This document shows, piece after piece, positions 1 to 64,000 of a DNA stretch of 64,000 nucleotides. This DNA is from Oribacterium sp. oral taxon 102. Its GTDB lineage: Bacteria > Bacillota > Clostridia > Lachnospirales > Lachnospiraceae. The stretch is taken from contig NZ_JABXYT010000001.1 of NCBI RefSeq assembly GCF_013394775.1, positions 262,501 through 326,500 of the forward strand, read 5' to 3'. A model generated the notes under the pieces. That model saw only the letters and a list, made by a program, of their open reading frames with translations, made no database searches and had not been told where the DNA came from. Every line of letters begins with the position of its first letter. Within the stretch, counting starts at the first letter, position 1. The translations under genes were made by a program, and so were the position numbers.

Positions 1-36
1 TACGCCATTATTGTCAAGCCGTTTTCAAAACTTCTC

Positions 37-2550
37 TCAGCCCTCATCCACCGGTGAAAGCCCTGAAGACTCACTCTCCACAGTCTCTTCCTCTTCCGTA
101 TCGACAGAGCTCTCCCTCACCTTCGCTATAGAAGCAATCACGGTTTCTCCCTCCCGGTCGATATCCATGAACTTCACGCCGGAGGCATTTCTGCCGATCG
201 GACGTACATCAGAAAGACGCATCCGAATAATAACGCCCTCTGTGGTAATCAGCATGATTTCTCTATCCTGATCGCAGAGCTTGAAGCCGACAAGCTCTCC
301 TGTCTTTTCTGTGATCCGATAGCAGATCAGCCCCTTTCCGTTTCGGTTCTGCCGCTTAAATTCCTCGACATTTGTGAGCTTACCATAGCCTCTCTCGGAG
401 ATGACGAGTGCATTCTGCCCCTGAGAGAGCTTCTGCATCCCGATAACCTCATCTCCCTCGGAGAGACGAATCCCGCCGACGCCCATAGAGGAACGCCCGG
501 TCACACGAATATCGGACTCATTGAAACGAATCGCCATGCCGCGGCGGGTAACCAGCATAATATCCTCTCCCTTATCCACGAGCTTCGCCTCGATCAGCTG
601 ATCCCCCTCCTTCAGAGAAATCGCAATCAGTCCGTTCTTCCGGACATTCGAGTACTGGGAAATCGGCGTTTTCTTTACCATACCGCTCCGTGTGGTCAAC
701 AGGAGATACTGTTCACTGTCATAGTCGCGGAGACAGAAGGAGGCGTTCACCTTCTCCTCCGGCTGCAATTGCAGGAGATTTACCAGCGCGGTGCCTCTTG
801 CCGTCCGAGATGCCTCCGGAATCTCGTAGCCCTTGATCCGGAAGCAGCGTCCCATATTGGTGAAGAACATGACGTAATGATGATTTGTCGTCATGAAGAG
901 ATCCTCGATATAGTCGTCCTCTATCGTCTGCATCCCCTTGATGCCCTTGCCGCCGCGGTTCTGTGCACGGAAGTTCTCCGGTGACATCCGCTTAATATAG
1001 CCCTTTCTCGTCCCGGCAATCACGATATCATCGTCCGCGATCAGATCCTCGTCATCGAGAGAATCATCATAGCCAAACTGCGTCATGCGATCGCTGCCGT
1101 ATTTCTCGGCGACAGTATCCAGCTCCTCCCGAATCACGCCGAGCAGCTTGTTTGAATCTCCCAAAATCTCCTGATAGTAGGCGATTCGCCTCTCCAGCTC
1201 CTCATACTCCGCCTGCAGTCTGCCTCTTTCCAGTCCGGTCAGGGCACGAAGACGCATATCCACGATCGCCTGCGCCTGCGCATCGCTGAAGCCGAAGCGC
1301 TCGATCAGGCTCTGCTTCGCGCTCTCGACATTCTCCGCCGCACGGATAATCCGGACAATCTCATCGATATGATCCAGTGCCTTCAGCAGTCCCTCCAGAA
1401 TATGCGCTCTCTCCTGACACTTGTTCAGGTCATAGCGGGTTCGGCGCGTGACGACATTGACCTGATGCTTCAGAAATTCCTCCAGCATCTGCTGCAGATT
1501 CAGGATGCGCGGCTCTCCGTTCACGATACAGAGCATGATGACGCCGAAGGTATCCTGCAGCTGGGTATGCTTATAAAGCTGGTTCAGGATCACATTCGGA
1601 TTGGCATCCTTCCGAAGCTCGATGTTAATCTTCGCATCCGATCCCTTGCCTGCCGCGTCATTGATGTAGGTAATGCCGTCGATCTTTTTGTCTTTGACAA
1701 GATCCGCGATCTTCTCGATTACACGGGAGCGGCAAACGAGGTACGGCAGCTCCTTCACGACAATGCGGTGCTTACCGTTATTCATCGGCTCGATCTCGCA
1801 GACCGCCCGCATCTTGATCTTGCCCCTGCCGCTCCGGTACGCCTCCTCTATACCCTTCCTACCGAGAATTTGCGCACCCGTCGGGAAATCCGGTCCCTTT
1901 ACGACCCGAAGCAGCTCCGTGATCTCTGTCTGCCTCCCCGCGATCCGATCCTCAATCAGCAGATCCACCGCAGCGACCACCTCCCGGAGATTATGCGGCG
2001 GGATATTCGTCGCCATGCCGACGGCGATTCCGGTCGCGCCGTTCACGAGCAGATTCGGAAAACGCGCCGGCAGCACGGTCGGCTCGTCATACTCATTTGA
2101 AAAGTTCGGAATAAAGTCGACGGTATCCTTGTTGATGCCGGAAAGCATCTCTGCTGCGAGCCGGGACATCTTCGCCTCCGTATACCGCATCGCCGCCGGC
2201 CCGTCTCCGTCATCGGAGCCGAAATTTCCCTGCTTGTCAATGAGGACATGCCGCATAGACCACGGCTGTCCCATATAGACGAGTGCGCCGTAGATGGAGG
2301 AATCGCCGTGCGGGTGATACTTACCCATAGTTTCCCCTACAATCGTCGCGCACTTCTTCGTCTTTTTATCCGGCGTGACCCCCAGAGACTGGAGGGCATA
2401 CAGCACCCTTCTCTGCACCGGCTTCAGTCCGTCGCGGACATCCGGAATCGCTCTCGACACGATTACGCTCATGGCATAGTCAATATAAGAGTTTTCCATT
2501 GTCTTTTTCAGATCAACGTCCTGTACCTTGTCAAAAATATTCGGCTCCAA
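37..2550 (-). CDS. gyrA: DNA gyrase subunit A
   Basis: This is the DNA-cleaving subunit of gyrase, which with GyrB introduces negative supercoils. The start chosen is a TTG at 2548-2550 (837 aa, beginning M/L-EPNIFDKV), because an AGGAGGGG ribosome site lies about 7 nt upstream; an in-frame ATG at 2596-2598 has no such site. The catalytic tyrosine is about residue 123 in AAMRYTEAK. A GyrA box (QNRGGKG) marks the start of the C-terminal wrapping domain. The quinolone region reads HPHGDSSIYG, with glycine at about residue 88 where most GyrA proteins carry Asp or Glu. It follows gyrB with a gap of about 120 nt and no visible terminator. Confidence 0.95.
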   Translation of the reverse strand: MEPNIFDKVQDVDLKKTMENSYIDYAMSVIVSRAIPDVRDGLKPVQRRVLYALQSLGVTPDKKTKKCATIVGETMGKYHPHGDSSIYGALVYMGQPWSMRHVLIDKQGNFGSDDGDGPAAMRYTEAKMSRLAAEMLSGINKDTVDFIPNFSNEYDEPTVLPARFPNLLVNGATGIAVGMATNIPPHNLREVVAAVDLLIEDRIAGRQTEITELLRVVKGPDFPTGAQILGRKGIEEAYRSGRGKIKMRAVCEIEPMNNGKHRIVVKELPYLVCRSRVIEKIADLVKDKKIDGITYINDAAGKGSDAKINIELRKDANPNVILNQLYKHTQLQDTFGVIMLCIVNGEPRILNLQQMLEEFLKHQVNVVTRRTRYDLNKCQERAHILEGLLKALDHIDEIVRIIRAAENVESAKQSLIERFGFSDAQAQAIVDMRLRALTGLERGRLQAEYEELERRIAYYQEILGDSNKLLGVIREELDTVAEKYGSDRMTQFGYDDSLDDEDLIADDDIVIAGTRKGYIKRMSPENFRAQNRGGKGIKGMQTIEDDYIEDLFMTTNHHYVMFFTNMGRCFRIKGYEIPEASRTARGTALVNLLQLQPEEKVNASFCLRDYDSEQYLLLTTRSGMVKKTPISQYSNVRKNGLIAISLKEGDQLIEAKLVDKGEDIMLVTRRGMAIRFNESDIRVTGRSSMGVGGIRLSEGDEVIGMQKLSQGQNALVISERGYGKLTNVEEFKRQNRNGKGLICYRITEKTGELVGFKLCDQDREIMLITTEGVIIRMRLSDVRPIGRNASGVKFMDIDREGETVIASIAKVRESSVDTEEEETVESESSGLSPVDEG

Positions 2551-2595
2551 AGCTGCCCCTCCTGTCGCTGCACTGCTTCCCATGCTTTGAGGAAG

Positions 2596-2640
2596 CACTA
2601 ATTATTCATGAATTACGCACCACTGGCATGTATTTCAAAA
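2596..2640. repeat. Possible remnant of a dispersed MITE-like repeat
   Basis: Read on the minus strand, this short stretch between gyrB and gyrA resembles the repeat at 61321-61358. Both share GTGCGT, CATGAATAA and an AGTG-TTCC end in the same order, with a few gaps. It is degenerate and could be chance, but it sits, like the other copies, immediately beside a gene end. Confidence 0.3.
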
Positions 2641-2673
2641 GACAATCTCACAGGACTCTGTATTTTTGCAGAA

Positions 2674-4677
<2,004 letters not shown>

Positions 4678-4702
4678 TCACCGTAATCCGGTCTGGTTGT
4701 TT

Positions 4703-4732
4703 ATTATACACTTTTTTTCAAAATGAGTTCAA
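4703..4732 (-). promoter_or_regulatory. Likely sigma-A promoter of gyrB
   Basis: On the minus strand TTGAAC (4727-4732) and TATAAT (4703-4708) are separated by 18 nt. The -35 box overlaps the recF stop codon, and the gyrB GTG lies about 60 nt downstream. Confidence 0.6.
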
Positions 4733-5853
4733 GTTTTGCGGCTCTGTCCCGTTTTCTGCGGCATGGTTTCCATTCCCATTTCTACCCTGCCCTCCTCTAC
4801 CCGGAACAGCGCGTCAATATGAAAACGATTCTCTATGAAGTCGTCCAGACCGGTACAGGTGATGATATTTTGGGTATCCCGCAGGGTTTTCAGAAGATAG
4901 TTCTGCCGCTTACTGTCAAGCTCCGAAAGTACATCATCCAGAAGCAAAATCGGACTGTCATCCAGAAGCTCCCTGACCAGCTCGATCTCCGAGAGCTTCA
5001 GAGACAGCGCCGCCGTTCTTTGCTGTCCCTGCGAGCCGAACTTCCGGATATCCCTCTCATTGATCATGAAGCGAATGTCGTCCCGGTGGGGACCGAGCAG
5101 GGAAATATGCTGTCTGAGCTCCGCAGCGCGGATCGCCGTGAGCTTTTCCCCGAACTCCGCAGCGGAAACGCTCTGTTCATAGGACAGGATCAGACGCTCC
5201 CGTCCGCCGCTCAGGCTGGAATGAAGCTCCGCCGTCCTCCGTCCGAGCCGCTCGATAAAACGCGCCCGCGCTTCGATAATCCTGCCTCCGTAATCTGTCA
5301 GCTCCTTGTCCCATGCTGACAGCGTATCCTGAAGAGAAGGCTTGTACAGGATATCCCGAAGCAGCCTGTTTCTCTGATTCAGAACCCGATTGTAGCATGT
5401 CAGATCATGAAGGTAGAGTCTGTCCAGCTGACAAAGCTCCAGATCCAGAAAACGCCGCCGCATCGCCGGCCCATCCTTGATAAGACTCAGATCCTCCGGA
5501 GAAAAGCAGACCACATTGGCGATGCCGAAGAGCTCGGACGCTTTCCTGATCGGAACCTCATCAATAGCGATGCCCTTCGTCTTATTTTTCTTGAGATGCA
5601 GATCGATACGATACGGTACGCCGCGTTTTCGGACTGTCATCTTGATATGCGCTTCTTCCGCACCGAAGCGGATCAGGTCCCGATCCCGGCTCATCCGATA
5701 GGATTTCGAGGTCGATGCCATGAAAACCGCTTCCAGCAGATTCGTCTTTCCCTGCGCATTGTCCCCGTAGAAAATATTCGTACCGGGATTCAGGCGGAGA
5801 GAAAGCGAGTCATAATTGCGGTAGTCCTGTAGTTCAATGGCCTCGATAATCAT
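4729..5853 (-). CDS. recF: DNA replication and repair protein RecF
   Basis: RecF is an SMC/ABC-like ATPase that loads RecA at single-strand gaps with RecO and RecR. The 374-aa length fits the family. Walker A is GDNAQGKTN at about 30-38, and Walker B with the D-loop is the ILLLDDVLSELD segment near the C-terminus. The ATG at 5851-5853 lies 3 nt after the dnaN stop, so translation is probably coupled to dnaN, as in many Firmicutes origin regions. Confidence 0.95.
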   Translation of the reverse strand: MIIEAIELQDYRNYDSLSLRLNPGTNIFYGDNAQGKTNLLEAVFMASTSKSYRMSRDRDLIRFGAEEAHIKMTVRKRGVPYRIDLHLKKNKTKGIAIDEVPIRKASELFGIANVVCFSPEDLSLIKDGPAMRRRFLDLELCQLDRLYLHDLTCYNRVLNQRNRLLRDILYKPSLQDTLSAWDKELTDYGGRIIEARARFIERLGRRTAELHSSLSGGRERLILSYEQSVSAAEFGEKLTAIRAAELRQHISLLGPHRDDIRFMINERDIRKFGSQGQQRTAALSLKLSEIELVRELLDDSPILLLDDVLSELDSKRQNYLLKTLRDTQNIITCTGLDDFIENRFHIDALFRVEEGRVEMGMETMPQKTGQSRKT

Positions 5854-5856
5854 GGA

Positions 5857-6978
5857 TCAGATCGCGTCCGCATTGAAATTGACCGGCAGGATCATATAAT
5901 TATAGCTTCCCTTATCGTCCCGAATAAACAACGGCGAGCGTGGAATAGACATATAAAGGGAAACCTCCTCCTCCTCTATATTTCGGAGCGCATCCACGAG
6001 AAATCTCGGATTGAAGCCTATCATCAGATCTTTTCCGGTTTTCCGGATCGGAAGCTCCGCATCCATCCGTCCGAGATCTGTACTGATCCTAAGACCGAGC
6101 ACACCATCCTCGATCTTGAAAACCAGAGGCTGCTTATCGTTATCACGGACAAAAATGGTCGAACGCTCGATGGAATCCATGAGCTGCTTTCGATTTACCT
6201 GCACCTTCGTTTCATAGTCCTCAGAAAGCATCTGCGCCACATGGAAATATTCTCCGTCAATTAAACGGGAAACCACAACGGTATCATTGAATGCAAAAAG
6301 GATATGATTTCGGGAAAAATACAGCACAACTTCGTCATAGACACCGCCGGTCAGGATCTTCGAAATCTCATTCAGCGCCTTTCCGGGGACAATCGCCTTC
6401 TGCTTCTCATAGTGATCATTCAGCTTCGTCCTCCGGATGGAGATCCGATGTCCGTCCAGAGAGGTCACAATCAGGGTATCCTCTGAAACCTCGAAGAGCT
6501 CTCCGGTCATTTTCTTATTCGAATCATTCGCGGCGATCGAGAATATTGTCTGGTTAATGATAGTTTTCAGCGTAAACTGTGACAGGGAAACCGATTGATT
6601 TCGATCAATATTCGGCAGCATGGTAAATTCATTACCGTCCTTGCCGGAGATTTTGAAAACAGAGTTTTCGCAGCGGATTACTGTCACATTCCTCTCATCC
6701 GTCTCTATATCAAGGGACAGCTCCTCACTCTGCGGAAGTCTGCGGACAATTTCGGAAAAAAGCTTCGCATCCAGCGCGACCTTGCCCGCTTCGAGAATCT
6801 CTCCCTTGCATATCGTTTCGATTCCGAATTCCGTGTCATTTCCCACCAGACGGATCTGCTCCCGTGAAGCGTCCAGCAGGATACATTCCATGACAGGCAT
6901 GGTTGATTTTGCAGGAACTGCCTTCATTACGATATTGATAGCGGATACGAGGTCATTTTTCTGGAATTTCAGTTTCAT
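5857..6978 (-). CDS. dnaN: DNA polymerase III beta sliding clamp
   Basis: This encodes the ring-shaped processivity clamp, which also recruits many repair proteins. The start is the ATG at 6976-6978 (MKLKFQKNDLVSAI, 373 aa), giving the standard length. A longer frame back to 7080 would run into the DnaA-box region and encode a non-conserved leader, so it was rejected. Three clamp domains are expected, and the C-terminal MILPV motif before the end is typical of clamps. It is transcribed with recF behind dnaA. Confidence 0.95.
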   Translation of the reverse strand: MKLKFQKNDLVSAINIVMKAVPAKSTMPVMECILLDASREQIRLVGNDTEFGIETICKGEILEAGKVALDAKLFSEIVRRLPQSEELSLDIETDERNVTVIRCENSVFKISGKDGNEFTMLPNIDRNQSVSLSQFTLKTIINQTIFSIAANDSNKKMTGELFEVSEDTLIVTSLDGHRISIRRTKLNDHYEKQKAIVPGKALNEISKILTGGVYDEVVLYFSRNHILFAFNDTVVVSRLIDGEYFHVAQMLSEDYETKVQVNRKQLMDSIERSTIFVRDNDKQPLVFKIEDGVLGLRISTDLGRMDAELPIRKTGKDLMIGFNPRFLVDALRNIEEEEVSLYMSIPRSPLFIRDDKGSYNYMILPVNFNADAI

Positions 6979-7027
6979 GGCTTGCCTTTCTTCTTTTTTA
7001 TTATCTTTCAGTAATAGTAATAGGGGC

Positions 7028-7123
7028 TGTGGATAAGTGAAAAAGCGGCAAAAAGCCGCAGAATAGCAGAGGTTATCCACAGGGATAAGTCTGTAGAAAA
7101 CATCTCCCTCTGTGTGTGGATAA
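7028..7123. other. DnaA-box cluster between dnaN and dnaA (incoriC-like half of origin)
   Basis: Three perfect TTATCCACA boxes lie in under 100 bp: complement at 7028-7036, direct at 7073-7081 and complement at 7115-7123. Further near-matches (TGTGGACAA, TGTGGATAT) continue into the 3' end of dnaA at about 7180-7206. Boxes on both sides of dnaA are the arrangement of bipartite origins known from Bacillus. Confidence 0.8.
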
Positions 7124-7130
7124 GATCCAT

Positions 7131-8495
7131 TCAGGGAGATATTTTTTTCTTTAAAGTCTCAACTGTGGATTGCAACTGTGTATTTGTGGACAACTCTGTG
7201 GATATCTTATCGTGTCCGTGCATGATCGTAGTATGATCTCTTCCACCCAGCAGGTCGCCGACCGTTTTCAGCGGAGCATCTGTCAGCTCACGGCAGAGAA
7301 ACATTGCGATCTGTCGGGGAAATACGATTTCCTTATTTTTTCGCTGCGAAGCGAGTTCAATGGTAGTCAGGCTGAAATGCTCGGCGACAGTTTCTATGAT
7401 GAGCTGCGGCGTGACCTCTTTTGGCCCGTCCGGCGTGATGTGGTCGCGGAGCAGCTTCTCTGCGAGATCCAGCGTAATGTTCTTCTTTTCCAGACGGGAC
7501 ATGGCGACGATCTTGGTCAGCGCGCCCTCAAGCTCCCGGACATTGGATTTAATATTGGTTGCGATATAGGTGATGACCTCATCATCGATATTGTAGTTTT
7601 CCAGCTCCTCTTTTTTGCGGAGAATTGCCTTTCTGGTCTCATAGTCCGGCATCTGTATATCAACGGTGAGTCCGACCTCGAAGCGGGAACGAAGCCTGTC
7701 CTCCAGATTGTCGATATCCCGCGGCGGCTTATCAGAGGCGATGATGATCTGTTTTTTGCTCTCATAGAGCGTATTAAAGGTATGGAAGAACTCCTCCTGT
7801 GTTCCTTCCTTACCGATGATGAACTGGATATCGTCGATCAGGAGCACATCCAGCTCCCGATACTTCCGCCGGAATTCCGCAGGGGAAAGGTTGTTTTTAT
7901 TTCGAATGGAATCGACAAATTCATTGATGAAGGTTTCTGAAGTCACGTAACGGATCTTCGCTGCCGGGTTATTTTTCAGGATGAACTGTGCGATCGAATG
8001 CATCAGATGCGTCTTGCCGAGTCCGGCGCCGCCGTAAATATAGAGCGGATTGTAGATGTCTCCCGGAGATTCCGCGACAGCAAGGCTCGCCGCATGGGCG
8101 AGATTATTGGAGGAGCCGACAACGAAGGTATCGAAGGTATAGCGGGGATTCAGATTTGCATCCAGCAGCGCCTGCAGGAAGTCATTGCCGGAGGGCTTCT
8201 TCTTAAGCTGCTTCTCGTGAAGCTTTTGGGCATCCTCTTCTAATAGGAAGCGAATTTTCACGGGAATGCCGGTAACCTCCTCTATGCTTGCCATCAGGAA
8301 GATCATATATTTCTTTTCGATTAGCTTGATATAGCCGGTTTCCGGGATCACAATGATCAGCTCATGGTCGATCAGATCGAAGGGCTCCATGGGAAGGAGC
8401 CAGGTATTGAAGGAAACGTCCATGATGCTGTTTTCTTCCTTCATATGACTCAGAATCTCGGTCCATTTGCTGTTTATGATTTCAAATTCTGTCAT
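7131..8495 (-). CDS. dnaA: Chromosomal replication initiator DnaA
   Basis: DnaA binds the boxes at oriC, forms a helical filament and melts the origin. The 454-aa protein has the N-terminal helicase-interaction domain, an AAA+ core with Walker A GGAGLGKTH and Walker B LLIDDIQF, and the C-terminal helix-turn-helix signature GRDHTTIMHGHDKI. It starts at ATG 8493-8495. DnaA boxes flank it on both sides, which is consistent with autoregulation. Confidence 0.97.
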   Translation of the reverse strand: MTEFEIINSKWTEILSHMKEENSIMDVSFNTWLLPMEPFDLIDHELIIVIPETGYIKLIEKKYMIFLMASIEEVTGIPVKIRFLLEEDAQKLHEKQLKKKPSGNDFLQALLDANLNPRYTFDTFVVGSSNNLAHAASLAVAESPGDIYNPLYIYGGAGLGKTHLMHSIAQFILKNNPAAKIRYVTSETFINEFVDSIRNKNNLSPAEFRRKYRELDVLLIDDIQFIIGKEGTQEEFFHTFNTLYESKKQIIIASDKPPRDIDNLEDRLRSRFEVGLTVDIQMPDYETRKAILRKKEELENYNIDDEVITYIATNIKSNVRELEGALTKIVAMSRLEKKNITLDLAEKLLRDHITPDGPKEVTPQLIIETVAEHFSLTTIELASQRKNKEIVFPRQIAMFLCRELTDAPLKTVGDLLGGRDHTTIMHGHDKISTELSTNTQLQSTVETLKKKISP

Positions 8496-8770
8496 AGGGG
8501 TACTCCAAGATAGATAGTCCTGTCGGATTATGCGGTAAAAGCCCTTTAAATGAAAAGAAAGCCTTTACGCCTTGTAGGGTATTTTACATGATTGTGGATA
8601 AAATAGCAATATGAAGACAGCAGCCTGTGGATAGTTCTCCACAGAAAAAGAGACAAATGGCAGAAAAACGTGGATCAATAAGATTAAATTATTCACTTAT
8701 CCACAATCAATCCACAAAATGTGGACAGAAATTTATACTGTGGATATGTGGAGAAACTTGTGTATAAAAA
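8496..8770. other. Putative oriC (main half) between dnaA and rpmH
   Basis: This 419-bp gene-free stretch (8496-8914) holds TGTGGATAA at 8593-8601, TGTGGATAG at 8626-8634, TTATCCACA at 8697-8705 and TGTGGATAT at 8739-8747, plus weaker TTCTCCACA, ATCCACA and TGTGGA matches. AT-rich runs around 8675-8700 could serve as the unwinding element. Genes to the left all run minus and those to the right run plus, as expected for divergent replication forks starting here. Confidence 0.85.
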
Positions 8771-8774
8771 TGGA

Positions 8775-8803
8775 TTGACGTTTCTGATATCCTTATATAT
8801 AAT
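8775..8803 (+). promoter_or_regulatory. Likely promoter of rpmH
   Basis: TTGACG (8775-8780) and TATAAT (8798-8803) are spaced by exactly 17 nt, upstream of rpmH and just beyond the last DnaA box. Origin firing and rpmH transcription may therefore interact. Confidence 0.8.
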
Positions 8804-8914
8804 ATGTTCCGATGTTTACCCAAAATTAGGTCGCGTTCGGGATTTCTATGAAAAGATAGGATATCGAATAGAGTCCTGAAAAAACATAATTCGAGGAAAG
8901 GGAGGTGTCGGTTC

Positions 8915-9058
8915 ATGCATAAGGGAAAAATGACGTTCCAGCCTAAGACCAGACAGAGAGCGAAGGTTCATGGCTTCAGAGCCAGGATGGCTACAGCAGG
9001 CGGAAGAAAGGTTCTCGCTGCCAGAAGAGCGAAGGGCAGAGCGAAGCTTGCCGTATAA
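8915..9058 (+). CDS. rpmH: 50S ribosomal protein L34
   Basis: This small basic ribosomal protein of 47 aa ([20 protein letters not shown]...) matches the L34 family, with the conserved TFQPK, HGFRARM and [13 protein letters not shown] segments. The ATG at 8915 has GGGAGG about 10 nt upstream. The family usually starts at the equivalent of the second Met (8930), so the first five residues are uncertain. It leads the rpmH-rnpA-yidD-yidC-jag gene row. Confidence 0.96.
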
Positions 9059-9082
9059 GTTCAGTAAATATACGAGAGACGA

Positions 9083-9105
9083 GGCCGCTTTAAAAGCGGT
9101 CTTTT
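9083..9105 (+). terminator. Attenuator-like hairpin between rpmH and rnpA
   Basis: GGCCGCTTT pairs with AAAGCGGTC and is followed by TTTTGTTT. Partial termination here would give more L34 mRNA than RnpA mRNA, a common need at this locus. Confidence 0.65.
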
Positions 9106-9193
9106 GTTTACATCCGGACTTTTTCGGGAAGAAGGCGCAGTACAGCTGTGCTGCGCAGAGAAGCGGACTGCCTGAGGCAGAGAGAAGATTGAG

Positions 9194-9535
9194 ATGAGAA
9201 GGTTCCCCTCTATTAAGAAGAACAGAGAATTTCAGAATATTTATCACGAGGCGAGATCTTATGCGAACCGGCTGCTCGTGATGTATGTGAAGAAACGGGA
9301 CGGAGAGGGAAGCCGTATCGGGGTTTCGTGTTCGAAGAAGATCGGAAATTCGGTCGTGCGGCATACGGTAACACGAAGACTCCGGGAAATATTCCGCTTG
9401 AACAGAGAAAGGCTGGCGACAGGGGCAGACATCATCGTCGTCGTCCGCAGGAACGCGGAGACGGCAAGCTATCAGGATCTCGAGAAAGCGTATCTCGAGC
9501 TATGCGGCAGGCATCATATCATATTATTGAATTGA
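9194..9535 (+). CDS. rnpA: Ribonuclease P protein component
   Basis: This is the protein cofactor of RNase P, which trims the 5' ends of tRNA precursors. The 113-aa length and the central GVSCSKKIGNSVVRHTVTRR segment match the basic RNR region of the family. The ribosome site is weak (GAGAGAAG about 8 nt upstream), so expression may be low. It is unusually separated from yidD by about 345 nt of hairpin-rich sequence. Confidence 0.93.
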   Translation: MRRFPSIKKNREFQNIYHEARSYANRLLVMYVKKRDGEGSRIGVSCSKKIGNSVVRHTVTRRLREIFRLNRERLATGADIIVVVRRNAETASYQDLEKAYLELCGRHHIILLN

Positions 9536-9880
9536 GAGCTTCGAGTTTGCCTGATGGCAGACTCGGAGCGGACATGACCACTTCTCGAAGAGAAGTGCCT
9601 CCCGAAACAGCCCCCGACCGGAGATCGGGGGAGCCGCGCGGTTGAGCGCAGTTCGAAGGACTGTGCTGCCCCTCTGGCGAAGAGCTTAGAGCGGTTTAAA
9701 GCAATTGCATGCGATTGCCGCCTAAAAGGGAGGTCAGCCGAAGTCTTCCGGACGAGGCTGAGTCCGGAGTGATATGGCACGGACAAAGTCCGTGTCCGGC
9801 GGAGCCGGATTCGCTGAGGGCTACAAGACCGAAGTGAACCTAGCGTGGAATCCTGCCCGAAGGGCAGAATCGGAGGGGCT
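9536..9880. other. Hairpin-rich non-coding region between rnpA and yidD
   Basis: No plausible gene is seen, but at least six stem-loops occur in 345 nt. They are 9542-9565 (10-bp stem counting one G-U pair, TGAT loop), 9579-9597 (8 bp, GAA loop), 9611-9631 (7 bp), 9747-9768 (7 bp), 9778-9794 (7 bp, AAA loop) and 9853-9867 (6 bp, GAA loop). The CGAAGTCTTCCGGA string near 9740 also occurs in the repeat near 19281. It may be a stack of palindromic repeats or a structured transcript; the sequence alone does not decide. Confidence 0.55.
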
Positions 9881-10096
9881 ATGGTATCGAAGGCATTGAT
9901 TGTTTTTATCCGGCTATACCAGAGATTTTTGTCTCCGATGAAGGGCTTCGCACACTGTAAATACACGCCGACCTGTTCTCAATACGCCATTGAGGCAATC
10001 AAAAAGTACGGCTGTGTAAAAGGAACATTGCTGGCAGGATGGAGGCTGCTTCGCTGCAATCCATTCTCCAAAGGCGGATATGATCCTGTTCCCTAA
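9881..10096 (+). CDS. yidD: Membrane protein insertion efficiency factor YidD
   Basis: YidD is a small membrane-associated helper of YidC. The start is ATG 9881 ([19 protein letters not shown], 71 aa), with CGGAGGGG just upstream; an in-frame upstream ATG at 9845 lies in the repeat region and was rejected. Hallmarks are the N-terminal amphipathic helix, the [15 protein letters not shown] cysteine motif and the C-terminal [14 protein letters not shown]. It is followed directly by yidC. Confidence 0.95.
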
Positions 10097-10112
10097 GGAC
10101 GGAGGGCAGAAC

Positions 10113-11429
10113 TTGAATTATTTATCTTTTGTCGTGCTTACGAAGAACACATCCAACATTCCGGTGTTCGGACCGATTTGGAATCTTATCGTAAGCTTTT
10201 TGGGCTATGTCATGAATGCGATTTACCTTCTCCTGGATAAGGTAGGCATTCCAAATATCGGACTGGCAATCATTTTATTCACTCTGGTTACGCGAATCAT
10301 CATTTTTCCGACCTCGATCCGGCAGCAGAAGTCATCCAGAATGATGCAGCTGATGCAGCCGGAGCTGAAAGCGATTCAGGAAAAATACAAGAATAAAACC
10401 GACAATGCGTCTATGATGGCACAGCAGGCGGAAATGAAAGCGCTGTATGAGAAATACGGAACCTCTATGACTGCGGGCTGTCTTCCCCTGCTCCTGCAGA
10501 TGCCGATTATTTTCGCGCTGTATCGGATCATTATGAATATCCCGGCGTATGTTCCTTCGGTAAAGACGGTCTATGAGAATGTCGTAAACCACATCGGGGT
10601 ATCCGATGATGTTCTGAACCGGTTGATCCAGTTCGGCGGGGAGAATGGACTTAGTACCGTGCTGAAGCAGCTTCACAACCTCGGGGTAGAGGACTATGAT
10701 CTGTCGGCGCAGGGCAATTTTATTATTGACTTTCTTTACAAACTGAATCCGGTGCAGTGGACGAAGCTCTCCGAGGTATTTCCGGATGCTTCTCAGGTGA
10801 TTCAGACTGCGGCAATGGAGTCCGCGAAAATCAACAATTTCCTTGGCTGGAACCTTTCAACCGCGCCGTCCGCATATGGCTTCGTACCGAATCGCTATTG
10901 GCTGATTCCGATTCTGGCGGGACTGACTCAATGGCTCTCCACCGTGCTGATGCAGAAGCAGAACAGTGCGATGTCACAGGGCGGCGAGCAGTCTGCACAG
11001 ATGATGCAGAGCATGAATATCATGATGCCGCTGATGTCGGTATGGTTCTGTTTTTCCTTCGCTTCCGGTATCGGACTGTATTGGATCGCCTCTGCGGTAT
11101 TTATGATTCTTCAGCAGCTCCTGATGAACTGGTATTTCGGAAAGAAGAGCGATGAGGAGATCCTGCAGGAAGCGATGGCGAGAGCCAATGCGAAGCGGGA
11201 GAAGAAAGGGCTTGCACCGCTGGATGAAAAGGGAGTAGAGAATCGGCTTCGTTCTATGCAGGATCGTCTGGATACAGAGGAGAAGAAACGCATGGATCTG
11301 ATCGCGAAGCAAGCTACGAAGACGAAGGAATCTACGGAATATTATAACAGGGATGCTAAGCCGGGCAGTCTCGCCAGCAAAGCAGGAATGGTACAGAAGT
11401 ATAATGAGAAGAATGAAAAGAAGAACTGA
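10113..11429 (+). CDS. yidC: Membrane protein insertase YidC/OxaA
   Basis: YidC inserts membrane proteins alone or with SecYEG. A TTG start at 10113 (MNYLSFVVLTK..., 438 aa) is preferred because GGAGGG lies about 7 nt upstream; the alternative ATG at 10080 overlaps yidD. The conserved core has several membrane helices, including a GLAIILFTLVTRIIIFP segment bearing the functional arginine and a TAGCLPLLLQMPIIFALY helix. The C-terminal tail is highly charged. A long insert at about 150-240 between core helices is larger than in short Gram-positive YidC. Confidence 0.93.
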   Translation: MNYLSFVVLTKNTSNIPVFGPIWNLIVSFLGYVMNAIYLLLDKVGIPNIGLAIILFTLVTRIIIFPTSIRQQKSSRMMQLMQPELKAIQEKYKNKTDNASMMAQQAEMKALYEKYGTSMTAGCLPLLLQMPIIFALYRIIMNIPAYVPSVKTVYENVVNHIGVSDDVLNRLIQFGGENGLSTVLKQLHNLGVEDYDLSAQGNFIIDFLYKLNPVQWTKLSEVFPDASQVIQTAAMESAKINNFLGWNLSTAPSAYGFVPNRYWLIPILAGLTQWLSTVLMQKQNSAMSQGGEQSAQMMQSMNIMMPLMSVWFCFSFASGIGLYWIASAVFMILQQLLMNWYFGKKSDEEILQEAMARANAKREKKGLAPLDEKGVENRLRSMQDRLDTEEKKRMDLIAKQATKTKESTEYYNRDAKPGSLASKAGMVQKYNEKNEKKN

Positions 11430-11463
11430 GAATCCTTTTGTGTGAAAGAAGAAGGAGTATGAA

Positions 11464-12597
11464 ATGGATAAAATCAGAGTTTCCGCAAAAACAAAGGATG
11501 AAGCCATTACCAAGGCGTTGATTCAGCTGCATACCACATCTGACCGCCTTTCCTATCATGTGCTGGTGCAGGGAAGCAATGGACTTTTCGGCATCGGTGC
11601 GAAGCCTTGGATTCTGGAAGCCTCTGTCCGCGAGGAGGAAGAGAAGCTGATCGAACCGGAGAAGACGGAAAAGATCGTGTCCGGTTCGGAGAGAAGAAAA
11701 GAGACGGCGAAGCTTAACGAGGCGGAAGAGGAGAAGCGGGAGCCTGCGACGAGAGCTGCTCTTCACAGATCGGAGGAGAGCCCGAGAAAAGAACGCGAGG
11801 AAAGACCCCGCTGTCCGGAGCGGGAGCGCCGCTTCGACAGAGAGAGAGTCCCGAAGGAGAAAAGGTTCAGCAGGGGCGGTTATGATCCGATCGAGCCTGC
11901 GGTGCCGTTTCGGACAGCGGAGAGGACAGCGCGGGAGCTTCGACCAGTTTCCGAGGAGGAGGCACAGCAGATTTCTGAGAAAGCAGTGCAGTTTCTGCGG
12001 TCTGTGCTCGCCGGTATGAAAATGGAGGTCAGCGTGCGCTGCAGCTTCCGCCATGAGAGCAATGAGCTTCTGGTTAACCTTGAGGGACCGGATATGGGGA
12101 TCCTGATCGGCAAGAGAGGACAGACGCTGGATTCGCTCCAGTATCTCTGCTCTCTTGCCGTAAACAGGGAGCATAAGGAGGAGTACATCCGGATCAAGCT
12201 CGATACGGAGGACTATCGGAAGAGAAGGGAGCAGACGCTTCGCAACCTTGCGAAGAATATTGCTTATAAGGTGAAGCGATCCCATAAACCTGTTTCTCTG
12301 GAGCCGATGAATCCGTACGAGAGAAGGATTATCCATGCTGCGCTGCAGGGTGACCGCTTCGCGACGACGAGATCAGAGGGAGAGGAGCCATTCCGCCATG
12401 TGGTGATTTTCGCGAAGAGCAATGCAGAGAGAGGCGGACGTTATGCCGGCTCCCGTCCTGCCTACGGCGGTCGCAGCGGAGCTTCCCGAAACCGGGGCTA
12501 CAGTCGGGATTACGGCAATCGGGAATGGGCAGAGAGACAGACAGAGGGAAGCACATCGGAGGAAAAGACCGAGAACGCAGAGCATACGGAGGCATAA
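11464..12597 (+). CDS. khpB: RNA-binding protein KhpB/Jag
   Basis: KhpB (Jag, EloR) binds RNA with KhpA and influences cell elongation and division in Firmicutes. In 377 aa it shows an N-terminal Jag domain (about 1-50), a long Glu/Arg-rich low-complexity linker (about 60-175), a KH domain around GILIGKRGQTLDSLQ (about 213-227) and an R3H domain (about 258-321, including LEPMNPYERRIIH). It ends in an Arg/Gly/Tyr-rich tail that resembles disordered RNA-binding tails. It sits in its usual place after yidC. Confidence 0.93.
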   Translation: MDKIRVSAKTKDEAITKALIQLHTTSDRLSYHVLVQGSNGLFGIGAKPWILEASVREEEEKLIEPEKTEKIVSGSERRKETAKLNEAEEEKREPATRAALHRSEESPRKEREERPRCPERERRFDRERVPKEKRFSRGGYDPIEPAVPFRTAERTARELRPVSEEEAQQISEKAVQFLRSVLAGMKMEVSVRCSFRHESNELLVNLEGPDMGILIGKRGQTLDSLQYLCSLAVNREHKEEYIRIKLDTEDYRKRREQTLRNLAKNIAYKVKRSHKPVSLEPMNPYERRIIHAALQGDRFATTRSEGEEPFRHVVIFAKSNAERGGRYAGSRPAYGGRSGASRNRGYSRDYGNREWAERQTEGSTSEEKTENAEHTEA

Positions 12598-12612
12598 GCC
12601 AAGAGCTGAGCC

Positions 12613-12645
12613 GGGGCGTGGTTCCAATGGAGCCGCGCCTCTTTT
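12613..12645 (+). terminator. Possible terminator after khpB
   Basis: GGGGCGTGG and the facing GCCGCGCCTC can form an imperfect stem followed by TTTTC. The pairing has mismatches, so this is only a candidate. Confidence 0.4.
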
Positions 12646-12747
12646 CATTCGCTCCAGGCAGATACATAGTAGATGCCGCACTTGCGGGAATGTCTGTTTC
12701 CGAGTAGAATGAGGAGAACTGCTGCAATGCTGGGAAAGGAGCGGCTT

Positions 12748-14121
12748 ATGCTTTCAGATACCATTTGCGCACTTGCAACCGCCGCCGCGCCGTCCGGAAT
12801 CGGAATCATTCGCATCAGCGGAGAAGATGCGGTAGAGATCGCTTCCCGCTTTTTGCGGAAGAAAAACGGCGCTGTGCTTTCGATTGCGGAGAGCCACAGA
12901 ATCAAATACGGCTTCGTATATGACGAGGGACGGGCGGTAGACGAGGTGCTGGTCATGACAATGCGGGCACCGCGTTCCTTTACCGGAGAGGATACCGTCG
13001 AGATTGACTGTCATGGCGGCGTACTGCTGACGCAGCGTGTGCTGGAGCTTGCCGTCAGGCACGGAGCGAGACCGGCGGAGCCCGGTGAGTTCACGAAGAG
13101 GGCGTTTCTTAACGGACGAATAGATCTCTCAGAGGCGGAAGCGGTTTCGGATCTGATCTCTGCGTCGAATTCGGAGGCGCTGCGGCTGTCGGCGGAGCAG
13201 CTGAGGGGGTCGGTTTCCGGGAAGATCCGGGAGCTGCGTGCGCGGATTCTGGAGGACGATGCCTTCATTGAAGCTGCACTGGACGATCCGGAGCATATCT
13301 CCATGGAGGGCTTTTCGGATGCACTTTCCGACCATGTCCGGGAGCTGCTGCGGGAGCTATCCGCGCTGCTCGACAGCGCGGAGGACGGAAGGTATATCCG
13401 GGAGGGGGTCAAGACGGTAATTCTGGGGAAGCCGAATGCAGGCAAATCCTCTCTTCTGAATATGCTCCTCGGAGAGGAAAGGGCGATTGTTACGGATGTC
13501 GCAGGGACAACGAGAGATACGCTGGAGGAGCAGATTACGCTGAAGGGGATCAGTCTTCGGATCATCGATACGGCGGGGATACGGGAAACGGAGGACAGGG
13601 TAGAGCGGATCGGCGTGGAACGCGCTCTGAAGACCGCTGAGAGCGCGGATCTGCTGATCTATGTCGCAGACGGCTCACGGGAGCTGGAGGAGTCTGATGA
13701 GCGGATTCTCGACTTCATCCGGGACAGACGCGCGCTCGTGCTGCTTAACAAATCGGATCTCGTGCAGTGCATCCGGGAGGATTTGCTAAGGCAGAGAACG
13801 AGCGCCCCGATTCTCTCAATTTCCGCCAAGCAGGGCATCGGGATAGACGCGCTTTCGGAGCAGATACGGAAAATGTTTTATCATGGGGAGCTCCGCTTCC
13901 GCTCCGGGCTGGTCATTACGAACGTCCGGCATAAGCAGCTTCTTATGAACGCGCGGGACGCGCTCCGGGAGGTTCTGCATTCGATCGAGCTGGGACTGCC
14001 CGAGGACTTCTATACGATTGACCTGATGCGCGCCTATGCGGAGCTGGGCTATATTCTGGGGGAAGAGGTTTCCGAGGATCTGGTCAATGAAATCTTTTCG
14101 AAGTTCTGCATGGGAAAGTGA
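12748..14121 (+). CDS. mnmE: tRNA modification GTPase MnmE
   Basis: With MnmG, MnmE makes the 5-carboxymethylaminomethyl group on wobble uridine 34 of certain tRNAs. The start chosen is ATG 12748 (MLSDTICALATA, 457 aa), preceded by GGAAAGGAG; ATG 12727 is an alternative. The N-terminal folate-binding domain is followed by helical segments and a GTPase insert with G1 GKPNAGKSS (about 227-235), DTAG and NKSD motifs. The C-terminus FCMGK carries the conserved cysteine of the C-x-GK motif. It runs directly into mnmG. Confidence 0.96.
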   Translation: MLSDTICALATAAAPSGIGIIRISGEDAVEIASRFLRKKNGAVLSIAESHRIKYGFVYDEGRAVDEVLVMTMRAPRSFTGEDTVEIDCHGGVLLTQRVLELAVRHGARPAEPGEFTKRAFLNGRIDLSEAEAVSDLISASNSEALRLSAEQLRGSVSGKIRELRARILEDDAFIEAALDDPEHISMEGFSDALSDHVRELLRELSALLDSAEDGRYIREGVKTVILGKPNAGKSSLLNMLLGEERAIVTDVAGTTRDTLEEQITLKGISLRIIDTAGIRETEDRVERIGVERALKTAESADLLIYVADGSRELEESDERILDFIRDRRALVLLNKSDLVQCIREDLLRQRTSAPILSISAKQGIGIDALSEQIRKMFYHGELRFRSGLVITNVRHKQLLMNARDALREVLHSIELGLPEDFYTIDLMRAYAELGYILGEEVSEDLVNEIFSKFCMGK

Positions 14122-14133
14122 GGAGTGAGGGAA

Positions 14134-16059
14134 ATGGCTTTTGTGGAAGAGGAATACGACGTCATTGTCGTCGGAGCGGGGCACGCGGGCTGTGAGGCGG
14201 CGCTTGCCGCGAGCCGGCTGGGGCTGGAGACGATTGTCTTCACAGTGAGCGTGGACAGCATTGCCCTGATGCCGTGCAATCCGAATATCGGAGGCAGTTC
14301 GAAGGGGCATCTCGTGCGGGAATTGGATGCGCTTGGCGGAGAGATGGGGAAAAATATCGACAAAACCTTCATTCAGTCGAGGATGCTGAACCAGTCGAAG
14401 GGACCGGCGGTGCATTCCCTGCGCGCACAGGCGGATAAGCAGGCATATACCAGAGAGATGCGGCGAACGCTGGAGAATCAGGAGCACCTGACGATACGGC
14501 AGGGTGAAGTCGCCGAGCTCCTGACAGAGGTGTTACCGGGTGACAGGAAGCAGATCATCGGTGTCCGGATGACAAGCGGTGCGGTCTATCATGCCATCTC
14601 AGTGGTGCTCTGTACCGGCGTATATCTGAATGCCCGCTGCATCTGCGGAGAGGTATCGGAGTACACCGGTCCGAACGGGCTCAGAGCTGCGACGCGGCTT
14701 ACGGATTCTCTCCAAAAAAACGGAGTACACATGTTCCGGTTTAAAACCGGTACGCCGGCGAGGGTGGATCGGCGCTCGCTGGATTTCTCAAAGATGGAGG
14801 TGCAGAAGGGGGATGTGCCGGTGATCCCCTTTTCTTTTTCCACGGATTTTCATTCGGTGCAGAAGGAGCAGACCGACTGCTATCTGGTCTATACCAATGA
14901 AAGGACGCACGAGATCATCCGAGAGAACATCGATCGATCGCCGATGTACAATGGGAGCATCCGGGGAACGGGACCGCGCTACTGCCCCTCGATCGAGGAT
15001 AAGGTCATGAAGTTTCCGGAGAAGAACCGGCATCAGATCTTCGTTGAGCCGGAGGGACTCTATACCAATGAGATGTATCTCTCGGGAATGTCGTCCTCCA
15101 TGCCGGAGGATGTGCAGTTTCGGATGTATCGGAGCCTTCCGGGTTTTGAAAATGTGAAGATCGTCAGAGATGCCTACGCAATTGAATACGATTGCATCGA
15201 TGCGCTGCAGCTCAGGGCGAGCCTTGAGTTTATGAATATCTCAGGGCTGTTTGCGGCGGGGCAGTTCAATGGCTCCAGCGGCTACGAGGAGGCGGCGGTG
15301 CAGGGCTTCATGGCGGGAGTCAACGCTGCCATGCGCTGTCTCGGACGGGAGGCGTTCGTGCTGGATCGCTCACAGGCATATATCGGCGTATTGATCGATG
15401 ACCTCGTAACGAAGGAAAATCAGGAGCCCTACCGCATGATGACCAGCCGCGCAGAGTATCGCCTCCTGCTTCGGCAGGACAATGCAGATCTTCGTCTCAG
15501 GGAGATTGGGCACGAGATCGGATTGATCAGCGACGAGGAATACCAAAGAACAGTAGAGAAGCAGGCTGCGATCCTATCAGAAATTGAACGTCTCCGCAGA
15601 AGCTATGTGAGCGTCAATGCGGAGACCAATGCTTTTCTCCGCCGACAGGGTTCCTCGGAGCTTTCGGCAGGGATGAGTGTCTCTCTGGCGGAGCTCTGCA
15701 AGCGTCCGGAGCTGAGCTATGAAACGCTCTCGGAACTGGATCCGGAACGCCCGGCACTGTCATACGGCATCCGCGAGGAGGTCGGAATCGAGATCAAGTA
15801 CGAGGGCTATATCCGCAGACAGCGCCAGCAGGTGGAGACATTCCGGAAGCTGGAAAGGAAGCGGATTCCGGAGGGGACAGACTATGCGGAAATTCGGAAC
15901 CTTCGGCTGGAGGCGAGGCAGAAGCTCAGCCGGATCCGTCCGGAGAGCATCGGGATGGCATCTCGGATCAGCGGAGTGAGCCCGGCGGACATCAGCGTGC
16001 TGCTGGTTTATCTGGAGCAGAGACAGCGGACGGTGGAGGGGGAAGCAAAGAAGAAATGA
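14134..16059 (+). CDS. mnmG: tRNA uridine modification enzyme MnmG (GidA)
   Basis: This FAD-dependent partner of MnmE is 641 aa from ATG 14134, with AGGAG about 8 nt upstream; a GTG at 14125 is possible but less well placed. The N-terminal dinucleotide motif is VVGAGHAGCEAALA, followed by PNIGGSSKGHL with the GidA signature and a TGTPARV segment. The C-terminal helical domain, which binds MnmE and tRNA, is complete. It is 12 nt from mnmE and overlaps rsmG by 4 nt, so the three genes are probably co-translated. Confidence 0.97.
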   Translation: MAFVEEEYDVIVVGAGHAGCEAALAASRLGLETIVFTVSVDSIALMPCNPNIGGSSKGHLVRELDALGGEMGKNIDKTFIQSRMLNQSKGPAVHSLRAQADKQAYTREMRRTLENQEHLTIRQGEVAELLTEVLPGDRKQIIGVRMTSGAVYHAISVVLCTGVYLNARCICGEVSEYTGPNGLRAATRLTDSLQKNGVHMFRFKTGTPARVDRRSLDFSKMEVQKGDVPVIPFSFSTDFHSVQKEQTDCYLVYTNERTHEIIRENIDRSPMYNGSIRGTGPRYCPSIEDKVMKFPEKNRHQIFVEPEGLYTNEMYLSGMSSSMPEDVQFRMYRSLPGFENVKIVRDAYAIEYDCIDALQLRASLEFMNISGLFAAGQFNGSSGYEEAAVQGFMAGVNAAMRCLGREAFVLDRSQAYIGVLIDDLVTKENQEPYRMMTSRAEYRLLLRQDNADLRLREIGHEIGLISDEEYQRTVEKQAAILSEIERLRRSYVSVNAETNAFLRRQGSSELSAGMSVSLAELCKRPELSYETLSELDPERPALSYGIREEVGIEIKYEGYIRRQRQQVETFRKLERKRIPEGTDYAEIRNLRLEARQKLSRIRPESIGMASRISGVSPADISVLLVYLEQRQRTVEGEAKKK

Positions 16060-16802
16060 CAGAAACATTTAGGAAAAAACTGAACAGACAGGCGGAGCTT
16101 CTGGGGCTTCGCCTTACTGCTGTGCAGCAGGAGCAGCTGTTCCTGTACTATGAGCGCCTGACGGAAAAAAACCGGATGATGAATCTGACAGCGATCACCG
16201 AGGAGGGGGAGGTTGTCACCAAGCATTTTATCGACAGTATGGCGATCGTAAGGGCAAATGTTTCCCGTGAAACATTCACGGTGGAAGCGCTGGCGGGAAG
16301 ACACCTGATTGATATCGGGACCGGCGCCGGGTTCCCGGGGCTGGTGCTGAAGATCGTATTTCCGGCTCTACAGGTTTTGCTCAGTGATTCTTTGAAAAAG
16401 CGACTGTTTTTTTTAGATGAGCTGATTCAGGAGCTTGGGCTTCAGGGTGTGGAGACGGTGCACGGAAGGGCGGAGGATCTCGCGCATGAGCGTCGTTTCA
16501 GGGAACACTTCGATTTCGCGGTTTCCCGCGCTGTGGCAAATCTATCTACGCTTTCTGAATACGATCTCCCATTCGTGAAGCAGGGCGGAATCTTCCTCGC
16601 GATGAAGGCGGGAAACATCCGGGAGGAGGCAGAGCAGGCAGAAAAAGCGATCCGGACGCTGGGGGGAGAGCTGGAGCAGATTGTGGAGTATACGCTGCCT
16701 GACACGGATATTGAGAGGAGTCTGCTCCTGATCCGGAAGAAAAAGGCATGTCCGGCATCGTATCCGAGAAAGGCGGGAACGCCGGGGAGAAATCCGTTAT
16801 GA
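16056..16802 (+). CDS. rsmG: 16S rRNA (guanine-N7) methyltransferase RsmG (GidB)
   Basis: RsmG methylates G527 (E. coli numbering) of 16S rRNA using S-adenosylmethionine. The 248-aa protein has the SAM motif LIDIGTGAGFPGLVLKI at about 84-100 and the N-terminal NLTAITEEGEVVTKHFIDS segment typical of the family. It overlaps mnmG by 4 nt and the next gene by 4 nt. A near-perfect parS sequence lies inside the coding region at 16259-16274. Confidence 0.95.
   Translation: MTETFRKKLNRQAELLGLRLTAVQQEQLFLYYERLTEKNRMMNLTAITEEGEVVTKHFIDSMAIVRANVSRETFTVEALAGRHLIDIGTGAGFPGLVLKIVFPALQVLLSDSLKKRLFFLDELIQELGLQGVETVHGRAEDLAHERRFREHFDFAVSRAVANLSTLSEYDLPFVKQGGIFLAMKAGNIREEAEQAEKAIRTLGGELEQIVEYTLPDTDIERSLLLIRKKKACPASYPRKAGTPGRNPL
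16259..16274. promoter_or_regulatory. parS-like site inside rsmG
   Basis: TGTTTCCCGTGAAACA differs from the canonical parS TGTTTCACGTGAAACA at one base. It is translated as NVSRET within RsmG. Intragenic parS sites close to the origin are known in Firmicutes, and ParB often tolerates one mismatch. Confidence 0.6.
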
Positions 16803-17725
16803 GGAAGCGTCTGAGAAGAATCAGCAATGTGCTGCTCCTCCTCACGGCGCTGATCTGGGGAATCGCCTTCGTTGCACAGAGCGTCGCCATGGATCGGATC
16901 GGCCCGTGGGCATTCGTTTTCTGGCGTTTTTCTATTGCGGGACTGTTCCTTCTGCCGGTGAGCAAAATCAGTGAGAAGCCCTACAGGAGCTCCCGTGCAG
17001 ACTCGGAAAGATCCGGAGAGAATGGATGCCTTCTGCTTATCGGTGGGCTTTCCAGCGGTATATTTCTGGGGATCGCCAGTGTTCTGCAGCAGTTTGGGAT
17101 CGTATCTACGAGCGTGGGAAAGGCAGGCTTCATAACGGCGCTGTATATCATTTTCGTCCCGATCGCGGGACTGTTTCTGAAGCAGAGGCCGGGGAAGATG
17201 GTATGGATCTCGGCATTGATCGCGGTCTGCGGCTTTTACTTCATTGCAATGCAGACGGGAGCCGGTCTCTCTATTGCAGCAGGAGATGTGCTGATGCTGC
17301 TTTCCTCCTTTTTGTATACCGCGCAGATCCTCTGTATCGACCGTTATTCGCCGAGGGTAAATCCTGTGCTGCTTTCCAATGTACAGTTTCTGGGAGCGGC
17401 GGCAGTCGGGGGGATCGGGATGCTGCTCTTCGAGAGGCCGGATCTCGGAGCGCTGCGTGCAGCGGCGGTTCCGATCCTCTATGCGGGAATTTTTTCGGGT
17501 GCGATCGGATATACGCTGCAGATCGTCGGGCAGCGGTACACCGAACCGGCGCTTGCCTCTCTCTTAATGAGTATGGAGTCTATCTTTTCGGCGCTTGCGG
17601 GCTGGCTGATTCTGGGACAGAAAATGAGCGGAAGGGAAAGCTTCGGTTGTGCGCTGGTTTTCTTCGCGGTGCTGCTGGCACAGCACTCCGAGAGCGTGAA
17701 GGCTCGTCATCAGGAAACCGTGTAA
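16799..17725 (+). CDS. EamA/DMT-family transporter
   Basis: This is a drug/metabolite-transporter superfamily membrane protein, probably an exporter of a small metabolite; the substrate cannot be told. The start is ATG 16799 (MRKRLRRISN, 308 aa), overlapping the rsmG stop by 4 nt. An upstream in-frame start at 16748 lies inside rsmG. About ten hydrophobic helices form two EamA repeats, the first starting LLLLTALIWGIAFVAQ and the second beginning around AAGDVLMLLSSFLYTAQIL. The gene ends just before a strong hairpin. Confidence 0.85.
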   Translation: MRKRLRRISNVLLLLTALIWGIAFVAQSVAMDRIGPWAFVFWRFSIAGLFLLPVSKISEKPYRSSRADSERSGENGCLLLIGGLSSGIFLGIASVLQQFGIVSTSVGKAGFITALYIIFVPIAGLFLKQRPGKMVWISALIAVCGFYFIAMQTGAGLSIAAGDVLMLLSSFLYTAQILCIDRYSPRVNPVLLSNVQFLGAAAVGGIGMLLFERPDLGALRAAAVPILYAGIFSGAIGYTLQIVGQRYTEPALASLLMSMESIFSALAGWLILGQKMSGRESFGCALVFFAVLLAQHSESVKARHQETV

Positions 17726-17726
17726 C

Positions 17727-17757
17727 GATCTGGCACGGATACAGTCCGTGCCAGATC
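17727..17757. terminator. Strong symmetric hairpin between convergent genes
   Basis: GATCTGGCACGGA (17727-17739) pairs perfectly over 13 bp with TCCGTGCCAGATC (17745-17757), with a 5-nt loop. No long T run follows. It lies between the converging transporter and GGDEF genes and touches the GGDEF stop codon, so it may block transcription from both sides. A related TGGCACGGA...TCCGTG hairpin occurs at 9775-9794. Confidence 0.65.
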
Positions 17758-18919
17758 AAGCTCTGTTTGCCGTCTGTTTTACATGCTTGTATTGGTAGAG
17801 CTTTTCATCCGCCTTCCGGATCAGCTCCGCCGCGGATCGGATCGTGTGGTCGCGGCGGACATAGCCGACAGAAACCTCTATGGTGTAGGGGGCGCCGGCA
17901 TTTCGGCTTCGACTCGCCGCTTCCTGCTGAATCTGCTGTACAATGCGAAATGCCGCCTTGTCATCCGCGCAGTCACAGAGCAGGATGAATTCATCTCCGC
18001 CATAACGGGCAAGGAAGCAGCCGCGTCGCGGCAGTCGCCTGCTGACGGTACGGAGGGTATCTGCCAGCAGCTTCAGCGCGCGATCTCCCTCCAGATGTCC
18101 GTAATTATCATTAATGCTCTTAAAATAGTCAATATCAATCATGAAGAAGTAGAAACCCTGATGGATTCCAGGCTCTCGAAAGCGGTTCCGCAGGACGCGC
18201 TTCAGACTGTTCCGATTATTGAGCTGCGTCAGCATATCCTGAGAAATGTGCGCGTCCTGCATCGTGACATAATAGATCAGGATCACGAGAACATAGGCAT
18301 AGCAGAGCAGGGGGATGTCCAGCAGCAGCGCCTGCAGAAAACCTGCGAAGATGATGATGACCGGATAGAGCGCAGGAAGGAGAAGCTGGCGCTCCTGCGA
18401 CTTCTGTTCCTCCCGAAGATACTGCCTGAGCGAACGAAGTCCGGTCGTCGTGACATAAAAAAATGGGAGCAGCATCATATAGCTGTAGTAAGCCATATTG
18501 TCGATACAGCCATCTCTCCCCACCTTCATCGGGAAATGAAAGAAATAGCTGCTGAGCAGAGCGAGGGAGGCGATCCAGACCGGAAGGAAGATCAGCTTCC
18601 GGTTTCTGCTTTTCTCCACATAGCGCGCACCGCGCATGGATTCCATAAAGATGAACCAGAAATAACCGCAGACGCTTGCCAGGAACCACTGCAGCAGATT
18701 CAGAAGGAAGCAAAAGAGAAAGGGCAGAAGCAGGACTCCTTTGTAATGCAGAGCCCAGAAGATATCGACAGTGATGTACAGAATCAAATAAAATACCGCA
18801 TGCGCGAAGAAGATCTGCCGCTGTTCGAGATATATGGATGTGACTGTTTTGTAGAAGAAGATCGAAAGCAGGATCATACAGAAGACGCTTGCTTCGACGT
18901 AATAAAATATGCTGTTCAT
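17756..18919 (-). CDS. Membrane-bound diguanylate cyclase (GGDEF)
   Basis: This is predicted to make cyclic di-GMP from two GTP. The start chosen is the ATG at 18917-18919 (387 aa), with AGGG about 10 nt upstream; another ATG at 18928 is possible. The first 220 residues contain about seven hydrophobic helices, probably a membrane sensor. The C-terminal catalytic domain has the FFMIDIDYFKSINDNYGH metal-binding segment and an intact RYGGDEFILL active site. No obvious RxxD inhibitory site was found ahead of GGDEF. It faces parA across a long intergenic region. Confidence 0.9.
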   Translation of the reverse strand: MNSIFYYVEASVFCMILLSIFFYKTVTSIYLEQRQIFFAHAVFYLILYITVDIFWALHYKGVLLLPFLFCFLLNLLQWFLASVCGYFWFIFMESMRGARYVEKSRNRKLIFLPVWIASLALLSSYFFHFPMKVGRDGCIDNMAYYSYMMLLPFFYVTTTGLRSLRQYLREEQKSQERQLLLPALYPVIIIFAGFLQALLLDIPLLCYAYVLVILIYYVTMQDAHISQDMLTQLNNRNSLKRVLRNRFREPGIHQGFYFFMIDIDYFKSINDNYGHLEGDRALKLLADTLRTVSRRLPRRGCFLARYGGDEFILLCDCADDKAAFRIVQQIQQEAASRSRNAGAPYTIEVSVGYVRRDHTIRSAAELIRKADEKLYQYKHVKQTANRA

Positions 18920-19182
18920 AGATGCCATCCCTTATAGAAAAAAATTCAAGGGAATGCTGATGGCAGAAGTGAGGCATCTATTGATGTCCGATCAGGGCAT
19001 TCTCAGAATTTCTTTAAATTTACGCAAGAAATCAATTTTATAAATTATACTATAAGCAAAAATTATTTCAATGAAAAAAATAAGAATTTATAGTGTATTT
19101 TGTATTTATAACGATGCAGCCATATCGTATCATACGGTGCAGAACGGCGAATCGATTTGGCTGCAAAACGACTCTCTCTCCA

Positions 19183-19198
19183 TGTTTCACGTGAAACA
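19183..19198. promoter_or_regulatory. parS centromere site
   Basis: A perfect 16-bp TGTTTCACGTGAAACA palindrome, the canonical ParB-binding site of bacterial chromosomes. It lies about 350 bp upstream of parA. Confidence 0.95.
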
Positions 19199-19253
19199 AT
19201 TGATTTGTACCGATATGTCGGAAGGAGTACGGAATGTTCGACGACAGGCAAAG

Positions 19254-19299
19254 CCTGTGTTTCAGGCAGCAAAATTATGCGAAGTCTTCCGGATGGAGC
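19254..19299. repeat. Dispersed repeat core, copy near parA
   Basis: This 46-nt segment aligns with 38618-38664 at roughly 80% identity, sharing CCTGT, GTTTC, GCAGC, TGCGA, GTCTTCCGGA and GAGC in order. A hairpin ACAGGC-AAA-GCCTGT (19244-19258) overlaps its left edge. It carries no gene. Confidence 0.55.
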
Positions 19300-19422
19300 G
19301 TGGTCTTCCGAGTTCCTTTGGGACATCGCGATGATAATTTATAAGCGGTGAAGCAATTCGTGCGTCGCTTGGCAGAGCAGTCACGGGGCCTTGTATGAAG
19401 GCAGAAGGTGACACGGGGATAT

Positions 19423-19451
19423 TTGACACGAAATTCCGTATAGAGTAAAAT
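19423..19451 (+). promoter_or_regulatory. Likely promoter of parAB
   Basis: TTGACA (19423-19428) and TAAAAT (19446-19451) are 17 nt apart. The predicted transcript start near 19458 would put the second parS about 40 nt into the leader. Confidence 0.75.
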
Positions 19452-19497
19452 GTCTGTAAATGTTCAAGTAAGCACTTTGATTTATTATTCGGCAGAT

Positions 19498-19513
19498 TGT
19501 TTCACGTGAAACA
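19498..19513. promoter_or_regulatory. parS centromere site in the parA leader
   Basis: A second perfect TGTTTCACGTGAAACA lies 20 nt before the parA start. If the reading frame is extended upstream it is translated as MFHVKH, which is why automatic calls often start parA too early. Its position suggests that ParB bound here could repress parAB. Confidence 0.95.
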
Positions 19514-19532
19514 TTTAAAAGCAGAGGACAAT

Positions 19533-20300
19533 ATGGGCAAGATTATTGCGGTTACAAATCAGAAGGGCGGCGTAGGGAAGACGACGACCGCGGTCAATCT
19601 GGCAGCGTCGCTGGCAGAGGCGAGACAGAGAGTGATGCTGCTGGATTTCGACCCGCAGGGCAACGCGACGAGCGGTTACGGCGTCAGCGAGGAGGAGATT
19701 GGGAACAGTATTTACGACGCAATGAGCGGAAATTGCGAGCTGGAGGATGCAATACTGTGTGAGATGATAGAGAATCTGGATCTGATTCCGTCCAATATGA
19801 ATCTCGCGGCGATTGAGTCTGAGTTTGTGGATTTGGAAAACAAGAATATGGTACTCCGGAATATGCTGAAGCGGGTGAGGGATCATTACGATTATGTGCT
19901 GATTGACTGTCCGCCCAGTCTCGGAACGATCACGGTCAATGCACTGACAGCCTCGGACTCCGTCCTGATTCCGATTCAGTGCGAATACTATGCGTTGGAG
20001 GGACTGGGGCAGGTGATGAATTCCATAGAGCTGGTGAAGCAGAAGCTGAATACCAGAATTTACATAGAAGGAATCGTTTTCACGATGTACGACGGCAGAA
20101 ATAAGCTTTCGCAGGAAGTGGTGGAAACGGTGCGGGAGAATTTCCACGGAAGTATCTTCGATACCGTAATTCCGCGTAACGTAAGGCTGGCAGAGGCGCC
20201 GAGCTTCGGGCAGCCGATCACAGTATATGACAGTGCTTCCTCCGGAGCAGACAGCTACCGGAGGCTGGCGGCAGAGCTGATGAGCAAGGAGATGAGCTGA
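19533..20300 (+). CDS. parA: Chromosome partitioning ATPase ParA (Soj)
   Basis: ParA is a nucleoid-binding Walker ATPase that works with ParB-parS in origin segregation and, in Bacillus, controls DnaA. The start is ATG 19533 (MGKIIAVTNQKGG, 255 aa), the usual Soj length, with AGAGGA 5 nt upstream. The deviant Walker A KGGVGKTTTAVNLA is at about 10-23, and a VLIDCPPSLG segment supplies the Walker B region. It overlaps parB by one nucleotide. Confidence 0.96.
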   Translation: MGKIIAVTNQKGGVGKTTTAVNLAASLAEARQRVMLLDFDPQGNATSGYGVSEEEIGNSIYDAMSGNCELEDAILCEMIENLDLIPSNMNLAAIESEFVDLENKNMVLRNMLKRVRDHYDYVLIDCPPSLGTITVNALTASDSVLIPIQCEYYALEGLGQVMNSIELVKQKLNTRIYIEGIVFTMYDGRNKLSQEVVETVRENFHGSIFDTVIPRNVRLAEAPSFGQPITVYDSASSGADSYRRLAAELMSKEMS

Positions 20301-21307
20301 TGGCAGAGAAGCATAACCGCCTCGGAAAGGGGTTAAACAGTATTTTCGGGACAGGCGCGCTGAGAGAGGAAAGCCGAGAGGCATGGGACGAAGCCGCGAC
20401 GGGGAAGAAAGCGGAGACGGGGCGGGAGCATAGCGCGTCGCAGCCGGAGGAGAGGAGTGCCGAGGGAAAACCGATGCTCGTCAGGATCAATCTGATCCAG
20501 CCGAATCTGCATCAGCCCAGAAAGGATTTCGCGGAGGAGGCGCTGGAGGAGCTTGCGGCATCTGTCCGAACCTACGGCATTATTCAGCCGATCCTGGTGA
20601 AGAAGCAGGGCGCACTGTATGAAATTATTGCCGGAGAGCGCCGCTGGAGAGCGGCAAAGCTGGCAGGGCTCAGGGAGGTGCCGGTGATCCTTGCCGATAT
20701 GGACGAACGGAAATCCAGAGAGGTCGCCATCATTGAGAATATACAGCGCGCTGATCTGAACGCAGTGGAGGAGGCGTTGGCGTACCAGAGTCTTCTTTCG
20801 GAGTATGGCATGACACAGGAGGAGCTCTCGGAAAGAGTCGCGAAGAAGCGCTCTACGATTACAAACAGTCTCCGTATCCTGAAGCTGGAGCCGGAGCTCC
20901 TGGAGCTCGTGCGGAATGGCAGTCTCAGCCAGGGGCATGCCAGAGCATTGCTCGCCTTTTCGGAGGGAGAAAAGAGGAGGAGAGCGGCGGAGCGCTGCAT
21001 CGCGGAGGGGCTCAGTGTGCGGGAGCTGGAGCGGTTAGTGAAGTCCGAGGAGAAGCCGCAGCAGGAGCGGGAGAGGAAGTCGGAGAATGACGAGCTCGGA
21101 AGGCTGCGTGTTATCTATAAGGAGCTCGAGAAAAAAATGAAGCAGAGACTCGGCACGAAGGTCTCCATCGTTCCCAAAAACGAGAAGAGAGGGAAGCTGG
21201 AGATCGAGTATTACTCGCAGGAGGAGCTGGATCGTCTGCTTCACCTCCTGAACCGCCCATTTGGAGAGGATGTTTCGGGAGAGCAGGAGAACAGGGGAGA
21301 GAGATGA
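20300..21307 (+). CDS. parB: Chromosome partitioning protein ParB (Spo0J)
   Basis: ParB binds parS, spreads along DNA as a CTP-dependent clamp and loads SMC. In 335 aa it has the N-terminal ParB/sulfiredoxin fold with the GERRWRAAKLAG CTP-binding motif and ENIQRADLN, then a helix-turn-helix around LSERVAKKRSTITNSLRILK. A charged linker leads to the C-terminal dimerisation region. It overlaps both neighbours slightly, so the three genes form one operon. Confidence 0.96.
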   Translation: MAEKHNRLGKGLNSIFGTGALREESREAWDEAATGKKAETGREHSASQPEERSAEGKPMLVRINLIQPNLHQPRKDFAEEALEELAASVRTYGIIQPILVKKQGALYEIIAGERRWRAAKLAGLREVPVILADMDERKSREVAIIENIQRADLNAVEEALAYQSLLSEYGMTQEELSERVAKKRSTITNSLRILKLEPELLELVRNGSLSQGHARALLAFSEGEKRRRAAERCIAEGLSVRELERLVKSEEKPQQERERKSENDELGRLRVIYKELEKKMKQRLGTKVSIVPKNEKRGKLEIEYYSQEELDRLLHLLNRPFGEDVSGEQENRGER

Positions 21308-21798
21308 CAAGTACAGAAAAAATGCTTCTGCTCGGGCTGTTTATCAGCCTCCTGCTTACCGGCATTGCGCTGGCACTCTCGCTGCACGCCAATCTTCGTT
21401 ACCGGAGCCTGTACCGCCAGTATGACTATTTCATGCGGGGGAAGGACGCGGAGACGCTGGAGGACTATTTTGCAGAGCTGCAGAGGCACGTGGAGCGATT
21501 GGAGGAGGAGGACGAAAATAACAAGGATATGCTTCGGATTCTGAACCGGAATATCCGATCCTCCTTCCAGAAGTGCGGCATCATCCGCTACAATGCCTTC
21601 GGCGGCATAGGCGGCAATATGTCCTTCGCGCTTGCGATGCTCGACTATACGAACAGCGGATTCGTCATCAATGCGGTACACGCCAGAGAAGGAAGCTTCC
21701 TCTACATTAAGGATATAGAGGAGGGAACAACGGATACAGAGCTTGGCGCAGAGGAGAGGCTCGCATTGGAAGCGGCGCTGGATGCCCGGAAGGGATAG
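21304..21798 (+). CDS. DUF4446 family membrane protein
   Basis: This 164-aa protein has one N-terminal membrane helix (about 7-27), a charged and probably coiled-coil segment (about 50-85) and a conserved globular tail with CGIIRYNAFGGIGGNMSFAL. Proteins with this domain commonly follow parB in Clostridia; the function is unknown. It overlaps parB by 4 nt, suggesting a linked role at the origin or the membrane. Confidence 0.85.
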   Translation: MTSTEKMLLLGLFISLLLTGIALALSLHANLRYRSLYRQYDYFMRGKDAETLEDYFAELQRHVERLEEEDENNKDMLRILNRNIRSSFQKCGIIRYNAFGGIGGNMSFALAMLDYTNSGFVINAVHAREGSFLYIKDIEEGTTDTELGAEERLALEAALDARKG

Positions 21799-21813
21799 CA
21801 GAGGGGAAGCCTC

Positions 21814-24294
21814 GTGAAAATAAAGACAAAAAGGCAATTACAGAAATACCTGATTATGGGCGGCATTTTCCTGCTTGCCATGCTCTTCTATATCATGCAG
21901 TCCTATCGTTCCATGGAGAAGTCCAATACCGTTTACGCCGCTCTGAGTGAGGCACGGCTTCCGCTGGTTTATGTGGAGAAGGATGGGCGTGAGCTGAATC
22001 TGATGTACGGATATTTGCAGGATATGGGAATGTCGGCGGAGCAGGAGCTTCTGACCGTGCTTCCGGAGAATCGGGCATTGCAGCTTCGGATCTCCGAGCG
22101 GCAGAGCAGCGTCGCCTCAATCCGCTACGAGATCCGGAGCCTGGATCTCCAACAGCTGATTGAGACGGGGACGGTCTCCGGACTGGATCGTTCCGCAGAG
22201 GGAGTGCGTTTCCAGCTTCCGATCCAGAACCTGATCCGGCGAGGACAGCAGTATCTCCTGAGGCTGACAGTAGATATCGGCGAGCACAGTGTCTACTACT
22301 ATACGCGGATCGTCTGGCAGCAGAATGATTTCTCCGAACAGATGCTCTCCCTTGCGGAGGACTTCACGAAAAGGAGCTTCTCGAAGTCGGAGGCGCGGAG
22401 TCTCAGCAGCTATCTGGAAACGACGGATACCGCAGACAACAGCAGTCTGTCTCATGTGACGCTGAAGTCCAGCTTCCAGCAGATTACCTTCGGAGATACC
22501 GGAATGCAGCCGGCGAGCGGCTTCTATATCAGACTGAAGGAGCTCGAAGGAGTAATGGGGGAGGTGCAGATCCGCTATCTCAGCAGCTGCACCGATTCGG
22601 CGGGCAATCCGCGTCAGTTCTGGAATGAGGATAACTATGTCTTCCGCTATGATCCGCAGCGAATCTTCATTATGAGCTTCGACCGGAGGACGGAGGAGAC
22701 GCTGCATCCGGGATATCATCCCTTTGAGGGGGAGAAGCTGCTGCTGGGGGTACAGGATATGGAGCGGCTGGAAACGATGTCCTCTGATTCCGGTCAGTTT
22801 ACGGCATTTCAGGCGGCAAAGAGCCTGTATCGCTATGAGAATACAATCCATGGGAAGCTGCTCACGCTCTTCTCTTTCGCTTCGGAGACAGAGGCAGAGA
22901 CGAGCGTCGTGAGCCGTGCTGATTATCGGATACGATTGCTCTCGGCGAAAAATAACGGCGATGTGGATTTCATCGTCTATGGCTATATGAGCCGCGGACA
23001 GCATGAGGGCTACAGCGGGATCGCGCATTATACCTATGATAATTCCGAGGATACTGTCACAGAAAACTTCTTCCTGCCGATCCCGGACAATGCAGATCAG
23101 CTCGCGGAGGATGTGGAGCGGTTGTCCTACAGCAGCGGAAACGGGCTGTTTTATTTCTATTACAATGGAAGTATCTATGGCGTGGATTCGAACAGCTTCG
23201 AGGTCGTAACGGTGGCGGAGGGGCTTTCGGACTGGGAGCTTGCCAGCTCTGAGGACTGCCGTTATATCGCGTTTCAGGACAGAGACAGTACAGACAGCTA
23301 CCATTCCGAGAAGCTGAGCTTCATGGATCTTTTCGAGGACAGAAGCACAGAGCTTCGGGAAGAGGGGAAGTACCTTCGCACACTGGGCTTTATCGGAGAG
23401 GATCTCGTGTACGGTGTCCGTGCTAAGGGGCTGCCGGAGACGCTGACGCTTCGGATGGAGGAGCCTATGACGGGAATCCGTATCGTGGATACAGCGCAGC
23501 AGCTGAAGAGCGACTATCAGAAGGAGGGGATTTACTTCGGAAATGCAGAGGTGACAGAAAGCCGGGTACATTTCGACGAGTACCGCTATGACGGCGAGTC
23601 CTACCAAAGCGCCGGGGACGACAGCATTATCTCAAATCGGGAGAATGAGAACAGCCGACAGAAGGGACTGAAAAGCTATCAGGACAGCGAGCTGCAGAAA
23701 TGCTGGTATCTGGAAATCAGGGACGTAGGGCAGAATCGTCCCGAGGCGGAGAAGCCGGGGAAATTTTCGACTGAAAAAACCGCCTCTATTGAGATCATCC
23801 GGGGCAGCAGGGAGGAAAGCACCTGCTTCTATGCTTATGCTCTGGGGGACTTCAGGGGACGCTACCGGACACTGGAGGAGGCGTACAGAGCGGTTTATGA
23901 GGACTTCGGCTATGTTAAGGACGAAAAGGGCGATACGCTTTGGAATCGAACGGACAAGGAGACCTTCATCAGCATTCGAAATCCGCTGGATCGGGCAGGG
24001 GAGCTTCTCGAGGAGCTCTCGACGCTGCAGATCCGAAGTGAGCTTACGGACGGCTATCTGCTGAACGCCTATGGGATGGATTTAAACAGCGTGCTCTACT
24101 ATGTGGGGAAGGGGCTGCCGGCGGCCGCCTATACCGCGGACGGTACGCTCGAGCTGATTACGGGCTACAGCTCCTTTAATGTGACCTTGCTTAATCCTGC
24201 GGACGGCAGTGTGCGGGTGCTCGGCAGGGAGGAGGCAGCGCAGCATTTCGGCGCGGCGGAAAACCGCTTCGCGGTTATGGTGGAAACCCAGTGA
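21814..24294 (+). CDS. Large membrane-anchored extracytoplasmic protein of unknown function
   Basis: I do not recognise this 826-aa protein with confidence. It starts at GTG 21814, with GGGG upstream. One membrane helix (about 14-32) is followed by nearly 800 residues predicted outside the cell, rich in Ser, Glu and Tyr and mostly beta-like. Its C-terminal 80 residues (AYGMDLNSVLYYVGKGLPAAAY... ITGYSSFNVTLLNPADG) resemble the second half of a C39-like cysteine-peptidase fold, but no matching catalytic Cys was identified, so it may be inactive. It follows parB and DUF4446 by only 15 nt and is probably co-transcribed. Confidence 0.75.
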   Translation: MKIKTKRQLQKYLIMGGIFLLAMLFYIMQSYRSMEKSNTVYAALSEARLPLVYVEKDGRELNLMYGYLQDMGMSAEQELLTVLPENRALQLRISERQSSVASIRYEIRSLDLQQLIETGTVSGLDRSAEGVRFQLPIQNLIRRGQQYLLRLTVDIGEHSVYYYTRIVWQQNDFSEQMLSLAEDFTKRSFSKSEARSLSSYLETTDTADNSSLSHVTLKSSFQQITFGDTGMQPASGFYIRLKELEGVMGEVQIRYLSSCTDSAGNPRQFWNEDNYVFRYDPQRIFIMSFDRRTEETLHPGYHPFEGEKLLLGVQDMERLETMSSDSGQFTAFQAAKSLYRYENTIHGKLLTLFSFASETEAETSVVSRADYRIRLLSAKNNGDVDFIVYGYMSRGQHEGYSGIAHYTYDNSEDTVTENFFLPIPDNADQLAEDVERLSYSSGNGLFYFYYNGSIYGVDSNSFEVVTVAEGLSDWELASSEDCRYIAFQDRDSTDSYHSEKLSFMDLFEDRSTELREEGKYLRTLGFIGEDLVYGVRAKGLPETLTLRMEEPMTGIRIVDTAQQLKSDYQKEGIYFGNAEVTESRVHFDEYRYDGESYQSAGDDSIISNRENENSRQKGLKSYQDSELQKCWYLEIRDVGQNRPEAEKPGKFSTEKTASIEIIRGSREESTCFYAYALGDFRGRYRTLEEAYRAVYEDFGYVKDEKGDTLWNRTDKETFISIRNPLDRAGELLEELSTLQIRSELTDGYLLNAYGMDLNSVLYYVGKGLPAAAYTADGTLELITGYSSFNVTLLNPADGSVRVLGREEAAQHFGAAENRFAVMVETQ

Positions 24295-24350
24295 TTCGCA
24301 AATCGCAGCGCACACTTCGTTTGCGCAGCTTTTTTGCTCATCACTGTTGT
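24288..24350. repeat. 63-bp perfect direct repeat, copy 1
   Basis: Identical over 63 bp to 24430-24492, offset 142 bp. It begins inside the last codons of the 826-aa gene and contains that gene's stop codon and a terminator. Confidence 0.97.
24305..24335 (+). terminator. Rho-independent terminator after the parAB-linked operon
   Basis: GCAGCGCA (24305-24312) pairs with TGCGCAGC (24322-24329), with one internal A-A mismatch, followed by six T. It lies 11 nt after the stop of the 826-aa gene. An identical second copy is at 24447-24477. Confidence 0.85.
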
Positions 24351-24375
24351 GATGTAGCTTCATATAGTGGAGTGC

Positions 24376-24565
24376 GTGTATAAGTCCTCCCGCGCTGCGT
24401 CGCAGCCGAAGGCAGCTCCCGCATCGCTTCCAGTGATTCGCAAATCGCAGCGCACACTTCGTTTGCGCAGCTTTTTTGCTCATCACTGTTGTCCTGTCAG
24501 ATGCCGAAGCATCCGTCCGTGTAAACACGGCGGCTGCTTCGGCGCCTGACAGGGGACTTATACAC
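24376..24565. mobile_element. MITE-like segment with 12-bp inverted ends
   Basis: GTGTATAAGTCC (24376-24387) and GGACTTATACAC (24554-24565) form perfect 12-bp inverted ends of a 190-bp segment. It encloses the second direct-repeat copy and a very strong 61-nt hairpin (24493-24553, outer stem CCTGTCAG/CTGACAGG, inner stem GCCGAAGCA/TGCTTCGGC). The right end overlaps the stop codon of the neighbouring GntR gene. No transposase is present. A related sequence with the same GGACTTATACA end lies at 31409-31481. Confidence 0.55.
24430..24492. repeat. 63-bp perfect direct repeat, copy 2
   Basis: Exact copy of 24288-24350, including the terminator hairpin (24447-24477). Lack of any divergence points to a recent duplication or gene conversion. 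Confidence 0.97.
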
Positions 24566-25214
24566 TGAAGTATTCAGGGTAGCGTCGCAGAACCTCATTT
24601 CGATCGCTGTGGATACGGCGGATGTGCTTCTTCACGATTGCCTGCATCCACTCCGCGTCGCGTTCCCGTGCAGCCTCGATGATTTGTCCGTGCTCCGCCA
24701 GTGTTTTTTCGTGAACGGGGCGGGAAAGATCAGAGAGATAGCGGATGCGATTGTAGTGCGTCATATTTGTATCGATGATTTCCTTTGCCAGCAGCTCGCC
24801 CGAGCTCTCATAGATGATACCGTGAAACGCATTGTCGAGACGAAAATAATTATAAGGATCGTCGGTGTCTGCACTCTTTTGCTTTTCAAGGTTTTCAGAG
24901 AGACGCCGCAGTACGAGCTCGTCGCAGTGCGAGAGGAAAAGCGGAACCATTTCGACCTCTAAGGTGGAACGGACGAACCATTCCTGCATTGCGCGCCCGA
25001 GGTCGATCTTTGAGACAAGCGTTTTGGACTGCGGAAAAATGCGAAGCAGTCCTTCCCGCTCCAGCTTCACAATTGCCTCCCGCGCCGGTGTGCGGCTGAC
25101 ATGATACATTTCCGCGACCTTCGCCGCAGAGATGGCATCCCCCGGCTTCAGACGAAGCCCCATGATATCCTGCTTCAGAGCAGCGTAGGTATTTTCGTTC
25201 AAGCTTGCTTCCAT
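24558..25214 (-). CDS. GntR/FCD-family transcriptional regulator
   Basis: This 218-aa regulator has an N-terminal winged helix (about 5-70, KVAEMYHVSRTPAREAIVKLEREGLL recognition region) and a C-terminal all-helical FCD ligand domain whose metal-binding His residues may include FRLDNAFHGIIY and a later HIRRIHSD segment. The FCD family usually senses carboxylic acids or sugar acids. It is divergent from rsmA, with only 34 nt between starts, and has no catabolic partner next to it, so its target is unclear. Confidence 0.9.
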   Translation of the reverse strand: MEASLNENTYAALKQDIMGLRLKPGDAISAAKVAEMYHVSRTPAREAIVKLEREGLLRIFPQSKTLVSKIDLGRAMQEWFVRSTLEVEMVPLFLSHCDELVLRRLSENLEKQKSADTDDPYNYFRLDNAFHGIIYESSGELLAKEIIDTNMTHYNRIRYLSDLSRPVHEKTLAEHGQIIEAARERDAEWMQAIVKKHIRRIHSDRNEVLRRYPEYFSV

Positions 25215-25248
25215 CAGTCACTCCTCAACGCAATCTTTTTTAAATGAA

Positions 25249-26121
25249 ATGGAAACGAACCCCATGAATAAGCTGATAAATCCACAGGAGACAATCCGAA
25301 TTATACAAAAAAACAACTTTCATTTCCAGAAGCGATTTGGTCAGAACTTTCTGATCGACGAAAACGTGCTTCGAAATATCATCGTGAGCTCTGAGATCAC
25401 GAAGGAGGACTGCGTGCTGGAGATCGGTCCGGGAATCGGGACGATGACGCAGGCGCTCTGTGACGCGGCGGGACATGTCGTCACGGTGGAGATTGACGGC
25501 AGCCTGATCCCGATTCTCAGGGAAACGCTCGCGGATTATGACAATGTCACGATCCTGAATGACGATGTGCTGAAGCTGGATCTCCCGAAGCTGATCGGGG
25601 AGCAGAATGACGGCAAGCCGGTGAAGGTGGTCGCCAATTTGCCGTACTATATCACCACGCCGATCATCATGGGACTCTTCGAGAGCCATGCGCCGCTCCA
25701 ATCCGTTACGGTCATGGTGCAGAAGGAGGTCGCGGATCGGATGCAGGCAGGCCCGGGGACGAAGGACTACGGTGCGCTCTCACTCGCTGTGCAGTATTAT
25801 TCCGAGCCGAAGATCGTGCAGCTCGTCCCCCCGCACTGCTTCATTCCGCGGCCGAATGTGGGCTCGGCGGTGATCCGTCTCCTTCGCCATATCGTGCCGC
25901 CGGTTGAGACGGAGGATGAGGACTTCCTCTTCCGTGTGATTCACGCAGCCTTCGGACAACGCCGGAAGACGCTTACGAATGCGCTCTACGGCGGAATGAA
26001 GCTGCCGAAGGAGAAGACGCTCGCTGCCCTTTCGGCGCTTTCACTTCCGGAGAACATCCGCGGAGAGGCATTGTCGCTGCCGCAGTTCGCCGCATTGGCG
26101 GAGCTGCTCAGGAGACCGTGA
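25249..26121 (+). CDS. rsmA: 16S rRNA dimethyladenosine transferase RsmA (KsgA)
   Basis: RsmA dimethylates two adjacent adenines near the 3' end of 16S rRNA during small-subunit maturation. The 290-aa length fits. Visible motifs are FGQNFLIDENVL, the SAM site LEIGPGIGTMTQAL and the catalytic NLPYYITTPI. Two starts are possible, ATG 25249 and ATG 25264; neither has a clear ribosome site, so the first five residues are doubtful. A strong terminator follows. Confidence 0.95.
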   Translation: METNPMNKLINPQETIRIIQKNNFHFQKRFGQNFLIDENVLRNIIVSSEITKEDCVLEIGPGIGTMTQALCDAAGHVVTVEIDGSLIPILRETLADYDNVTILNDDVLKLDLPKLIGEQNDGKPVKVVANLPYYITTPIIMGLFESHAPLQSVTVMVQKEVADRMQAGPGTKDYGALSLAVQYYSEPKIVQLVPPHCFIPRPNVGSAVIRLLRHIVPPVETEDEDFLFRVIHAAFGQRRKTLTNALYGGMKLPKEKTLAALSALSLPENIRGEALSLPQFAALAELLRRP

Positions 26122-26193
26122 GAAGTGGAACTGTTTTTGTTCAGATAGAAATCATATTCACACTTGTATATGTACCAGGTGCAGCTTTTTGGG

Positions 26194-26218
26194 ATCCAGC
26201 CTTCGGGCTGGATTTTTT
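26194..26218 (+). terminator. Rho-independent terminator after rsmA
   Basis: ATCCAGCC-TTCG-GGCTGGAT (26194-26213), an 8-bp stem with a stable TTCG loop, is followed by a T run. The rest of 26122-26395 is AT-rich and probably carries the promoter of the next regulator; nothing else was recognised in it. Confidence 0.93.
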
Positions 26219-26395
26219 GAATAGGGGGCAGAAAATCATACCGCAATGCGGATAGGGAAATGCATAAAACGAAAAAACTTCCATAAAATTATTTTAAAAA
26301 GAAAAGATTGACAAAACAATAGAAATGACTGAAAATATCTATAAAAAATTATTAAACATATCATTGAACATATTCAGAGAAAGATAAGAGCAGAG

Positions 26396-27043
26396 ATGAC
26401 ATTAAGAGACAAAGTTTATCAGAACCTTTACCGGGATATAACAGATGGATTGATTTCACAAGGAGAGATCATAACGGAGAATGATTTGGGTTCCAGATTC
26501 TCTGTCAGCAAGGCTCCGGTAAGAGAAGCGCTTGGACAGCTGTGCCGCGAGGGCATTCTACAGAGTCTTCCGAGACTGGGATATCAGGTGAGGACAATCA
26601 GCTTGAAGGAAATTGCGGATATCATAGAGACAAGAGTGGACCTTGAAGTAAGCGGACTCCGGCGCCTGGAAGCAGGAATGTCAGATGAACAGAGGAAGGC
26701 CTTTGATACCTTATGGAATAGCGCTTTTACTTTTTCAGAGGAGAGAAATGCAAAGGATATTTCGGGCGACTGGGCAAATAACTATTCCTTCCACAGAGGA
26801 CTGTATGCTTTAAACAGAAATGAATGTGGGTATGCTATAGTTGATAGCTTAATCCACAAATCATCGTTGTATATATCCCAGTATTATCTTGCTGCCTGGG
26901 GAGAAAAAAGACCGATTACAGACGCGCTTCATAAAGAGATTCTGGGGGCAGTCCGGACAGGCGATTTCGACACAGCATGTAAAAAGCTTGCTTTGGATAT
27001 TAGAAAGCCAAAGCAGGATATTATAAAAATGCACGAGATGTAA
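26396..27043 (+). CDS. GntR/FCD-family transcriptional regulator
   Basis: This 215-aa protein has an N-terminal winged helix (LGSRFSVSKAPVREALGQLCREGIL) and a C-terminal FCD domain (about 75-210). It is distinct from the 24558-25214 regulator and uses noticeably more A/T-ending codons than most of the window. It precedes a broken URO-D gene and a cysteine-desulfidase-like gene and probably regulates them; the ligand is unknown. Confidence 0.88.
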   Translation: MTLRDKVYQNLYRDITDGLISQGEIITENDLGSRFSVSKAPVREALGQLCREGILQSLPRLGYQVRTISLKEIADIIETRVDLEVSGLRRLEAGMSDEQRKAFDTLWNSAFTFSEERNAKDISGDWANNYSFHRGLYALNRNECGYAIVDSLIHKSSLYISQYYLAAWGEKRPITDALHKEILGAVRTGDFDTACKKLALDIRKPKQDIIKMHEM

Positions 27044-27064
27044 AAAATTTTAAAGGAGGCAGAA

Positions 27065-27212
27065 ATGGAAAATAAAAAAGGAACTGGTGTTCAAGGTGCT
27101 TCGCAACGAACCGGCTGAGAGGGTTCCGGTCGGGTTCTGGCATCATTATCTGGAGGATGAGCATGTAAATGCAATCGAGCATGAGGGATTTTATGAGGAA
27201 AATGCTATTTAA
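27065..27212 (+). pseudogene. Remnant of a URO-D/MtaA-like gene (N-terminus only)
   Basis: A strong AAAGGAGG site precedes ATG 27065. One extra G near 27080 shifts the frame. Correcting it gives about 48 residues, MENKK-ELVFKVLRNEPAERVPVGFW... EHEGFYEENAI, then TAA at 27210. The LRNEPAERVPVGFW stretch is typical of the start of uroporphyrinogen-decarboxylase-like proteins (MtaA/CmuA relatives). About 300 residues are missing. The remnant runs into, and overlaps, the start of the next gene, so a deletion probably joined the two. Confidence 0.65.
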
Positions 27213-28515
27213 AAAAGAGGAACTGGATAATTATACAGCCATTCTCAAAAGGGAGATGATCCCCTCCATGGGGTGTACAGAGCCTATCGCAATTGCGTAT
27301 TGTGCGGCAGTTGCTGCAAGAGTGCTGGCAGAAGAACCGGAGCACCTGACGATATACTGCTCCGGAAATATTATTAAAAATGTCAAGGGCGTGGTGGTTC
27401 CCAATTCCGGCAGCCAGAAAGGAATTGCAGTGGCGGCAACCTTGGGCGCGGTCGGAGGTGACGCAGATCGGCAGCTTCAGGTTATTGCAAATGTCACGGA
27501 TGAAGACCGGGAGAGAACCCGGGAACTGGTTCGTACCGGATTCTGCGACTATAAGTATGTGGAGGAAGTGCCAAATCTCTATATTCGGGCAGATATACGG
27601 GGAAGGAAGCATACGGCAGAGGCGGTTATTGCCAATCAGCATACCCATCTGGAAAGCATTACAAGAGACGGAGAGGTGCTTCTCACAGCGGGGGAAAAGG
27701 TCTCTCGGGATGTATTGAAAAATGTGCTTATCAACAGTGATATCACAAAAATGTCATTACAGGGGCTCCTCAGCTATGCAGATCAGGTAGATATTTCAGA
27801 AGTACAGGATTTGCTTGACAGGGCAATAGAGATGAACTCTCGGATTGCACAGGAGGGGCTCGATAGCCCTTGGGGAGCTTGCGTAGGGAAAACAATTCTG
27901 GAGTCTTGGGGCTCGGATGTAAGGACCCTTGCCTGTGCGGCAGCGGCAGCCGGCTCTGATGCCAGAATGTCTGGCTGTGCAATGCCGGTGGTTATAAATT
28001 CCGGATCTGGAAATCAGGGCATTACAGTTACTATGCCGGTGCTGGTGTATGCCAGAGAGCTTCATATTTCCGAAACCAAACGATACCGTGCATTGATTAT
28101 TTCCAACCTGGTTTCTATTTATATCAAGCATTATATCGGCGCGCTTTCTGCATTCTGCGGTGCAGTCAGTGCCTCCTGCGGTGCCGGTGCAGCCATTACC
28201 TATATGAGCGGCGGAGACTATCAGCATATTGCCAGAACGATTACCAATACGCTGGCAAATGTTGGCGGCATCGTTTGCGATGGAGCGAAGCCAAGCTGTG
28301 CTGCTAAAATTGCCTCATCTCTGCATGCGGCAATACTGGCGCACTACATGAGCATGAATGACAAGTCATTCAAGGCCGGTGAAGGAATTGTAGAGGCAGA
28401 TGTGGAAGAAACCATCAAAAATATAGGCTATATCGGAAAGGTGGGCATGAAGCCGACGGACCATGAAATTCTGAATGTCATGACAGATGCAGTCAATGTA
28501 GATGCGTGTCTGTGA
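27193..28515 (+). CDS. L-cysteine desulfidase-like protein (CyuA/UPF0597 family)
   Basis: This is probably an oxygen-sensitive Fe-S enzyme degrading cysteine to pyruvate, ammonia and sulfide, or a serine-dehydratase-like relative. The start is placed at ATG 27193 (441 codons with stop), with GAGGG 5 nt upstream; 27169 and 27202 are alternatives. Conserved features are SMGCTEPIAIAYCAA near the N-terminus and several clustered cysteines (CAAAAAGSDARMSGCAMP, FCGAVSASCGAGAA, CDGAKPSCAAK) able to bind a cluster. It lies in an AT-richer patch and its 5' end abuts a broken gene, suggesting local rearrangement. Confidence 0.85.
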   Translation: MRKMLFKKEELDNYTAILKREMIPSMGCTEPIAIAYCAAVAARVLAEEPEHLTIYCSGNIIKNVKGVVVPNSGSQKGIAVAATLGAVGGDADRQLQVIANVTDEDRERTRELVRTGFCDYKYVEEVPNLYIRADIRGRKHTAEAVIANQHTHLESITRDGEVLLTAGEKVSRDVLKNVLINSDITKMSLQGLLSYADQVDISEVQDLLDRAIEMNSRIAQEGLDSPWGACVGKTILESWGSDVRTLACAAAAAGSDARMSGCAMPVVINSGSGNQGITVTMPVLVYARELHISETKRYRALIISNLVSIYIKHYIGALSAFCGAVSASCGAGAAITYMSGGDYQHIARTITNTLANVGGIVCDGAKPSCAAKIASSLHAAILAHYMSMNDKSFKAGEGIVEADVEETIKNIGYIGKVGMKPTDHEILNVMTDAVNVDACL

Positions 28516-28552
28516 TTTCCTGCTTTTCAATAAGGTATGACCGGAGCAGGGC

Positions 28553-28581
28553 TTGACAGCCCTGATCTAACATGTTAGTAT
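28553..28581 (+). promoter_or_regulatory. Likely promoter of uxuAB
   Basis: TTGACA (28553-28558) and TAGTAT (28576-28581) are 17 nt apart. The transcript would start near 28588. Confidence 0.75.
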
Positions 28582-28625
28582 CTGCTTAAAGATCAAGATG
28601 CGGGGCAGAGAAGTTTGCCTGCAAA

Positions 28626-28639
28626 TGTAAACGCTTACA
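28626..28639 (+). promoter_or_regulatory. cre-like operator upstream of uxuA
   Basis: TGTAAACGCTTACA fits the catabolite-responsive element consensus at every fixed position. It lies about 40 nt downstream of the predicted transcript start, where bound CcpA would act as a roadblock. LacI-family regulators other than CcpA bind similar sequences. Confidence 0.75.
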
Positions 28640-28682
28640 GAGCGTCGGGAAAGGCGGCGGAGCCGCAGGGAAGGAGCAGACA

Positions 28683-29756
28683 ATGAAGATGACATTCCGT
28701 TGGTACGGCGAGGGCAATGATCCGATTTCCCTCCGACAGATCAAGCAGATTCCGGGGATGAGCGGAGTCATGGGACTGCTGGACAAGGCGGCGGGCGTGC
28801 TCTGGACCGAGGAGGAGATCCGGAGCTATGTGGAGCATATCCGTGCAGCGGGACTCGAGTGCGAGGTCATCGAGAGTGTCAATGTCCATGAGGATATCAA
28901 GATGGGGCTGCCCTCGAGAGAGAAGTATATCGAGAACTATAAGCAGACGATCCGGAATCTCGCGAAGTACGGCGTCAAGGTCATCATCTATAACTTCATG
29001 CCTGTTTTCGACTGGCTGCGCACAGATCTCGCCAGAGAGATCCCGGAGGACGGCTCGAACAGCCTCTACTTCGATGAGAAGGAGCTCGGGGAGATGACAC
29101 CGCTCGACCTCGTGCGGAAGACGGCGGAGGACAGTAAGGGCTTTACGCTGCCGGGCTGGGAGCCGGAGCGGCTCGCAGAGCTGGAGAAGACATTGAAGCT
29201 GTACGAGGGGATCACGGAGGATGATCTTCGCAGAAACTACAAGTATTTCCTCGAGCAGGTCATCCCGGTCTGCGAGGAGGCCGGCGTGAAGCTGGCATGC
29301 CATCCGGATGATCCGGCATGGCCGATTTTCGGGCTTCCGCGGATCGCGCACAGTCAGGAGGACTATGACAAGATCTGTGCGCTCTACGATTCTCCGGCGA
29401 ACGGGCTCTGCCTCTGCACCGGCTCTCTCGGTTCCAATCCGGACAATGACATCCCTGCGATCATCCGGCATTTCGGAGAGAGGAACCGCATTAACGCGAT
29501 GCATGTCCGAAATGTCAAGTATCTGGGCTATCATAAGTTCCGTGAGGCAAGCCACCTGTCCTCGGACGGCGACCTCGATATGTTCGAGATTATGAAGGCA
29601 ATCTATGATACCTGTCCGGATACCTATATCCGTCCGGATCACGGCAGGATGATCTGGGACGAGGCCGGCAGACCGGGCTACGGCCTCTATGACCGCGCCC
29701 TCGGCGCCACCTATCTGAACGGGCTCTGGGAAGCGATCTGCAAGCTTTGTAAGTGA
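28683..29756 (+). CDS. uxuA: Mannonate dehydratase
   Basis: UxuA dehydrates D-mannonate to 2-keto-3-deoxygluconate in glucuronate breakdown. The 357-aa TIM-barrel protein begins [20 protein letters not shown], as in Firmicutes homologues, and has the metal-site segments [30 protein letters not shown] and [10 protein letters not shown]. The start is ATG 28683, with AAGGAG upstream. uxuB follows after 19 nt, so the two steps of the pathway are made together. Confidence 0.95.
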
Positions 29757-29775
29757 GAGAAAGAGAGGGGAAAAT

Positions 29776-31386
29776 ATGAAGCTCACAGTAGAAGGACTCA
29801 GGGACAGGGCAGCATGGGAGGCTGCCGGCGTGCAGCTTCCCTCCTATGACATAGGGAAGGTGGCGGAGGCGACGCGGAAGGCGCCGGTCTGGGTGCATTT
29901 CGGCATCGGCAACATTTTCCGTATCTTCATCGGCGGGATCGCGGATACCCTCCTCGCAGAGGGGGAAATGGAGAAGGGCATCACCTGTGTCGAGAGCTTT
30001 GACTTCGATGTGGTGGACAGGATTTATGCGCCCTACGACAATCTCGTGCTGGGCGTGACGCTGCGGACGGACGGCGGCATGGATAAGAGGGTGATCGGCT
30101 CGCTGACAGAGGCGATCAAGGCGCAGTCTGCGGTTCCGGAGAGCTGGAACCGACTGAAGGAGATCTTCGTGAATCCGGTGCTCCAGATGGTATCCTTCAC
30201 GATTACAGAGAAGGGCTATGCGCTGCGGGCAGCGGACGGAAGCTTCTTCCCGTTCATAGAGGCGGATATCGAAAACGGTCCCGAGAAGGCAGGCAGCGCC
30301 ATGGCGATTCTGGCTGCTCTGCTCTTCACCCGCTTCAATGCGGGCAGGCTCCCGGTGGCGGTAGTTTCCATGGACAACTGCTCTCACAATGGGGAGAAGC
30401 TGAAAAATGCAGTCGTAACAATGGCGGAGGAGTGGGAGAAGAGGGGCTTCGTTCCAGAGGCCTTCCTCGAGTACCTTCGGGATGAGAAGCAGGTAGGCTT
30501 CCCCTGGTCTATGATCGACAAGATTACGCCGAGACCGGCAGAGTCCGTACAGCAGGAGCTGGAGAAGCTCGGTATCGAGAATATGGCGCCGGTGATCACC
30601 TCGAAGCATACCTATATCGCCCCCTTTGTCAATGCGGAGGGACCGCAGTATCTGGTGATCGAGGATCAGTTCCCGAACGGACGTCCGGCGCTTGAGAGGG
30701 CTGGCGTTTACATGACGGATCGGGATACCGTCAATAAGGTGGAGAGAATGAAGGTGACGACCTGTCTGAATCCGCTCCATACCGCGCTTGCCGTATACGG
30801 CTGTGTGCTGGGCTATGAGCTGATTGCGGATGAAATGAAGGATCCCGAGCTCCGCGAGCTGGTACAGCGGATCGGACCTGTGGAGGGAATGCCGGTCGTG
30901 ACCGACCCGGGCATCCTTTCGCCAAAGGATTTCGTAGCCGAAGTTATCGATGTCCGTATTCCGAACCCGTTTATGCCGGATACGCCGCAGCGGATCGCGA
31001 CCGACACCTCTCAGAAGGTCGGCATCCGCTACGGGGAGACGATTAAGTCCTATGTCGAGAAGTACGGAAGCGCAGAGAGGCTCGAGGCGATTCCGCTGGC
31101 GATCGCCGGCTGGCTCCGTTATCTGTTGGGCGTGGACGATCAGGGACAGCGCTTCGAGCGCTCCGCGGATCCGATGCTCACAGAGCTCAGCGCCCGGCTT
31201 TTCGGTATCGAGCTGGGGAAGCCGGAGACGGCAGCCGGTAGGCTTCATCCGATCCTCTCTAACCGGAATATCTTCGGAATCGATCTCTATGAGGCAGGAC
31301 TCGGGGAGAAGATTGAGGAAATGTTCCGTATGGAGCTCGCCGGGGCAGGCGCAGTCCGTGCGACGCTCCGGAAGTATCTGGGGTAA
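29776..31386 (+). CDS. uxuB: Fructuronate reductase (mannitol dehydrogenase family)
   Basis: This NAD(P)-linked enzyme interconverts D-fructuronate and D-mannonate, the step before UxuA. The 536-aa length matches long-chain mannitol dehydrogenase family members. The N-terminal nucleotide-binding region contains WVHFGIGNIFRIFIGG, and the catalytic region has MKVTTCLNPLHTALAVYGCVL, where the family uses Lys/Asn/His. Other polyol dehydrogenases of this family are alternatives, but pairing with uxuA makes UxuB most likely. Confidence 0.9.
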   Translation: MKLTVEGLRDRAAWEAAGVQLPSYDIGKVAEATRKAPVWVHFGIGNIFRIFIGGIADTLLAEGEMEKGITCVESFDFDVVDRIYAPYDNLVLGVTLRTDGGMDKRVIGSLTEAIKAQSAVPESWNRLKEIFVNPVLQMVSFTITEKGYALRAADGSFFPFIEADIENGPEKAGSAMAILAALLFTRFNAGRLPVAVVSMDNCSHNGEKLKNAVVTMAEEWEKRGFVPEAFLEYLRDEKQVGFPWSMIDKITPRPAESVQQELEKLGIENMAPVITSKHTYIAPFVNAEGPQYLVIEDQFPNGRPALERAGVYMTDRDTVNKVERMKVTTCLNPLHTALAVYGCVLGYELIADEMKDPELRELVQRIGPVEGMPVVTDPGILSPKDFVAEVIDVRIPNPFMPDTPQRIATDTSQKVGIRYGETIKSYVEKYGSAERLEAIPLAIAGWLRYLLGVDDQGQRFERSADPMLTELSARLFGIELGKPETAAGRLHPILSNRNIFGIDLYEAGLGEKIEEMFRMELAGAGAVRATLRKYLG

Positions 31387-31408
31387 GTTATACCCGATAT
31401 ATTCGCTG

Positions 31409-31481
31409 CCTGTGCAATGTCGGAGTATCCGTTCATGCAGGCATGGCGTCCCCGCATCGCCTGGCAGGGGGACTTATACAG
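31409..31481. repeat. Dispersed repeat related to 24493-24565
   Basis: Starting CCTGT and ending GCCTGGCAGGGGGACTTATACA, this segment matches the hairpin-plus-end unit at 24493-24564 at about two-thirds identity, with the last 20 bases nearly identical. It lies immediately after uxuB. Confidence 0.55.
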
Positions 31482-31490
31482 CAGGATTTT

Positions 31491-31525
31491 AACGACCGGT
31501 AACGTAAAGCGTGCCGGTCGTTTTT
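31491..31525 (+). terminator. Terminator of uxuAB
   Basis: AACGACCGG (31491-31499) pairs with CCGGTCGTT (31514-31522), with a 14-nt loop and a run of five T overlapping the stem end. Confidence 0.85.
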
Positions 31526-31664
31526 CCTCCGCTTTTTAATGGCTTTATGGGAATGACCGGTATATAATGATTTATACTGTTTGACAGGAAGCGAAAAGGG
31601 AACTGCGAGGAGCGCGTGGAAGAGGCGTTTTCTTTGCGTACGGCTTGAAAGCAGGGAGCGAAGA

Positions 31665-32441
31665 ATGAAAACGAATTATTTTAACAGATTGAGAGAGGAA
31701 GCGGAGACAGAGGAGGGCATCTCGGATGCGGCGGGACGGGAAGGTGCCTCAGATGCAGTCAGACCAAGCAGTGAGAGCGTGTACAGTGATATTCTGGAAA
31801 AGATCATCAAGCTGCAATATGCGCCGGGAGAGATGATCAGTGAAAACCAGATGGCGAAGGAGTACGGCGTCTCCCGGACGGTGATCCGCTCTGCCTTTGC
31901 CAGACTGGAGGAGGCGGGCTTCGTGGAGGTATATGCCAAGAAGGGCACCTATGTGTCGCGGATGAATCTGCATTATATTGCGGATCTCCTGATGCTGAGA
32001 ACCGCAGTGGAAAAGGAGATCATCAGCGAGCTTTATCAGAAGCTGGATCAGAAGAAACGGCAGGAGCTGATTGAACGGCTGGAGGAGAATCTGGAAAAGC
32101 AGGAAAAATTCCGAAATTCCAGCGGCTACCTGAAGGCGTACCAGGCGCTGGATCAGGAGTTTCATTATCTCATGATTCAGAGCGTCGGACGGGAAAGCCT
32201 GATGCAGCTGTTGGATCAGAATATGCTCCACATCGCGAGATGGCGAAATTTCGACGTGGTCTTCGACCAGCGTGTGCCGGAGCTGATCGACGAGCATCGG
32301 CGGATTTTGGAGGATCTGAAGCGCGATACCTCGGAGTATGCGGAGCACTCCATAGCGGCGCATCTGGAAACCATCACAAAGATTGCGAAGCGGGCAATTC
32401 ACAGCTATCCGCTTTATTTTACGGATACCGAGTTTTCCTAG
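31665..32441 (+). CDS. GntR/FCD-family transcriptional regulator
   Basis: The start is placed at ATG 31665 (MKTNYFNRLREE, 258 aa), with AGGGAG upstream; the frame is open to 31581. A poorly conserved N-terminal 35 residues precede the winged helix (QMAKEYGVSRTVIRSAFARLEEAGFVEVY) and a helical FCD domain. It has terminators on both sides and sits between uxuAB and the fld/car-like operon, so it could control either. A hexuronate regulator is the simpler guess. A TATAAT at 31563-31568 may be its -10 box. Confidence 0.88.
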   Translation: MKTNYFNRLREEAETEEGISDAAGREGASDAVRPSSESVYSDILEKIIKLQYAPGEMISENQMAKEYGVSRTVIRSAFARLEEAGFVEVYAKKGTYVSRMNLHYIADLLMLRTAVEKEIISELYQKLDQKKRQELIERLEENLEKQEKFRNSSGYLKAYQALDQEFHYLMIQSVGRESLMQLLDQNMLHIARWRNFDVVFDQRVPELIDEHRRILEDLKRDTSEYAEHSIAAHLETITKIAKRAIHSYPLYFTDTEFS

Positions 32442-32460
32442 CCATAGAGACGCTGACTGT

Positions 32461-32490
32461 GGCGTGCCTGCATAAATCGGTGTTTTCATA
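32461..32490. repeat. Short copy of the dispersed TIR repeat
   Basis: GGCGTGCCTGCATAAATCGG plus TGTTTTCATAG resembles the end at 61329-61358 (CGTGCGTCATGAATAAATCA, TGTTTCCCTAG). It lies 20 nt after the GntR stop codon. Short and diverged. Confidence 0.4.
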
Positions 32491-32507
32491 GTACGACAGC
32501 GAGAAAG

Positions 32508-32555
32508 CGATTCTTTTCCGCCCGGTTATTTTCGGGCAGAGAAGGATCCTTTTTG
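32508..32555 (+). terminator. Terminator after the GntR regulator
   Basis: An imperfect long stem whose core is GCCCG-GTTATTTT-CGGGC, extended by CTTTTC facing GAGAAG, is followed by five T at about 32550-32555. Between it and 32690 is AT-rich sequence in which nothing further was recognised. Confidence 0.75.
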
Positions 32556-32691
32556 TTTCTGCTTCGTGCTTCCTGAGAGAGGGTTTTGAATACATAATAA
32601 GAAATGAGAACTGTTATTATTGTGTTTTCGCTAAAATTTTATTTATTATTTTATGGAAAAAGACGATTTTCTGAAAAAATGCAGGAGCATA

Positions 32692-32720
32692 TTTACAGCA
32701 CAATGACATATTGATAAAAT
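32692..32720 (+). promoter_or_regulatory. Likely promoter of the fld/car-like operon
   Basis: TTTACA (32692-32697) and TAAAAT (32715-32720) are 17 nt apart in an AT-rich stretch. The transcript would start near 32727. Confidence 0.65.
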
Positions 32721-32744
32721 AATAACATCTTAAACGGGGCATCA

Positions 32745-32768
32745 ATCCAGACGTGGTCTGGATCATTT
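32745..32768 (+). terminator. Possible leader attenuator of the fld/car-like operon
   Basis: ATCCAGAC-GTG-GTCTGGAT (32745-32763) is a perfect 8-bp stem followed by CATTTTT. It lies inside the predicted leader, about 20 nt after the transcript start and 70 nt before the first gene, so it may be a regulated terminator. No T-box or known riboswitch pattern was recognised. Confidence 0.6.
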
Positions 32769-32838
32769 TTAAATGAAGCATGTATATAAGATAAGCCCTC
32801 TATATTTGAGACAACTTGTATACAAGATGGAGAAGAAG

Positions 32839-33621
32839 ATGCTGACATTGGGAATCGATATTGGCTCGACCACCTCGAAGGCGGTGATTTTGAAGGACGG
32901 AAAGGATATCCTTGCCACCTCTCTGGTTGTCGCCACGGTGGGGACAAACGGGGTTTCCCGGGCGATCGAGAATGTTTTTCTTACGTCCGGACTGCGTGAG
33001 AGCGAGATTGCCTGCACGGTAGCGACCGGTTACGGCAGGCAGACCTATGAAAAGGCGGACTATCAGATCAGTGAGCTTTCCTGTCATGCGCTGGGAGTGA
33101 ACCACATTTTCCCGGAGGTACGGACGGTGATAGACATCGGCGGACAGGATGCCAAGGTGATTTCACTGAATGAGATGGGCAGGATGGAGAACTTCGTGAT
33201 GAACGATAAGTGTGCCGCCGGTACCGGCCGCTTTCTGGATGTTATGGCGACGATTCTGAATCTGGATATATCCCGGCTGGAGCTTGAGGCGGCAAAGGCG
33301 GAGCGGATCGTCAATATATCCAGTACCTGTACGGTATTCGCCGAGTCCGAGGTGATTTCGCAGCTTGCCAACGGGGTGGCGATTCCGGATCTCGTGGCAG
33401 GGATCTGCCAGTCTGTGGCGGTACGGGTGGCATCGCTCGCGAAGCGGGTCGGCATTCGGGAGAAGGTCTGCATGAGCGGCGGCGTGGCGAGAAACGGCGG
33501 CGTGAGAAACGCCATGCAAGAGGAGCTGGGTGTCGAGATCTGCTATGACGAGAGAGCGCAGCTGATGGGGGCGCTCGGTGCGGCCATTTATGCGGCGAAC
33601 AAGGCGGGAAAGAGCGGATAG
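32839..33621 (+). CDS. 2-Hydroxyacyl-CoA dehydratase activator (FldI/HadI/HgdC family)
   Basis: The activator uses ATP hydrolysis to fire one low-potential electron from its [4Fe-4S] cluster into the dehydratase. The start is placed at ATG 32839 (MLTLGIDIGSTTSK, 260 aa, same length as HgdC), with GGAG 6 nt upstream; 32773 and 32827 are longer options without a ribosome site. The ASKHA ATPase motifs are GIDIGSTTSK, VIDIGGQDAK and SGGVARNGG. The two cysteines that bridge the cluster between subunits are about C125 (NDKCAAGTG) and C164 (SSTCTVFAES). It is the first gene of the operon. Confidence 0.93.
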   Translation: MLTLGIDIGSTTSKAVILKDGKDILATSLVVATVGTNGVSRAIENVFLTSGLRESEIACTVATGYGRQTYEKADYQISELSCHALGVNHIFPEVRTVIDIGGQDAKVISLNEMGRMENFVMNDKCAAGTGRFLDVMATILNLDISRLELEAAKAERIVNISSTCTVFAESEVISQLANGVAIPDLVAGICQSVAVRVASLAKRVGIREKVCMSGGVARNGGVRNAMQEELGVEICYDERAQLMGALGAAIYAANKAGKSG

Positions 33622-33721
33622 AGTGCACCCGCTGAGGGAAGGTGTTTGGCGGCGAGACTGTCAGGAGGCAGGGAGCCGCTGAAAATACAGCGATAAAGGA
33701 ACTCACAAGGAGGTAATGACT

Positions 33722-34963
33722 ATGGCAGAAGAGTTCAGGGGAAACAAGCCGGCACCGGATCCGAATTCGGCGAAGATGAGACTCAGGAAGATCGCGGCGG
33801 ATGCATACACAGACGCGATTGAGGCGAAGAAGCGGGGAGAGCCGGTGGGCTGGGTAGCCAGTAACTTTCCGGTAGAGATCCCGGAGACACTGGGGCTCAA
33901 TGTCTGTTATCCGGAGAACCAGGCGGCAGGCATCGCGGCGAGAGGTGCCGGGGAGAGAATGTGTTCGGAGGCAGAGGGAGACGGCTACAGCAATGACATC
34001 TGCGCCTATGCCAGAATTTCCCTTGCATACATGAAGCTGAAGTCCTGCCCGGAGCAGGATATGCCGCAGCCGGATTTCGTACTCTGCTGCAATAATATCT
34101 GCAACTGCATGATCAAGTGGTATGAGAACATTGCACATGAGCTGAATATCCCGATGATTATGATCGACATTCCCTTCAATCCGGACTATGAGGTATCGGA
34201 GGCGCAGATCGACTACATAGAAGCGCAGATGTGGGATGCTATCCATCAGCTGGAAAAGATCACCGGCAAGAAGTGGAGCGACGAGAAGTTTAAAAAGGTA
34301 ATGGAGATCTCCGGACGCTCCAGCCGTGCGTGGCTGAATGCGACGGCCTGCGCCAAGTATGTTCCGTCTCCGTTCAACGGCTTCGACCTTCTGAACCACA
34401 TGGCGGTTATGGTGACGGCACGGGGCAAGGAGGAAGCGGCGGAGGCAATGGAGACGCTGTACCGCGAGTATGAGGAAAATCACCAGACGGGGAATTCCAC
34501 CTTCCGCGGAGAAGAGAAGCACAGGATCATGTTTGAGGGAATCGCCTGCTGGCCATGGCTCCGTGTGACCTCCTCCGGACTGAAGGATCGGGGAATCAAT
34601 ATGGTGACGACCATCTATGCGGATGCCTTCGGCTTCATATATAAGGACTTCCGGGATATGTGCCGTGCCTACGCGGAGGTGCCGAACTGCATGAATCTGG
34701 AGCACGCCAGAGACAAGCGGATCAAGCTCTGTCAGGACAATCATGTAGAGGGACTTCTGGTGCATACGAACCGTTCCTGCAAGCTCTGGTCCGGATTCAT
34801 GCCGGAGATGTCCAGACAGGTAGGTGAGCGCTGCGGCATCCCGGTAACGTCCTTTGACGGCGATCAGGCGGATCCGAGAAACTTCTCGGAAGCGCAGTAT
34901 GATACGCGGGTACAGGGACTGACGGAAATCATGGAGGAAAAGAAGGAGGAGGCACGGGCATGA
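33722..34963 (+). CDS. 2-Hydroxyacyl-CoA dehydratase subunit, FldB-like
   Basis: One half of the dehydratase that removes water from an (R)-2-hydroxyacyl-CoA by a ketyl-radical route, giving an enoyl-CoA. ATG 33722 (413 aa) is preferred, since AGGAGG is 8 nt upstream; ATG 33716 is too close to it. From memory it is closest to phenyllactyl-CoA dehydratase FldB: VGWVASNFPVEIPETLG, FVLCCNNICNCMIKWYE, NRSCKLWSGF and FDGDQADPRNFSEAQYDTR. Likely cluster cysteines are those in MCSEAEG, LCCNNIC and NRSCK. Substrate specificity cannot be read from the sequence. Confidence 0.9.
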   Translation: MAEEFRGNKPAPDPNSAKMRLRKIAADAYTDAIEAKKRGEPVGWVASNFPVEIPETLGLNVCYPENQAAGIAARGAGERMCSEAEGDGYSNDICAYARISLAYMKLKSCPEQDMPQPDFVLCCNNICNCMIKWYENIAHELNIPMIMIDIPFNPDYEVSEAQIDYIEAQMWDAIHQLEKITGKKWSDEKFKKVMEISGRSSRAWLNATACAKYVPSPFNGFDLLNHMAVMVTARGKEEAAEAMETLYREYEENHQTGNSTFRGEEKHRIMFEGIACWPWLRVTSSGLKDRGINMVTTIYADAFGFIYKDFRDMCRAYAEVPNCMNLEHARDKRIKLCQDNHVEGLLVHTNRSCKLWSGFMPEMSRQVGERCGIPVTSFDGDQADPRNFSEAQYDTRVQGLTEIMEEKKEEARA

Positions 34964-36069
34964 CGGCAAGAGAAATTCTGAATGAGCTGCATAGGGCGGC
35001 GTTTTCTCCGAAGGAGCAGCTGCATAAATATCTCGCGGAGGGAAAAAAGGTTGTAGCGGTGACGTACTATACACCGCAGGAAATCATTCATTCCATGGGC
35101 TTCGTCCCGATGGGAGTCTGGGGCGGGGATTTGCAGGTCAATGAAGCCAAGAAATATTTCCCGGCATTTATCTGCTCTGTGATGCAGACCGTACTGGAGC
35201 TGGGAATCAAGGGGGAATATGAGGGCGTTTCTGCTGTTGTGATCCCGTCGCTCTGCGACTCGCTGAAGACGCTGGGGCAGAATTGGAAGTATGCGGTTCC
35301 GGGCATTCCCTTTATTCCTATGAGCTATCCGCAGAACAGGAAGCCGGAGTATGGAAGGAAATTCACCAAGGCAGGTTATGAGAGAGTGATTGCGGATCTG
35401 GAGGCGGCGACCGGTGCCAGATTCTCCGAGCTTTCTCTTAGGGAGTCGATTCGCATCTACAATGAGCATAACCGTGTTATGAGAGCCTTTGCGGAGACTG
35501 CGGCGGAGGCGGAGCTTTCCGCACAGGAGAGAAGCGATGTGTTCAAGAGCGCATGGTTTATGGAGCCGGAGGAGCATACGGCGCTGGTGCGGCAGCTGAA
35601 TGAGGAGCTGGGCAAGGGCGCGAAGGACACGAAGAGGGTTCGGGTTCTGACTACAGGAATTCTGGCAGATGCGCCGGAGCTCCTGAAGATTTTCGACCGG
35701 AATCAGATCAAGATCGTGTTTGATGATGTGGCGGATGAGTCCAGACAGTACAGAGTAGATACCTCCGAGGAGGGGAATCCTGTGGACGCCATAGCGCAGA
35801 AATTCGCAGATATGGATTATGACACACTGCTCTATGATCCGGAAAAGAAGCGCGTAGACTATATCGTGGAGCAGGCGAAGCGGCATGGCGCGGAGGGCGT
35901 GGTCGTGCTGATGACGAAGTTCTGCGATCCGGAGGAATTCGACTATGTACCGCTGAAGAGAGCCTGTGATGCGGCGGGACTGCATCATGTCAATATAGAG
36001 GTGGACAGGCAGATGGTGAATTTCGAGCAGGCAGCCACCATGCTGGAGGCATTTCAGGAAATGTTTTAA
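34960..36069 (+). CDS. 2-Hydroxyacyl-CoA dehydratase subunit, FldC-like
   Basis: The partner subunit of the preceding protein, 369 aa, overlapping it by 4 nt so that the two are made in equal amounts. Family features include VTYYTPQEIIHSMGFVP near the N-terminus, VVIPSLCDSLKTLGQNW in the middle, and KFCDPEEFDYVPLKRAC near the C-terminus, supplying the cysteines for a second [4Fe-4S] cluster. Alternatives within the family are the C subunits of leucine (HadC) or lactate (LcdB) systems. Confidence 0.9.
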   Translation: MTAREILNELHRAAFSPKEQLHKYLAEGKKVVAVTYYTPQEIIHSMGFVPMGVWGGDLQVNEAKKYFPAFICSVMQTVLELGIKGEYEGVSAVVIPSLCDSLKTLGQNWKYAVPGIPFIPMSYPQNRKPEYGRKFTKAGYERVIADLEAATGARFSELSLRESIRIYNEHNRVMRAFAETAAEAELSAQERSDVFKSAWFMEPEEHTALVRQLNEELGKGAKDTKRVRVLTTGILADAPELLKIFDRNQIKIVFDDVADESRQYRVDTSEEGNPVDAIAQKFADMDYDTLLYDPEKKRVDYIVEQAKRHGAEGVVVLMTKFCDPEEFDYVPLKRACDAAGLHHVNIEVDRQMVNFEQAATMLEAFQEMF

Positions 36070-36094
36070 ATCACATATAAAGAAGGGGGTTACT

Positions 36095-37264
36095 ATGGAT
36101 AACAAAAAGAAAGGCTTGCCCGTATTTGTCGGGGTAGCGTGCGTATGGATGGGGACGCATTTCGGCCCCGGTGTCGCCAGCGGAACACAGGTGAATTCCT
36201 TTTACACGCAGTATGGACTGTTCGGCGTAGGGTGTTCGATTCTGGCGATGTGCCTTCTGGGCTATGCGCTGTACTGCTCCATGGAGTTTTCCAGACTCTA
36301 CAAGACCTACGACTACAAGGCATGGGGCTCTACGCTGACAGGCATTCAGTGGATCGGCGTGCTCTATGACATTTCCTTCATTGTCACGATCTTCACCGCA
36401 CTCGGCGGCTCGCTGAACGCAGTGGGAAGTCTGTTCTCCAAGCTGCTGGGACTCAACTACTGGGTAGGCGTGCTTGCAGTCGTGATCTGCACCATGCTGC
36501 TCTGCGCCTTCGGCTCGGAGCTGGTGAGACGCTCCTCCTCCTACATGATGTTCGTGGTACTGGGGATTCTGGCGCTGATCGTCATCATTGTTCTGCTGTT
36601 CGGCGAGGCGGACTTCAGCGGCTCAGTCGCAAACGCCGCTGCGAATCTGCCGAATTCCGGAAGCCTTCTGACGGCGGTATGGAACGCGGTCCTCTACGCT
36701 TCCTTCCAGGCTACGGTAGTGGGAAATATCTCCTCTGTGGCGGACGGTCTGACGAAGAGATCCGAGTCCAAAAAGGCAGCCATTACCGGCATCGCCGGCA
36801 ATGCGATCATGCTGGTGGTACTGTCGCTTTTGCTGTTCTCCTACACCAATGTTTCCGGCTTTGAGAGCGGTTCCATCATCAAGGAGGCGCTGCCGATCTA
36901 TGCGATTCTGGACAGAATGCATTTCCAGTGGCTGACCGTTTTGTATGTGGCTACCGTGTTTGTGGCGGTATTGAGTACGGCAGTCGGCTTCAGCTTCGGC
37001 GGACTGTCCCGCTTCAGCAAGATTTACAACAAGACCGGGACGAAGAGCACCATGAAGAATATGATTTTCATCGGCGCACTGCTCTTGATGTGCTGCTTCG
37101 CATCAATCTTCGGCATCCTGAAGCTGGTGTCAACCGGCTACAGAATTCTGGGCTATATCAATCTGCCGATCTTCATTCTGACCGCGATTATCATCGGAAG
37201 AAGAAAGATCAGCAAGGGTTACCTGAAGGAGCATCATGTCGAGGCTCCGGGGGTTGACGAGTAA
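36095..37264 (+). CDS. YkvI-like membrane transporter
   Basis: This 389-aa integral membrane protein has about ten hydrophobic helices and begins MDNKKKGLPVFVGVACVWMG. The GTHFGPGVASGTQ sequence in the first helix region resembles the broken-helix Gly motif of APC/LeuT-fold carriers. I place it in the YkvI group of APC-like proteins, whose substrates are unknown. It sits between the dehydratase and CoA-transferase genes, 25 nt after the former, so import of the pathway's substrate or release of its product is a reasonable inference. Confidence 0.75.
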   Translation: MDNKKKGLPVFVGVACVWMGTHFGPGVASGTQVNSFYTQYGLFGVGCSILAMCLLGYALYCSMEFSRLYKTYDYKAWGSTLTGIQWIGVLYDISFIVTIFTALGGSLNAVGSLFSKLLGLNYWVGVLAVVICTMLLCAFGSELVRRSSSYMMFVVLGILALIVIIVLLFGEADFSGSVANAAANLPNSGSLLTAVWNAVLYASFQATVVGNISSVADGLTKRSESKKAAITGIAGNAIMLVVLSLLLFSYTNVSGFESGSIIKEALPIYAILDRMHFQWLTVLYVATVFVAVLSTAVGFSFGGLSRFSKIYNKTGTKSTMKNMIFIGALLLMCCFASIFGILKLVSTGYRILGYINLPIFILTAIIIGRRKISKGYLKEHHVEAPGVDE

Positions 37265-37299
37265 GCGTGCCCGCAGATTATCACACATATACATTCCAC

Positions 37300-37329
37300 G
37301 CGCCGCTTCGCTCTCGAACGAAGCGGCGC
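37300..37329 (+). promoter_or_regulatory. Perfect intra-operon hairpin before the CoA-transferase gene
   Basis: GCGCCGCTTCG (37300-37310) pairs without mismatch with CGAAGCGGCGC (37319-37329), loop of 8 nt. No T run follows, so it is more likely an mRNA-stabilising or processing element than a terminator. It ends 23 nt before the next start codon. Confidence 0.6.
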
Positions 37330-37352
37330 CAGCAGGAAAGGAGACAGGAAAA

Positions 37353-38585
37353 ATGAGTAAACCGTTGGAGGGAGTTAAGGTCATCGAGCTGGCCAATTTC
37401 ATTGCCGCTGCATCTGCAGGACGTTTCATGGCAGATCTGGGCGCGGATGTAATCAAGATTGAGGCGCCGAAGGGCGATCCGCTCCGCTATACCGCCCCTT
37501 CTGAGGGAAGACCTCTGGACTGGCTGGAGAATACCACCTGGGAGCTGGAAAATGCCAATAAGAGATGTGCTTCTCTGAATATGAAGACACCGGAGGGAAT
37601 GGAGGCATTCCATAAGCTTCTGGCCTCTGCGGACGTGCTGATCACCAACTGGAGAGTGCAGGCGCTGCAGAAGCTCAACCTGGACTATGAAAGCCTGAAG
37701 GAAAGGTATCCTAAGCTGGTTTACGCGATCTGTACAGGCTACGGCGAGAAGGGACCGGACAGGGATCTTCCGGGCTTCGATTTCACTGCCTTCTTTGCCC
37801 GCGGCGGATATCTCCATTCTCTTCATCAGGCTTCTGACAGACCGCAGAATGTCGTTCCCGGACTGGGAGATCATAATGTGGGAATGAATCTGGCAGCCGG
37901 TATCCTGGCAGCACTGTATCATGCGAAGCTGACGGGAGAGGGAGAAAAGGTAGAAACCTCGCTCTTTGAGACCGCCATTTACAACATGGGAATGATGGTG
38001 CAGGCCTCCAATTATGACGGTGCGGCAAGGAACTATCCCATCGATGCCAGAAATGCGCCCACACCGACCAACAACTGCTTCAAAACCAAGGACGGAAGGT
38101 ACATCCAGCTCTGTACGCCGGATTACAATATGTACTATGAGAGGGTAATGCGTGCCATCGGCAGAGAGGACCTGATCGGGAATGAGGTCTACTTCCCCAT
38201 CCTGACCTGCCAGCAGAATGGAAAAACGCAGGAGGTCTACGATATCGTCATGGCGGAGTTTGCCAAGTATGATGCCGCGGAGATGGAACGGAGACTGACA
38301 GAGAACGACATTGCCTTTGGACTCGCGCAGAGCTGGAATGAGATTCTGCAGGATAAGCAGGCGGAGGCCAACGACTGCTTCTATGACATGACCTTCCGCA
38401 GCGGAAACACCAGAAGACTGGTCAGACTTCCGGTAAAGTTCGAAAACATGGGGACACCGGAATATCACCGCGGACCGGATGTGGGAGAGCATGGAAGAGA
38501 AGTTCTGAAGGAGATCGGGTATACGGACGAGCAGGTAGATGCAATGCTCGCCAGCCAGGCATTGTATATTCGGGAACAGAAGTAA
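37353..38585 (+). CDS. FldA-like CoA-transferase (class III, CaiB/BaiF family)
   Basis: This enzyme swaps CoA between the product acyl- or enoyl-CoA and the incoming 2-hydroxy acid. The start is ATG 37353 (MSKPLEGVKVIELANF, 410 aa), with AAAGGAG about 8 nt upstream; an open frame runs back to 37236 across the hairpin. The catalytic aspartate is about D173 in VPGLGDHNVG. Stretches such as GDPLRYTAPSEGRPL, LENANK and GYGEKGPDRDLPGFDFTAFF recall cinnamoyl-CoA:phenyllactate CoA-transferase FldA more than leucine-type HadA. A MITE-like repeat starts 5 nt after its stop. Confidence 0.9.
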   Translation: MSKPLEGVKVIELANFIAAASAGRFMADLGADVIKIEAPKGDPLRYTAPSEGRPLDWLENTTWELENANKRCASLNMKTPEGMEAFHKLLASADVLITNWRVQALQKLNLDYESLKERYPKLVYAICTGYGEKGPDRDLPGFDFTAFFARGGYLHSLHQASDRPQNVVPGLGDHNVGMNLAAGILAALYHAKLTGEGEKVETSLFETAIYNMGMMVQASNYDGAARNYPIDARNAPTPTNNCFKTKDGRYIQLCTPDYNMYYERVMRAIGREDLIGNEVYFPILTCQQNGKTQEVYDIVMAEFAKYDAAEMERRLTENDIAFGLAQSWNEILQDKQAEANDCFYDMTFRSGNTRRLVRLPVKFENMGTPEYHRGPDVGEHGREVLKEIGYTDEQVDAMLASQALYIREQK

Positions 38586-38590
38586 TGTAT

Positions 38591-38738
38591 AGGGAAACGC
38601 TGATGACACCGACGAAACCTGTTGTTTCGCGCAGCGAAATCGTGCGATGTCTTCCGGACAGAGCTCGGCCTGCCGGATCACGCAGGCGTTGGGATGCGTG
38701 ATTGGCAGGAAGAATAGGAATGCGTCAGCGTTTCCCCT
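38591..38738. mobile_element. MITE-like repeat inside the operon
   Basis: GGGAAACGCTGA (38592-38603) and TCAGCGTTTCCC (38725-38736) are perfect 12-bp inverted ends of a roughly 148-bp non-coding element. Inside are a hairpin TTTCGC-GCA-GCGAAA and a 14-bp stem (CCTGCC plus ATCACGCA with TGCGTGAT plus GGCAGG, 38669-38709). The 47-nt core 38618-38664 matches 19254-19299. It separates the CoA-transferase gene from the ligase gene and contains no visible promoter or terminator. Confidence 0.65.
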
Positions 38739-38804
38739 TGAGAAAGGTCATGGCTTCCATGACTTTTCTTCGCACTCATCTTGTATACATGAAAGGGAAG
38801 GCAC

Positions 38805-40409
38805 ATGGATTCTTTAACAGGAGGGACAATCGGAGAGTGCCTTAGGGAACGGGCAGATAAAATGCCGGAGCATTCCGCCATGCGCGCGGGGGAATGGAGC
38901 TGCAGCTACCGGCGCTTCGAGGAAATCACGGAGCTGCTGGCCATCGATCTTATGCAGAGAGGCTTGGAGAAGGGGGACAGAATCGGCATACTCGGCGTGA
39001 ACAGTCCGAACTGGGTTTTTACCTTTCTCGCGGCGGTCAAGATCGGGGTGGTTCCTTTCCTGCTGAATACCTGCTCCTGCGAGAGAGAGCTGGAGGAAAT
39101 CCTGAATCGTTCCTCTCTGAATACCCTGTTCTATGGGAAGGGGCATCACGATCTTGTATACAAGGACATTCTGTCCTCCCTCTGCAAAAGGGGGAAGCGC
39201 TCGGAGCGGATGCTTCCGATCGACCGAGAGGGAGAGGCTTCCCTTTCGGAGGCGGACTTTCCTGCGTCGTATTCCGGGGAGGCACTGCGGCGCGGACTTC
39301 TTTCCAGAGAAGAGGCGGTTCGTCCGGAGGATACTGCCTGCGTGCTGTTCACCTCGGGAAGCACTGCTGCCCCCAAGGGCGTCATGCTGTGCCATCAGAG
39401 TCTGCTTCGAAATGCGGAGGCAATGCGGGATGCCATGGGCTGGGGAGAGGCGGACAGGATGTGCCTTGCGGTTCCGCTGTTTCATACCTTCGGCATCACT
39501 GCCGGTATTCTGGCATGTATTCTGTCAGGGGCAAGCATGGAGATTCTGCCCTACTACCGGACGGAGGCGGTGTGGAACGCTGTCGAGGAGAAGCACTGTA
39601 CTATCCTGAACGGGGTGCCCAGTATGTTTCTGGCTATGGTCAGAAAGGAGGGCTACAGAGGACGGGACGGCAGCTCTGTTCGTTCGGGAATTATAGCGGG
39701 TTCCGCCTTTTCTGCGGAGGAGTATCAGGAAATCAAAGGGAAGTTCAGCAGGATGGATCTGCGGCCCAGCTATGGCATGACGGAAACCTCCCCCTGTGTC
39801 ACCATCGTCAGGCCGGGATCGGAAAAGGAGATTCTGGAGGGGAGCTGCGGCCTCCCGATCCCCGGGGTTCGCGTCCGGATCATCCGGAGCGGCAGGGAGT
39901 GTGCCTGCGGCGAGAGCGGGGAGGTGCAGGTGAAGGGCTACAACCTGATGCAGGGCTATTTCGACAGCCCGGAGGAAACCGCGAGAGCGTTTACGGAGGA
40001 CGGGTGGCTGCATACCGGGGATCTGGGCTATCTGGATCAGAGAGCTGCGCTGCATATTTCCGGTCGGATGAAGGACATCATTATCCGTTCCGGGGAGAAT
40101 ATCTCTCCTGCGGAAATTGAGGAGGAGCTGGATCAGTTTCCGGGCGTACAGAGGGTAAAGGTCGTGGGTGTCAAGGCCTCCGTCCGTCAGGAGGAGGTGG
40201 TTGCCTGCATGAAGATGCAGGAGGGAATAACGCTGGATCCGGATGCGGTGCAGGCGTTCCTCGCGCCAAGGCTCTCGGCCTACAAGATGCCGACATATAT
40301 CATCCAGCTGGATTGCTTCCCGGAGACGGCCAGCGGGAAGCCGGATATCAAGGCGATCCGGGAAATGGCGGAGGAGGCGATCCGCACAGCCAGAGCGTGT
40401 TATATGTAA
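38805..40409 (+). CDS. Acyl-CoA ligase (AMP-forming), CarB/FldL-like
   Basis: This 534-aa adenylate-forming enzyme activates a carboxylic acid to its CoA thioester with ATP. The core motifs are intact: VLFTSGSTAAPKGV (P-loop), YGMTETSP, HTGDLGYL, GRMKDIIIRSGENIS (hinge) and the terminal lysine in ETASGKPD. Its place directly before an acyl-CoA dehydrogenase and etfBA matches carB (caffeyl-CoA synthetase) in Acetobacterium woodii. In an fld setting it could prime the CoA-transferase cycle or accept free aryl acrylates. The substrate is unknown. Confidence 0.87.
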   Translation: MDSLTGGTIGECLRERADKMPEHSAMRAGEWSCSYRRFEEITELLAIDLMQRGLEKGDRIGILGVNSPNWVFTFLAAVKIGVVPFLLNTCSCERELEEILNRSSLNTLFYGKGHHDLVYKDILSSLCKRGKRSERMLPIDREGEASLSEADFPASYSGEALRRGLLSREEAVRPEDTACVLFTSGSTAAPKGVMLCHQSLLRNAEAMRDAMGWGEADRMCLAVPLFHTFGITAGILACILSGASMEILPYYRTEAVWNAVEEKHCTILNGVPSMFLAMVRKEGYRGRDGSSVRSGIIAGSAFSAEEYQEIKGKFSRMDLRPSYGMTETSPCVTIVRPGSEKEILEGSCGLPIPGVRVRIIRSGRECACGESGEVQVKGYNLMQGYFDSPEETARAFTEDGWLHTGDLGYLDQRAALHISGRMKDIIIRSGENISPAEIEEELDQFPGVQRVKVVGVKASVRQEEVVACMKMQEGITLDPDAVQAFLAPRLSAYKMPTYIIQLDCFPETASGKPDIKAIREMAEEAIRTARACYM

Positions 40410-40511
40410 ACGATTTAGCAATACGGCGATACGATACGAAAAAGGATAAGTTTGGTGAATATTCCGGCGGGGTTTCCGCAGGAAAAGCGTTTGACAGGAG
40501 GTAAAAGGAAA

Positions 40512-41657
40512 ATGGCAGAGGCTTTTTTCACGGAGCAGCATGAGCTGATCAGAAAACTGACCCGAGACTTCGCGGAACGGGAGTTTACGGATGAACTTCT
40601 GGATCAGGTAGAGGCGTCAGGTGAATTTCCCGAGGAGGTTCTACAGAAGATGGCAAAGGCCGGTTTCTTCGGCGTGAAAACGCCGAAGGAGTGGGGCGGG
40701 CAGGGAGCGGATGCCCGGGCATACGTGCTGGTGATGGAGGAAATCTCCAGAGTGTCCGCCGTGGCAAGCATCTATGTGTCCAGCCCGAATTCTCTTTCCG
40801 GAGGGCCGCTGCTTCTGGCGGGGAACGATGCGCAGAAGGAAAAATATCTGAGGCCGGTGGTGACCGGCGAGAAGAAGCTGGCATTTGCTCTGACAGAGCC
40901 GGGAGCCGGCTCCGATGCGGGAGGCGTGCAGACGACGGCAAGAAAAGAGGGTGAGCATTACATTCTGAATGGACGGAAGTGCTTCATTACCATGGCTCCG
41001 CTGTCGGATTATGCGGTGATCTTCGCCAGAACGGGAGAGGCTGGTCCCAGAGGGCTTTCCGCCTTCGTGCTGGATATGCATGCGCCGGGTGTCTCCTGCG
41101 GCAAGGGCGAAAATAAAATGGGAATCATCGGCTGTGCGACCTCCGATATTATCATGGAAAATGCGGTGGTGCCGGAGTGCGACCGTCTGGGCGAGGAAGG
41201 GGACGGCATGAAGATTGCCATGAATACGCTGAATACCGGTCGTTTGGGTGTTGCGGCGCAGTCGATCGGCGTGGCGCAGGCCTGTCTGGACGAGGCGGTA
41301 AGCTATGCCAAGGACAGAAAGCAGTTCGGAAGGCCTATCGGACAGTTTCAGGCAATTCAGTTCATGCTTGCGGAGATGGCGACCAAGCTGGAGGCGGCGA
41401 AGCAGCTGGTGTATAAGGCAGCATACATGATGGATACCAGACAGAATGCGACGATGAACGCTTCTATGGCGAAGTACTATGCCTCGGAGGTCTGCAATGA
41501 AATCGCGCAGAAGGCGCTGCAGATCCATGGAGGCTACGGCTACATCAAGGACTACAAGATCGAACGGTATTTCCGTGACTGCCGGATCTTTACGATTTAT
41601 GAGGGAACCAGCCAGGTGCAGCAGATGGTAATCGGCAGGACATTGCTTAAAAAATAA
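40512..41657 (+). CDS. Acyl-CoA dehydrogenase / enoyl-CoA reductase (AcdA/CarC-like)
   Basis: A flavoprotein of the acyl-CoA dehydrogenase family, here predicted to run as an enoyl-CoA reductase fed by EtfAB. The start is ATG 40512 (MAEAFFTEQHELIRKL, 381 aa), downstream of AGGAGG; a longer frame from 40452 lacks support. Motifs are FALTEPGAGSDAGG, the FAD-site DRKQFGRPIGQFQAIQF and the catalytic glutamate at about E364 in IYEGTSQVQ. It is 25 nt ahead of etfB. Confidence 0.92.
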   Translation: MAEAFFTEQHELIRKLTRDFAEREFTDELLDQVEASGEFPEEVLQKMAKAGFFGVKTPKEWGGQGADARAYVLVMEEISRVSAVASIYVSSPNSLSGGPLLLAGNDAQKEKYLRPVVTGEKKLAFALTEPGAGSDAGGVQTTARKEGEHYILNGRKCFITMAPLSDYAVIFARTGEAGPRGLSAFVLDMHAPGVSCGKGENKMGIIGCATSDIIMENAVVPECDRLGEEGDGMKIAMNTLNTGRLGVAAQSIGVAQACLDEAVSYAKDRKQFGRPIGQFQAIQFMLAEMATKLEAAKQLVYKAAYMMDTRQNATMNASMAKYYASEVCNEIAQKALQIHGGYGYIKDYKIERYFRDCRIFTIYEGTSQVQQMVIGRTLLKK

Positions 41658-41682
41658 CCCAAGGTCAGGAGGTCATAGAAAG

Positions 41683-42468
41683 ATGAAGATTCTGGTTTGT
41701 GTGAAACAGGTTCCGGATACCAATGAAGTGAAGATCGATCCGGTAAAGGGAACGCTGATCCGGGAGGGGGTTCCCAGTATTCTGAATCCGGATGACGCCA
41801 ATGCTCTGGAGGCGGCGCTGCAGATGAAGGACAGGGACCCGGAGATCGTAGTGGACGTGATTACCATGGGGCCGCCGCAGGCGGGATATATGCTGCGGGA
41901 ATGCCTGGCAATGGGGGCGGATCATGCCTATCTGCTTTCCGACCGTGCCTTCGGCGGCGCAGATACCTGTGCGACCTCGACGACGATCGCGGCAGGCATC
42001 AAAAAGGTGGGCGATGTGGATTTGATCTTCGCGGGTCGGCAGGCCATAGACGGAGATACGGCACAGGTAGGTCCGCAGGTGGCGCAGAGACTGGGGCTTC
42101 CCGAGGTGTCCTATGTACAGCATTATGAGGTGAAGGGAAATGCAGTAGAGGTACAGCGGCAGCTGGAGGACGGCTATGAGGTTCTGGAGGTACAGATGCC
42201 CTGTCTGCTCACCTGCGTGAAGGAGCTGAATACTCCGAGATATATGTCGGTCGGCTCCATTGTGGATGCATACCAAAAGGAGATCACGGTATGGAATCAT
42301 GAGGATGTGGAACTGGATCCCAGGGACTGCGGTCTGAATGCTTCGCCGACGCAGGTCTTCCGCTCCTTTACGCCTCCGCAGAAGGGGAAGGGAGAAATGC
42401 TCTCCGGAACGGTGGAGGAAATGGCAGGGAAGCTGGTGGAAAAGCTGGCGGAAAAGCATCTGGTCTGA
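41683..42468 (+). CDS. etfB: Electron transfer flavoprotein beta subunit
   Basis: EtfB (261 aa) binds FAD, or NADH in bifurcating ETFs, and pairs with EtfA. It begins MKILVCVKQVPDTNEVKI and has the SDRAFGGADTCATSTTIAAG loop and FAGRQAIDGDTAQVGPQVA segment seen in anaerobe ETFs associated with bifurcating enzymes. AGGAGG lies about 8 nt before ATG 41683. Its association with an enoyl-CoA reductase suggests NADH-driven ferredoxin reduction, as known for CarCDE and butyryl-CoA dehydrogenase complexes. Confidence 0.93.
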   Translation: MKILVCVKQVPDTNEVKIDPVKGTLIREGVPSILNPDDANALEAALQMKDRDPEIVVDVITMGPPQAGYMLRECLAMGADHAYLLSDRAFGGADTCATSTTIAAGIKKVGDVDLIFAGRQAIDGDTAQVGPQVAQRLGLPEVSYVQHYEVKGNAVEVQRQLEDGYEVLEVQMPCLLTCVKELNTPRYMSVGSIVDAYQKEITVWNHEDVELDPRDCGLNASPTQVFRSFTPPQKGKGEMLSGTVEEMAGKLVEKLAEKHLV

Positions 42469-42489
42469 TGGAACAGGAGGGAAAATCAC

Positions 42490-43686
42490 ATGGCAGTTAT
42501 TGTAAATAAAGAAAAATGCAGAGGATGTACAAAATGTGTGAAGGTCTGCCCCTTCGACGCCATCACCATGGTAGACAGAAAGGCGGAGATCGGGATGTCC
42601 TGCACCAGCTGCAAGCAGTGTATCGCAGCCTGCCCCTTTGATGCCATATTCCAGACCGAGGAGGAAAAGAGCGAGATCGATCTGAGCGCATACCATGGGG
42701 TCTGGGTATTCGCGGAGCAGAGAGACGGAAAGCTGATGAGCGTGGCGCTGGAGCTGCTGGGAGAGGGGAGAAAGCTGGCAGATCAGGTGGGCTGCGAGCT
42801 CTGTGCTGTGCTCTGCGGCGAGCAGGTGGAGGCGCTGATTCCGGAGCTCTATGCATATGGCGCGGAAAAGGTCTACTACGCGGATAGTCCGGAGCTCAGA
42901 ACCTATCGGACGGACGCCTATACGAAGGTGATATACGAGGCCATTCAGCGTTATCGTCCGGAGATCGTACTGCTGGGCGCGACGCATATCGGCAGGGATC
43001 TGGGGCCGTGTCTGGCAGTCCGCTGCGGGACAGGACTGACTGCGGATTGCACCAGGCTGGAGATCGATCCGGAAACCAAGGGCATCCTCCAGACGAGACC
43101 GGCCTTCGGCGGCAATCTGATGGCGACGATTCAGTGCCCGAAGCATCGTCCGCAGATGTCTACGGTACGTCCCGGCGTGATGGAAAAGCCGGTAAGGGAT
43201 GCGGGAAGAACCGGAGAGACGATCCGGCTTTCTGCAGAGTTCAAAGAAGGAGAGATCCGCACCAGGATTCTGGAGATCGTCAAGAGCGCGAAGGAAACGG
43301 TATCCTTGAGCGATGCCAAGGTGATCGTTTCCGGCGGTATGGGACTGGGTGGAAAGGAGGGCTTTGACCTGCTTCGGAAACTGGCAGACCGCATGGGAGG
43401 AACTGTCGGGGCATCGAGAGCTGCGGTGGATGCCGGATGGATCGACCACGCCTATCAGGTGGGGCAGACGGGGACGACAGTCCGTCCGGACATCTATTTC
43501 GCCTGCGGAATCAGCGGAGCGATCCAGCACGCGGCAGGAATGAAGGATTCGAAGCTGATCGTCGCGATCAACCAAAATGAGAGCGCACCGATCTTTGACA
43601 TCGCCGACATTGGCATCGTAGGGGATCTCTACAAGGTCATTCCGGCGATTCTGTCCGAGCTGGAGCAGTATGAGGAAAAGAAATAG
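42490..43686 (+). CDS. etfA: Electron transfer flavoprotein alpha subunit with N-terminal 2[4Fe-4S] domain (CarE-like)
   Basis: The first 60 residues form a ferredoxin module with [15 protein letters not shown] and [15 protein letters not shown], followed by a standard EtfA. The C-terminal FAD domain includes [25 protein letters not shown] and [13 protein letters not shown]. At 398 aa it is about 60 residues longer than plain EtfA. The same fusion is known in CarE of the caffeate-reducing, ferredoxin-producing CarCDE complex, which supports electron bifurcation here. It is the last gene before a hairpin. Confidence 0.94.
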
Positions 43687-43707
43687 GCAGCTGCAAGCAG
43701 CAGACAG

Positions 43708-43743
43708 AAATGCCGTCGGCGGGGAGGCTCGCCGGCGGCATTT
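43708..43743 (+). terminator. Hairpin ending the fld/car-like operon
   Basis: AAATGCCG-T-CGGCG faces CGCCG-G-CGGCATTT, a 13-bp stem interrupted by one T-G pair. Only a short T tract follows, so termination may be incomplete. Confidence 0.7.
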
Positions 43744-43818
43744 ATCAATGCCATGCTTCGGTACGGAAAGAGACGGGGCGGCAGGCATATTCGTGAAGCA
43801 GAGGGAAGGAGAAAACGT

Positions 43819-44811
43819 ATGACGGAAAAAATCCGGATCATTTGCCGCGAGCCGGAGGTATATTGCCTGCCAATTCCTTTGCCGGACAGTCCTCTCCGAA
43901 GCCTGAATGCCTACTTGATCCGATCGCAGGGAGAAAGCCTGCTGGTGGATACCGGCTTTCGGCATCCGATATGCATCTGTGCCATGGAGGAGGTGCTTCG
44001 GATACTCAATGTGGATAGGGGGCGGATGCGGATTTTCATCACGCACTGCCATACAGATCATATGGGCTCTGTTCCGGACATTATGCGGCCGGAAAATCAG
44101 GTTTTGCTGTCGGAGACAGAGTATCGGATGTGTGCCGGGCATCTGGAGGGGGACTATTGGGAGCAGGGGGAGAGGCGGTTTCTGTCGGAGGGCTTCCCCA
44201 TGGCGGAGCTGGAGCAGGTGCGGCAGGTCAATCCCTCCCGGATTTATATGCCGAAGCGTATGTTTCCCGCCGGCTTCGTGAAGGATGGGGAGCGCTGCAG
44301 GATCGGGGCATGGGAGTGGGTATTTATGGATACCAGAGGACATTCTCCGGGGCATATGAGTTTGTATCTGCCGGAGAAGGAGATCCTGATCCTGGGGGAC
44401 CATGTCCTTTTCGATATTTCCCCGAATATCACCAACTGGATAGGGGTAGAGGATTCTCTGGGAGACTATCTGAACAGTCTGGACAGGATATCTGCGCTTT
44501 CGGTCAGTATACCGCTCCCGGGCCACAGGGGAGCAGGAAGGGGGCTTCGTGAAAGAATCGCAGAGCTGAAACGGCACCACTGCATCCGGCTGGAGCAGAT
44601 GCTCGCGGAAATCCGGCAGAAGCCGGGAATGACGGCATATCAGATCGCATCAGGAGCACAGTGGCGCATGCAGGGTAAGAGCTGGGAGGATGCGCCCAAA
44701 AGCCAGAAATGGTTCGCGGTGGGGGAAACGATAGCCCATCTGGATTATCTTCGCCTTAGAGGCGCAGTCAGCCGGAAAATGGAAGAAGGGAGAATGCACT
44801 ACGAGATATAG
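43819..44811 (+). CDS. Metallo-beta-lactamase-fold hydrolase
   Basis: The start is ATG 43819 (MTEKIRIICREPEV, 330 aa), with AAGGAG about 8 nt upstream; the longer frame from 43753 was rejected. The zinc motif THCHTDHMG, a later DTRGHSPGHMSLY and GDHVLFD complete an MBL active site. The C-terminal 100 residues are helical, as in LACTB2-like proteins. Substrate unknown. Being just downstream of etfA it might be a thioesterase linked to the operon, but the hairpin between them argues for partial independence. Confidence 0.85.
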   Translation: MTEKIRIICREPEVYCLPIPLPDSPLRSLNAYLIRSQGESLLVDTGFRHPICICAMEEVLRILNVDRGRMRIFITHCHTDHMGSVPDIMRPENQVLLSETEYRMCAGHLEGDYWEQGERRFLSEGFPMAELEQVRQVNPSRIYMPKRMFPAGFVKDGERCRIGAWEWVFMDTRGHSPGHMSLYLPEKEILILGDHVLFDISPNITNWIGVEDSLGDYLNSLDRISALSVSIPLPGHRGAGRGLRERIAELKRHHCIRLEQMLAEIRQKPGMTAYQIASGAQWRMQGKSWEDAPKSQKWFAVGETIAHLDYLRLRGAVSRKMEEGRMHYEI

Positions 44812-44857
44812 GATCGGATCGGAGGCACGCGATAATTGCTCCATGGGAAGGACAAGG

Positions 44858-44885
44858 GAAAAAAAACGCTCCCGATCGGGAGCGT
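44858..44885 (-). terminator. Terminator of the small minus-strand membrane gene
   Basis: ACGCTCCC-GATC-GGGAGCGT (44866-44885) is followed, on the minus strand, by a run of eight T. It starts 13 nt after the stop codon of the gene at 44899-45093. On the plus strand there is no T run. Confidence 0.93.
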
Positions 44886-44898
44886 CAAGAGGGAAAAA

Positions 44899-45093
44899 TC
44901 AGCCTAATATATAATTGCCTGTGATGATAGAATAAATCCCCAGAACAACTACAACCGCACAGGCCAGAAGGTAGAACGGACGGATTCGAATCGTCCAGCC
45001 CTTGGCTTTCGCTATTTTTATCATAGCGAGCTGTCCTGCGAGAACCGCTGCGAAAATCAGGGTAATGATTACAGTCATTGTTGGCTTACTCAT
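44899..45093 (-). CDS. Small membrane protein of unknown function
   Basis: The start is placed at ATG 45091-45093 (MSKPTMTVIITLIFAAVL, 64 aa), with AGGAGG about 9 nt upstream; the frame extends to 45126 without such a site. Two hydrophobic helices (about 6-23 and 37-58) are joined by a basic loop (KIAKAKGWTIRIRP). It has its own terminator and ribosome site, so it is likely a real gene. I do not recognise a family. Confidence 0.75.
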   Translation of the reverse strand: MSKPTMTVIITLIFAAVLAGQLAMIKIAKAKGWTIRIRPFYLLACAVVVVLGIYSIITGNYILG

Positions 45094-45164
45094 AAATCGT
45101 TTTCCTCCTGGAATTTCATTTGTCATTTACTGTATAAGGCTCCGGTTTCCTCGCCTATCCTCGA

Positions 45165-45722
45165 TCAGCCGAAGAAGCGATCGTAGGTATTCCGGCGAAC
45201 CACGCGCACCGCTCTCGCACTTCCGAGGCTCAGCAGAAGCTTGAAGCGGACATAGCTCTCTGCCGCACCTGCGAAGGACTCCTGCGCTGCAATCGCCTTG
45301 TCACAGAGGGTGAGCAGACAGCCGAGACGGGAGCTCGGGACGGAGCTTGCGAGCGGAAACATGTGGCTCCGGATCGCCTGCTGCTCCTTTCGGGAGAGCG
45401 GGAAGCCCGCTGCGAGGGAATTCTTTACGGCATCCTCCGGATGGTAGAAGCAGTACCAGCGTCCGTCATGCCCGCTGTCCTTGTCGTTTTTATGGTAATC
45501 TACGAGACAGAAATCGTGCAGCAGCCCGACGCGGGCGGCACTGTCCGGGTCGATCCCCAGCTTTGGCGCGAGCCTGTGTGCCAGCTGCGCGACGCGGACG
45601 CTGTGATCATAGGTATTGGTGCTGCCATGCCGAGGTACGGTAAGCAGCTGCAAATAACTTGGATTTCTCGTAATCTCGGTGTAGGAAGCGGCGAACCTTA
45701 CGGCATCATCGGATAGCGTCAT
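45165..45722 (-). CDS. HD-domain phosphohydrolase
   Basis: This 185-aa protein has a classic HD domain: TYDHSVRVAQLAHRL, then LLHDFCLVDYH, with later histidines FYHPEDAV and RSHMFPL completing the metal sites. Family members hydrolyse phosphate esters or nucleotides; the substrate is unknown. The ribosome site is weak. The small gene at 44899-45093 follows on the same strand. Confidence 0.85.
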   Translation of the reverse strand: MTLSDDAVRFAASYTEITRNPSYLQLLTVPRHGSTNTYDHSVRVAQLAHRLAPKLGIDPDSAARVGLLHDFCLVDYHKNDKDSGHDGRWYCFYHPEDAVKNSLAAGFPLSRKEQQAIRSHMFPLASSVPSSRLGCLLTLCDKAIAAQESFAGAAESYVRFKLLLSLGSARAVRVVRRNTYDRFFG

Positions 45723-45811
45723 AGCACAGCCTTTCTGTATGCAGCCTGAACTTTAAAACAGTGCCACTATACTGCATTTCCGACGGCATTGCAAGTTTCT
45801 TTTGAAAAAGT

Positions 45812-46732
45812 TCAGAAAACAGCGCCGGTGCCGGGCGCGTATCTGCCTTCCCTCCGATTCCTTTCCAGGATCAGCTCTACCGCGTGACTCAGTCCGTCCG
45901 AAAGGATGTGCGGGGCGACATAATCCGCGGCCTGCTTGCATTCATCCTTGGCGTTGCCCATCGCGATCCCCAGTCCGACGTGCCGGAGCATATCGATGTC
46001 GTTCAGCCCGTCTCCGATGGCGGCAGTCTCGGATCGGTCGATGCCGTAGTGCTGTAAAACCCTGTCTACCCCATAGACCTTGTCGATGCCTCTCGGTGTC
46101 AGATCGAAGGAGAGCCCGTCCGACCAGCGAACGATCTGGCATTCCGGAAGACGCGCCGAAAGATGCAGGGAGTCCGCGTAGGGAAGGATCGGGATCAGCA
46201 TGTAGATCGGATTTTCCAGTGCGTCCTCGATCAGACCGAGCTCCGGGATCGGAGAGTGGATTGCGTCGAAGCTCCGACGGAGGTCGTCATTGACATAATT
46301 CACATAGATGCGCCGCTCCTCCTCGAAGATCACCGGAAAGGAATGCTCCGAGAGGAAGTCGGCAAGCGTCCGGATCGTATGCTGCGGGATCGGGCTTTTG
46401 TGCAGGACAGTGCCGTACTGCGGGTCGAAGTAGCAGTCATCCGCAGGAAGCGCTGCGGAGGCAGAGCCGAAGATCCTGCTGTGCTGCCGTGTGCTGCTTC
46501 CCTCCGGAAGAATATAGCAGTAGTTTCCGTCCAGCGTAACGAAGGCGTCGAAGGGCAGATGGTCGATCAGATTTTCCGTATGAAGCTCCAGCCAGTGCCT
46601 GCCGGTCGCGATACAGGTGAGGATGCCGGATTCCCGTGCGGCGCGGATCGCCTGCCGGCTTTTCTCCGGGATCACACCGGTCTCGAAGGGGCGCAGGGTT
46701 CCGTCAATGTCGAAGAATATTATCTTAATCAT
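45812..46732 (-). CDS. HAD-superfamily phosphatase, Cof type
   Basis: This 306-aa protein begins MIKIIFFDIDGTLRPF with the nucleophile Asp motif, carries a C2-type cap of about 100 residues, and ends with GIDKVYGVDRVLQHYGI and the metal-binding AIGDGLNDIDMLRHVGLGIAMGNA. Such enzymes dephosphorylate sugar phosphates, pyridoxal phosphate or flavin mononucleotide with broad specificity. No clear ribosome site precedes ATG 46732. Confidence 0.92.
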   Translation of the reverse strand: MIKIIFFDIDGTLRPFETGVIPEKSRQAIRAARESGILTCIATGRHWLELHTENLIDHLPFDAFVTLDGNYCYILPEGSSTRQHSRIFGSASAALPADDCYFDPQYGTVLHKSPIPQHTIRTLADFLSEHSFPVIFEEERRIYVNYVNDDLRRSFDAIHSPIPELGLIEDALENPIYMLIPILPYADSLHLSARLPECQIVRWSDGLSFDLTPRGIDKVYGVDRVLQHYGIDRSETAAIGDGLNDIDMLRHVGLGIAMGNAKDECKQAADYVAPHILSDGLSHAVELILERNRREGRYAPGTGAVF

Positions 46733-46854
46733 AGGCAGAGTGTATCGGAAAGAGAGGATTGCGTCAACCCTGCATCAATGCTAGAATGCAGAGTATCGCA
46801 GCCTGCAGCATCCCTGCGGGGAATACGGCGGAAAAGCGGTGGAAAGGAGTCGGA

Positions 46855-47190
46855 TTGGAACGAAGACTGCTCTATATAAATAAGAAAGAAGCGGAAAAAG
46901 ACAAGATGCGAAAGCTCGCGGCGTGCGCAGTCATGCACGGCGTGAAGCTGGAAACGGTGACAGAGGAGGAGCTGGGCACGCTCCCGGAGGATGCGGAGCT
47001 TCTGAAGCTGCGCGGCTTCGGCAGGGATGAGGTCGGCGCCTTCCTCTCTGCGCTCAGGCGGGCGGGCGTCCGTATCGATTATAAGTGCGTCGAGACGGAG
47101 AGGAATGCGTGCTGGACGCTCCGACAGCTCTATGAGGAGCTCCGGGCGGAGCATGAGGAAATGCATCGGCATGGAAAGGCAGGGCAATGA
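46855..47190 (+). CDS. DUF3783-like protein
   Basis: A TTG start at 46855 (M/L-ERRLLYINKKEAEKDKMRKL, 111 aa) is chosen because GGAAAGGAG lies 5-6 nt upstream; an in-frame ATG at 46759 has none. The protein is small and soluble, with a KLAACAVMHGVKLETVTEEELG segment and C-terminal helix; it resembles the DUF3783 family of Firmicutes. Function unknown. It overlaps lepB by 4 nt. Confidence 0.75.
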   Translation: MERRLLYINKKEAEKDKMRKLAACAVMHGVKLETVTEEELGTLPEDAELLKLRGFGRDEVGAFLSALRRAGVRIDYKCVETERNACWTLRQLYEELRAEHEEMHRHGKAGQ

Positions 47191-47927
47191 GAGTGGAGGA
47201 AGGAAAGAAGAAAAGAACGGCGGCAGAGGGGAAGCCGAAAAAGGGCGGTCTGGTTTCGGAGCTTCTGGAATGGGGGAAGATTATCGTCTTTGCGGCGGTG
47301 GCGGCATTTCTCATCAATCATTTCCTGATCGCGAATTCCAACATTCCGACCGGTTCCATGGAGAATACAATCATGGCGGGGAGCCGCGTCATCGGATCGA
47401 GACTGCATTATACCTTCGGAGAGGTGCAGCGGGGCGATGTTGCGATCTTCATCTATGGATATAAGTGCCGGAATGACGGCAGGGTCTACCGGGAGACGGA
47501 GGAAGGGGTCTGTCCGGACTGCGGCAGGGCGGATAGGAGGAATCAGGTCATCTACTATGTGAAGCGGGTGATCGGGATGCCGGGAGACCATATCGAGATC
47601 CGGAGAACCGGAGAGGTTCCCGCAGAGGAGATCTCGAAGCTGCCGGTGCGCTCCGAAAGCGGGATGGTTCCGGTGGGGAAGCTCTATGTCAATGGAGAGG
47701 AGCAGGAGGAGCTGTATCTGCCGGAGCCGATGCTCGTAGATGGCGCGCAGTTCCCGGAGGTGGATCTCACGGTGCCGGAGGACTGCTACTACATGCTCGG
47801 CGACAACCGGAACAATTCCATGGATGCCCGCTACTGGGGGGAGAATAACTTTGTGAAGCGTGACAAAATGCTGGCGAAGGTGTATTTTAAATACTGGCCG
47901 CTGCGGGAGATCGGGCCGGTGAAATGA
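47187..47927 (+). CDS. lepB: Signal peptidase I
   Basis: LepB removes signal peptides from exported proteins outside the membrane. In 246 aa there is a basic N-terminus, one membrane helix (about 31-48, IIVFAAVAAFLINHFLI), the nucleophile serine in IPTGSMENTI, the catalytic lysine in YYVKRVIGMPGD and box E GDNRNNSMDARYWG. An insert with CRNDGRVYRETEEGVCPDCG has two cysteine pairs that might bind zinc, an unusual addition also seen in some Clostridia. Confidence 0.95.
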   Translation: MRVEEGKKKRTAAEGKPKKGGLVSELLEWGKIIVFAAVAAFLINHFLIANSNIPTGSMENTIMAGSRVIGSRLHYTFGEVQRGDVAIFIYGYKCRNDGRVYRETEEGVCPDCGRADRRNQVIYYVKRVIGMPGDHIEIRRTGEVPAEEISKLPVRSESGMVPVGKLYVNGEEQEELYLPEPMLVDGAQFPEVDLTVPEDCYYMLGDNRNNSMDARYWGENNFVKRDKMLAKVYFKYWPLREIGPVK

Positions 47928-48065
47928 CGCAGCGGAGTTGTTCCGGAATGACAGAGGGAATGACAGCGCGCCGGCGTATCTTCACAGAAAGAACACAGAA
48001 CGATGCTAGAATCAGAGAAGCTGTGAGTCCCGGCTGCGGGCTTCGGCGGGAAAGGAGCTAAGTAT

Positions 48066-49457
48066 ATGGCAAAAACAGAAGGGCAGAAGCTGGAAGAGCA
48101 GCTCTGCTATAAGATGAAGCATATCGGCATGGAGAGGCCGGAGGAGCTCGAGAAGGCGCAGGTCTTCGCGGAGGGCTACAAGACCTTCCTGAATCATTCG
48201 AAGATCGAGCGCGAGTGCGTGCGCTATACGGAGGAGCTGGCGAAGAAGGCGGGCTATGTGCCGTTTGAGAGAGGGAAAAAGTACCGGACGGGAGAGAAGG
48301 TCTATGCCGTAAACCGCGGCAAGAATATCATCCTCACGACGATCGGACGAAAGGGCTTCTCCGAGGGAGTACACTTCAATATCGCGCATATCGATTCCCC
48401 GAGACTGGATATCAAGCCGAACCCCCTCTATGAGAAGGAGGAGCTTTCCTACCTGAAGACGCACTACTACGGCGGCATCCGTAAGTACCAGTGGGGTGTC
48501 ACGCCGCTCGCACTGCATGGAAGAGTGATGCTCGCGGACGGCTCCTTCATGGACCTTACGCTCGGGGAGCAGGAGGGAGATCCGGTTTTTGTCGTCTCCG
48601 ATCTGCTGCCGCATCTCTCCGCGAAGCAGAATGAGCGGCCGCTGAAGGAAGGGCTGAAGGGGGAGGAGCTGAATATCCTTCTCGGCTCGACTCCAATCGC
48701 TGACCCGGAGCTTAAGGCGGCGTTCAAGCTCAAGGTGCTTTCTCTTCTCCATGAGCGTTACGGTATGACCGAGAAGGACTTCCTCCGTGCGGAGCTGACG
48801 ATGGTTCCCGCGCAGAAGGCGGTGGATATCGGGCTGGATCGTTCGCTGATCGGTGCGTATGGGCAGGATGATAAGGTCTGCGCCTATACGGCGGTGATGG
48901 CAGAGCTCGAGTGCAGGGAGCCGGAGTTTACGACCGTTACCCTGCTCACGGATAAGGAGGAGATCGGCTCCGTCGGCAATACCGGCATGGCGGGTGACGC
49001 GCTGCTGCACTATCTGGAGGATCTCATAGAGTGCGAGGGGGAGCGGGTGCGCGATGTGCTGCGGCATTCTCTCTGCCTCTCCGCCGATGTCAATGCGGCG
49101 TTCGATCCGACCTTCCCGGATGTTTTCGAGCCGCAGAATGCTTCTTACTTAAACCATGGCCCGGTGCTTACGAAGTATACCGGCGCCCGCGGCAAGTCCG
49201 GCTCCAATGATGCCAGTGCGGAAACCATGCAGAGAGTGATCGCGTATATGGATGAGGCGAATGTGATGTGGCAGATCGGCGAGCTCGGCAAGGTCGATGA
49301 GGGCGGCGGCGGGACGATCGCGCAGTTCATGGGGAATCTCAATGTCGATACCGTCGATCTGGGCGTACCGGTGCTGGCGATGCATGCGCCGCTGGAGATC
49401 ACTGCGAAGCTCGACGTATATCATACCTACCTTGCCTTCAAGGCATTCAATCGTTGA
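48066..49457 (+). CDS. apeA: M18-family aminopeptidase
   Basis: This zinc aminopeptidase of 463 aa removes N-terminal residues from peptides and probably helps feed amino-acid fermentation. Metal and catalytic segments are NIAHIDSPRLDIKP, LLTDKEEIGSVGNTGM and the C-terminal VPVLAMHAPLEITAKLDVYHTY. Length and order fit bacterial M18 enzymes (ApeA/Lap4 relatives). ATG 48066 has AAAGGAG about 8 nt upstream. It is a single gene between intergenic gaps. Confidence 0.92.
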   Translation: MAKTEGQKLEEQLCYKMKHIGMERPEELEKAQVFAEGYKTFLNHSKIERECVRYTEELAKKAGYVPFERGKKYRTGEKVYAVNRGKNIILTTIGRKGFSEGVHFNIAHIDSPRLDIKPNPLYEKEELSYLKTHYYGGIRKYQWGVTPLALHGRVMLADGSFMDLTLGEQEGDPVFVVSDLLPHLSAKQNERPLKEGLKGEELNILLGSTPIADPELKAAFKLKVLSLLHERYGMTEKDFLRAELTMVPAQKAVDIGLDRSLIGAYGQDDKVCAYTAVMAELECREPEFTTVTLLTDKEEIGSVGNTGMAGDALLHYLEDLIECEGERVRDVLRHSLCLSADVNAAFDPTFPDVFEPQNASYLNHGPVLTKYTGARGKSGSNDASAETMQRVIAYMDEANVMWQIGELGKVDEGGGGTIAQFMGNLNVDTVDLGVPVLAMHAPLEITAKLDVYHTYLAFKAFNR

Positions 49458-49577
49458 GGAACGGAGGGAGCGGGCTTTCCACTCCCTTTTTCTCATTTTC
49501 GCGGCGGACGGGCGGCGAGCTCCGTTCGTTTCTGTGAAAATGAAAGCACAGAAAGAAATAGAAATAAGGAGAAGAGG

Positions 49578-50771
49578 ATGAAGAAAAGAAGCTTACTGCT
49601 GCTTTTTGCGGGACTTACTGTCGTAATGCTGGCAGGCGCCTGCGGGAAGAAGAGCAATACGGAGACGAGCAGCGCACAGGAGAGCAGCGAAGCACAGTCG
49701 GCGGGGCAGGTTTCCGCGGACGATCCGGAGCTGAAGGCACTGGAGGAAATGACGGTGCCTGCGGCACCGGCGCTCTCTGAAATGGGGACGATCACGCTTC
49801 CAGAGCTTAGCAGTATCGAGGTGATCAGCAGCCCGGAGGAGGAAGTGACAGACGAGGAGGTCGACAATCAGATACAGGCGCTGCTTTCCGCGAAGCTCGT
49901 GGAGGTTCCGGGGGACAGCGTGGAGGGAGATACCGTCAATATCGACTATGTGGGGACGATAGACGGCGTTGCCTTCGACGGCGGGACGGCGAGCGGTTAT
50001 GATCTGAAGCTCGGCTCCGGCAGCTTCATCGACGGCTTCGAGGGGCAGCTTTTCGGGAGGAGAAAGGGCGATAAGGTGACCGTTAAGGTGACCTTCCCGG
50101 AGGACTATGGAAAGGCGGAGCTCGCCGGAAAGCCGGCGGAGTTCGAGGTTACCGTGAACGCGGTCAAGCGTGTGCCGGCGCTTACGGACGAGTGGGTGAA
50201 GGACAATGCGGAAATCGACGCGGAGACGGTGGAAGAGCTTCGGCAGAAAACCCGGGAGCAGCTCGCTTATAACCATTCCTACAGCTATCATTCCGGTATC
50301 CAGCAGGACGCTCTGATGAAGATCGTGGACGCGGCTTCGATCGAGCTTTCCGATGCTATGAAGGAGTACGGAACTGCCTATGTCCTGAATGCACAGATCC
50401 AGCAGATGAAGGGCTACGGCTTCGACCTCGCCTCCATGATCAATATGTACGGCATGACGGTGGAGAGCTTCAAGGAAGAGATGGAGTCGGAGGGCGCAGA
50501 GTATGCGAAGCAGTACTTCGTTCTGCACAAGCTCGCTGCGGAGCAGAGCATCAGTCTGAACGACGCACTGATGGACGACCTGCTCTCGGATATCTCCAGA
50601 ATGAGCGGCAGAAGCTACAATAAGCAGGAGCTGATCGATCAGTTCGGACAGGAGGCCGTGGAGAATGAGGCGGTCAACGGCGCAGTCATGGACTATATCG
50701 AGTCTAATGTCAGGGTAAAGATCGAGGAGAAGGCGCCGGAGAGCAGCGCAGCGGAAAGCGCGGCAGGCTGA
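49578..50771 (+). CDS. Lipid-anchored trigger-factor-like foldase
   Basis: This 397-aa protein starts with a lipoprotein signal peptide and lipobox (MLAGAC, Cys about 17-18), then a Ser/Glu-rich linker, an FKBP-type prolyl isomerase domain (about 112-195, VNIDYVGTIDGVAFDGG to EFEVTVNAVKRVP) and the helical C-terminal chaperone domain of trigger factor. The ribosome-binding N-domain is missing. It is therefore predicted to fold secreted proteins at the outer membrane face. Other Lachnospiraceae have similar proteins. Confidence 0.88.
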   Translation: MKKRSLLLLFAGLTVVMLAGACGKKSNTETSSAQESSEAQSAGQVSADDPELKALEEMTVPAAPALSEMGTITLPELSSIEVISSPEEEVTDEEVDNQIQALLSAKLVEVPGDSVEGDTVNIDYVGTIDGVAFDGGTASGYDLKLGSGSFIDGFEGQLFGRRKGDKVTVKVTFPEDYGKAELAGKPAEFEVTVNAVKRVPALTDEWVKDNAEIDAETVEELRQKTREQLAYNHSYSYHSGIQQDALMKIVDAASIELSDAMKEYGTAYVLNAQIQQMKGYGFDLASMINMYGMTVESFKEEMESEGAEYAKQYFVLHKLAAEQSISLNDALMDDLLSDISRMSGRSYNKQELIDQFGQEAVENEAVNGAVMDYIESNVRVKIEEKAPESSAAESAAG

Positions 50772-50785
50772 GAGAAGGCATGGCT

Positions 50786-50820
50786 TCGGGCAGAGCAGCA
50801 GAACGGTTCTGCCCGATTTT
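50786..50820 (+). terminator. Terminator after the trigger-factor-like gene
   Basis: TCGGGCAGA (50786-50794) pairs perfectly with TCTGCCCGA (50808-50816), followed by TTTTTAT. Confidence 0.92.
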
Positions 50821-50921
50821 TATAGGAGTATTAAAAACTTTTTGTTTTTGTTCTTTGGCGCAGGGCGTAAAATAGATGGGCAGTTATGCAGTAATGAGAA
50901 AAAGGAAAAGATGGGGGAAGT

Positions 50922-51902
50922 ATGGCAAAGAAAGTGGGATTTGATTCACAGTACAGGGCGGGAAAGCGAAGGAGTATTCTGGGTGCTCTGCTGTGTATTG
51001 CAGGGATTGCAGCGCTGGCGTTTTTTGGATATACCGGGATGAAGACGATGAGGGCGCCGGCGGATCTGGAGGACGGCTTCTCCACCGGCGTGGGAGAAGC
51101 GGCAGGAATATACAGCGCGATCGATGTTACGGACTATTATGGCGTGACTGCGTCGAGCAAGCACTCGGACTATGTGGTATTCACGACCGAGGACAAGTAT
51201 ATGTTCCTCGCGGTAGTACGGGATAAGCATCTGGATCAGATCGAGCAGCAGCTGGACAATGGGCAGAAGGTTCGTCTGGAGGGCTTCACCGAGGAGATCC
51301 CGGGAGAGGTTATCCGGTATACGATAGAGGTTTTTGAAGAAAATGACAGTGAGCTGGAGCTGGACTATGATAACTTCCAGCAGTATTTCGGAGCAGTTGT
51401 GCTTGATACGCGTTCTGCCGGGCTTACGGGCTTTCTCGGGAAGGCGCCTTACAAGTATGTCTTCGGCGCCGGAGCGATCATGCTGCTCGGAGGGCTGTAT
51501 CTCTTCGTGACGGGGCGGAGAAGAGCGGGAAGCTATGACGCTTTGGGAGATGTAGAGCGGCAGCAGTATCAGAAGGAGATGGACGATCCGGCGACGGCTT
51601 ACTATCCGACGGAAAAGATGTATCTTACGCCGAATCATCTCATCCATATGGAGGACGGCTTCAAGGCGGTGAGCTATTCGGAAATCAGTCGGGTATTTGT
51701 CGTGAAGCACTATACAAATGGAATGAAGGATGGCGCGAATCTGATTATCCGCCTCACGGATGGAAAGCAGATCAATTGTGCGCGAGAGAAGTTTACGACC
51801 TTCTCCAAAAAGAAGAGCGAGGCGACTCTCGACAATCTGCATGAAATTATGCGGCGGATCGGTGAGAAGAATCCGAAGATTGAACTGGGGGCTCCGGACT
51901 GA
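50922..51902 (+). CDS. Membrane protein of unknown function
   Basis: This 326-aa protein has two membrane helices (about 18-38 and 180-200). Between them is an external domain of about 140 residues beginning after MRAPADLEDGFSTG. After the second helix is a cytoplasmic domain of about 125 residues with MYLTPNHLIHMEDGFKAVSYSEI and IIRLTDGKQINCAREKF, which looks like a pleckstrin-like beta fold. I cannot name the family. It has terminators on both sides and is monocistronic. Confidence 0.7.
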   Translation: MAKKVGFDSQYRAGKRRSILGALLCIAGIAALAFFGYTGMKTMRAPADLEDGFSTGVGEAAGIYSAIDVTDYYGVTASSKHSDYVVFTTEDKYMFLAVVRDKHLDQIEQQLDNGQKVRLEGFTEEIPGEVIRYTIEVFEENDSELELDYDNFQQYFGAVVLDTRSAGLTGFLGKAPYKYVFGAGAIMLLGGLYLFVTGRRRAGSYDALGDVERQQYQKEMDDPATAYYPTEKMYLTPNHLIHMEDGFKAVSYSEISRVFVVKHYTNGMKDGANLIIRLTDGKQINCAREKFTTFSKKKSEATLDNLHEIMRRIGEKNPKIELGAPD

Positions 51903-51972
51903 TCGTATTCAGGAACGATAATAGAAGAGCGGCAACAGTGAACTGTGTTTACCGGATGGCGCAGAATCTCAG

Positions 51973-52001
51973 AGCGGCAGGTTTTCCTGCCGCTGATTTT
52001 G
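51973..52001 (+). terminator. Terminator before the amino-acid transporter operon
   Basis: AGCGGCAGG-TTTT-CCTGCCGCT (51973-51994), a perfect 9-bp stem, is followed by the T-rich GATTTTGATTTTT. Confidence 0.9.
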
Positions 52002-52011
52002 ATTTTTCTTC

Positions 52012-52040
52012 TTGACAGCGTGACTTTACTATGATAAAGT
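52012..52040 (+). promoter_or_regulatory. Likely promoter of the amino-acid ABC transporter
   Basis: TTGACA (52012-52017) and TAAAGT (52035-52040) are 17 nt apart, immediately after the preceding terminator. Confidence 0.75.
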
Positions 52041-52092
52041 GATAAATCATAAAAGCAAACAATGAAGGAAAACGGGAAGCAGAGGAGGAATT

Positions 52093-52971
52093 ATGAAAAA
52101 GAGCGGACTTATCTTCATGGGAACGATGCTGATGACACTGGCGCTGACGGCGTGCGGCACCTCCGGCGCCGCGGGTACCGAAGCCTCTGCGGAGACGGCG
52201 GGCGGGGCGGAGAGCGGCAGTGCAGCGGAAACGGAAAAGGAGGCTTCCGGGAGCGCGGTGCAGACCGCGTCCGGGAAGTTCACCGTAGGCTTCGACCAGG
52301 AGTTTCCGCCGATGGGCTTCGTGGGAGCAGACGGACAGTACACCGGATACGACCTTGCGTTGGCATCAGAGGTCGCGAAGCGGCTCGGGCTGGAGTTCGT
52401 CGCACAGCCGATCAACTGGGATGCGAAGGATATGGAGCTGGAGTCCGGCAACATTGACTGCATCTGGAACGGCTTCACGATGCAGGGCAGAGAGGATGCC
52501 TACAGCTGGGTTGGCCCGTATATGGCGAACAATCAGGTCTTCGTGGTCAATGCGGACGCGGAGATCAAGACGCTCGCAGACCTTGCAGGGAAGGCGGTCG
52601 AGGTACAGAAGGATTCCTCTGGGCTCGCTGCATTGAACGAGGAAGCGAATGCAGCACTCAGGGGAAGCTTCGGGACGCTGACGGAGGTCGCGGACTACAA
52701 TACCGCGCTGATGGATCTCGAGTCGGGCGCGGCGGACGCGGTATGCATGGACTCTGTCGTAGCGGGCTATCAGATCACCTCCTCCGGAAAGAATATGCGG
52801 ATTCTCGACGAGAAGCTCTCTGCCGAGGAGTACGGCATCGGCTTCAAGAAGGGGGAGGATGCCCTTGCCGCCGCGGTGAAGGAGGCGCTTCTCGAAATGA
52901 AGGCGGACGGCATCGTGGAGGATATCTCCAAGGAATGGTTCGGAGATGCTGCGGTATTCACACTGAAATAA
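52093..52971 (+). CDS. Amino-acid ABC transporter, substrate-binding lipoprotein
   Basis: This 292-aa lipoprotein has a signal peptide ending LTAC (Cys about 18), a low-complexity Ala/Glu/Ser linker and a family 3 solute-binding fold: FTVGFDQEFPPMGFV, YTGYDLALASEVAKRLGLE and the NIDCIWNGFTM hinge region. Family members bind polar amino acids such as cystine, glutamine or histidine; the exact ligand is unclear. It leads a three-gene operon, with the permease 9 nt downstream. Confidence 0.92.
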   Translation: MKKSGLIFMGTMLMTLALTACGTSGAAGTEASAETAGGAESGSAAETEKEASGSAVQTASGKFTVGFDQEFPPMGFVGADGQYTGYDLALASEVAKRLGLEFVAQPINWDAKDMELESGNIDCIWNGFTMQGREDAYSWVGPYMANNQVFVVNADAEIKTLADLAGKAVEVQKDSSGLAALNEEANAALRGSFGTLTEVADYNTALMDLESGAADAVCMDSVVAGYQITSSGKNMRILDEKLSAEEYGIGFKKGEDALAAAVKEALLEMKADGIVEDISKEWFGDAAVFTLK

Positions 52972-52980
52972 GGAACGGCC

Positions 52981-53631
52981 ATGACACTTTCTCAGATCCT
53001 GTGGAGCCTCCTCGGAGGAATGCGGGTCAGCCTGCAGATCTTCTTCATTACACTGCTCTTTTCTCTTCCGCTCGGACTGCTGATCTCGTTCGGGCGGATG
53101 AGCAAAAACCGCATTTTACGCAGCATAACGAAGCTGTACATCTCGATTATGAGAGGCACGCCGCTTATGCTGCAGCTTTTTGTCGTCTATTACGGACCGT
53201 ATTATCTCCTGAAGATCCGATTGAGTCCGGAGTACCGGAACAGTGCGGTCTATATCGGCTTCGTCATCAACTATGCGGCGTATTTCGCGGAGATCTATCG
53301 CTCGGGCATCCAGTCCATGCCCGCCGGACAGTACGAGGCGGCGGAGATCCTCGGCTACAGCCGTGCATCGAGCTTCCTCCGCATTATCCTGCCGCAGGTC
53401 TGGAAGCGCATCCTGCCGTCTGTCACCAATGAGGTCATTACCCTTGTGAAGGATACCTCGCTGGCGTTCTCGATCTCCGTGATGGAAATGTTTACGACGG
53501 CGAAGGCGCTCGCCTCCAGCCAGACCTCGATGACGCCGCTGATCGCCGCGGGCGTTTTCTATTACATCTTCAATTTCATCGTGGCATACGCGATGGAGCG
53601 TGCGGAGAAGCGGCTGGATTACTATAGCTAG
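52981..53631 (+). CDS. Amino-acid ABC transporter, permease
   Basis: This 216-aa inner-membrane protein has about five helices and the MRGTPLMLQLFVVYYG motif typical of HisM/GlnP-type permeases. The EAA loop that contacts the ATPase is EAAEILGYSRASSFLRIILPQ. Only one permease is present, so it probably forms a homodimer. Confidence 0.94.
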   Translation: MTLSQILWSLLGGMRVSLQIFFITLLFSLPLGLLISFGRMSKNRILRSITKLYISIMRGTPLMLQLFVVYYGPYYLLKIRLSPEYRNSAVYIGFVINYAAYFAEIYRSGIQSMPAGQYEAAEILGYSRASSFLRIILPQVWKRILPSVTNEVITLVKDTSLAFSISVMEMFTTAKALASSQTSMTPLIAAGVFYYIFNFIVAYAMERAEKRLDYYS

Positions 53632-53646
53632 GAGGAACGGAGAGGC

Positions 53647-54411
53647 ATGAAGCTGCTGACGATGAAAAATGTGAGGAAGACCTTTGGGGAGCTGGAGGTG
53701 CTTCGGGATATCAGCCTGTCCGTCGGCGAGGGAGAGATCGTCTCGATCATCGGCCCCTCCGGATCGGGGAAGTCGACCCTGCTCCGCTGCGCGACGCTGC
53801 TGGAGCGGATGGACGGCGGGAGTCTCCGCTATGAGGATACTGTGGTCTGTGAGAATGATGCGGCAGGGAATGCGATATACCGGGACAAAAAAACGTTCGG
53901 GCAGGTACGCTCGATTTACGGGCTGGTTTTCCAGAATTTTCATCTCTTCCCGCATTGGACGGTGCTTCGCAATGTGACAGATGCCCTGATCCATGTGAAA
54001 CGCGTCGAAAGAACAGAGGCGGAGGCGCGCGGGATGGAGCTGCTTCGCAGGATGGGGCTCGCGGAAAAGGCGGGTGCCTACCCCTGCCAGCTCTCCGGCG
54101 GGCAGCAGCAGCGCGTCGCGATCGCGCGGGCGCTGGCGCTGAATCCGAAGGTGCTCTTCTTCGACGAGCCGACCTCGGCGCTGGATCCGGAGCTCACCGG
54201 AGAGGTGCTGAATGTGATCCGTTCGCTGAAGGAGCTTCATATCGCGATGGGGATCGTCACTCACGAGATGACCTTCGCGCGGGATATCTCCGACAGAGTG
54301 ATCTTCATGTCCGACGGCGTGATCGTCTGCGAGGGCAGTCCGGCGGAGGTTTTCAGCTCGGAAAACGAGCGGATGCGAAGCTTCCTCGGACGGTATCAGG
54401 GGATGCTGTGA
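53647..54411 (+). CDS. Amino-acid ABC transporter, ATP-binding protein
   Basis: This 254-aa ATPase energises the preceding permease. It has Walker [11 protein letters not shown]-loop [12 protein letters not shown], signature LSGGQQQR, Walker [14 protein letters not shown] and switch histidine VTHEM. GAGGAACGGAGAGG precedes ATG 53647. The gene ends the operon; a hairpin terminator lies inside the 3' end of the convergent NUDIX gene. Confidence 0.95.
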
Positions 54412-54487
54412 ACATACATTTTATTCAAAAACAGGAGATGTGAAGAGAGAAAAATTCATTATCAAGGCGGCGCGTTCAAGATTTCAC

Positions 54488-55030
54488 CTATACAATGCCG
54501 GAGATCGCTCCGGCTTCCTTTTTCAGCGCCTCTGTAATCCTCCGGTAGTGCAGAAAGCCGTCTCTTGCTTCGATCTCCGCGAGCTCGCGGAGCGTCACGC
54601 ATTTTCGGTCGGTGCTCTCCCGGAGATCGATCCGGATGTCTCTTTCCGAGAAGGGCAGGCGGAAGTGATAGATATCGACGAAGTAGTTGTCGCCGCGTGC
54701 GAGGTCGACATTCCGATAGGAGTCAATGGGGGCGAAGCGCTCTGCTCCGGCGAGGCGAGGGATATCGAGTCCGGTTTCCTCCCGTACCTCGCGGCAGACC
54801 GCCTGAAACGAGCTCTCGCCTGCCTGCGCGCCGCCGCCCGGGATCTCCCAGGAGCCCGCCGCCCAGCGTTTATTCGGCGCGCGGCGGGTAATCAGGAGCC
54901 TGCCCTCGGGGTTCTCAAGGATGGCGAGTACATAGAGCAGGAACTGCCCCTCGCGGAGAAATGCCGCACGCTCCAGCCGGAGTCCGGTCAGGTGGCGGTT
55001 TTCGTCATATACGTCCATAAGCTCTGCCAT
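54488..55030 (-). CDS. NUDIX hydrolase at the end of the histidine operon
   Basis: The start is ATG 55028-55030 (MAELMDVYDENRHLTG, 180 aa), with AAAGGAG about 8 nt upstream; a longer frame overlaps hisI. The Nudix box is complete: a G-x5-E, then REVREETGL, within GGGAQAGESSFQAVCREVR. The N-terminus resembles the YfcD/IPP-isomerase-like subgroup. It begins 4 nt after the hisI stop, so it is almost certainly co-translated with it. Because hisE is absent here, it may supply phosphoribosyl-ATP pyrophosphatase activity, but general nucleotide clean-up is equally possible. Confidence 0.88.
   Translation of the reverse strand: MAELMDVYDENRHLTGLRLERAAFLREGQFLLYVLAILENPEGRLLITRRAPNKRWAAGSWEIPGGGAQAGESSFQAVCREVREETGLDIPRLAGAERFAPIDSYRNVDLARGDNYFVDIYHFRLPFSERDIRIDLRESTDRKCVTLRELAEIEARDGFLHYRRITEALKKEAGAISGIV
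54497..54521 (+). terminator. Terminator of the amino-acid transporter operon
   Basis: GCCGGAG-ATCG-CTCCGGC (54497-54514) is followed by TTCCTTTTT. It lies inside the last codons of the convergent NUDIX gene. Confidence 0.8.
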
Positions 55031-55034
55031 CGGT

Positions 55035-55388
55035 TTATTCTCCTTTCGCATCGGGCTTAGGAAAGTCGATCCGGAGTGTTGTATCGAAGCAGCTGTCTGT
55101 TCCCAGATGACAGGCAGGGCCGTCCTTTCGTACGCGGAGCAGGATCGCATCCGCATCGCAGTCCGCCTCCATGGTGACGATATGCTGGTAATTGCCGCTT
55201 TGCTCCCCCTTCAGCCATAGCTTCTGTCGGCTCCGGCTGAAAAAGCAGCACAGCCCGTGCAATTTGGAGCGCTCGAAGCTCTCTCGATTCATGTAGGCGA
55301 GCGTCAGCACCCGTCCGGTATCATAATCCTGTACGATACAGGGGCATAGCCCCTGTGCATCCCATCGGATGTCCTCAGCACGAATCAT
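55035..55388 (-). CDS. hisI: Phosphoribosyl-AMP cyclohydrolase
   Basis: HisI opens the adenine ring of PR-AMP, the third step of histidine synthesis. It runs from ATG 55386-55388 (MIRAEDIRWDAQGLCPCIVQD, 117 aa). The zinc/magnesium region is MEADCDADAILLRV and GPACHLGTDSCF. The size shows that the HisE domain, fused to HisI in many bacteria, is not present. It overlaps hisF by 4 nt. Confidence 0.95.
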   Translation of the reverse strand: MIRAEDIRWDAQGLCPCIVQDYDTGRVLTLAYMNRESFERSKLHGLCCFFSRSRQKLWLKGEQSGNYQHIVTMEADCDADAILLRVRKDGPACHLGTDSCFDTTLRIDFPKPDAKGE

Positions 55389-56143
55389 AATCTCACCGAT
55401 ATCCCTTCCTGCCGAAGCTGCATTTTCAACGTCTGAATCTCTACCTCCCGGAAATGGAAGATGGAGGCGGCGAGCCCGGCGCTGATCTCCGGAAGCTCCC
55501 GGAAGAGCGTGACGAAGTCCGTGGCGCTTCCCGCGCCGCCGCTCGCGATGACGGGGACATCGACCTGTGCCTGTACTGCACGGAGGAGCTCCAGATCGAA
55601 GCCCTGCCGGACGCCGTCCGTATCGATGGAGTTGATGACCAGCTCCCCTGCGCCCTGCTGTACGCCGGCTCGGATCCAGGAGAGCGCCTCGATGCCGGTG
55701 TCGATCCGGCCGCCATATCGAAAAACATGGAACGCGCCGCCGACGCGTCGGACATCGACGGAGAGTACGACGCACTGCCTGCCGTACTTTCTTGCCGCGT
55801 CCGAAATGAGATCCGGGTTCTGCATCGCGCCGGAGTTTACGCTGACCTTGTCCGCCCCGCATTTCAGTACACGGTCGAAGTCTGCGAGGCTTCGGATGCC
55901 GCCGCCGACGGTGAGGGGAATGAAGACGCGCGAGGCGACTGCGCGGAGTACGTCGGGAAGGAGATCTCTCCCCTCGCTGGACGCGGTGATGTCATAGAAA
56001 ACGAGCTCATCGGCACCGGAGGCGGAATAGTATTCCGCGAGTGTCACAGGATCCTCTACGTCGCGAATTCCTTCGAAGTTAATGCCCTTTACGACTCTTC
56101 CGTCCCGGATATCGAGACAGGGAATGATTCTTTTGCTGATCAT
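55385..56143 (-). CDS. hisF: Imidazole glycerol phosphate synthase, cyclase subunit
   Basis: HisF uses ammonia from HisH and PRFAR to make imidazole glycerol phosphate and AICAR. The 252-aa TIM barrel begins MISKRIIPCLDIRDGRVVKG with the catalytic Asp, and carries the phosphate-binding VGGGIRSLADF and ASGGAGSATDF loops; the second catalytic Asp is in SIDTDGVRQG. It overlaps hisA and hisI by 4 nt each. Confidence 0.97.
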   Translation of the reverse strand: MISKRIIPCLDIRDGRVVKGINFEGIRDVEDPVTLAEYYSASGADELVFYDITASSEGRDLLPDVLRAVASRVFIPLTVGGGIRSLADFDRVLKCGADKVSVNSGAMQNPDLISDAARKYGRQCVVLSVDVRRVGGAFHVFRYGGRIDTGIEALSWIRAGVQQGAGELVINSIDTDGVRQGFDLELLRAVQAQVDVPVIASGGAGSATDFVTLFRELPEISAGLAASIFHFREVEIQTLKMQLRQEGISVRL

Positions 56144-56889
56144 AGCATATCCTGACCGGAGCGGGAAGGCTCCTCTTCCTTTGTGAGCGCGATCGCCTCC
56201 CGGAGGTCGACTGCGCCGAGGTACATCGCTTTTCCGAGGATCGCACCACAGAGACCGAGCTCCCGCAGTGCGCGGAGATCTGCGAGAGAGGAGACGCCGC
56301 CGCTGGCAATGATGTCGATCCCTCTGATCTCGGACAGCGTCCGGTAGAGGGTGAGATTCGCGCCCTGCATCGCGCCGTCCCGTGTGATATCGGTGGCAAT
56401 GACGGTACGGACGCCGAGAGCGCGGAGCTCCCGGATGTAGTCCGTGATTTCGACTGTGCTGTCCTGCTTCCAGCCATGCGTCGCGAGCCTGCCGTTTCTT
56501 GCATCCGCACCGACGGCGATCTGTGCCCCGTAGCGGGAAACTGCCTGCCGGAGAAAGGCAGGCTCCTCAACGGCTCTGGTCCCGAGGATGACCCGGGAAA
56601 CACCGGCGGCAAGGTAGCGGCTTATCGTTTCCATGCTGCGGATGCCGCCGCCGACCTCGACCTTGAGCCTCGTGCGCTCGAGGATGGAGAGGATGATGGG
56701 AAGATTCGGCGTCGTACCGTCCCGCGCACCCTCCAGATCGACGAGGTGGATCCATTCCGCGCCCGCTGCCGCAAGCTTCGCCGCTTTTTCCGCGGGCGCG
56801 TCGGAGCAGATTGTCATCTTCTCATAGTCCCCCTTGTAGAGGCGGACTGCCTTTCCCTCATAGAGATCGATTGCGGGCAGCAGGATCAT
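56140..56889 (-). CDS. hisA: ProFAR isomerase
   Basis: HisA isomerises ProFAR to PRFAR. The 249-aa TIM barrel begins MILLPAIDLYEGKAVRLYKGD with the catalytic Asp, has VEVGGGIRSMETI and ATDITRDGAMQG with the second Asp, and the phosphate loop ASGGVSSLADL. It overlaps hisH and hisF by 4 nt. Confidence 0.97.
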   Translation of the reverse strand: MILLPAIDLYEGKAVRLYKGDYEKMTICSDAPAEKAAKLAAAGAEWIHLVDLEGARDGTTPNLPIILSILERTRLKVEVGGGIRSMETISRYLAAGVSRVILGTRAVEEPAFLRQAVSRYGAQIAVGADARNGRLATHGWKQDSTVEITDYIRELRALGVRTVIATDITRDGAMQGANLTLYRTLSEIRGIDIIASGGVSSLADLRALRELGLCGAILGKAMYLGAVDLREAIALTKEEEPSRSGQDML

Positions 56890-57515
56890 GGCTGTACCTC
56901 CGTGAAATTTCTAAGAATCCGGAGACCGAGCTCCCCGCTCTTCTCCGGGTGGAACTGGGTCGCATAGAGATTCCCCCGCTGTACCGCGGCAGTGAGCGGG
57001 ATGCCGTAGTCTGTCTCCGCGATCACACTGTCTGCGCAGTCAAACGCTGCATAGGAGTGGACGAAGTAGACCCGGGCGCCGTCCGGGATTCCCCGGAAGA
57101 GCGGAGACGGCGGGATTTCCGGGAGAAAATGAAGCACATTCCAGCCCATGTGCGGGAGCGCGAGCCGGGTGTCCGACTGCCAGCGGCTCGGAATCGATTC
57201 GACGGAGCCATGAAGCAGGGCAAGCCCCTCATGCTCTCCGAACTCAAGCCCACGCTCGAAGAGAAGCTGCATTCCGACACAGATCCCGAGCAGTGGCTTG
57301 CCGCCTGCCGCCTGTTCTCTGATGAGCGAGAAGAGCCCGCTTCCCCGGAGCTTCGCCGCCGCGTCGCCGAAGGCGCCGACCCCCGGCAGGATCAGACGCT
57401 CCGCGGCGGCGATCTCTGCAGGCTTCCGGGTGACGATGCTGTCCGCGCCGATGGCGGACAGAGAGGAGCGGAGGGAGAAGAGATTTCCCACGCCGTAATC
57501 GAGAATCGCGATCAT
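56886..57515 (-). CDS. hisH: Imidazole glycerol phosphate synthase, glutaminase subunit
   Basis: HisH releases ammonia from glutamine for HisF. In 209 aa the class I amidotransferase triad is visible: Cys in LLGICVGMQLLFE, and His/Glu in QFHPEKSGE. The N-terminus [19 protein letters not shown] is typical. It overlaps hisD and hisA by 4 nt, keeping the two synthase subunits in one unit with HisA. Confidence 0.97.
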   Translation of the reverse strand: MIAILDYGVGNLFSLRSSLSAIGADSIVTRKPAEIAAAERLILPGVGAFGDAAAKLRGSGLFSLIREQAAGGKPLLGICVGMQLLFERGLEFGEHEGLALLHGSVESIPSRWQSDTRLALPHMGWNVLHFLPEIPPSPLFRGIPDGARVYFVHSYAAFDCADSVIAETDYGIPLTAAVQRGNLYATQFHPEKSGELGLRILRNFTEVQP

Positions 57516-58789
57516 AGCTTTTCGAAACGGATATCCACCGCCCTCCCATGCGCTGTGAGTCCCTCCTGCCTTGCAAAGAGGCTGACCTTCCGGTGCTCCC
57601 GCCGGAGCGCATCCTCGGTATAGTAGCTGAACTGCATTTTCTTCACGAAGTCATCCACTGAGAGCGGAGAGGCGAAGCGCGCGGTTCCGCTGGTCGGGAG
57701 AGTATGGTTCGGACCGGCGAAGTAGTCGCCCACCGGCTCCGGGCTGTACCTGCCGAGAAAGACCGAGCCTGCGTTCCGTATCTTCGGCAGATAGTCGAAG
57801 GGATTCTCCACGCAGAGCTCGAGGTGCTCCGGCGCGAGGCGGTTCGCGAGCGCAATTCCCTCCCGAAGCTCGGAGACGAGGAGGATTCTGCCGTTTCGGT
57901 CAATGGAGGCACGGGCGATTTCCTCTCGCCGGAGCAGCGGGAGCTGCCGTTCCAGCTCCGCCTGTACCGCCGCTGCGAGCGAAGGGGTGTCCGTGATCAG
58001 TACGGCGCTTGCCATCCGGTCATGCTCCGCCTGCGAGAGGAGATCTGCAGCGACCCATGCGGGATCGGAGTGCTGATCTGCGATGACCAGCACCTCGGAG
58101 GGGCCGGCGACCATATCGATGCCGACCTGCCCGAAGACCTGCCGCTTCGCCTCGGCGACGTAGGCGTTGCCCGGGCCGACGATCTTATCCACCGACGGGA
58201 CGGATTCGGTGCCGTAGGCGAGGGCGGCGACTGCCTGCGCGCCGCCGAGCTTGTAGATTTCCGTTACGCCCGCAATATGCGCGGCGGCGAGGATATTCGG
58301 ATTAACGCTGCCGTCTCCCGCAGGCGGCGTCACCATGACGATGCGGGAAACGCCTGCGATCTGCGCAGGTATCGCGTCCATCAGCACGGTGGAGGGATAG
58401 GCGGCGGTGCCGCCCGGCACATAGATGCCGACAGTCTTGAGCGGCAGCACGCGCTGGCCGAGGAGCACGCCCTCCCGTGCTTCCGTGAGATAGTTGCTCC
58501 GGCACTGATTGCGGTGGTACGCTCTGATATTTTCGGCTGCCTCGCGGAGCACCGAGAGGAATGCCGGATCGGCTGTCTGCATCGCTGCGGCGAGCTCCTC
58601 CGCAGCGACCCGGAAGGAGGCGGGAGAGATTCCGTCGAAGCGGGAGGAATAGTCGCGGAGCGCCTGATCGCCGCGAGAGCGTACCTCGGAGAGGATTTCC
58701 CGCACGGCGGCGGAGACATCCTCTGTGTCCGTTTCTCGTCGAAGGATCTCCTCCTCGGGGAGCTTCCCCATTTTCATAATCTGTATCAT
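57512..58789 (-). CDS. hisD: Histidinol dehydrogenase
   Basis: HisD oxidises histidinol to histidine in two NAD-linked steps. The start is ATG 58787-58789 ([15 protein letters not shown], 425 aa), with AAGGAGG 5 nt upstream; the frame is open to 58834. Visible motifs are [43 protein letters not shown] and [29 protein letters not shown], which contains zinc and catalytic ligands. Confidence 0.96.
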
Positions 58790-58905
58790 AGCATCCTCCT
58801 TGTGCGGTGTGTGGCGTTCGTCTGTGATTTCCATGCTGCAGGAGCTTCAAAGTCTGGTATCGAAGCTTTCGGTTCTTTCGACATGCGGGGGCAGTCTGTG
58901 CTTCT

Positions 58906-59538
58906 TCACTTCTGTTCCATAGCGCCCCCTCGGAGTGCTTCCCGCATGCAAAGGATCTCCTCCCGGTGAAACTGCCAGCTGACTTTATTCGCGATGAAGC
59001 GGGCGCTGACAGGGACGACCTCTGAGAGAACTGTCAGATCGTTATCCCGGAGCGTGGAGCCGGTCTCTACGAGGTCGCAGATCACGTCGGAGAGTCCGAG
59101 CAGCGGCGCGAGCTCGATTGAGCCGTGGAGCTCGATAATATCGATCTCCCGCCCTCGCTCTTCGTAGTAGCTCCGCGTGATATGCGGAAACTTCGTCGCC
59201 ACGCGGAGCGTGCGGAGATGCTCATCATAGAAGTCCTCCGGACCGCAGATGCACATCCGGCATTTCCCGAGCTTTAGATCCAGGAGCTCGTAGACCTCCG
59301 GACGATACTCGAGCAGGATGTCCTTCCCGGCGATGCCGACATCCGCCGCGCCGCGCTCGACATAGATCGGCACATCGCTCGGCTTCACGGAGAAGTAGCG
59401 CACGCCGCGCGCTGTGTTTTCAAATACCAGCCTGCGTGTATTCTTTTCCAGAATTTTCGGGCATTCGTAGCCCGCCTTTTCGAGAAGGGCGTAGACCTGA
59501 TTTCCCAGACGACCCTTCGGGAGCGCGACATTTATCAT
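58906..59538 (-). CDS. hisG: ATP phosphoribosyltransferase, short form
   Basis: HisG couples ATP and PRPP in the first, feedback-controlled step. The start is ATG 59536-59538 (MINVALPKGRLGNQVYALL, 210 aa), with GGAGG about 10 nt upstream. The short form lacks the regulatory domain and works only with HisZ, encoded immediately upstream and overlapping by 4 nt. The PRPP-binding loop region ICDLVETGSTLRDNDL is intact. A 116-nt gap follows before hisD. Confidence 0.96.
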   Translation of the reverse strand: MINVALPKGRLGNQVYALLEKAGYECPKILEKNTRRLVFENTARGVRYFSVKPSDVPIYVERGAADVGIAGKDILLEYRPEVYELLDLKLGKCRMCICGPEDFYDEHLRTLRVATKFPHITRSYYEERGREIDIIELHGSIELAPLLGLSDVICDLVETGSTLRDNDLTVLSEVVPVSARFIANKVSWQFHREEILCMREALRGGAMEQK

Positions 59539-60596
59539 AGATTTTCTGCCTCCGCTATACTGAGAACCCGACACGCGGGGAAGCGCCGTGCCGCTGAGAG
59601 CGAGGCATGCGGGACGGTACGGACAGAGAAGCCGCGTGCCCGCAATGCTCCGGCGGCTGCTGCGAGCCGTTCGGCTGCATCCTCCTCCGTGTAGGAGAGC
59701 AGCAGCGTTTCCTCCTGCTTCCTCTCTGCCGGAAGATAGTTCAGGGCGAGATCCATGTAGACAGCGAAGCCTATGGCACCGGTGTCCTTGCCCATTTTCC
59801 GCGACAGACGGTCGTAGCGCCCGCCGGACAGGACAGGGAAGGGAATTCGGGGAACTGCGCCCTGAAAGAGGATGCCGTTATAGTAGTCCATCGAATTGAT
59901 CAGAGAGAAGTCGAGATAGACCCGCTCCGCGATGCCGAAGACGGACAGCAGACGCTGGAGCGCCCGGAGCGCAGGAATGCGCTCCGGGGCACAGTCACGG
60001 AGCAGTGCCTCAGGAAGCGCCTCGGACAGCGGGCAGTAGAGGCCGATCAGCGCCCGGAGCCGTGTTGCAAAGCACTCGGGCAGCAGTCCCGCCGCCTGCT
60101 TCTGTTCGATCGCGCTGCTGTTTTTCTCAGAGATGTCCCGCAGCAGCTCCCGCCGCAGCCTCGAGGAAAGTGCAGCCTGCACGAGCAGCGCGTCGAGGAG
60201 CCCGAGGTCGGAGATCCGGAGGATATAGTCCGGCGAGAGCAGGGCGAGCGTACGGGCGGCAAGCGCCAGCATTTCTGCCTCCTCGTAGAGAGAGATCGTC
60301 CCGATGCACTCGACACCTGCCTGCGGGATCTCCCGGTAATGCCCGTCCTTCGGGCGGTAGACATTCTCATGGTAATAGAGCTTATCGAAGCCGTCGTTGT
60401 TTTTCAGGATGGACAGCGTGATATCTGGCTTCAGCGCGAGGAGGGTGCCGTCGAGATCCGTGAAGGTGATAAGCTGGGAGCTCTTCAGGAAGTCCCTGTT
60501 CTCTGCATAGAAGTCATACGCCTCGAACTTGGAGAGGCGGAAACGACGATAGCCCCAGCTTTCGAAGAGCGCATTCAGTTTTTCTTCCAGAAGCAT
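59535..60596 (-). CDS. hisZ: ATP phosphoribosyltransferase regulatory subunit
   Basis: HisZ is a histidyl-tRNA-synthetase-like protein without ligase activity that completes the octameric transferase with short HisG and senses histidine. The 353-aa protein retains class II synthetase traces such as FTDLDGTLLALKPDITLSI and SGGRYDRLSRKMGK. The C-terminal anticodon-binding domain is replaced by a short Rossmann-like tail with SYTEEDAAERLAAAAGALRARG. Confidence 0.93.
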   Translation of the reverse strand: MLLEEKLNALFESWGYRRFRLSKFEAYDFYAENRDFLKSSQLITFTDLDGTLLALKPDITLSILKNNDGFDKLYYHENVYRPKDGHYREIPQAGVECIGTISLYEEAEMLALAARTLALLSPDYILRISDLGLLDALLVQAALSSRLRRELLRDISEKNSSAIEQKQAAGLLPECFATRLRALIGLYCPLSEALPEALLRDCAPERIPALRALQRLLSVFGIAERVYLDFSLINSMDYYNGILFQGAVPRIPFPVLSGGRYDRLSRKMGKDTGAIGFAVYMDLALNYLPAERKQEETLLLSYTEEDAAERLAAAAGALRARGFSVRTVPHASLSAARRFPACRVLSIAEAENL

Positions 60597-60652
60597 ACCG
60601 TTTCCTTTCTGCGCCGCGGCGCTGTCGGAGAGGGAAGCGTACCCGGGCTTTC

Positions 60653-61252
60653 CTACAGCGTTCCTTTGCTGGAAGGGATCCGATCCCGGAAACGGCTGTC
60701 CATAGAGACCGCGAGCCGCAGCGCCCTGCCGAGCGCCTTGAAGCCTGCCTCCGCGATATGGTGAGAATTTCTTCCCGCGAGCTGCCGGAGATGCAGGGTG
60801 ATTTCGGCATTCATGGCGAAGGCGTTCATAAATTCCTCGATAAGCTCGCTGTCAAAACGGCCGATTTTCTCTGTAGGGAGGTCGAGCGCGTAGTGGAGTC
60901 CGCCTCGTCCGGAGAGGTCGAGTGCACAGAGCACCAGACTCTCGTCCATCGGGAGCAGGCAGCTTCCATAGCGCTGTATGCCCCGCTTGTCGCCGAGTGC
61001 TTCCCGTACAGCCTGTCCGAGGGCAATGCCGATATCCTCGACGGAGTGATGGTCGTCGACCTCGGTGTCTCCGTCACAGCTTAGCCGCAGCTCGATGCCG
61101 CTGTGACAGGAGAAGAGCGCCAGCATGTGATCGAGGAAGCCGATGCCGCTTTCAATTTGCGAGCTCTCTGCATCACCGTCCAGATCGAGAAAGAGCCGGA
61201 CATCGGTTTCCCTCGTGCTGCGGCGCTTCTCCGCCGTCCGTGCTGTCTTCAT
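60653..61252 (-). CDS. hisB: Imidazoleglycerol-phosphate dehydratase
   Basis: HisB removes water from imidazole glycerol phosphate using manganese. The 199-aa, single-domain form has DHHSVEDIGIALGQA and NSHHIAEAGFKALGRAL metal sites and GFLDHMLALFSCHSG. It has a strong ribosome site (AAAGGAGG) before ATG 61250-61252. It is separated from hisC by 103 nt that include a dispersed repeat. Confidence 0.97.
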   Translation of the reverse strand: MKTARTAEKRRSTRETDVRLFLDLDGDAESSQIESGIGFLDHMLALFSCHSGIELRLSCDGDTEVDDHHSVEDIGIALGQAVREALGDKRGIQRYGSCLLPMDESLVLCALDLSGRGGLHYALDLPTEKIGRFDSELIEEFMNAFAMNAEITLHLRQLAGRNSHHIAEAGFKALGRALRLAVSMDSRFRDRIPSSKGTL

Positions 61253-61320
61253 AGGAGACCTCCTTTTTATCTGTCTTCAGGCTGCCGAGTCCCACGAGAG
61301 TGCCTTTTGAGGCACACGCC

Positions 61321-61358
61321 CATGGCACGTGCGTCATGAATAAATCAGTGTTTCCCTA
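61321..61358. repeat. Dispersed repeat end overlapping the hisC stop codon
   Basis: CGTGCGTCATGAATAAATCA followed by GTGTTTCCCTAG resembles the sequences at 32461-32490 and (inverted) 2596-2640. The final TGTTTCCCT matches the TIR of 38591-38738 with C-to-T change. The hisC stop codon lies within the repeat end. A GTGCC-TTTTGA-GGCAC hairpin is just beyond it. Confidence 0.5.
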
Positions 61359-62423
61359 GCAGTCTTCGAGGAGCTGTGCGAGCGTCTCGACCAGCCGCTC
61401 CATTTCTGCCTGCGTCCCGATGGTGATGCGGTTATAGTCCCGGGTGCGCTCTGCCGGAAAGTGCCGGACGAGGATTCCTCTCTCCCGCAGCGCGAGTGCG
61501 AGTGCCCTGCCGCCAAGCTGTCCGGAGCGGGCGAAAACGAAATTGCCGAGGCTGTCTGCTGCGGTGAAGCCGAGCTTCCGAAGCTCTCGCAGCGTCCATT
61601 CACGAATTCCGATGATTTTCCGGCAGTTTTCCGTGTAGTATTCCGGCTCCCGCAGCGCGGCTTCCCCTATGAGCTGGGACAGCGTGCTGATATTGTAGGG
61701 ATTTCTGGAATTCCGGAGCCGCTCCAGATCCTGTATCAGCGGAGGGGAGCCGGCGGCGAAGCCGATTCGCGCGCCCGCAAGAGAGCGGCTTTTCGAGAAG
61801 GTCCGACAGACGACGAGATTCTCATATTCCCGGATCAGCGGCAGCGCGGATTGCCCGCCGAAGTCAACGTATGCCTCGTCTATGATGACGACATGATCCG
61901 GATTCCGGGAGAGCAGCGCGCGGATTTCTGTCTCCCCGAGGGCGAGCCCGGTGGGGGCGTTTGGATTGGCGAGGACGATACAGCGGTCATTCCTCTGATA
62001 ATCCGAGGGATCGATGCGGAAGTCCTCCCGTACCGGCGTCACGCGGGCATCGAGCCGATGCAGCTCCGAGAGAACGGCATAGAAGCCATAGCTCACATCC
62101 GGAAACTGGATGCTGTCCTCGGCAAATGCCATGAAGCAGAGATCCAGCGCCTCATCGGAGCCGGCGGTTGGACAGAAGCAGTCCGCGGAGAGCCCGAGCT
62201 CTTTGAAGTGCTGTGCCAGTGCGGCTTTCAGTACAGCGTTGTCCGGATCCTCGTAGAGACGGAGATCTGCGGCCGCAGCGCAGGACAGCGCCGTCTGCAC
62301 CTCGGGACCGGGCGGAAAGGGAGATTCATTCGTATTCAGCTTTAGATATTTTCTATCCTTCGGCTGCTCTCCGGGGACATAGGGGCAGAGAGAGCGGTAG
62401 CGGGAATTGAGGAAGACTGACAT
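61356..62423 (-). CDS. hisC: Histidinol-phosphate aminotransferase
   Basis: HisC transfers an amino group from glutamate to imidazole acetol phosphate with pyridoxal phosphate. The start is ATG 62421-62423 (MSVFLNSRYRSLCPYVPGEQ, 355 aa), with AAGGAGGG upstream; the frame is open to 62555 across the promoter. The substrate loop LKLNTNESPFPPGP, IIDEAYVDFGG and the PLP lysine in TFSKSRSLAGARIGFA are intact. It is the first gene of the his operon. Confidence 0.96.
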   Translation of the reverse strand: MSVFLNSRYRSLCPYVPGEQPKDRKYLKLNTNESPFPPGPEVQTALSCAAAADLRLYEDPDNAVLKAALAQHFKELGLSADCFCPTAGSDEALDLCFMAFAEDSIQFPDVSYGFYAVLSELHRLDARVTPVREDFRIDPSDYQRNDRCIVLANPNAPTGLALGETEIRALLSRNPDHVVIIDEAYVDFGGQSALPLIREYENLVVCRTFSKSRSLAGARIGFAAGSPPLIQDLERLRNSRNPYNISTLSQLIGEAALREPEYYTENCRKIIGIREWTLRELRKLGFTAADSLGNFVFARSGQLGGRALALALRERGILVRHFPAERTRDYNRITIGTQAEMERLVETLAQLLEDC

Positions 62424-62492
62424 CTTTCCCTCCTTGCAATCAAACACATGCCTCTTCTTTACAGGGCACATAAGTTTTGCGAGACAACTCGA

Positions 62493-62510
62493 TATCACTT
62501 TAATTTGATA
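62493..62510. promoter_or_regulatory. Palindromic operator candidate in the his leader
   Basis: TATCACTTTAATTTGATA has TATCA/TGATA arms around 8 bp. It lies about 17 nt downstream of the his -10 box, where a bound repressor would block transcription. No matching regulator gene is nearby. Confidence 0.5.
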
Positions 62511-62526
62511 ATGTGTTATAGTGAAC

Positions 62527-62555
62527 AGCATAACGTATTTTTCATGGCTTGTCAA
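62527..62555 (-). promoter_or_regulatory. Likely promoter of the his operon
   Basis: On the minus strand TTGACA (62550-62555) and TATGCT (62527-62532) are 17 nt apart, about 105 nt before hisC. No T-box features were recognised in the leader. Confidence 0.8.
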
Positions 62556-62566
62556 TCGAAAGCTTC

Positions 62567-62659
62567 TGTGGATTCCGCAATGTGCAAAAGTGCAAAACTA
62601 TGTGGACAATTCCTGCCGAGCCCGAAAATATGCGGAGAAAGAGAGGCGGCTTGTCCACA
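62567..62659. other. DnaA-box-like motifs between hisC and the BMP gene
   Basis: TGTGGACAA (62601-62609) and TTGTCCACA (62651-62659) form a 9-bp inverted repeat 41 bp apart, and TGTGGATTC lies at 62567-62575. Each is one or two bases from the DnaA box. They could be accessory DnaA sites or an operator of an unknown regulator. The remainder of this 426-bp gap shows only the two promoters. Confidence 0.45.
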
Positions 62660-62738
62660 TTTTCTGCACAAATCCGCTGCTGAGGCAGTGACAGGCACGA
62701 GTTGGAGGGACAAAATGGCATGAAAATTCTTTTCCGGC

Positions 62739-62767
62739 TTGCTTTGCGGGAGAGTTTTCTTTATAAT
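62739..62767 (+). promoter_or_regulatory. Likely promoter of the BMP lipoprotein gene
   Basis: TTGCTT (62739-62744) and TATAAT (62762-62767) are 17 nt apart, about 80 nt before the start codon. Confidence 0.7.
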
Positions 62768-62849
62768 ATTGATGCATGAGTCCCCGTCAGGCGGCATGGA
62801 GCCGCCGTGTATATACGGACGGATACGGCATTTTAGGAGGAAAAGTATC

Positions 62850-63965
62850 ATGAAGAAGAGAATTCTGGCAGCTGTTATGGCGGCTGCAATGACAGCGTCT
62901 CTGGCGGCATGCGGTTCTTCGAATGCGACGAACAGCACGAGCGCGGCGGCTTCGCAGGCGGAGAGCACTGCTGAGACGGCTAAGGAAGAGACGAGTACAG
63001 CCGGAGCAGGTGCAAACAAGGACGCCTCAGATATCAAGATCGGCATCATCACCGATACCGGCGGCGTAAACGACGGTTCCTTCAACAGCTCTGCATGGCA
63101 GGGACTGCAGAGGGCGGAGAAGGATTTCGGGGTGCAGGTGAGCTATCTCGAGTCCCATACGGATGCGGACTACAAGCCGAATATCGAGAACTATGTGGAT
63201 GAGGATTATGACATGATCATCTGCATCGGCTATGCGCTCGCGGATGCGCTGAAGGAGGAGGCGGAGGCGAATCCGGATAAGAGGTTCGCGATCGTGGACG
63301 ATTCCTCTCTCGCAGATGAGGCGAACGTAACCTCTCTGATGTTCGAGCAGGCGCAGGCATCCTATCTCGTAGGCTATGTAGCAGGCAAGACCACGAAGTC
63401 CAACACCGTCGGCATCGTTCTCGGCATGAGCACGGATCTGATGAACCAGTTCGGCTACGGCTATACGGCGGGCGTGCTGGATGCCAATCCGGATGCGAAG
63501 GTGCTGCAGAACAATGCGAATTCCTTCTCGGATACCGCAGTAGGAAAGACCGCAGCCAACAACATGGTCGCACAGGGCGCGGACGTGATCTTCCATGCGG
63601 CAGGCGGCACCGGACTCGGCGTAATCGATGCGGCGAAGGAGGCGGGGATCTGGGCGATCGGCGTAGACTCCGATCAGAGCTCCATCGCACCGGAGACCAT
63701 CCTGACCTCTGCGATGAAGAGAGTGGACAATGCCGTTTATGACGTGGCGAAGGCTACCGCCGACGGCAGCCTGACAGCAGGCGTGAAGACCTATTCTCTC
63801 GCGGACGAGGGCGTGGATCTGGCGCCGACGACCGACAATATTGATCCGGCTGTCCTCAAGGAGGTACAGGAGGTCAAGGCAAAGATCGTTTCCGGTGAGA
63901 TCAGTGTTCCGAAGACCAAGGCGGAGTTCGAGGCGAAGTACGGTGACGTTTACGAGCTCGACTGA
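62850..63965 (+). CDS. BMP/PnrA-family substrate-binding lipoprotein
   Basis: This is the binding protein of a nucleoside- or purine-type ABC importer. The start is ATG 62850 (MKKRILAAVMAAAMTASLAAC, 371 aa), with TAGGAGG about 8 nt upstream. A lipobox Cys at about 21 is followed by an Ala/Ser/Thr/Glu linker. The PnrA/Med fold shows GIITDTGGVNDGSFNSSAWQG, TSLMFEQAQASYLVGYVAG and HAAGGTGLGVIDAAKE. The matching ATPase and permease genes would be expected just beyond the window. Confidence 0.93.
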   Translation: MKKRILAAVMAAAMTASLAACGSSNATNSTSAAASQAESTAETAKEETSTAGAGANKDASDIKIGIITDTGGVNDGSFNSSAWQGLQRAEKDFGVQVSYLESHTDADYKPNIENYVDEDYDMIICIGYALADALKEEAEANPDKRFAIVDDSSLADEANVTSLMFEQAQASYLVGYVAGKTTKSNTVGIVLGMSTDLMNQFGYGYTAGVLDANPDAKVLQNNANSFSDTAVGKTAANNMVAQGADVIFHAAGGTGLGVIDAAKEAGIWAIGVDSDQSSIAPETILTSAMKRVDNAVYDVAKATADGSLTAGVKTYSLADEGVDLAPTTDNIDPAVLKEVQEVKAKIVSGEISVPKTKAEFEAKYGDVYELD

Positions 63966-64000
63966 TCCGCTGTGTTGCCGGGATTTGCAGAAAGCCTCTC

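Follow-up and report, generated by a model that had tools for sequence, protein, structure and literature searches.

Introduction

The described systems closest to the locus presented here are the Fld system of the aromatic reductive Stickland pathway in Peptostreptococcus and Clostridium sporogenes (fldAIBC with acdA-etfBA, a ligase and FldH), the electron-bifurcating caffeyl-CoA reductase encoded by carABCDE of Acetobacterium woodii, hadAIBC-acdB-etfBA of Clostridioides difficile, which serves conversion of leucine to isocaproate, and lcdAB with acryloyl-CoA reductase in the acrylate pathway of Anaerotignum propionicum. Passages of PMC9205015 describe the A. propionicum system as non-bifurcating, with Pct as its CoA-transferase, and passages of PMC11574389 identify alpha as the active-site subunit of the dehydratase.

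We present here a nine-gene operon of Oribacterium sp. oral taxon 102, located in a 64,000-nucleotide stretch of contig NZ_JABXYT010000001.1 (the window). It shares with Fld the activase, alpha subunit, FldA-like CoA-transferase, ligase, reductase, Etf and a GntR regulator; it differs in having no adjacent FldH, aminotransferase or BCAA-type transporter, in the ferredoxin domain on EtfA, in gene order and in a strongly diverged beta subunit. The ligase-reductase-EtfB-EtfA order and the ferredoxin domain are those of A. woodii car, but the car locus shows neither dehydratase nor activase. The family III CoA-transferase, activase, alpha/beta, reductase, EtfB and EtfA have counterparts in C. difficile Had, whose Etf lacks the ferredoxin domain, and no ligase match was obtained in the five Had-type loci fetched. 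The A. propionicum system likewise combines a 2-hydroxyacyl-CoA dehydratase, an enoyl-CoA reductase and Etf, with a reductase only 42% identical to that of Oribacterium. No description of this operon type was found in the accessible portions of the openly licensed PubMed Central literature.

Operon organization

The nine genes span 32,839-43,686, all on the plus strand (Table 1). ORF positions agree with the gene order and strand given in the preliminary description, and Pfam and NCBIfam matches agree with its gene families; the transporter, which matches neither Pfam nor NCBIfam, was recognized by fold. Its AlphaFold model (pLDDT 85) gave a best Foldseek E value of 1e-5 to LeuT/APC-fold transporters, with TM scores up to 0.69 among the matches listed; the comparison does not point to a particular substrate. 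The alpha and beta genes share 4 bases, and the remaining intra-operon gaps are 21-219 bases. The activase likely starts at 32,839, although its ORF opens at 32,773, and the upstream GntR gene is probably part of the operon unit. The promoter candidate matches 10 of 12 consensus positions, in a scan whose sites overall occurred at about the chance level (10 found, 8.0 expected). The HGD-D pair is the sole one found in the genome (three matches, two above cut-off), and the genome carries rnfC (514 bits).

Table 1. Features of the Oribacterium operon and its upstream region, in window coordinates.
Feature	Coordinates	Strand	Evidence or remarks
GntR/FCD-family regulator	31665..32441	+	PF00392 61 bits, PF07729 53 bits
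Sigma-70-like promoter candidate TTTACA-17-TAAAAT, TG ahead of second hexamer	32692..32720	+	consensus scan
Probable operator CTTGTATACAAG, exact	32815..32826	+	ends 12 bases 5' of activase start
Activase (FldI/HadI-type ATPase)	32839..33621	+	TIGR00241 (258 bits), PF01869; 260 aa from 32,839
2-Hydroxyacyl-CoA dehydratase alpha (active-site subunit)	33716..34963	+	HGD-D PF06050
2-Hydroxyacyl-CoA dehydratase beta	34960..36069	+	HGD-D PF06050
LeuT/APC-fold secondary transporter (predicted)	36095..37264	+	AlphaFold and Foldseek
Family III CoA-transferase, FldA-like	37353..38585	+	PF02515
Second probable operator, one mismatch to CTTGTATACAAG	38780..38791	+	in 219-base gap 5' of ligase
AMP-forming acyl-CoA ligase	38805..40409	+	PF00501/PF13193; carB-like place relative to reductase
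Third palindrome copy CTTGTATACAAG, exact	39153..39164	+	within ligase gene
Enoyl-CoA reductase (acyl-CoA dehydrogenase fold), CarC-type	40512..41657	+	PDB 6fah_C match
EtfB, CarD-type	41683..42468	+	PDB 6fah_B match
EtfA with N-terminal 2[4Fe-4S] ferredoxin domain, CarE-type	42490..43686	+	PDB 6fah_A match

Dehydratase and activase

Alpha is 59% identical to the named FldB and 60-64% to Fld-clade alphas, against 48% to HadB and 41% to LcdA. In the alpha tree, a 48-row clade with support 100/99 holds the named FldB (P0241), Peptostreptococcus Fld, a proteobacterial group and the Oribacterium-type clade (the window clade), while HadB (a row near-identical to 3o3m_A) and LcdA fall outside. The branch of the named FldB is long, and the tree program called the exact place of this protein unsure. 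This final tree used a selected subset of loci and four additional proteins; an earlier one left out 12 loci (11 refetched under another identifier and one further Lcd-type), thinned out 14 and dropped alphas outside 380-480 residues. The fld affinity first suggested for the dehydratase is thus upheld, and alpha does not group firmly with enzymes of unrelated substrates. The window clade is the sister of the Peptostreptococcus Fld alphas and is not nested inside them, so its substrate may differ. Among 201 columns conserved within both the Fld and the window alpha clades, 184 hold the same residue.

Beta shows the same 40-42% identity to each reference type, namely the betas of Peptostreptococcus Fld, of Had and of Lcd. 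Alignment with HadB, HadC and HadI shows the conserved cysteines in alpha, beta and the activase (in the last, Cys125 and Cys164), and the operon carries a YEGT motif, whose Glu we take to be catalytic. The top-scoring substrate-specific NCBIfam models for the operon were the HadB equivalog (505 bits, cut-off 750), the HadC equivalog (388, cut-off 700) and acryloyl-CoA reductase (415, cut-off 640); on these scores and the alpha tree we reject membership in HadBC or the acrylate pathway.

Reductase and Etf module

The best Protein Data Bank matches of the last three proteins are to the A. woodii complex: the reductase to CarC (6fah_C, 573 bits; next 377), EtfB to CarD (6fah_B, 423 bits; next 295) and EtfA to CarE (6fah_A, 598 bits across residues 1-393; next 364). 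EtfA has eight cysteines in its ferredoxin domain (10, 13, 16, 20, 38, 41, 44 and 48) and keeps Arg203 as in CarE, a residue whose role is given in a passage of PMC5861303. Sequence family, fused 2[4Fe-4S] domain and Arg203 together place the three proteins with CarCDE. With the A. woodii locus, these matches substantiate the car affinity and carBCDE order proposed for the last four genes. The eight Fe-S cysteines, Arg203 and genomic rnfC also support the proposed route from 2-hydroxyacyl-CoA to saturated acyl-CoA through a predicted bifurcating-type reductase.

In reductase trees, the Oribacterium reductase and CarC share one clade; a larger clade includes Fld AcdA, and Had AcdB lies outside. 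CarC nests among reductases from dehydratase loci, in trees whose sampling favored such loci: apart from CarC, Bcd, the Acr locus and extra Acetobacterium loci, all rows came from loci found by their dehydratase, and CarC relatives without dehydratase are under-sampled. The first tree used a locus list similar to that of the earlier alpha tree and reductases of 350-420 residues; the second also dropped distant reductases (<45% to that of Oribacterium) and proteobacterial rows. Two loci (L122 and L129) have alphas 78-81% identical and distant reductases; reductases are exchangeable.

CoA-transferase and ligase

The CoA-transferase is 64-66% identical to the genes in the fldA place in Peptostreptococcus and 42% to HadA. 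It was rejected as a CarA, being of family III (PF02515), whereas A. woodii CarA is of family I (PF01144); Pct is also a family I CoA-transferase. The Peptostreptococcus genes are 42-43% identical to HadA, and since a passage of PMC5758686 gives FldA-HadA identity as >48%, they may be a poor proxy for C. sporogenes FldA, which may be nearer HadA than they are. Within the same alpha clade, the Acetobacterium bakii CoA-transferase is 49% identical to HadA and 44% to that of the Oribacterium operon, to which those of Pseudoflavonifractor An85 and Oribacterium C9 are 46% and 49% identical. The ligase is 38-40% identical to Fld and C. fermenticellae ligases and is placed relative to the reductase as carB is in A. 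woodii.

Recurrence and genomic neighborhood

Dehydratase, Car-type reductase and ferredoxin-EtfA occur together in 24 of 80 fetched relatives, and dehydratase is paired with the Car-type module in 5 of 12 loci from the genus Acetobacterium. Similar gene sets are found in other Clostridia, and carriers of the operon type include Clostridium fermenticellae, Lacrimispora celerecrescens and Acetobacterium bakii. Because the gene set and order recur in named genomes, we reject chance or artefact as an explanation. With these counts and the nesting of CarC, itself subject to the sampling bias above, the original label of "hybrid" operon is misleading. Within the window clade, activase lies beside alpha in 43 of 46 loci and beta in 44.

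The front end of the Fld pathway is nearly absent from these loci. Within 9 kb of alpha, an aminotransferase was found in 0/46 window-clade loci versus 19/20 Fld loci, and an FldH-like gene in 1/46 versus 20/20. An FldH query returned no relative from the Oribacterium genome (best E 0.04), and the single PF00389 match there resembles neither FldH nor LdhA. The "reductive Stickland set" of the preliminary description therefore holds for the fld-type core and fails for the aminotransferase, FldH and amino-acid transporter beside the operon and for FldH in the genome.

A LarA-like gene lies within 9 kb of alpha in 7 of 46 window-clade loci. The model of one such neighbor (pLDDT 77) gave 18 matches with E <= 0.001, all LarA entries (TM 0.39-0.52); its sequence had no Protein Data Bank match. 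In these proteins Thr-Asp follows the second conserved His, at positions that, judged by eye from the motifs in passages of PMC11770544, would be the selectivity sites; this pair fits none of the selectivity patterns published there. Despite the LarA fold, we do not accept these neighbors as proof of phenyllactate. In the Oribacterium genome, PF09861 gave only a partial, sub-cut-off match (21.6 of 23.3 bits).

Regulator and palindrome

The upstream GntR gene and CTTGTATACAAG are new relative to the first reading of this DNA. The 2.53-Mb genome holds two exact copies of the palindrome, both inside the operon. GntR homologues occur near related operons, and an alignment of 16 regulators, five of them from Fld loci (3 of 18 loci requested gave no row), shows a similar recognition-helix region with an RWRN-type motif. 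Among loci with gntR, the palindrome is upstream in 20/22 of the window clade (59 permuted palindromes in the same stretches: mean 0.88, highest 5) and 10/16 of Fld (mean 0.22, highest 3), counts that include near-duplicate loci. It is absent from the other 6 Fld loci with gntR, present in 4/20 window-clade loci without gntR and found in 0/10 proteobacterial Fld-like loci. The survey used 73 of 80 loci; seven (L083, L125, L130, L135, L140, L149 and L150) had too short an upstream sequence or no suitable alpha match. The GntR protein is a probable regulator of the operon, and the copy ahead of the activase a probable operator.

Proposed function

We propose, with a probability of roughly 0.55, that the operon converts free external (R)-2-hydroxy acids, most likely aryl-lactates (phenyl-, 4-hydroxyphenyl- and indole-lactate), to the matching propionates as an electron sink, with ferredoxin reduced. 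The gene set, clades, intact cofactor and catalytic motifs, regulator with repeated palindrome, and rnfC are read directly from the sequence. The LeuT-fold protein would import the hydroxy acid, the ligase would prime the cycle by making one acyl-CoA, and the CoA-transferase would pass CoA from the arylpropionyl-CoA product to a new aryl-lactate. Dehydration of this by activase and alpha/beta would proceed through a ketyl radical. With NADH, the CarC-type reductase and Etf would reduce the cinnamoyl-type CoA, bifurcating electrons to ferredoxin via the domain fused to EtfA. Rnf would reoxidize the ferredoxin and conserve energy, and the GntR protein, sensing a compound of the pathway, would repress or activate at CTTGTATACAAG.

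The aryl-lactate reading draws on the placement of alpha with FldB to the exclusion of HadB and LcdA, the 184 shared columns, the FldA-like CoA-transferase, the best match of the reductase to caffeyl-CoA reductase in a clade shared with Fld AcdA, and the palindrome common to window-clade and Fld operons with gntR. Further points in its favor are the near-absent front end, the occasional LarA-like gene, rnfC, and the aryl-lactate and aryl-propionate production by other bacteria cited below. The aryl-lactate reading is weakened by the sister position of the window clade and the unsure place of the named FldB, the limited identities of beta and ligase, the less FldA-like CoA-transferases elsewhere in the clade, the doubtful proxy for C. 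sporogenes FldA, the exchangeable reductases, the Thr-Asp misfit, the sub-cut-off PF09861 match, and the near-duplicates and exceptions in the palindrome counts.

Some of these points would suit the same cycle acting on a 2-hydroxy acid that is not aryl, whether aliphatic or of another kind (lactate, 2-hydroxybutyrate, 2-hydroxyisocaproate and polar acids are examples), which we consider unlikely while regarding it as the most serious rival. The window alpha clade is distinct from Fld, Thr-Asp suggests a polar side chain, the top substrate-specific models are HadB, HadC and acryloyl-CoA reductase, albeit below cut-off, and some clade members have a Had-like CoA-transferase; yet Had and Lcd alphas lie outside the FldB-containing clade, and the Oribacterium operon is Fld-like in its CoA-transferase, regulator and palindrome. 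Ordinary reductive Stickland metabolism, in which aromatic amino acids would be processed by a transaminase and a 2-hydroxy acid dehydrogenase from other parts of the genome, is improbable. In its favor, both enzymes are encoded in Fld operons whose core is similar, and the aminotransferase search covered 9 kb around alpha; the neighborhood counts and the FldH and PF00389 results in the genome argue against it. Most doubtful is a main role in caffeate- or cinnamate-type respiration as in A. woodii, with the dehydratase confined to hydroxylated side substrates. The carBCDE order and the top CarC/D/E matches speak for this role; against it stand the near-constant association of activase and beta with alpha, the family I CoA-transferase of A. 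woodii and the lack of a dehydratase in the 16 kb fetched around its car locus.

More tentatively, and with more doubt than confidence, we extend the aryl-lactate reading to a dedicated aryl-lactate respiration: a GntR/CTTGTATACAAG regulon common to Fld Stickland operons and to a sizeable group of front-end-less Clostridia that would live on aryl-lactates set free by other bacteria and conserve energy by Car-type bifurcation. On this view the caffeate operon of A. woodii would have branched off from the group, losing the dehydratase and taking on a different CoA-transferase, and phenyl- and indolepropionate would have overlooked producers among the Lachnospiraceae.

For caffeate respiration, the operon type suggests an origin that can be put to the test, and CTTGTATACAAG is a probable operator that would mark the regulon. 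Aryl-propionates are host-active. Passages of PMC10294742 report that Bifidobacterium makes aryl-lactates in culture and that P. anaerobius makes aryl-propionates, and an excerpt of the indolepropionate producer table in PMC9824871 names only Clostridium and Peptostreptococcus species. Should such operons prove to reduce aryl-lactates, the candidate aryl-propionate producers would extend to Lachnospiraceae and other Clostridia; these could do without their own catabolism of aromatic amino acids, since the aryl-lactates come from Bifidobacterium.

The gene set of the preliminary description was confirmed, with all nine genes on the plus strand in the order that it gave. The conserved cysteines of HadB, HadC and HadI are matched in the dehydratase alpha subunit, beta subunit and activase, respectively, and all eight ferredoxin cysteines are present in EtfA. 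The genome (2.53 Mb, 2 contigs) has three HGD-D matches, two above the cut-off, and the window pair is the only HGD-D pair found. Distribution of alpha is patchy, with matches at E < 1e-200 in 3 of 17 genomes of the genus examined (its own counted) and at E <= 1e-60 in 25 of 391 genomes of the class. The Clostridiales-1 RNA is the window's only Rfam match above the gathering score.

Coordinates of the operon and associated features in the window
Feature	Position	Strand	Remark
Clostridiales-1 RNA (RF01699)	24,381-24,560	-	80 bits
YhaM/CyuA-like protein, uxuA/uxuB-like genes (putative)	27,169-31,386	+	upstream of regulator; ORF list, by eye
Terminator-like hairpin	32,745-32,763	+	predicted promoter 5', first putative operator 3'; ahead of activase
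Palindrome CTTGTATACAAG	32,815		exact
Activase	32,839-33,621	+
Dehydratase alpha	33,716-34,963	+
Dehydratase beta	34,960-36,069	+	4-base overlap with alpha
Membrane protein	36,095-37,264	+
Family III CoA-transferase	37,353-38,585	+
Palindrome	38,780		one mismatch
AMP-forming ligase	38,805-40,409	+
Palindrome	39,153		exact
Acyl-CoA dehydrogenase-type reductase	40,512-41,657	+
EtfB	41,683-42,468	+
EtfA with ferredoxin domain	42,490-43,686	+
Metallo-beta-lactamase-fold hydrolase (PF00753)	43,753-44,811	+	66 bases 3' of etfA

The dehydratase scored 505 bits with the NCBIfam HadB model (750 needed) and 388 bits with HadC (700 needed). The proposed phylogenetic check, a 54-alpha tree, placed the window protein in a 48-row clade (100/99) with named FldB of Clostridium botulinum (phenyllactyl-CoA dehydratase subunit), the Fld alphas of Peptostreptococcus, Peptoniphilus and Gallibacter, and a proteobacterial group. 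The Had (L066) and Lcd (L218, presumably the genome of Anaerotignum propionicum) alphas fall outside. The L066 alpha differs from 3o3m_A at 2 of 406 aligned residues, and its genes are arranged as PMC6384274 describes for C. difficile. Within the 48 rows, the window alpha lies in a 28-row subclade (100/100) whose sister is an Fld clade of 11 rows (94/88); neither includes named FldB, which is placed next to Peptoclostridium (84/78) on a branch that the program flagged as long and uncertain. The same arrangement, with a weaker sister fork (85/64), was recovered in a 96-row tree from which named FldB was absent. Alpha is the subunit described as carrying the active-site cluster (PMC11574389). 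The window alpha shares 60-64% identity with the Fld clade, 59% with named FldB, 48% with HadB and 41% with LcdA. Columns conserved in both the Fld and window clades number 201, and the two clades have the same residue in 184 of them. The beta subunit is about equally close (40-42% identity) to the betas of all three types, Had, Lcd and the Fld type of Peptostreptococcus.

Neighborhoods were compared at 80 loci, the best among 460 relatives in named genomes, comprising 46 window-clade, 20 Fld-clade, 11 proteobacterial-type and 3 other loci. EtfA aligned from residue 1, and thus with its ferredoxin domain, in 24 of the 80, all of them in the window-clade group. Within 9 kb of alpha, the 46 window-clade loci contain activase (43), beta (44), CoA-transferase (36), ligase (27), reductase (31; 26 at >= 60% identity), EtfB (28), EtfA (24; 21 with ferredoxin domain), gntR (20), LarA-like (7) and FldH-like (1) genes, counts that are lower limits because contig ends clip some loci; no aminotransferase or BCAA-type transporter was found in that range. 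Extending the count to all fetched sequence gave two FldH-like genes (L117, 31%; L136, 37%). The 20 Fld loci contain FldH (20), aminotransferase (19) and BCAA-type transporter (20) genes and no ferredoxin-EtfA. Named carriers include C. jeddahtimonense, C. uliginosum, Lacrimispora celerecrescens, Proteiniclasticum ruminis, Acetobacterium bakii and Clostridium fermenticellae (G180). Among the 80 loci, a relative (36%) of the PF00753 hydrolase was found only near the A. bakii cluster. C. jeddahtimonense has two tandem alpha copies within its cluster (L095, ~9950-12450), and Peptostreptococcus canis (L067) has, besides its Fld cluster, a Had-type one with no adjoining activase match. Fld-like dehydratase loci also occur in Proteus and Leminorella (L104, L108-L111, L113, L114, L116, L118), where they include a ligase, a CoA-transferase and distant relatives of the Etf genes; the Fld-like proteobacterial clade also includes a protein cluster labeled Escherichia albertii.

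The best Protein Data Bank matches of the window reductase, EtfB and EtfA are CarC (573 bits; next, 377), CarD (423; next, 295) and CarE (598; next, 364). Arg203 of CarE, described as crucial for bifurcation (PMC5861303), aligns with Arg203 of the window EtfA. In a tree of 67 reductases, CarC shares a clade of 33 rows (99/96) with 32 reductases from dehydratase loci. Adding Acetobacterium reductases enlarges this clade to 41 rows (96/95), including six copies from that genus at loci without a dehydratase match; these form a single branch without a firm position among the other rows. In the car locus of genome G149 (L237), which we take to be A. woodii, the genes for ligase, reductase, EtfB and EtfA follow the window's order. 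This locus has no dehydratase match in its 16 kb, and its carA product is a family I CoA-transferase, whereas that of the window operon is family III. Among 12 fetched loci of the A. woodii family, five (L238-L241 and L244, the last from A. bakii) carry CoA-transferase, activase, alpha, beta, ligase, reductase, EtfB and ferredoxin-EtfA, with L239 broken off inside the CoA-transferase; no dehydratase was seen in six, and L248 is also incomplete. The earlier reading of the operon as a hybrid of fld and car modules is thus probably the wrong way round, since CarC sits among reductases of dehydratase loci, which the sampling favors. A descent of car from dehydratase operons is offered as a hypothesis only, because nearly all reductase rows were gathered via the dehydratase and CarC relatives without one are under-sampled.

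Modules vary among close relatives. Distant reductases accompany alphas that share 78% and 81% identity with the window's in Oribacterium sp. C9 (L122) and Pseudoflavonifractor An85 (L129), respectively. The same-genus genome G003 (L049) shows signs of a module change within one genus: its alpha is 87% and its reductase 56% identical, the latter on a long branch within the CarC clade, and its EtfB, of which a contig end leaves a 62-residue fragment, is closer to the acryloyl-CoA reductase-type EtfB of L222 (77%) than to that of the window (51%). The A. bakii CoA-transferase is 49% identical to HadA versus 44% to the window's.

A GntR/FCD protein is encoded 397 bases upstream of the activase. 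Most of 16 aligned GntR/FCD proteins, five from Fld loci, share by eye a recognition-helix region and an RWRN-type motif. The window has five palindrome sites with <= 2 mismatches (0.81 expected). At <= one mismatch the whole genome has seven versus five for the reversed control, and both exact copies and one of the other five lie in the operon. Sites recur upstream of related operons, and from this co-occurrence with gntR the window GntR probably binds the palindrome. The six Fld loci with gntR and no site are five Peptoniphilus or Aedoeadaptatus and one Bacillota MAG. The hairpin ahead of the activase is possibly a leader or attenuator.

Loci with a palindrome site (<= 2 mismatches) in the 400 bases preceding the operon. 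The motif derives from the window, which is left out; counts are not independent because several loci are near duplicates. Random stretches are from the same loci and mostly coding, and their expectations are slightly under-counted; the stricter control is a set of 59 permutations of the palindrome, equal to it in composition, in the same upstream stretches.
Group	With site	Random expectation	Permuted mean	Permuted maximum
Window clade, gntR	20 of 22	0.47	0.88	5
Window clade, no gntR	4 of 20	0.49	0.41	3
Fld, gntR	10 of 16	0.81	0.22	3
Fld, no gntR	1 of 3	0.04	0.03	1
Proteobacterial	0 of 10	0.03	0.20	3
Other	0 of 2	0.01

An aryl-lactate substrate is suggested by the alpha clade, by the CoA-transferase, which is FldA-like (42% to HadA against 64-66% to Peptostreptococcus), by the CarC-type reductase, and by a regulator and a palindrome that are shared with Fld operons. 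Counting against it are the separate alpha clade, the divergence of beta and ligase, CoA-transferases that differ in some members of the clade, and an FldA-HadA identity given as > 48% in PMC5758686. Divergent LarA-like proteins, possibly a racemase group, are encoded beside the dehydratase at L051, L056, L057, L058, L091, L093, L098, L101, L103, L121, L124 and L145. The three tested matched PF09861 (34-41 bits); two histidines are conserved, with Thr-Asp after the second in ten aligned, a pair that also counts against aryl-lactate, fitting none of the patterns that PMC11770544 describes.

Neither a transaminase nor FldH was found beside the operon, the FldH query had no match in the genome better than E 0.04, and the single PF00389 match is unlike FldH and LdhA. 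For these reasons, and because a LarA-like gene adjoins alpha in some window-clade relatives, the 2-hydroxy acid would be supplied externally. Aryl-lactates are reported from Bifidobacterium, and aryl-propionates from P. anaerobius in culture (PMC10294742). The genome encodes rnfC (514 bits, above the cut-off). The Car reaction is given as exergonic by ~36 kJ/mol with caffeyl-CoA at ~-30 mV (PMC5861303), and by analogy the window reductase and Etf would carry out the same energy-yielding reaction. The general scheme, from 2-hydroxyacyl-CoA to saturated acyl-CoA, is very probably correct; the most likely function of the operon, at a probability of roughly 0.55, would be the reduction of external aryl-lactates with conservation of energy.
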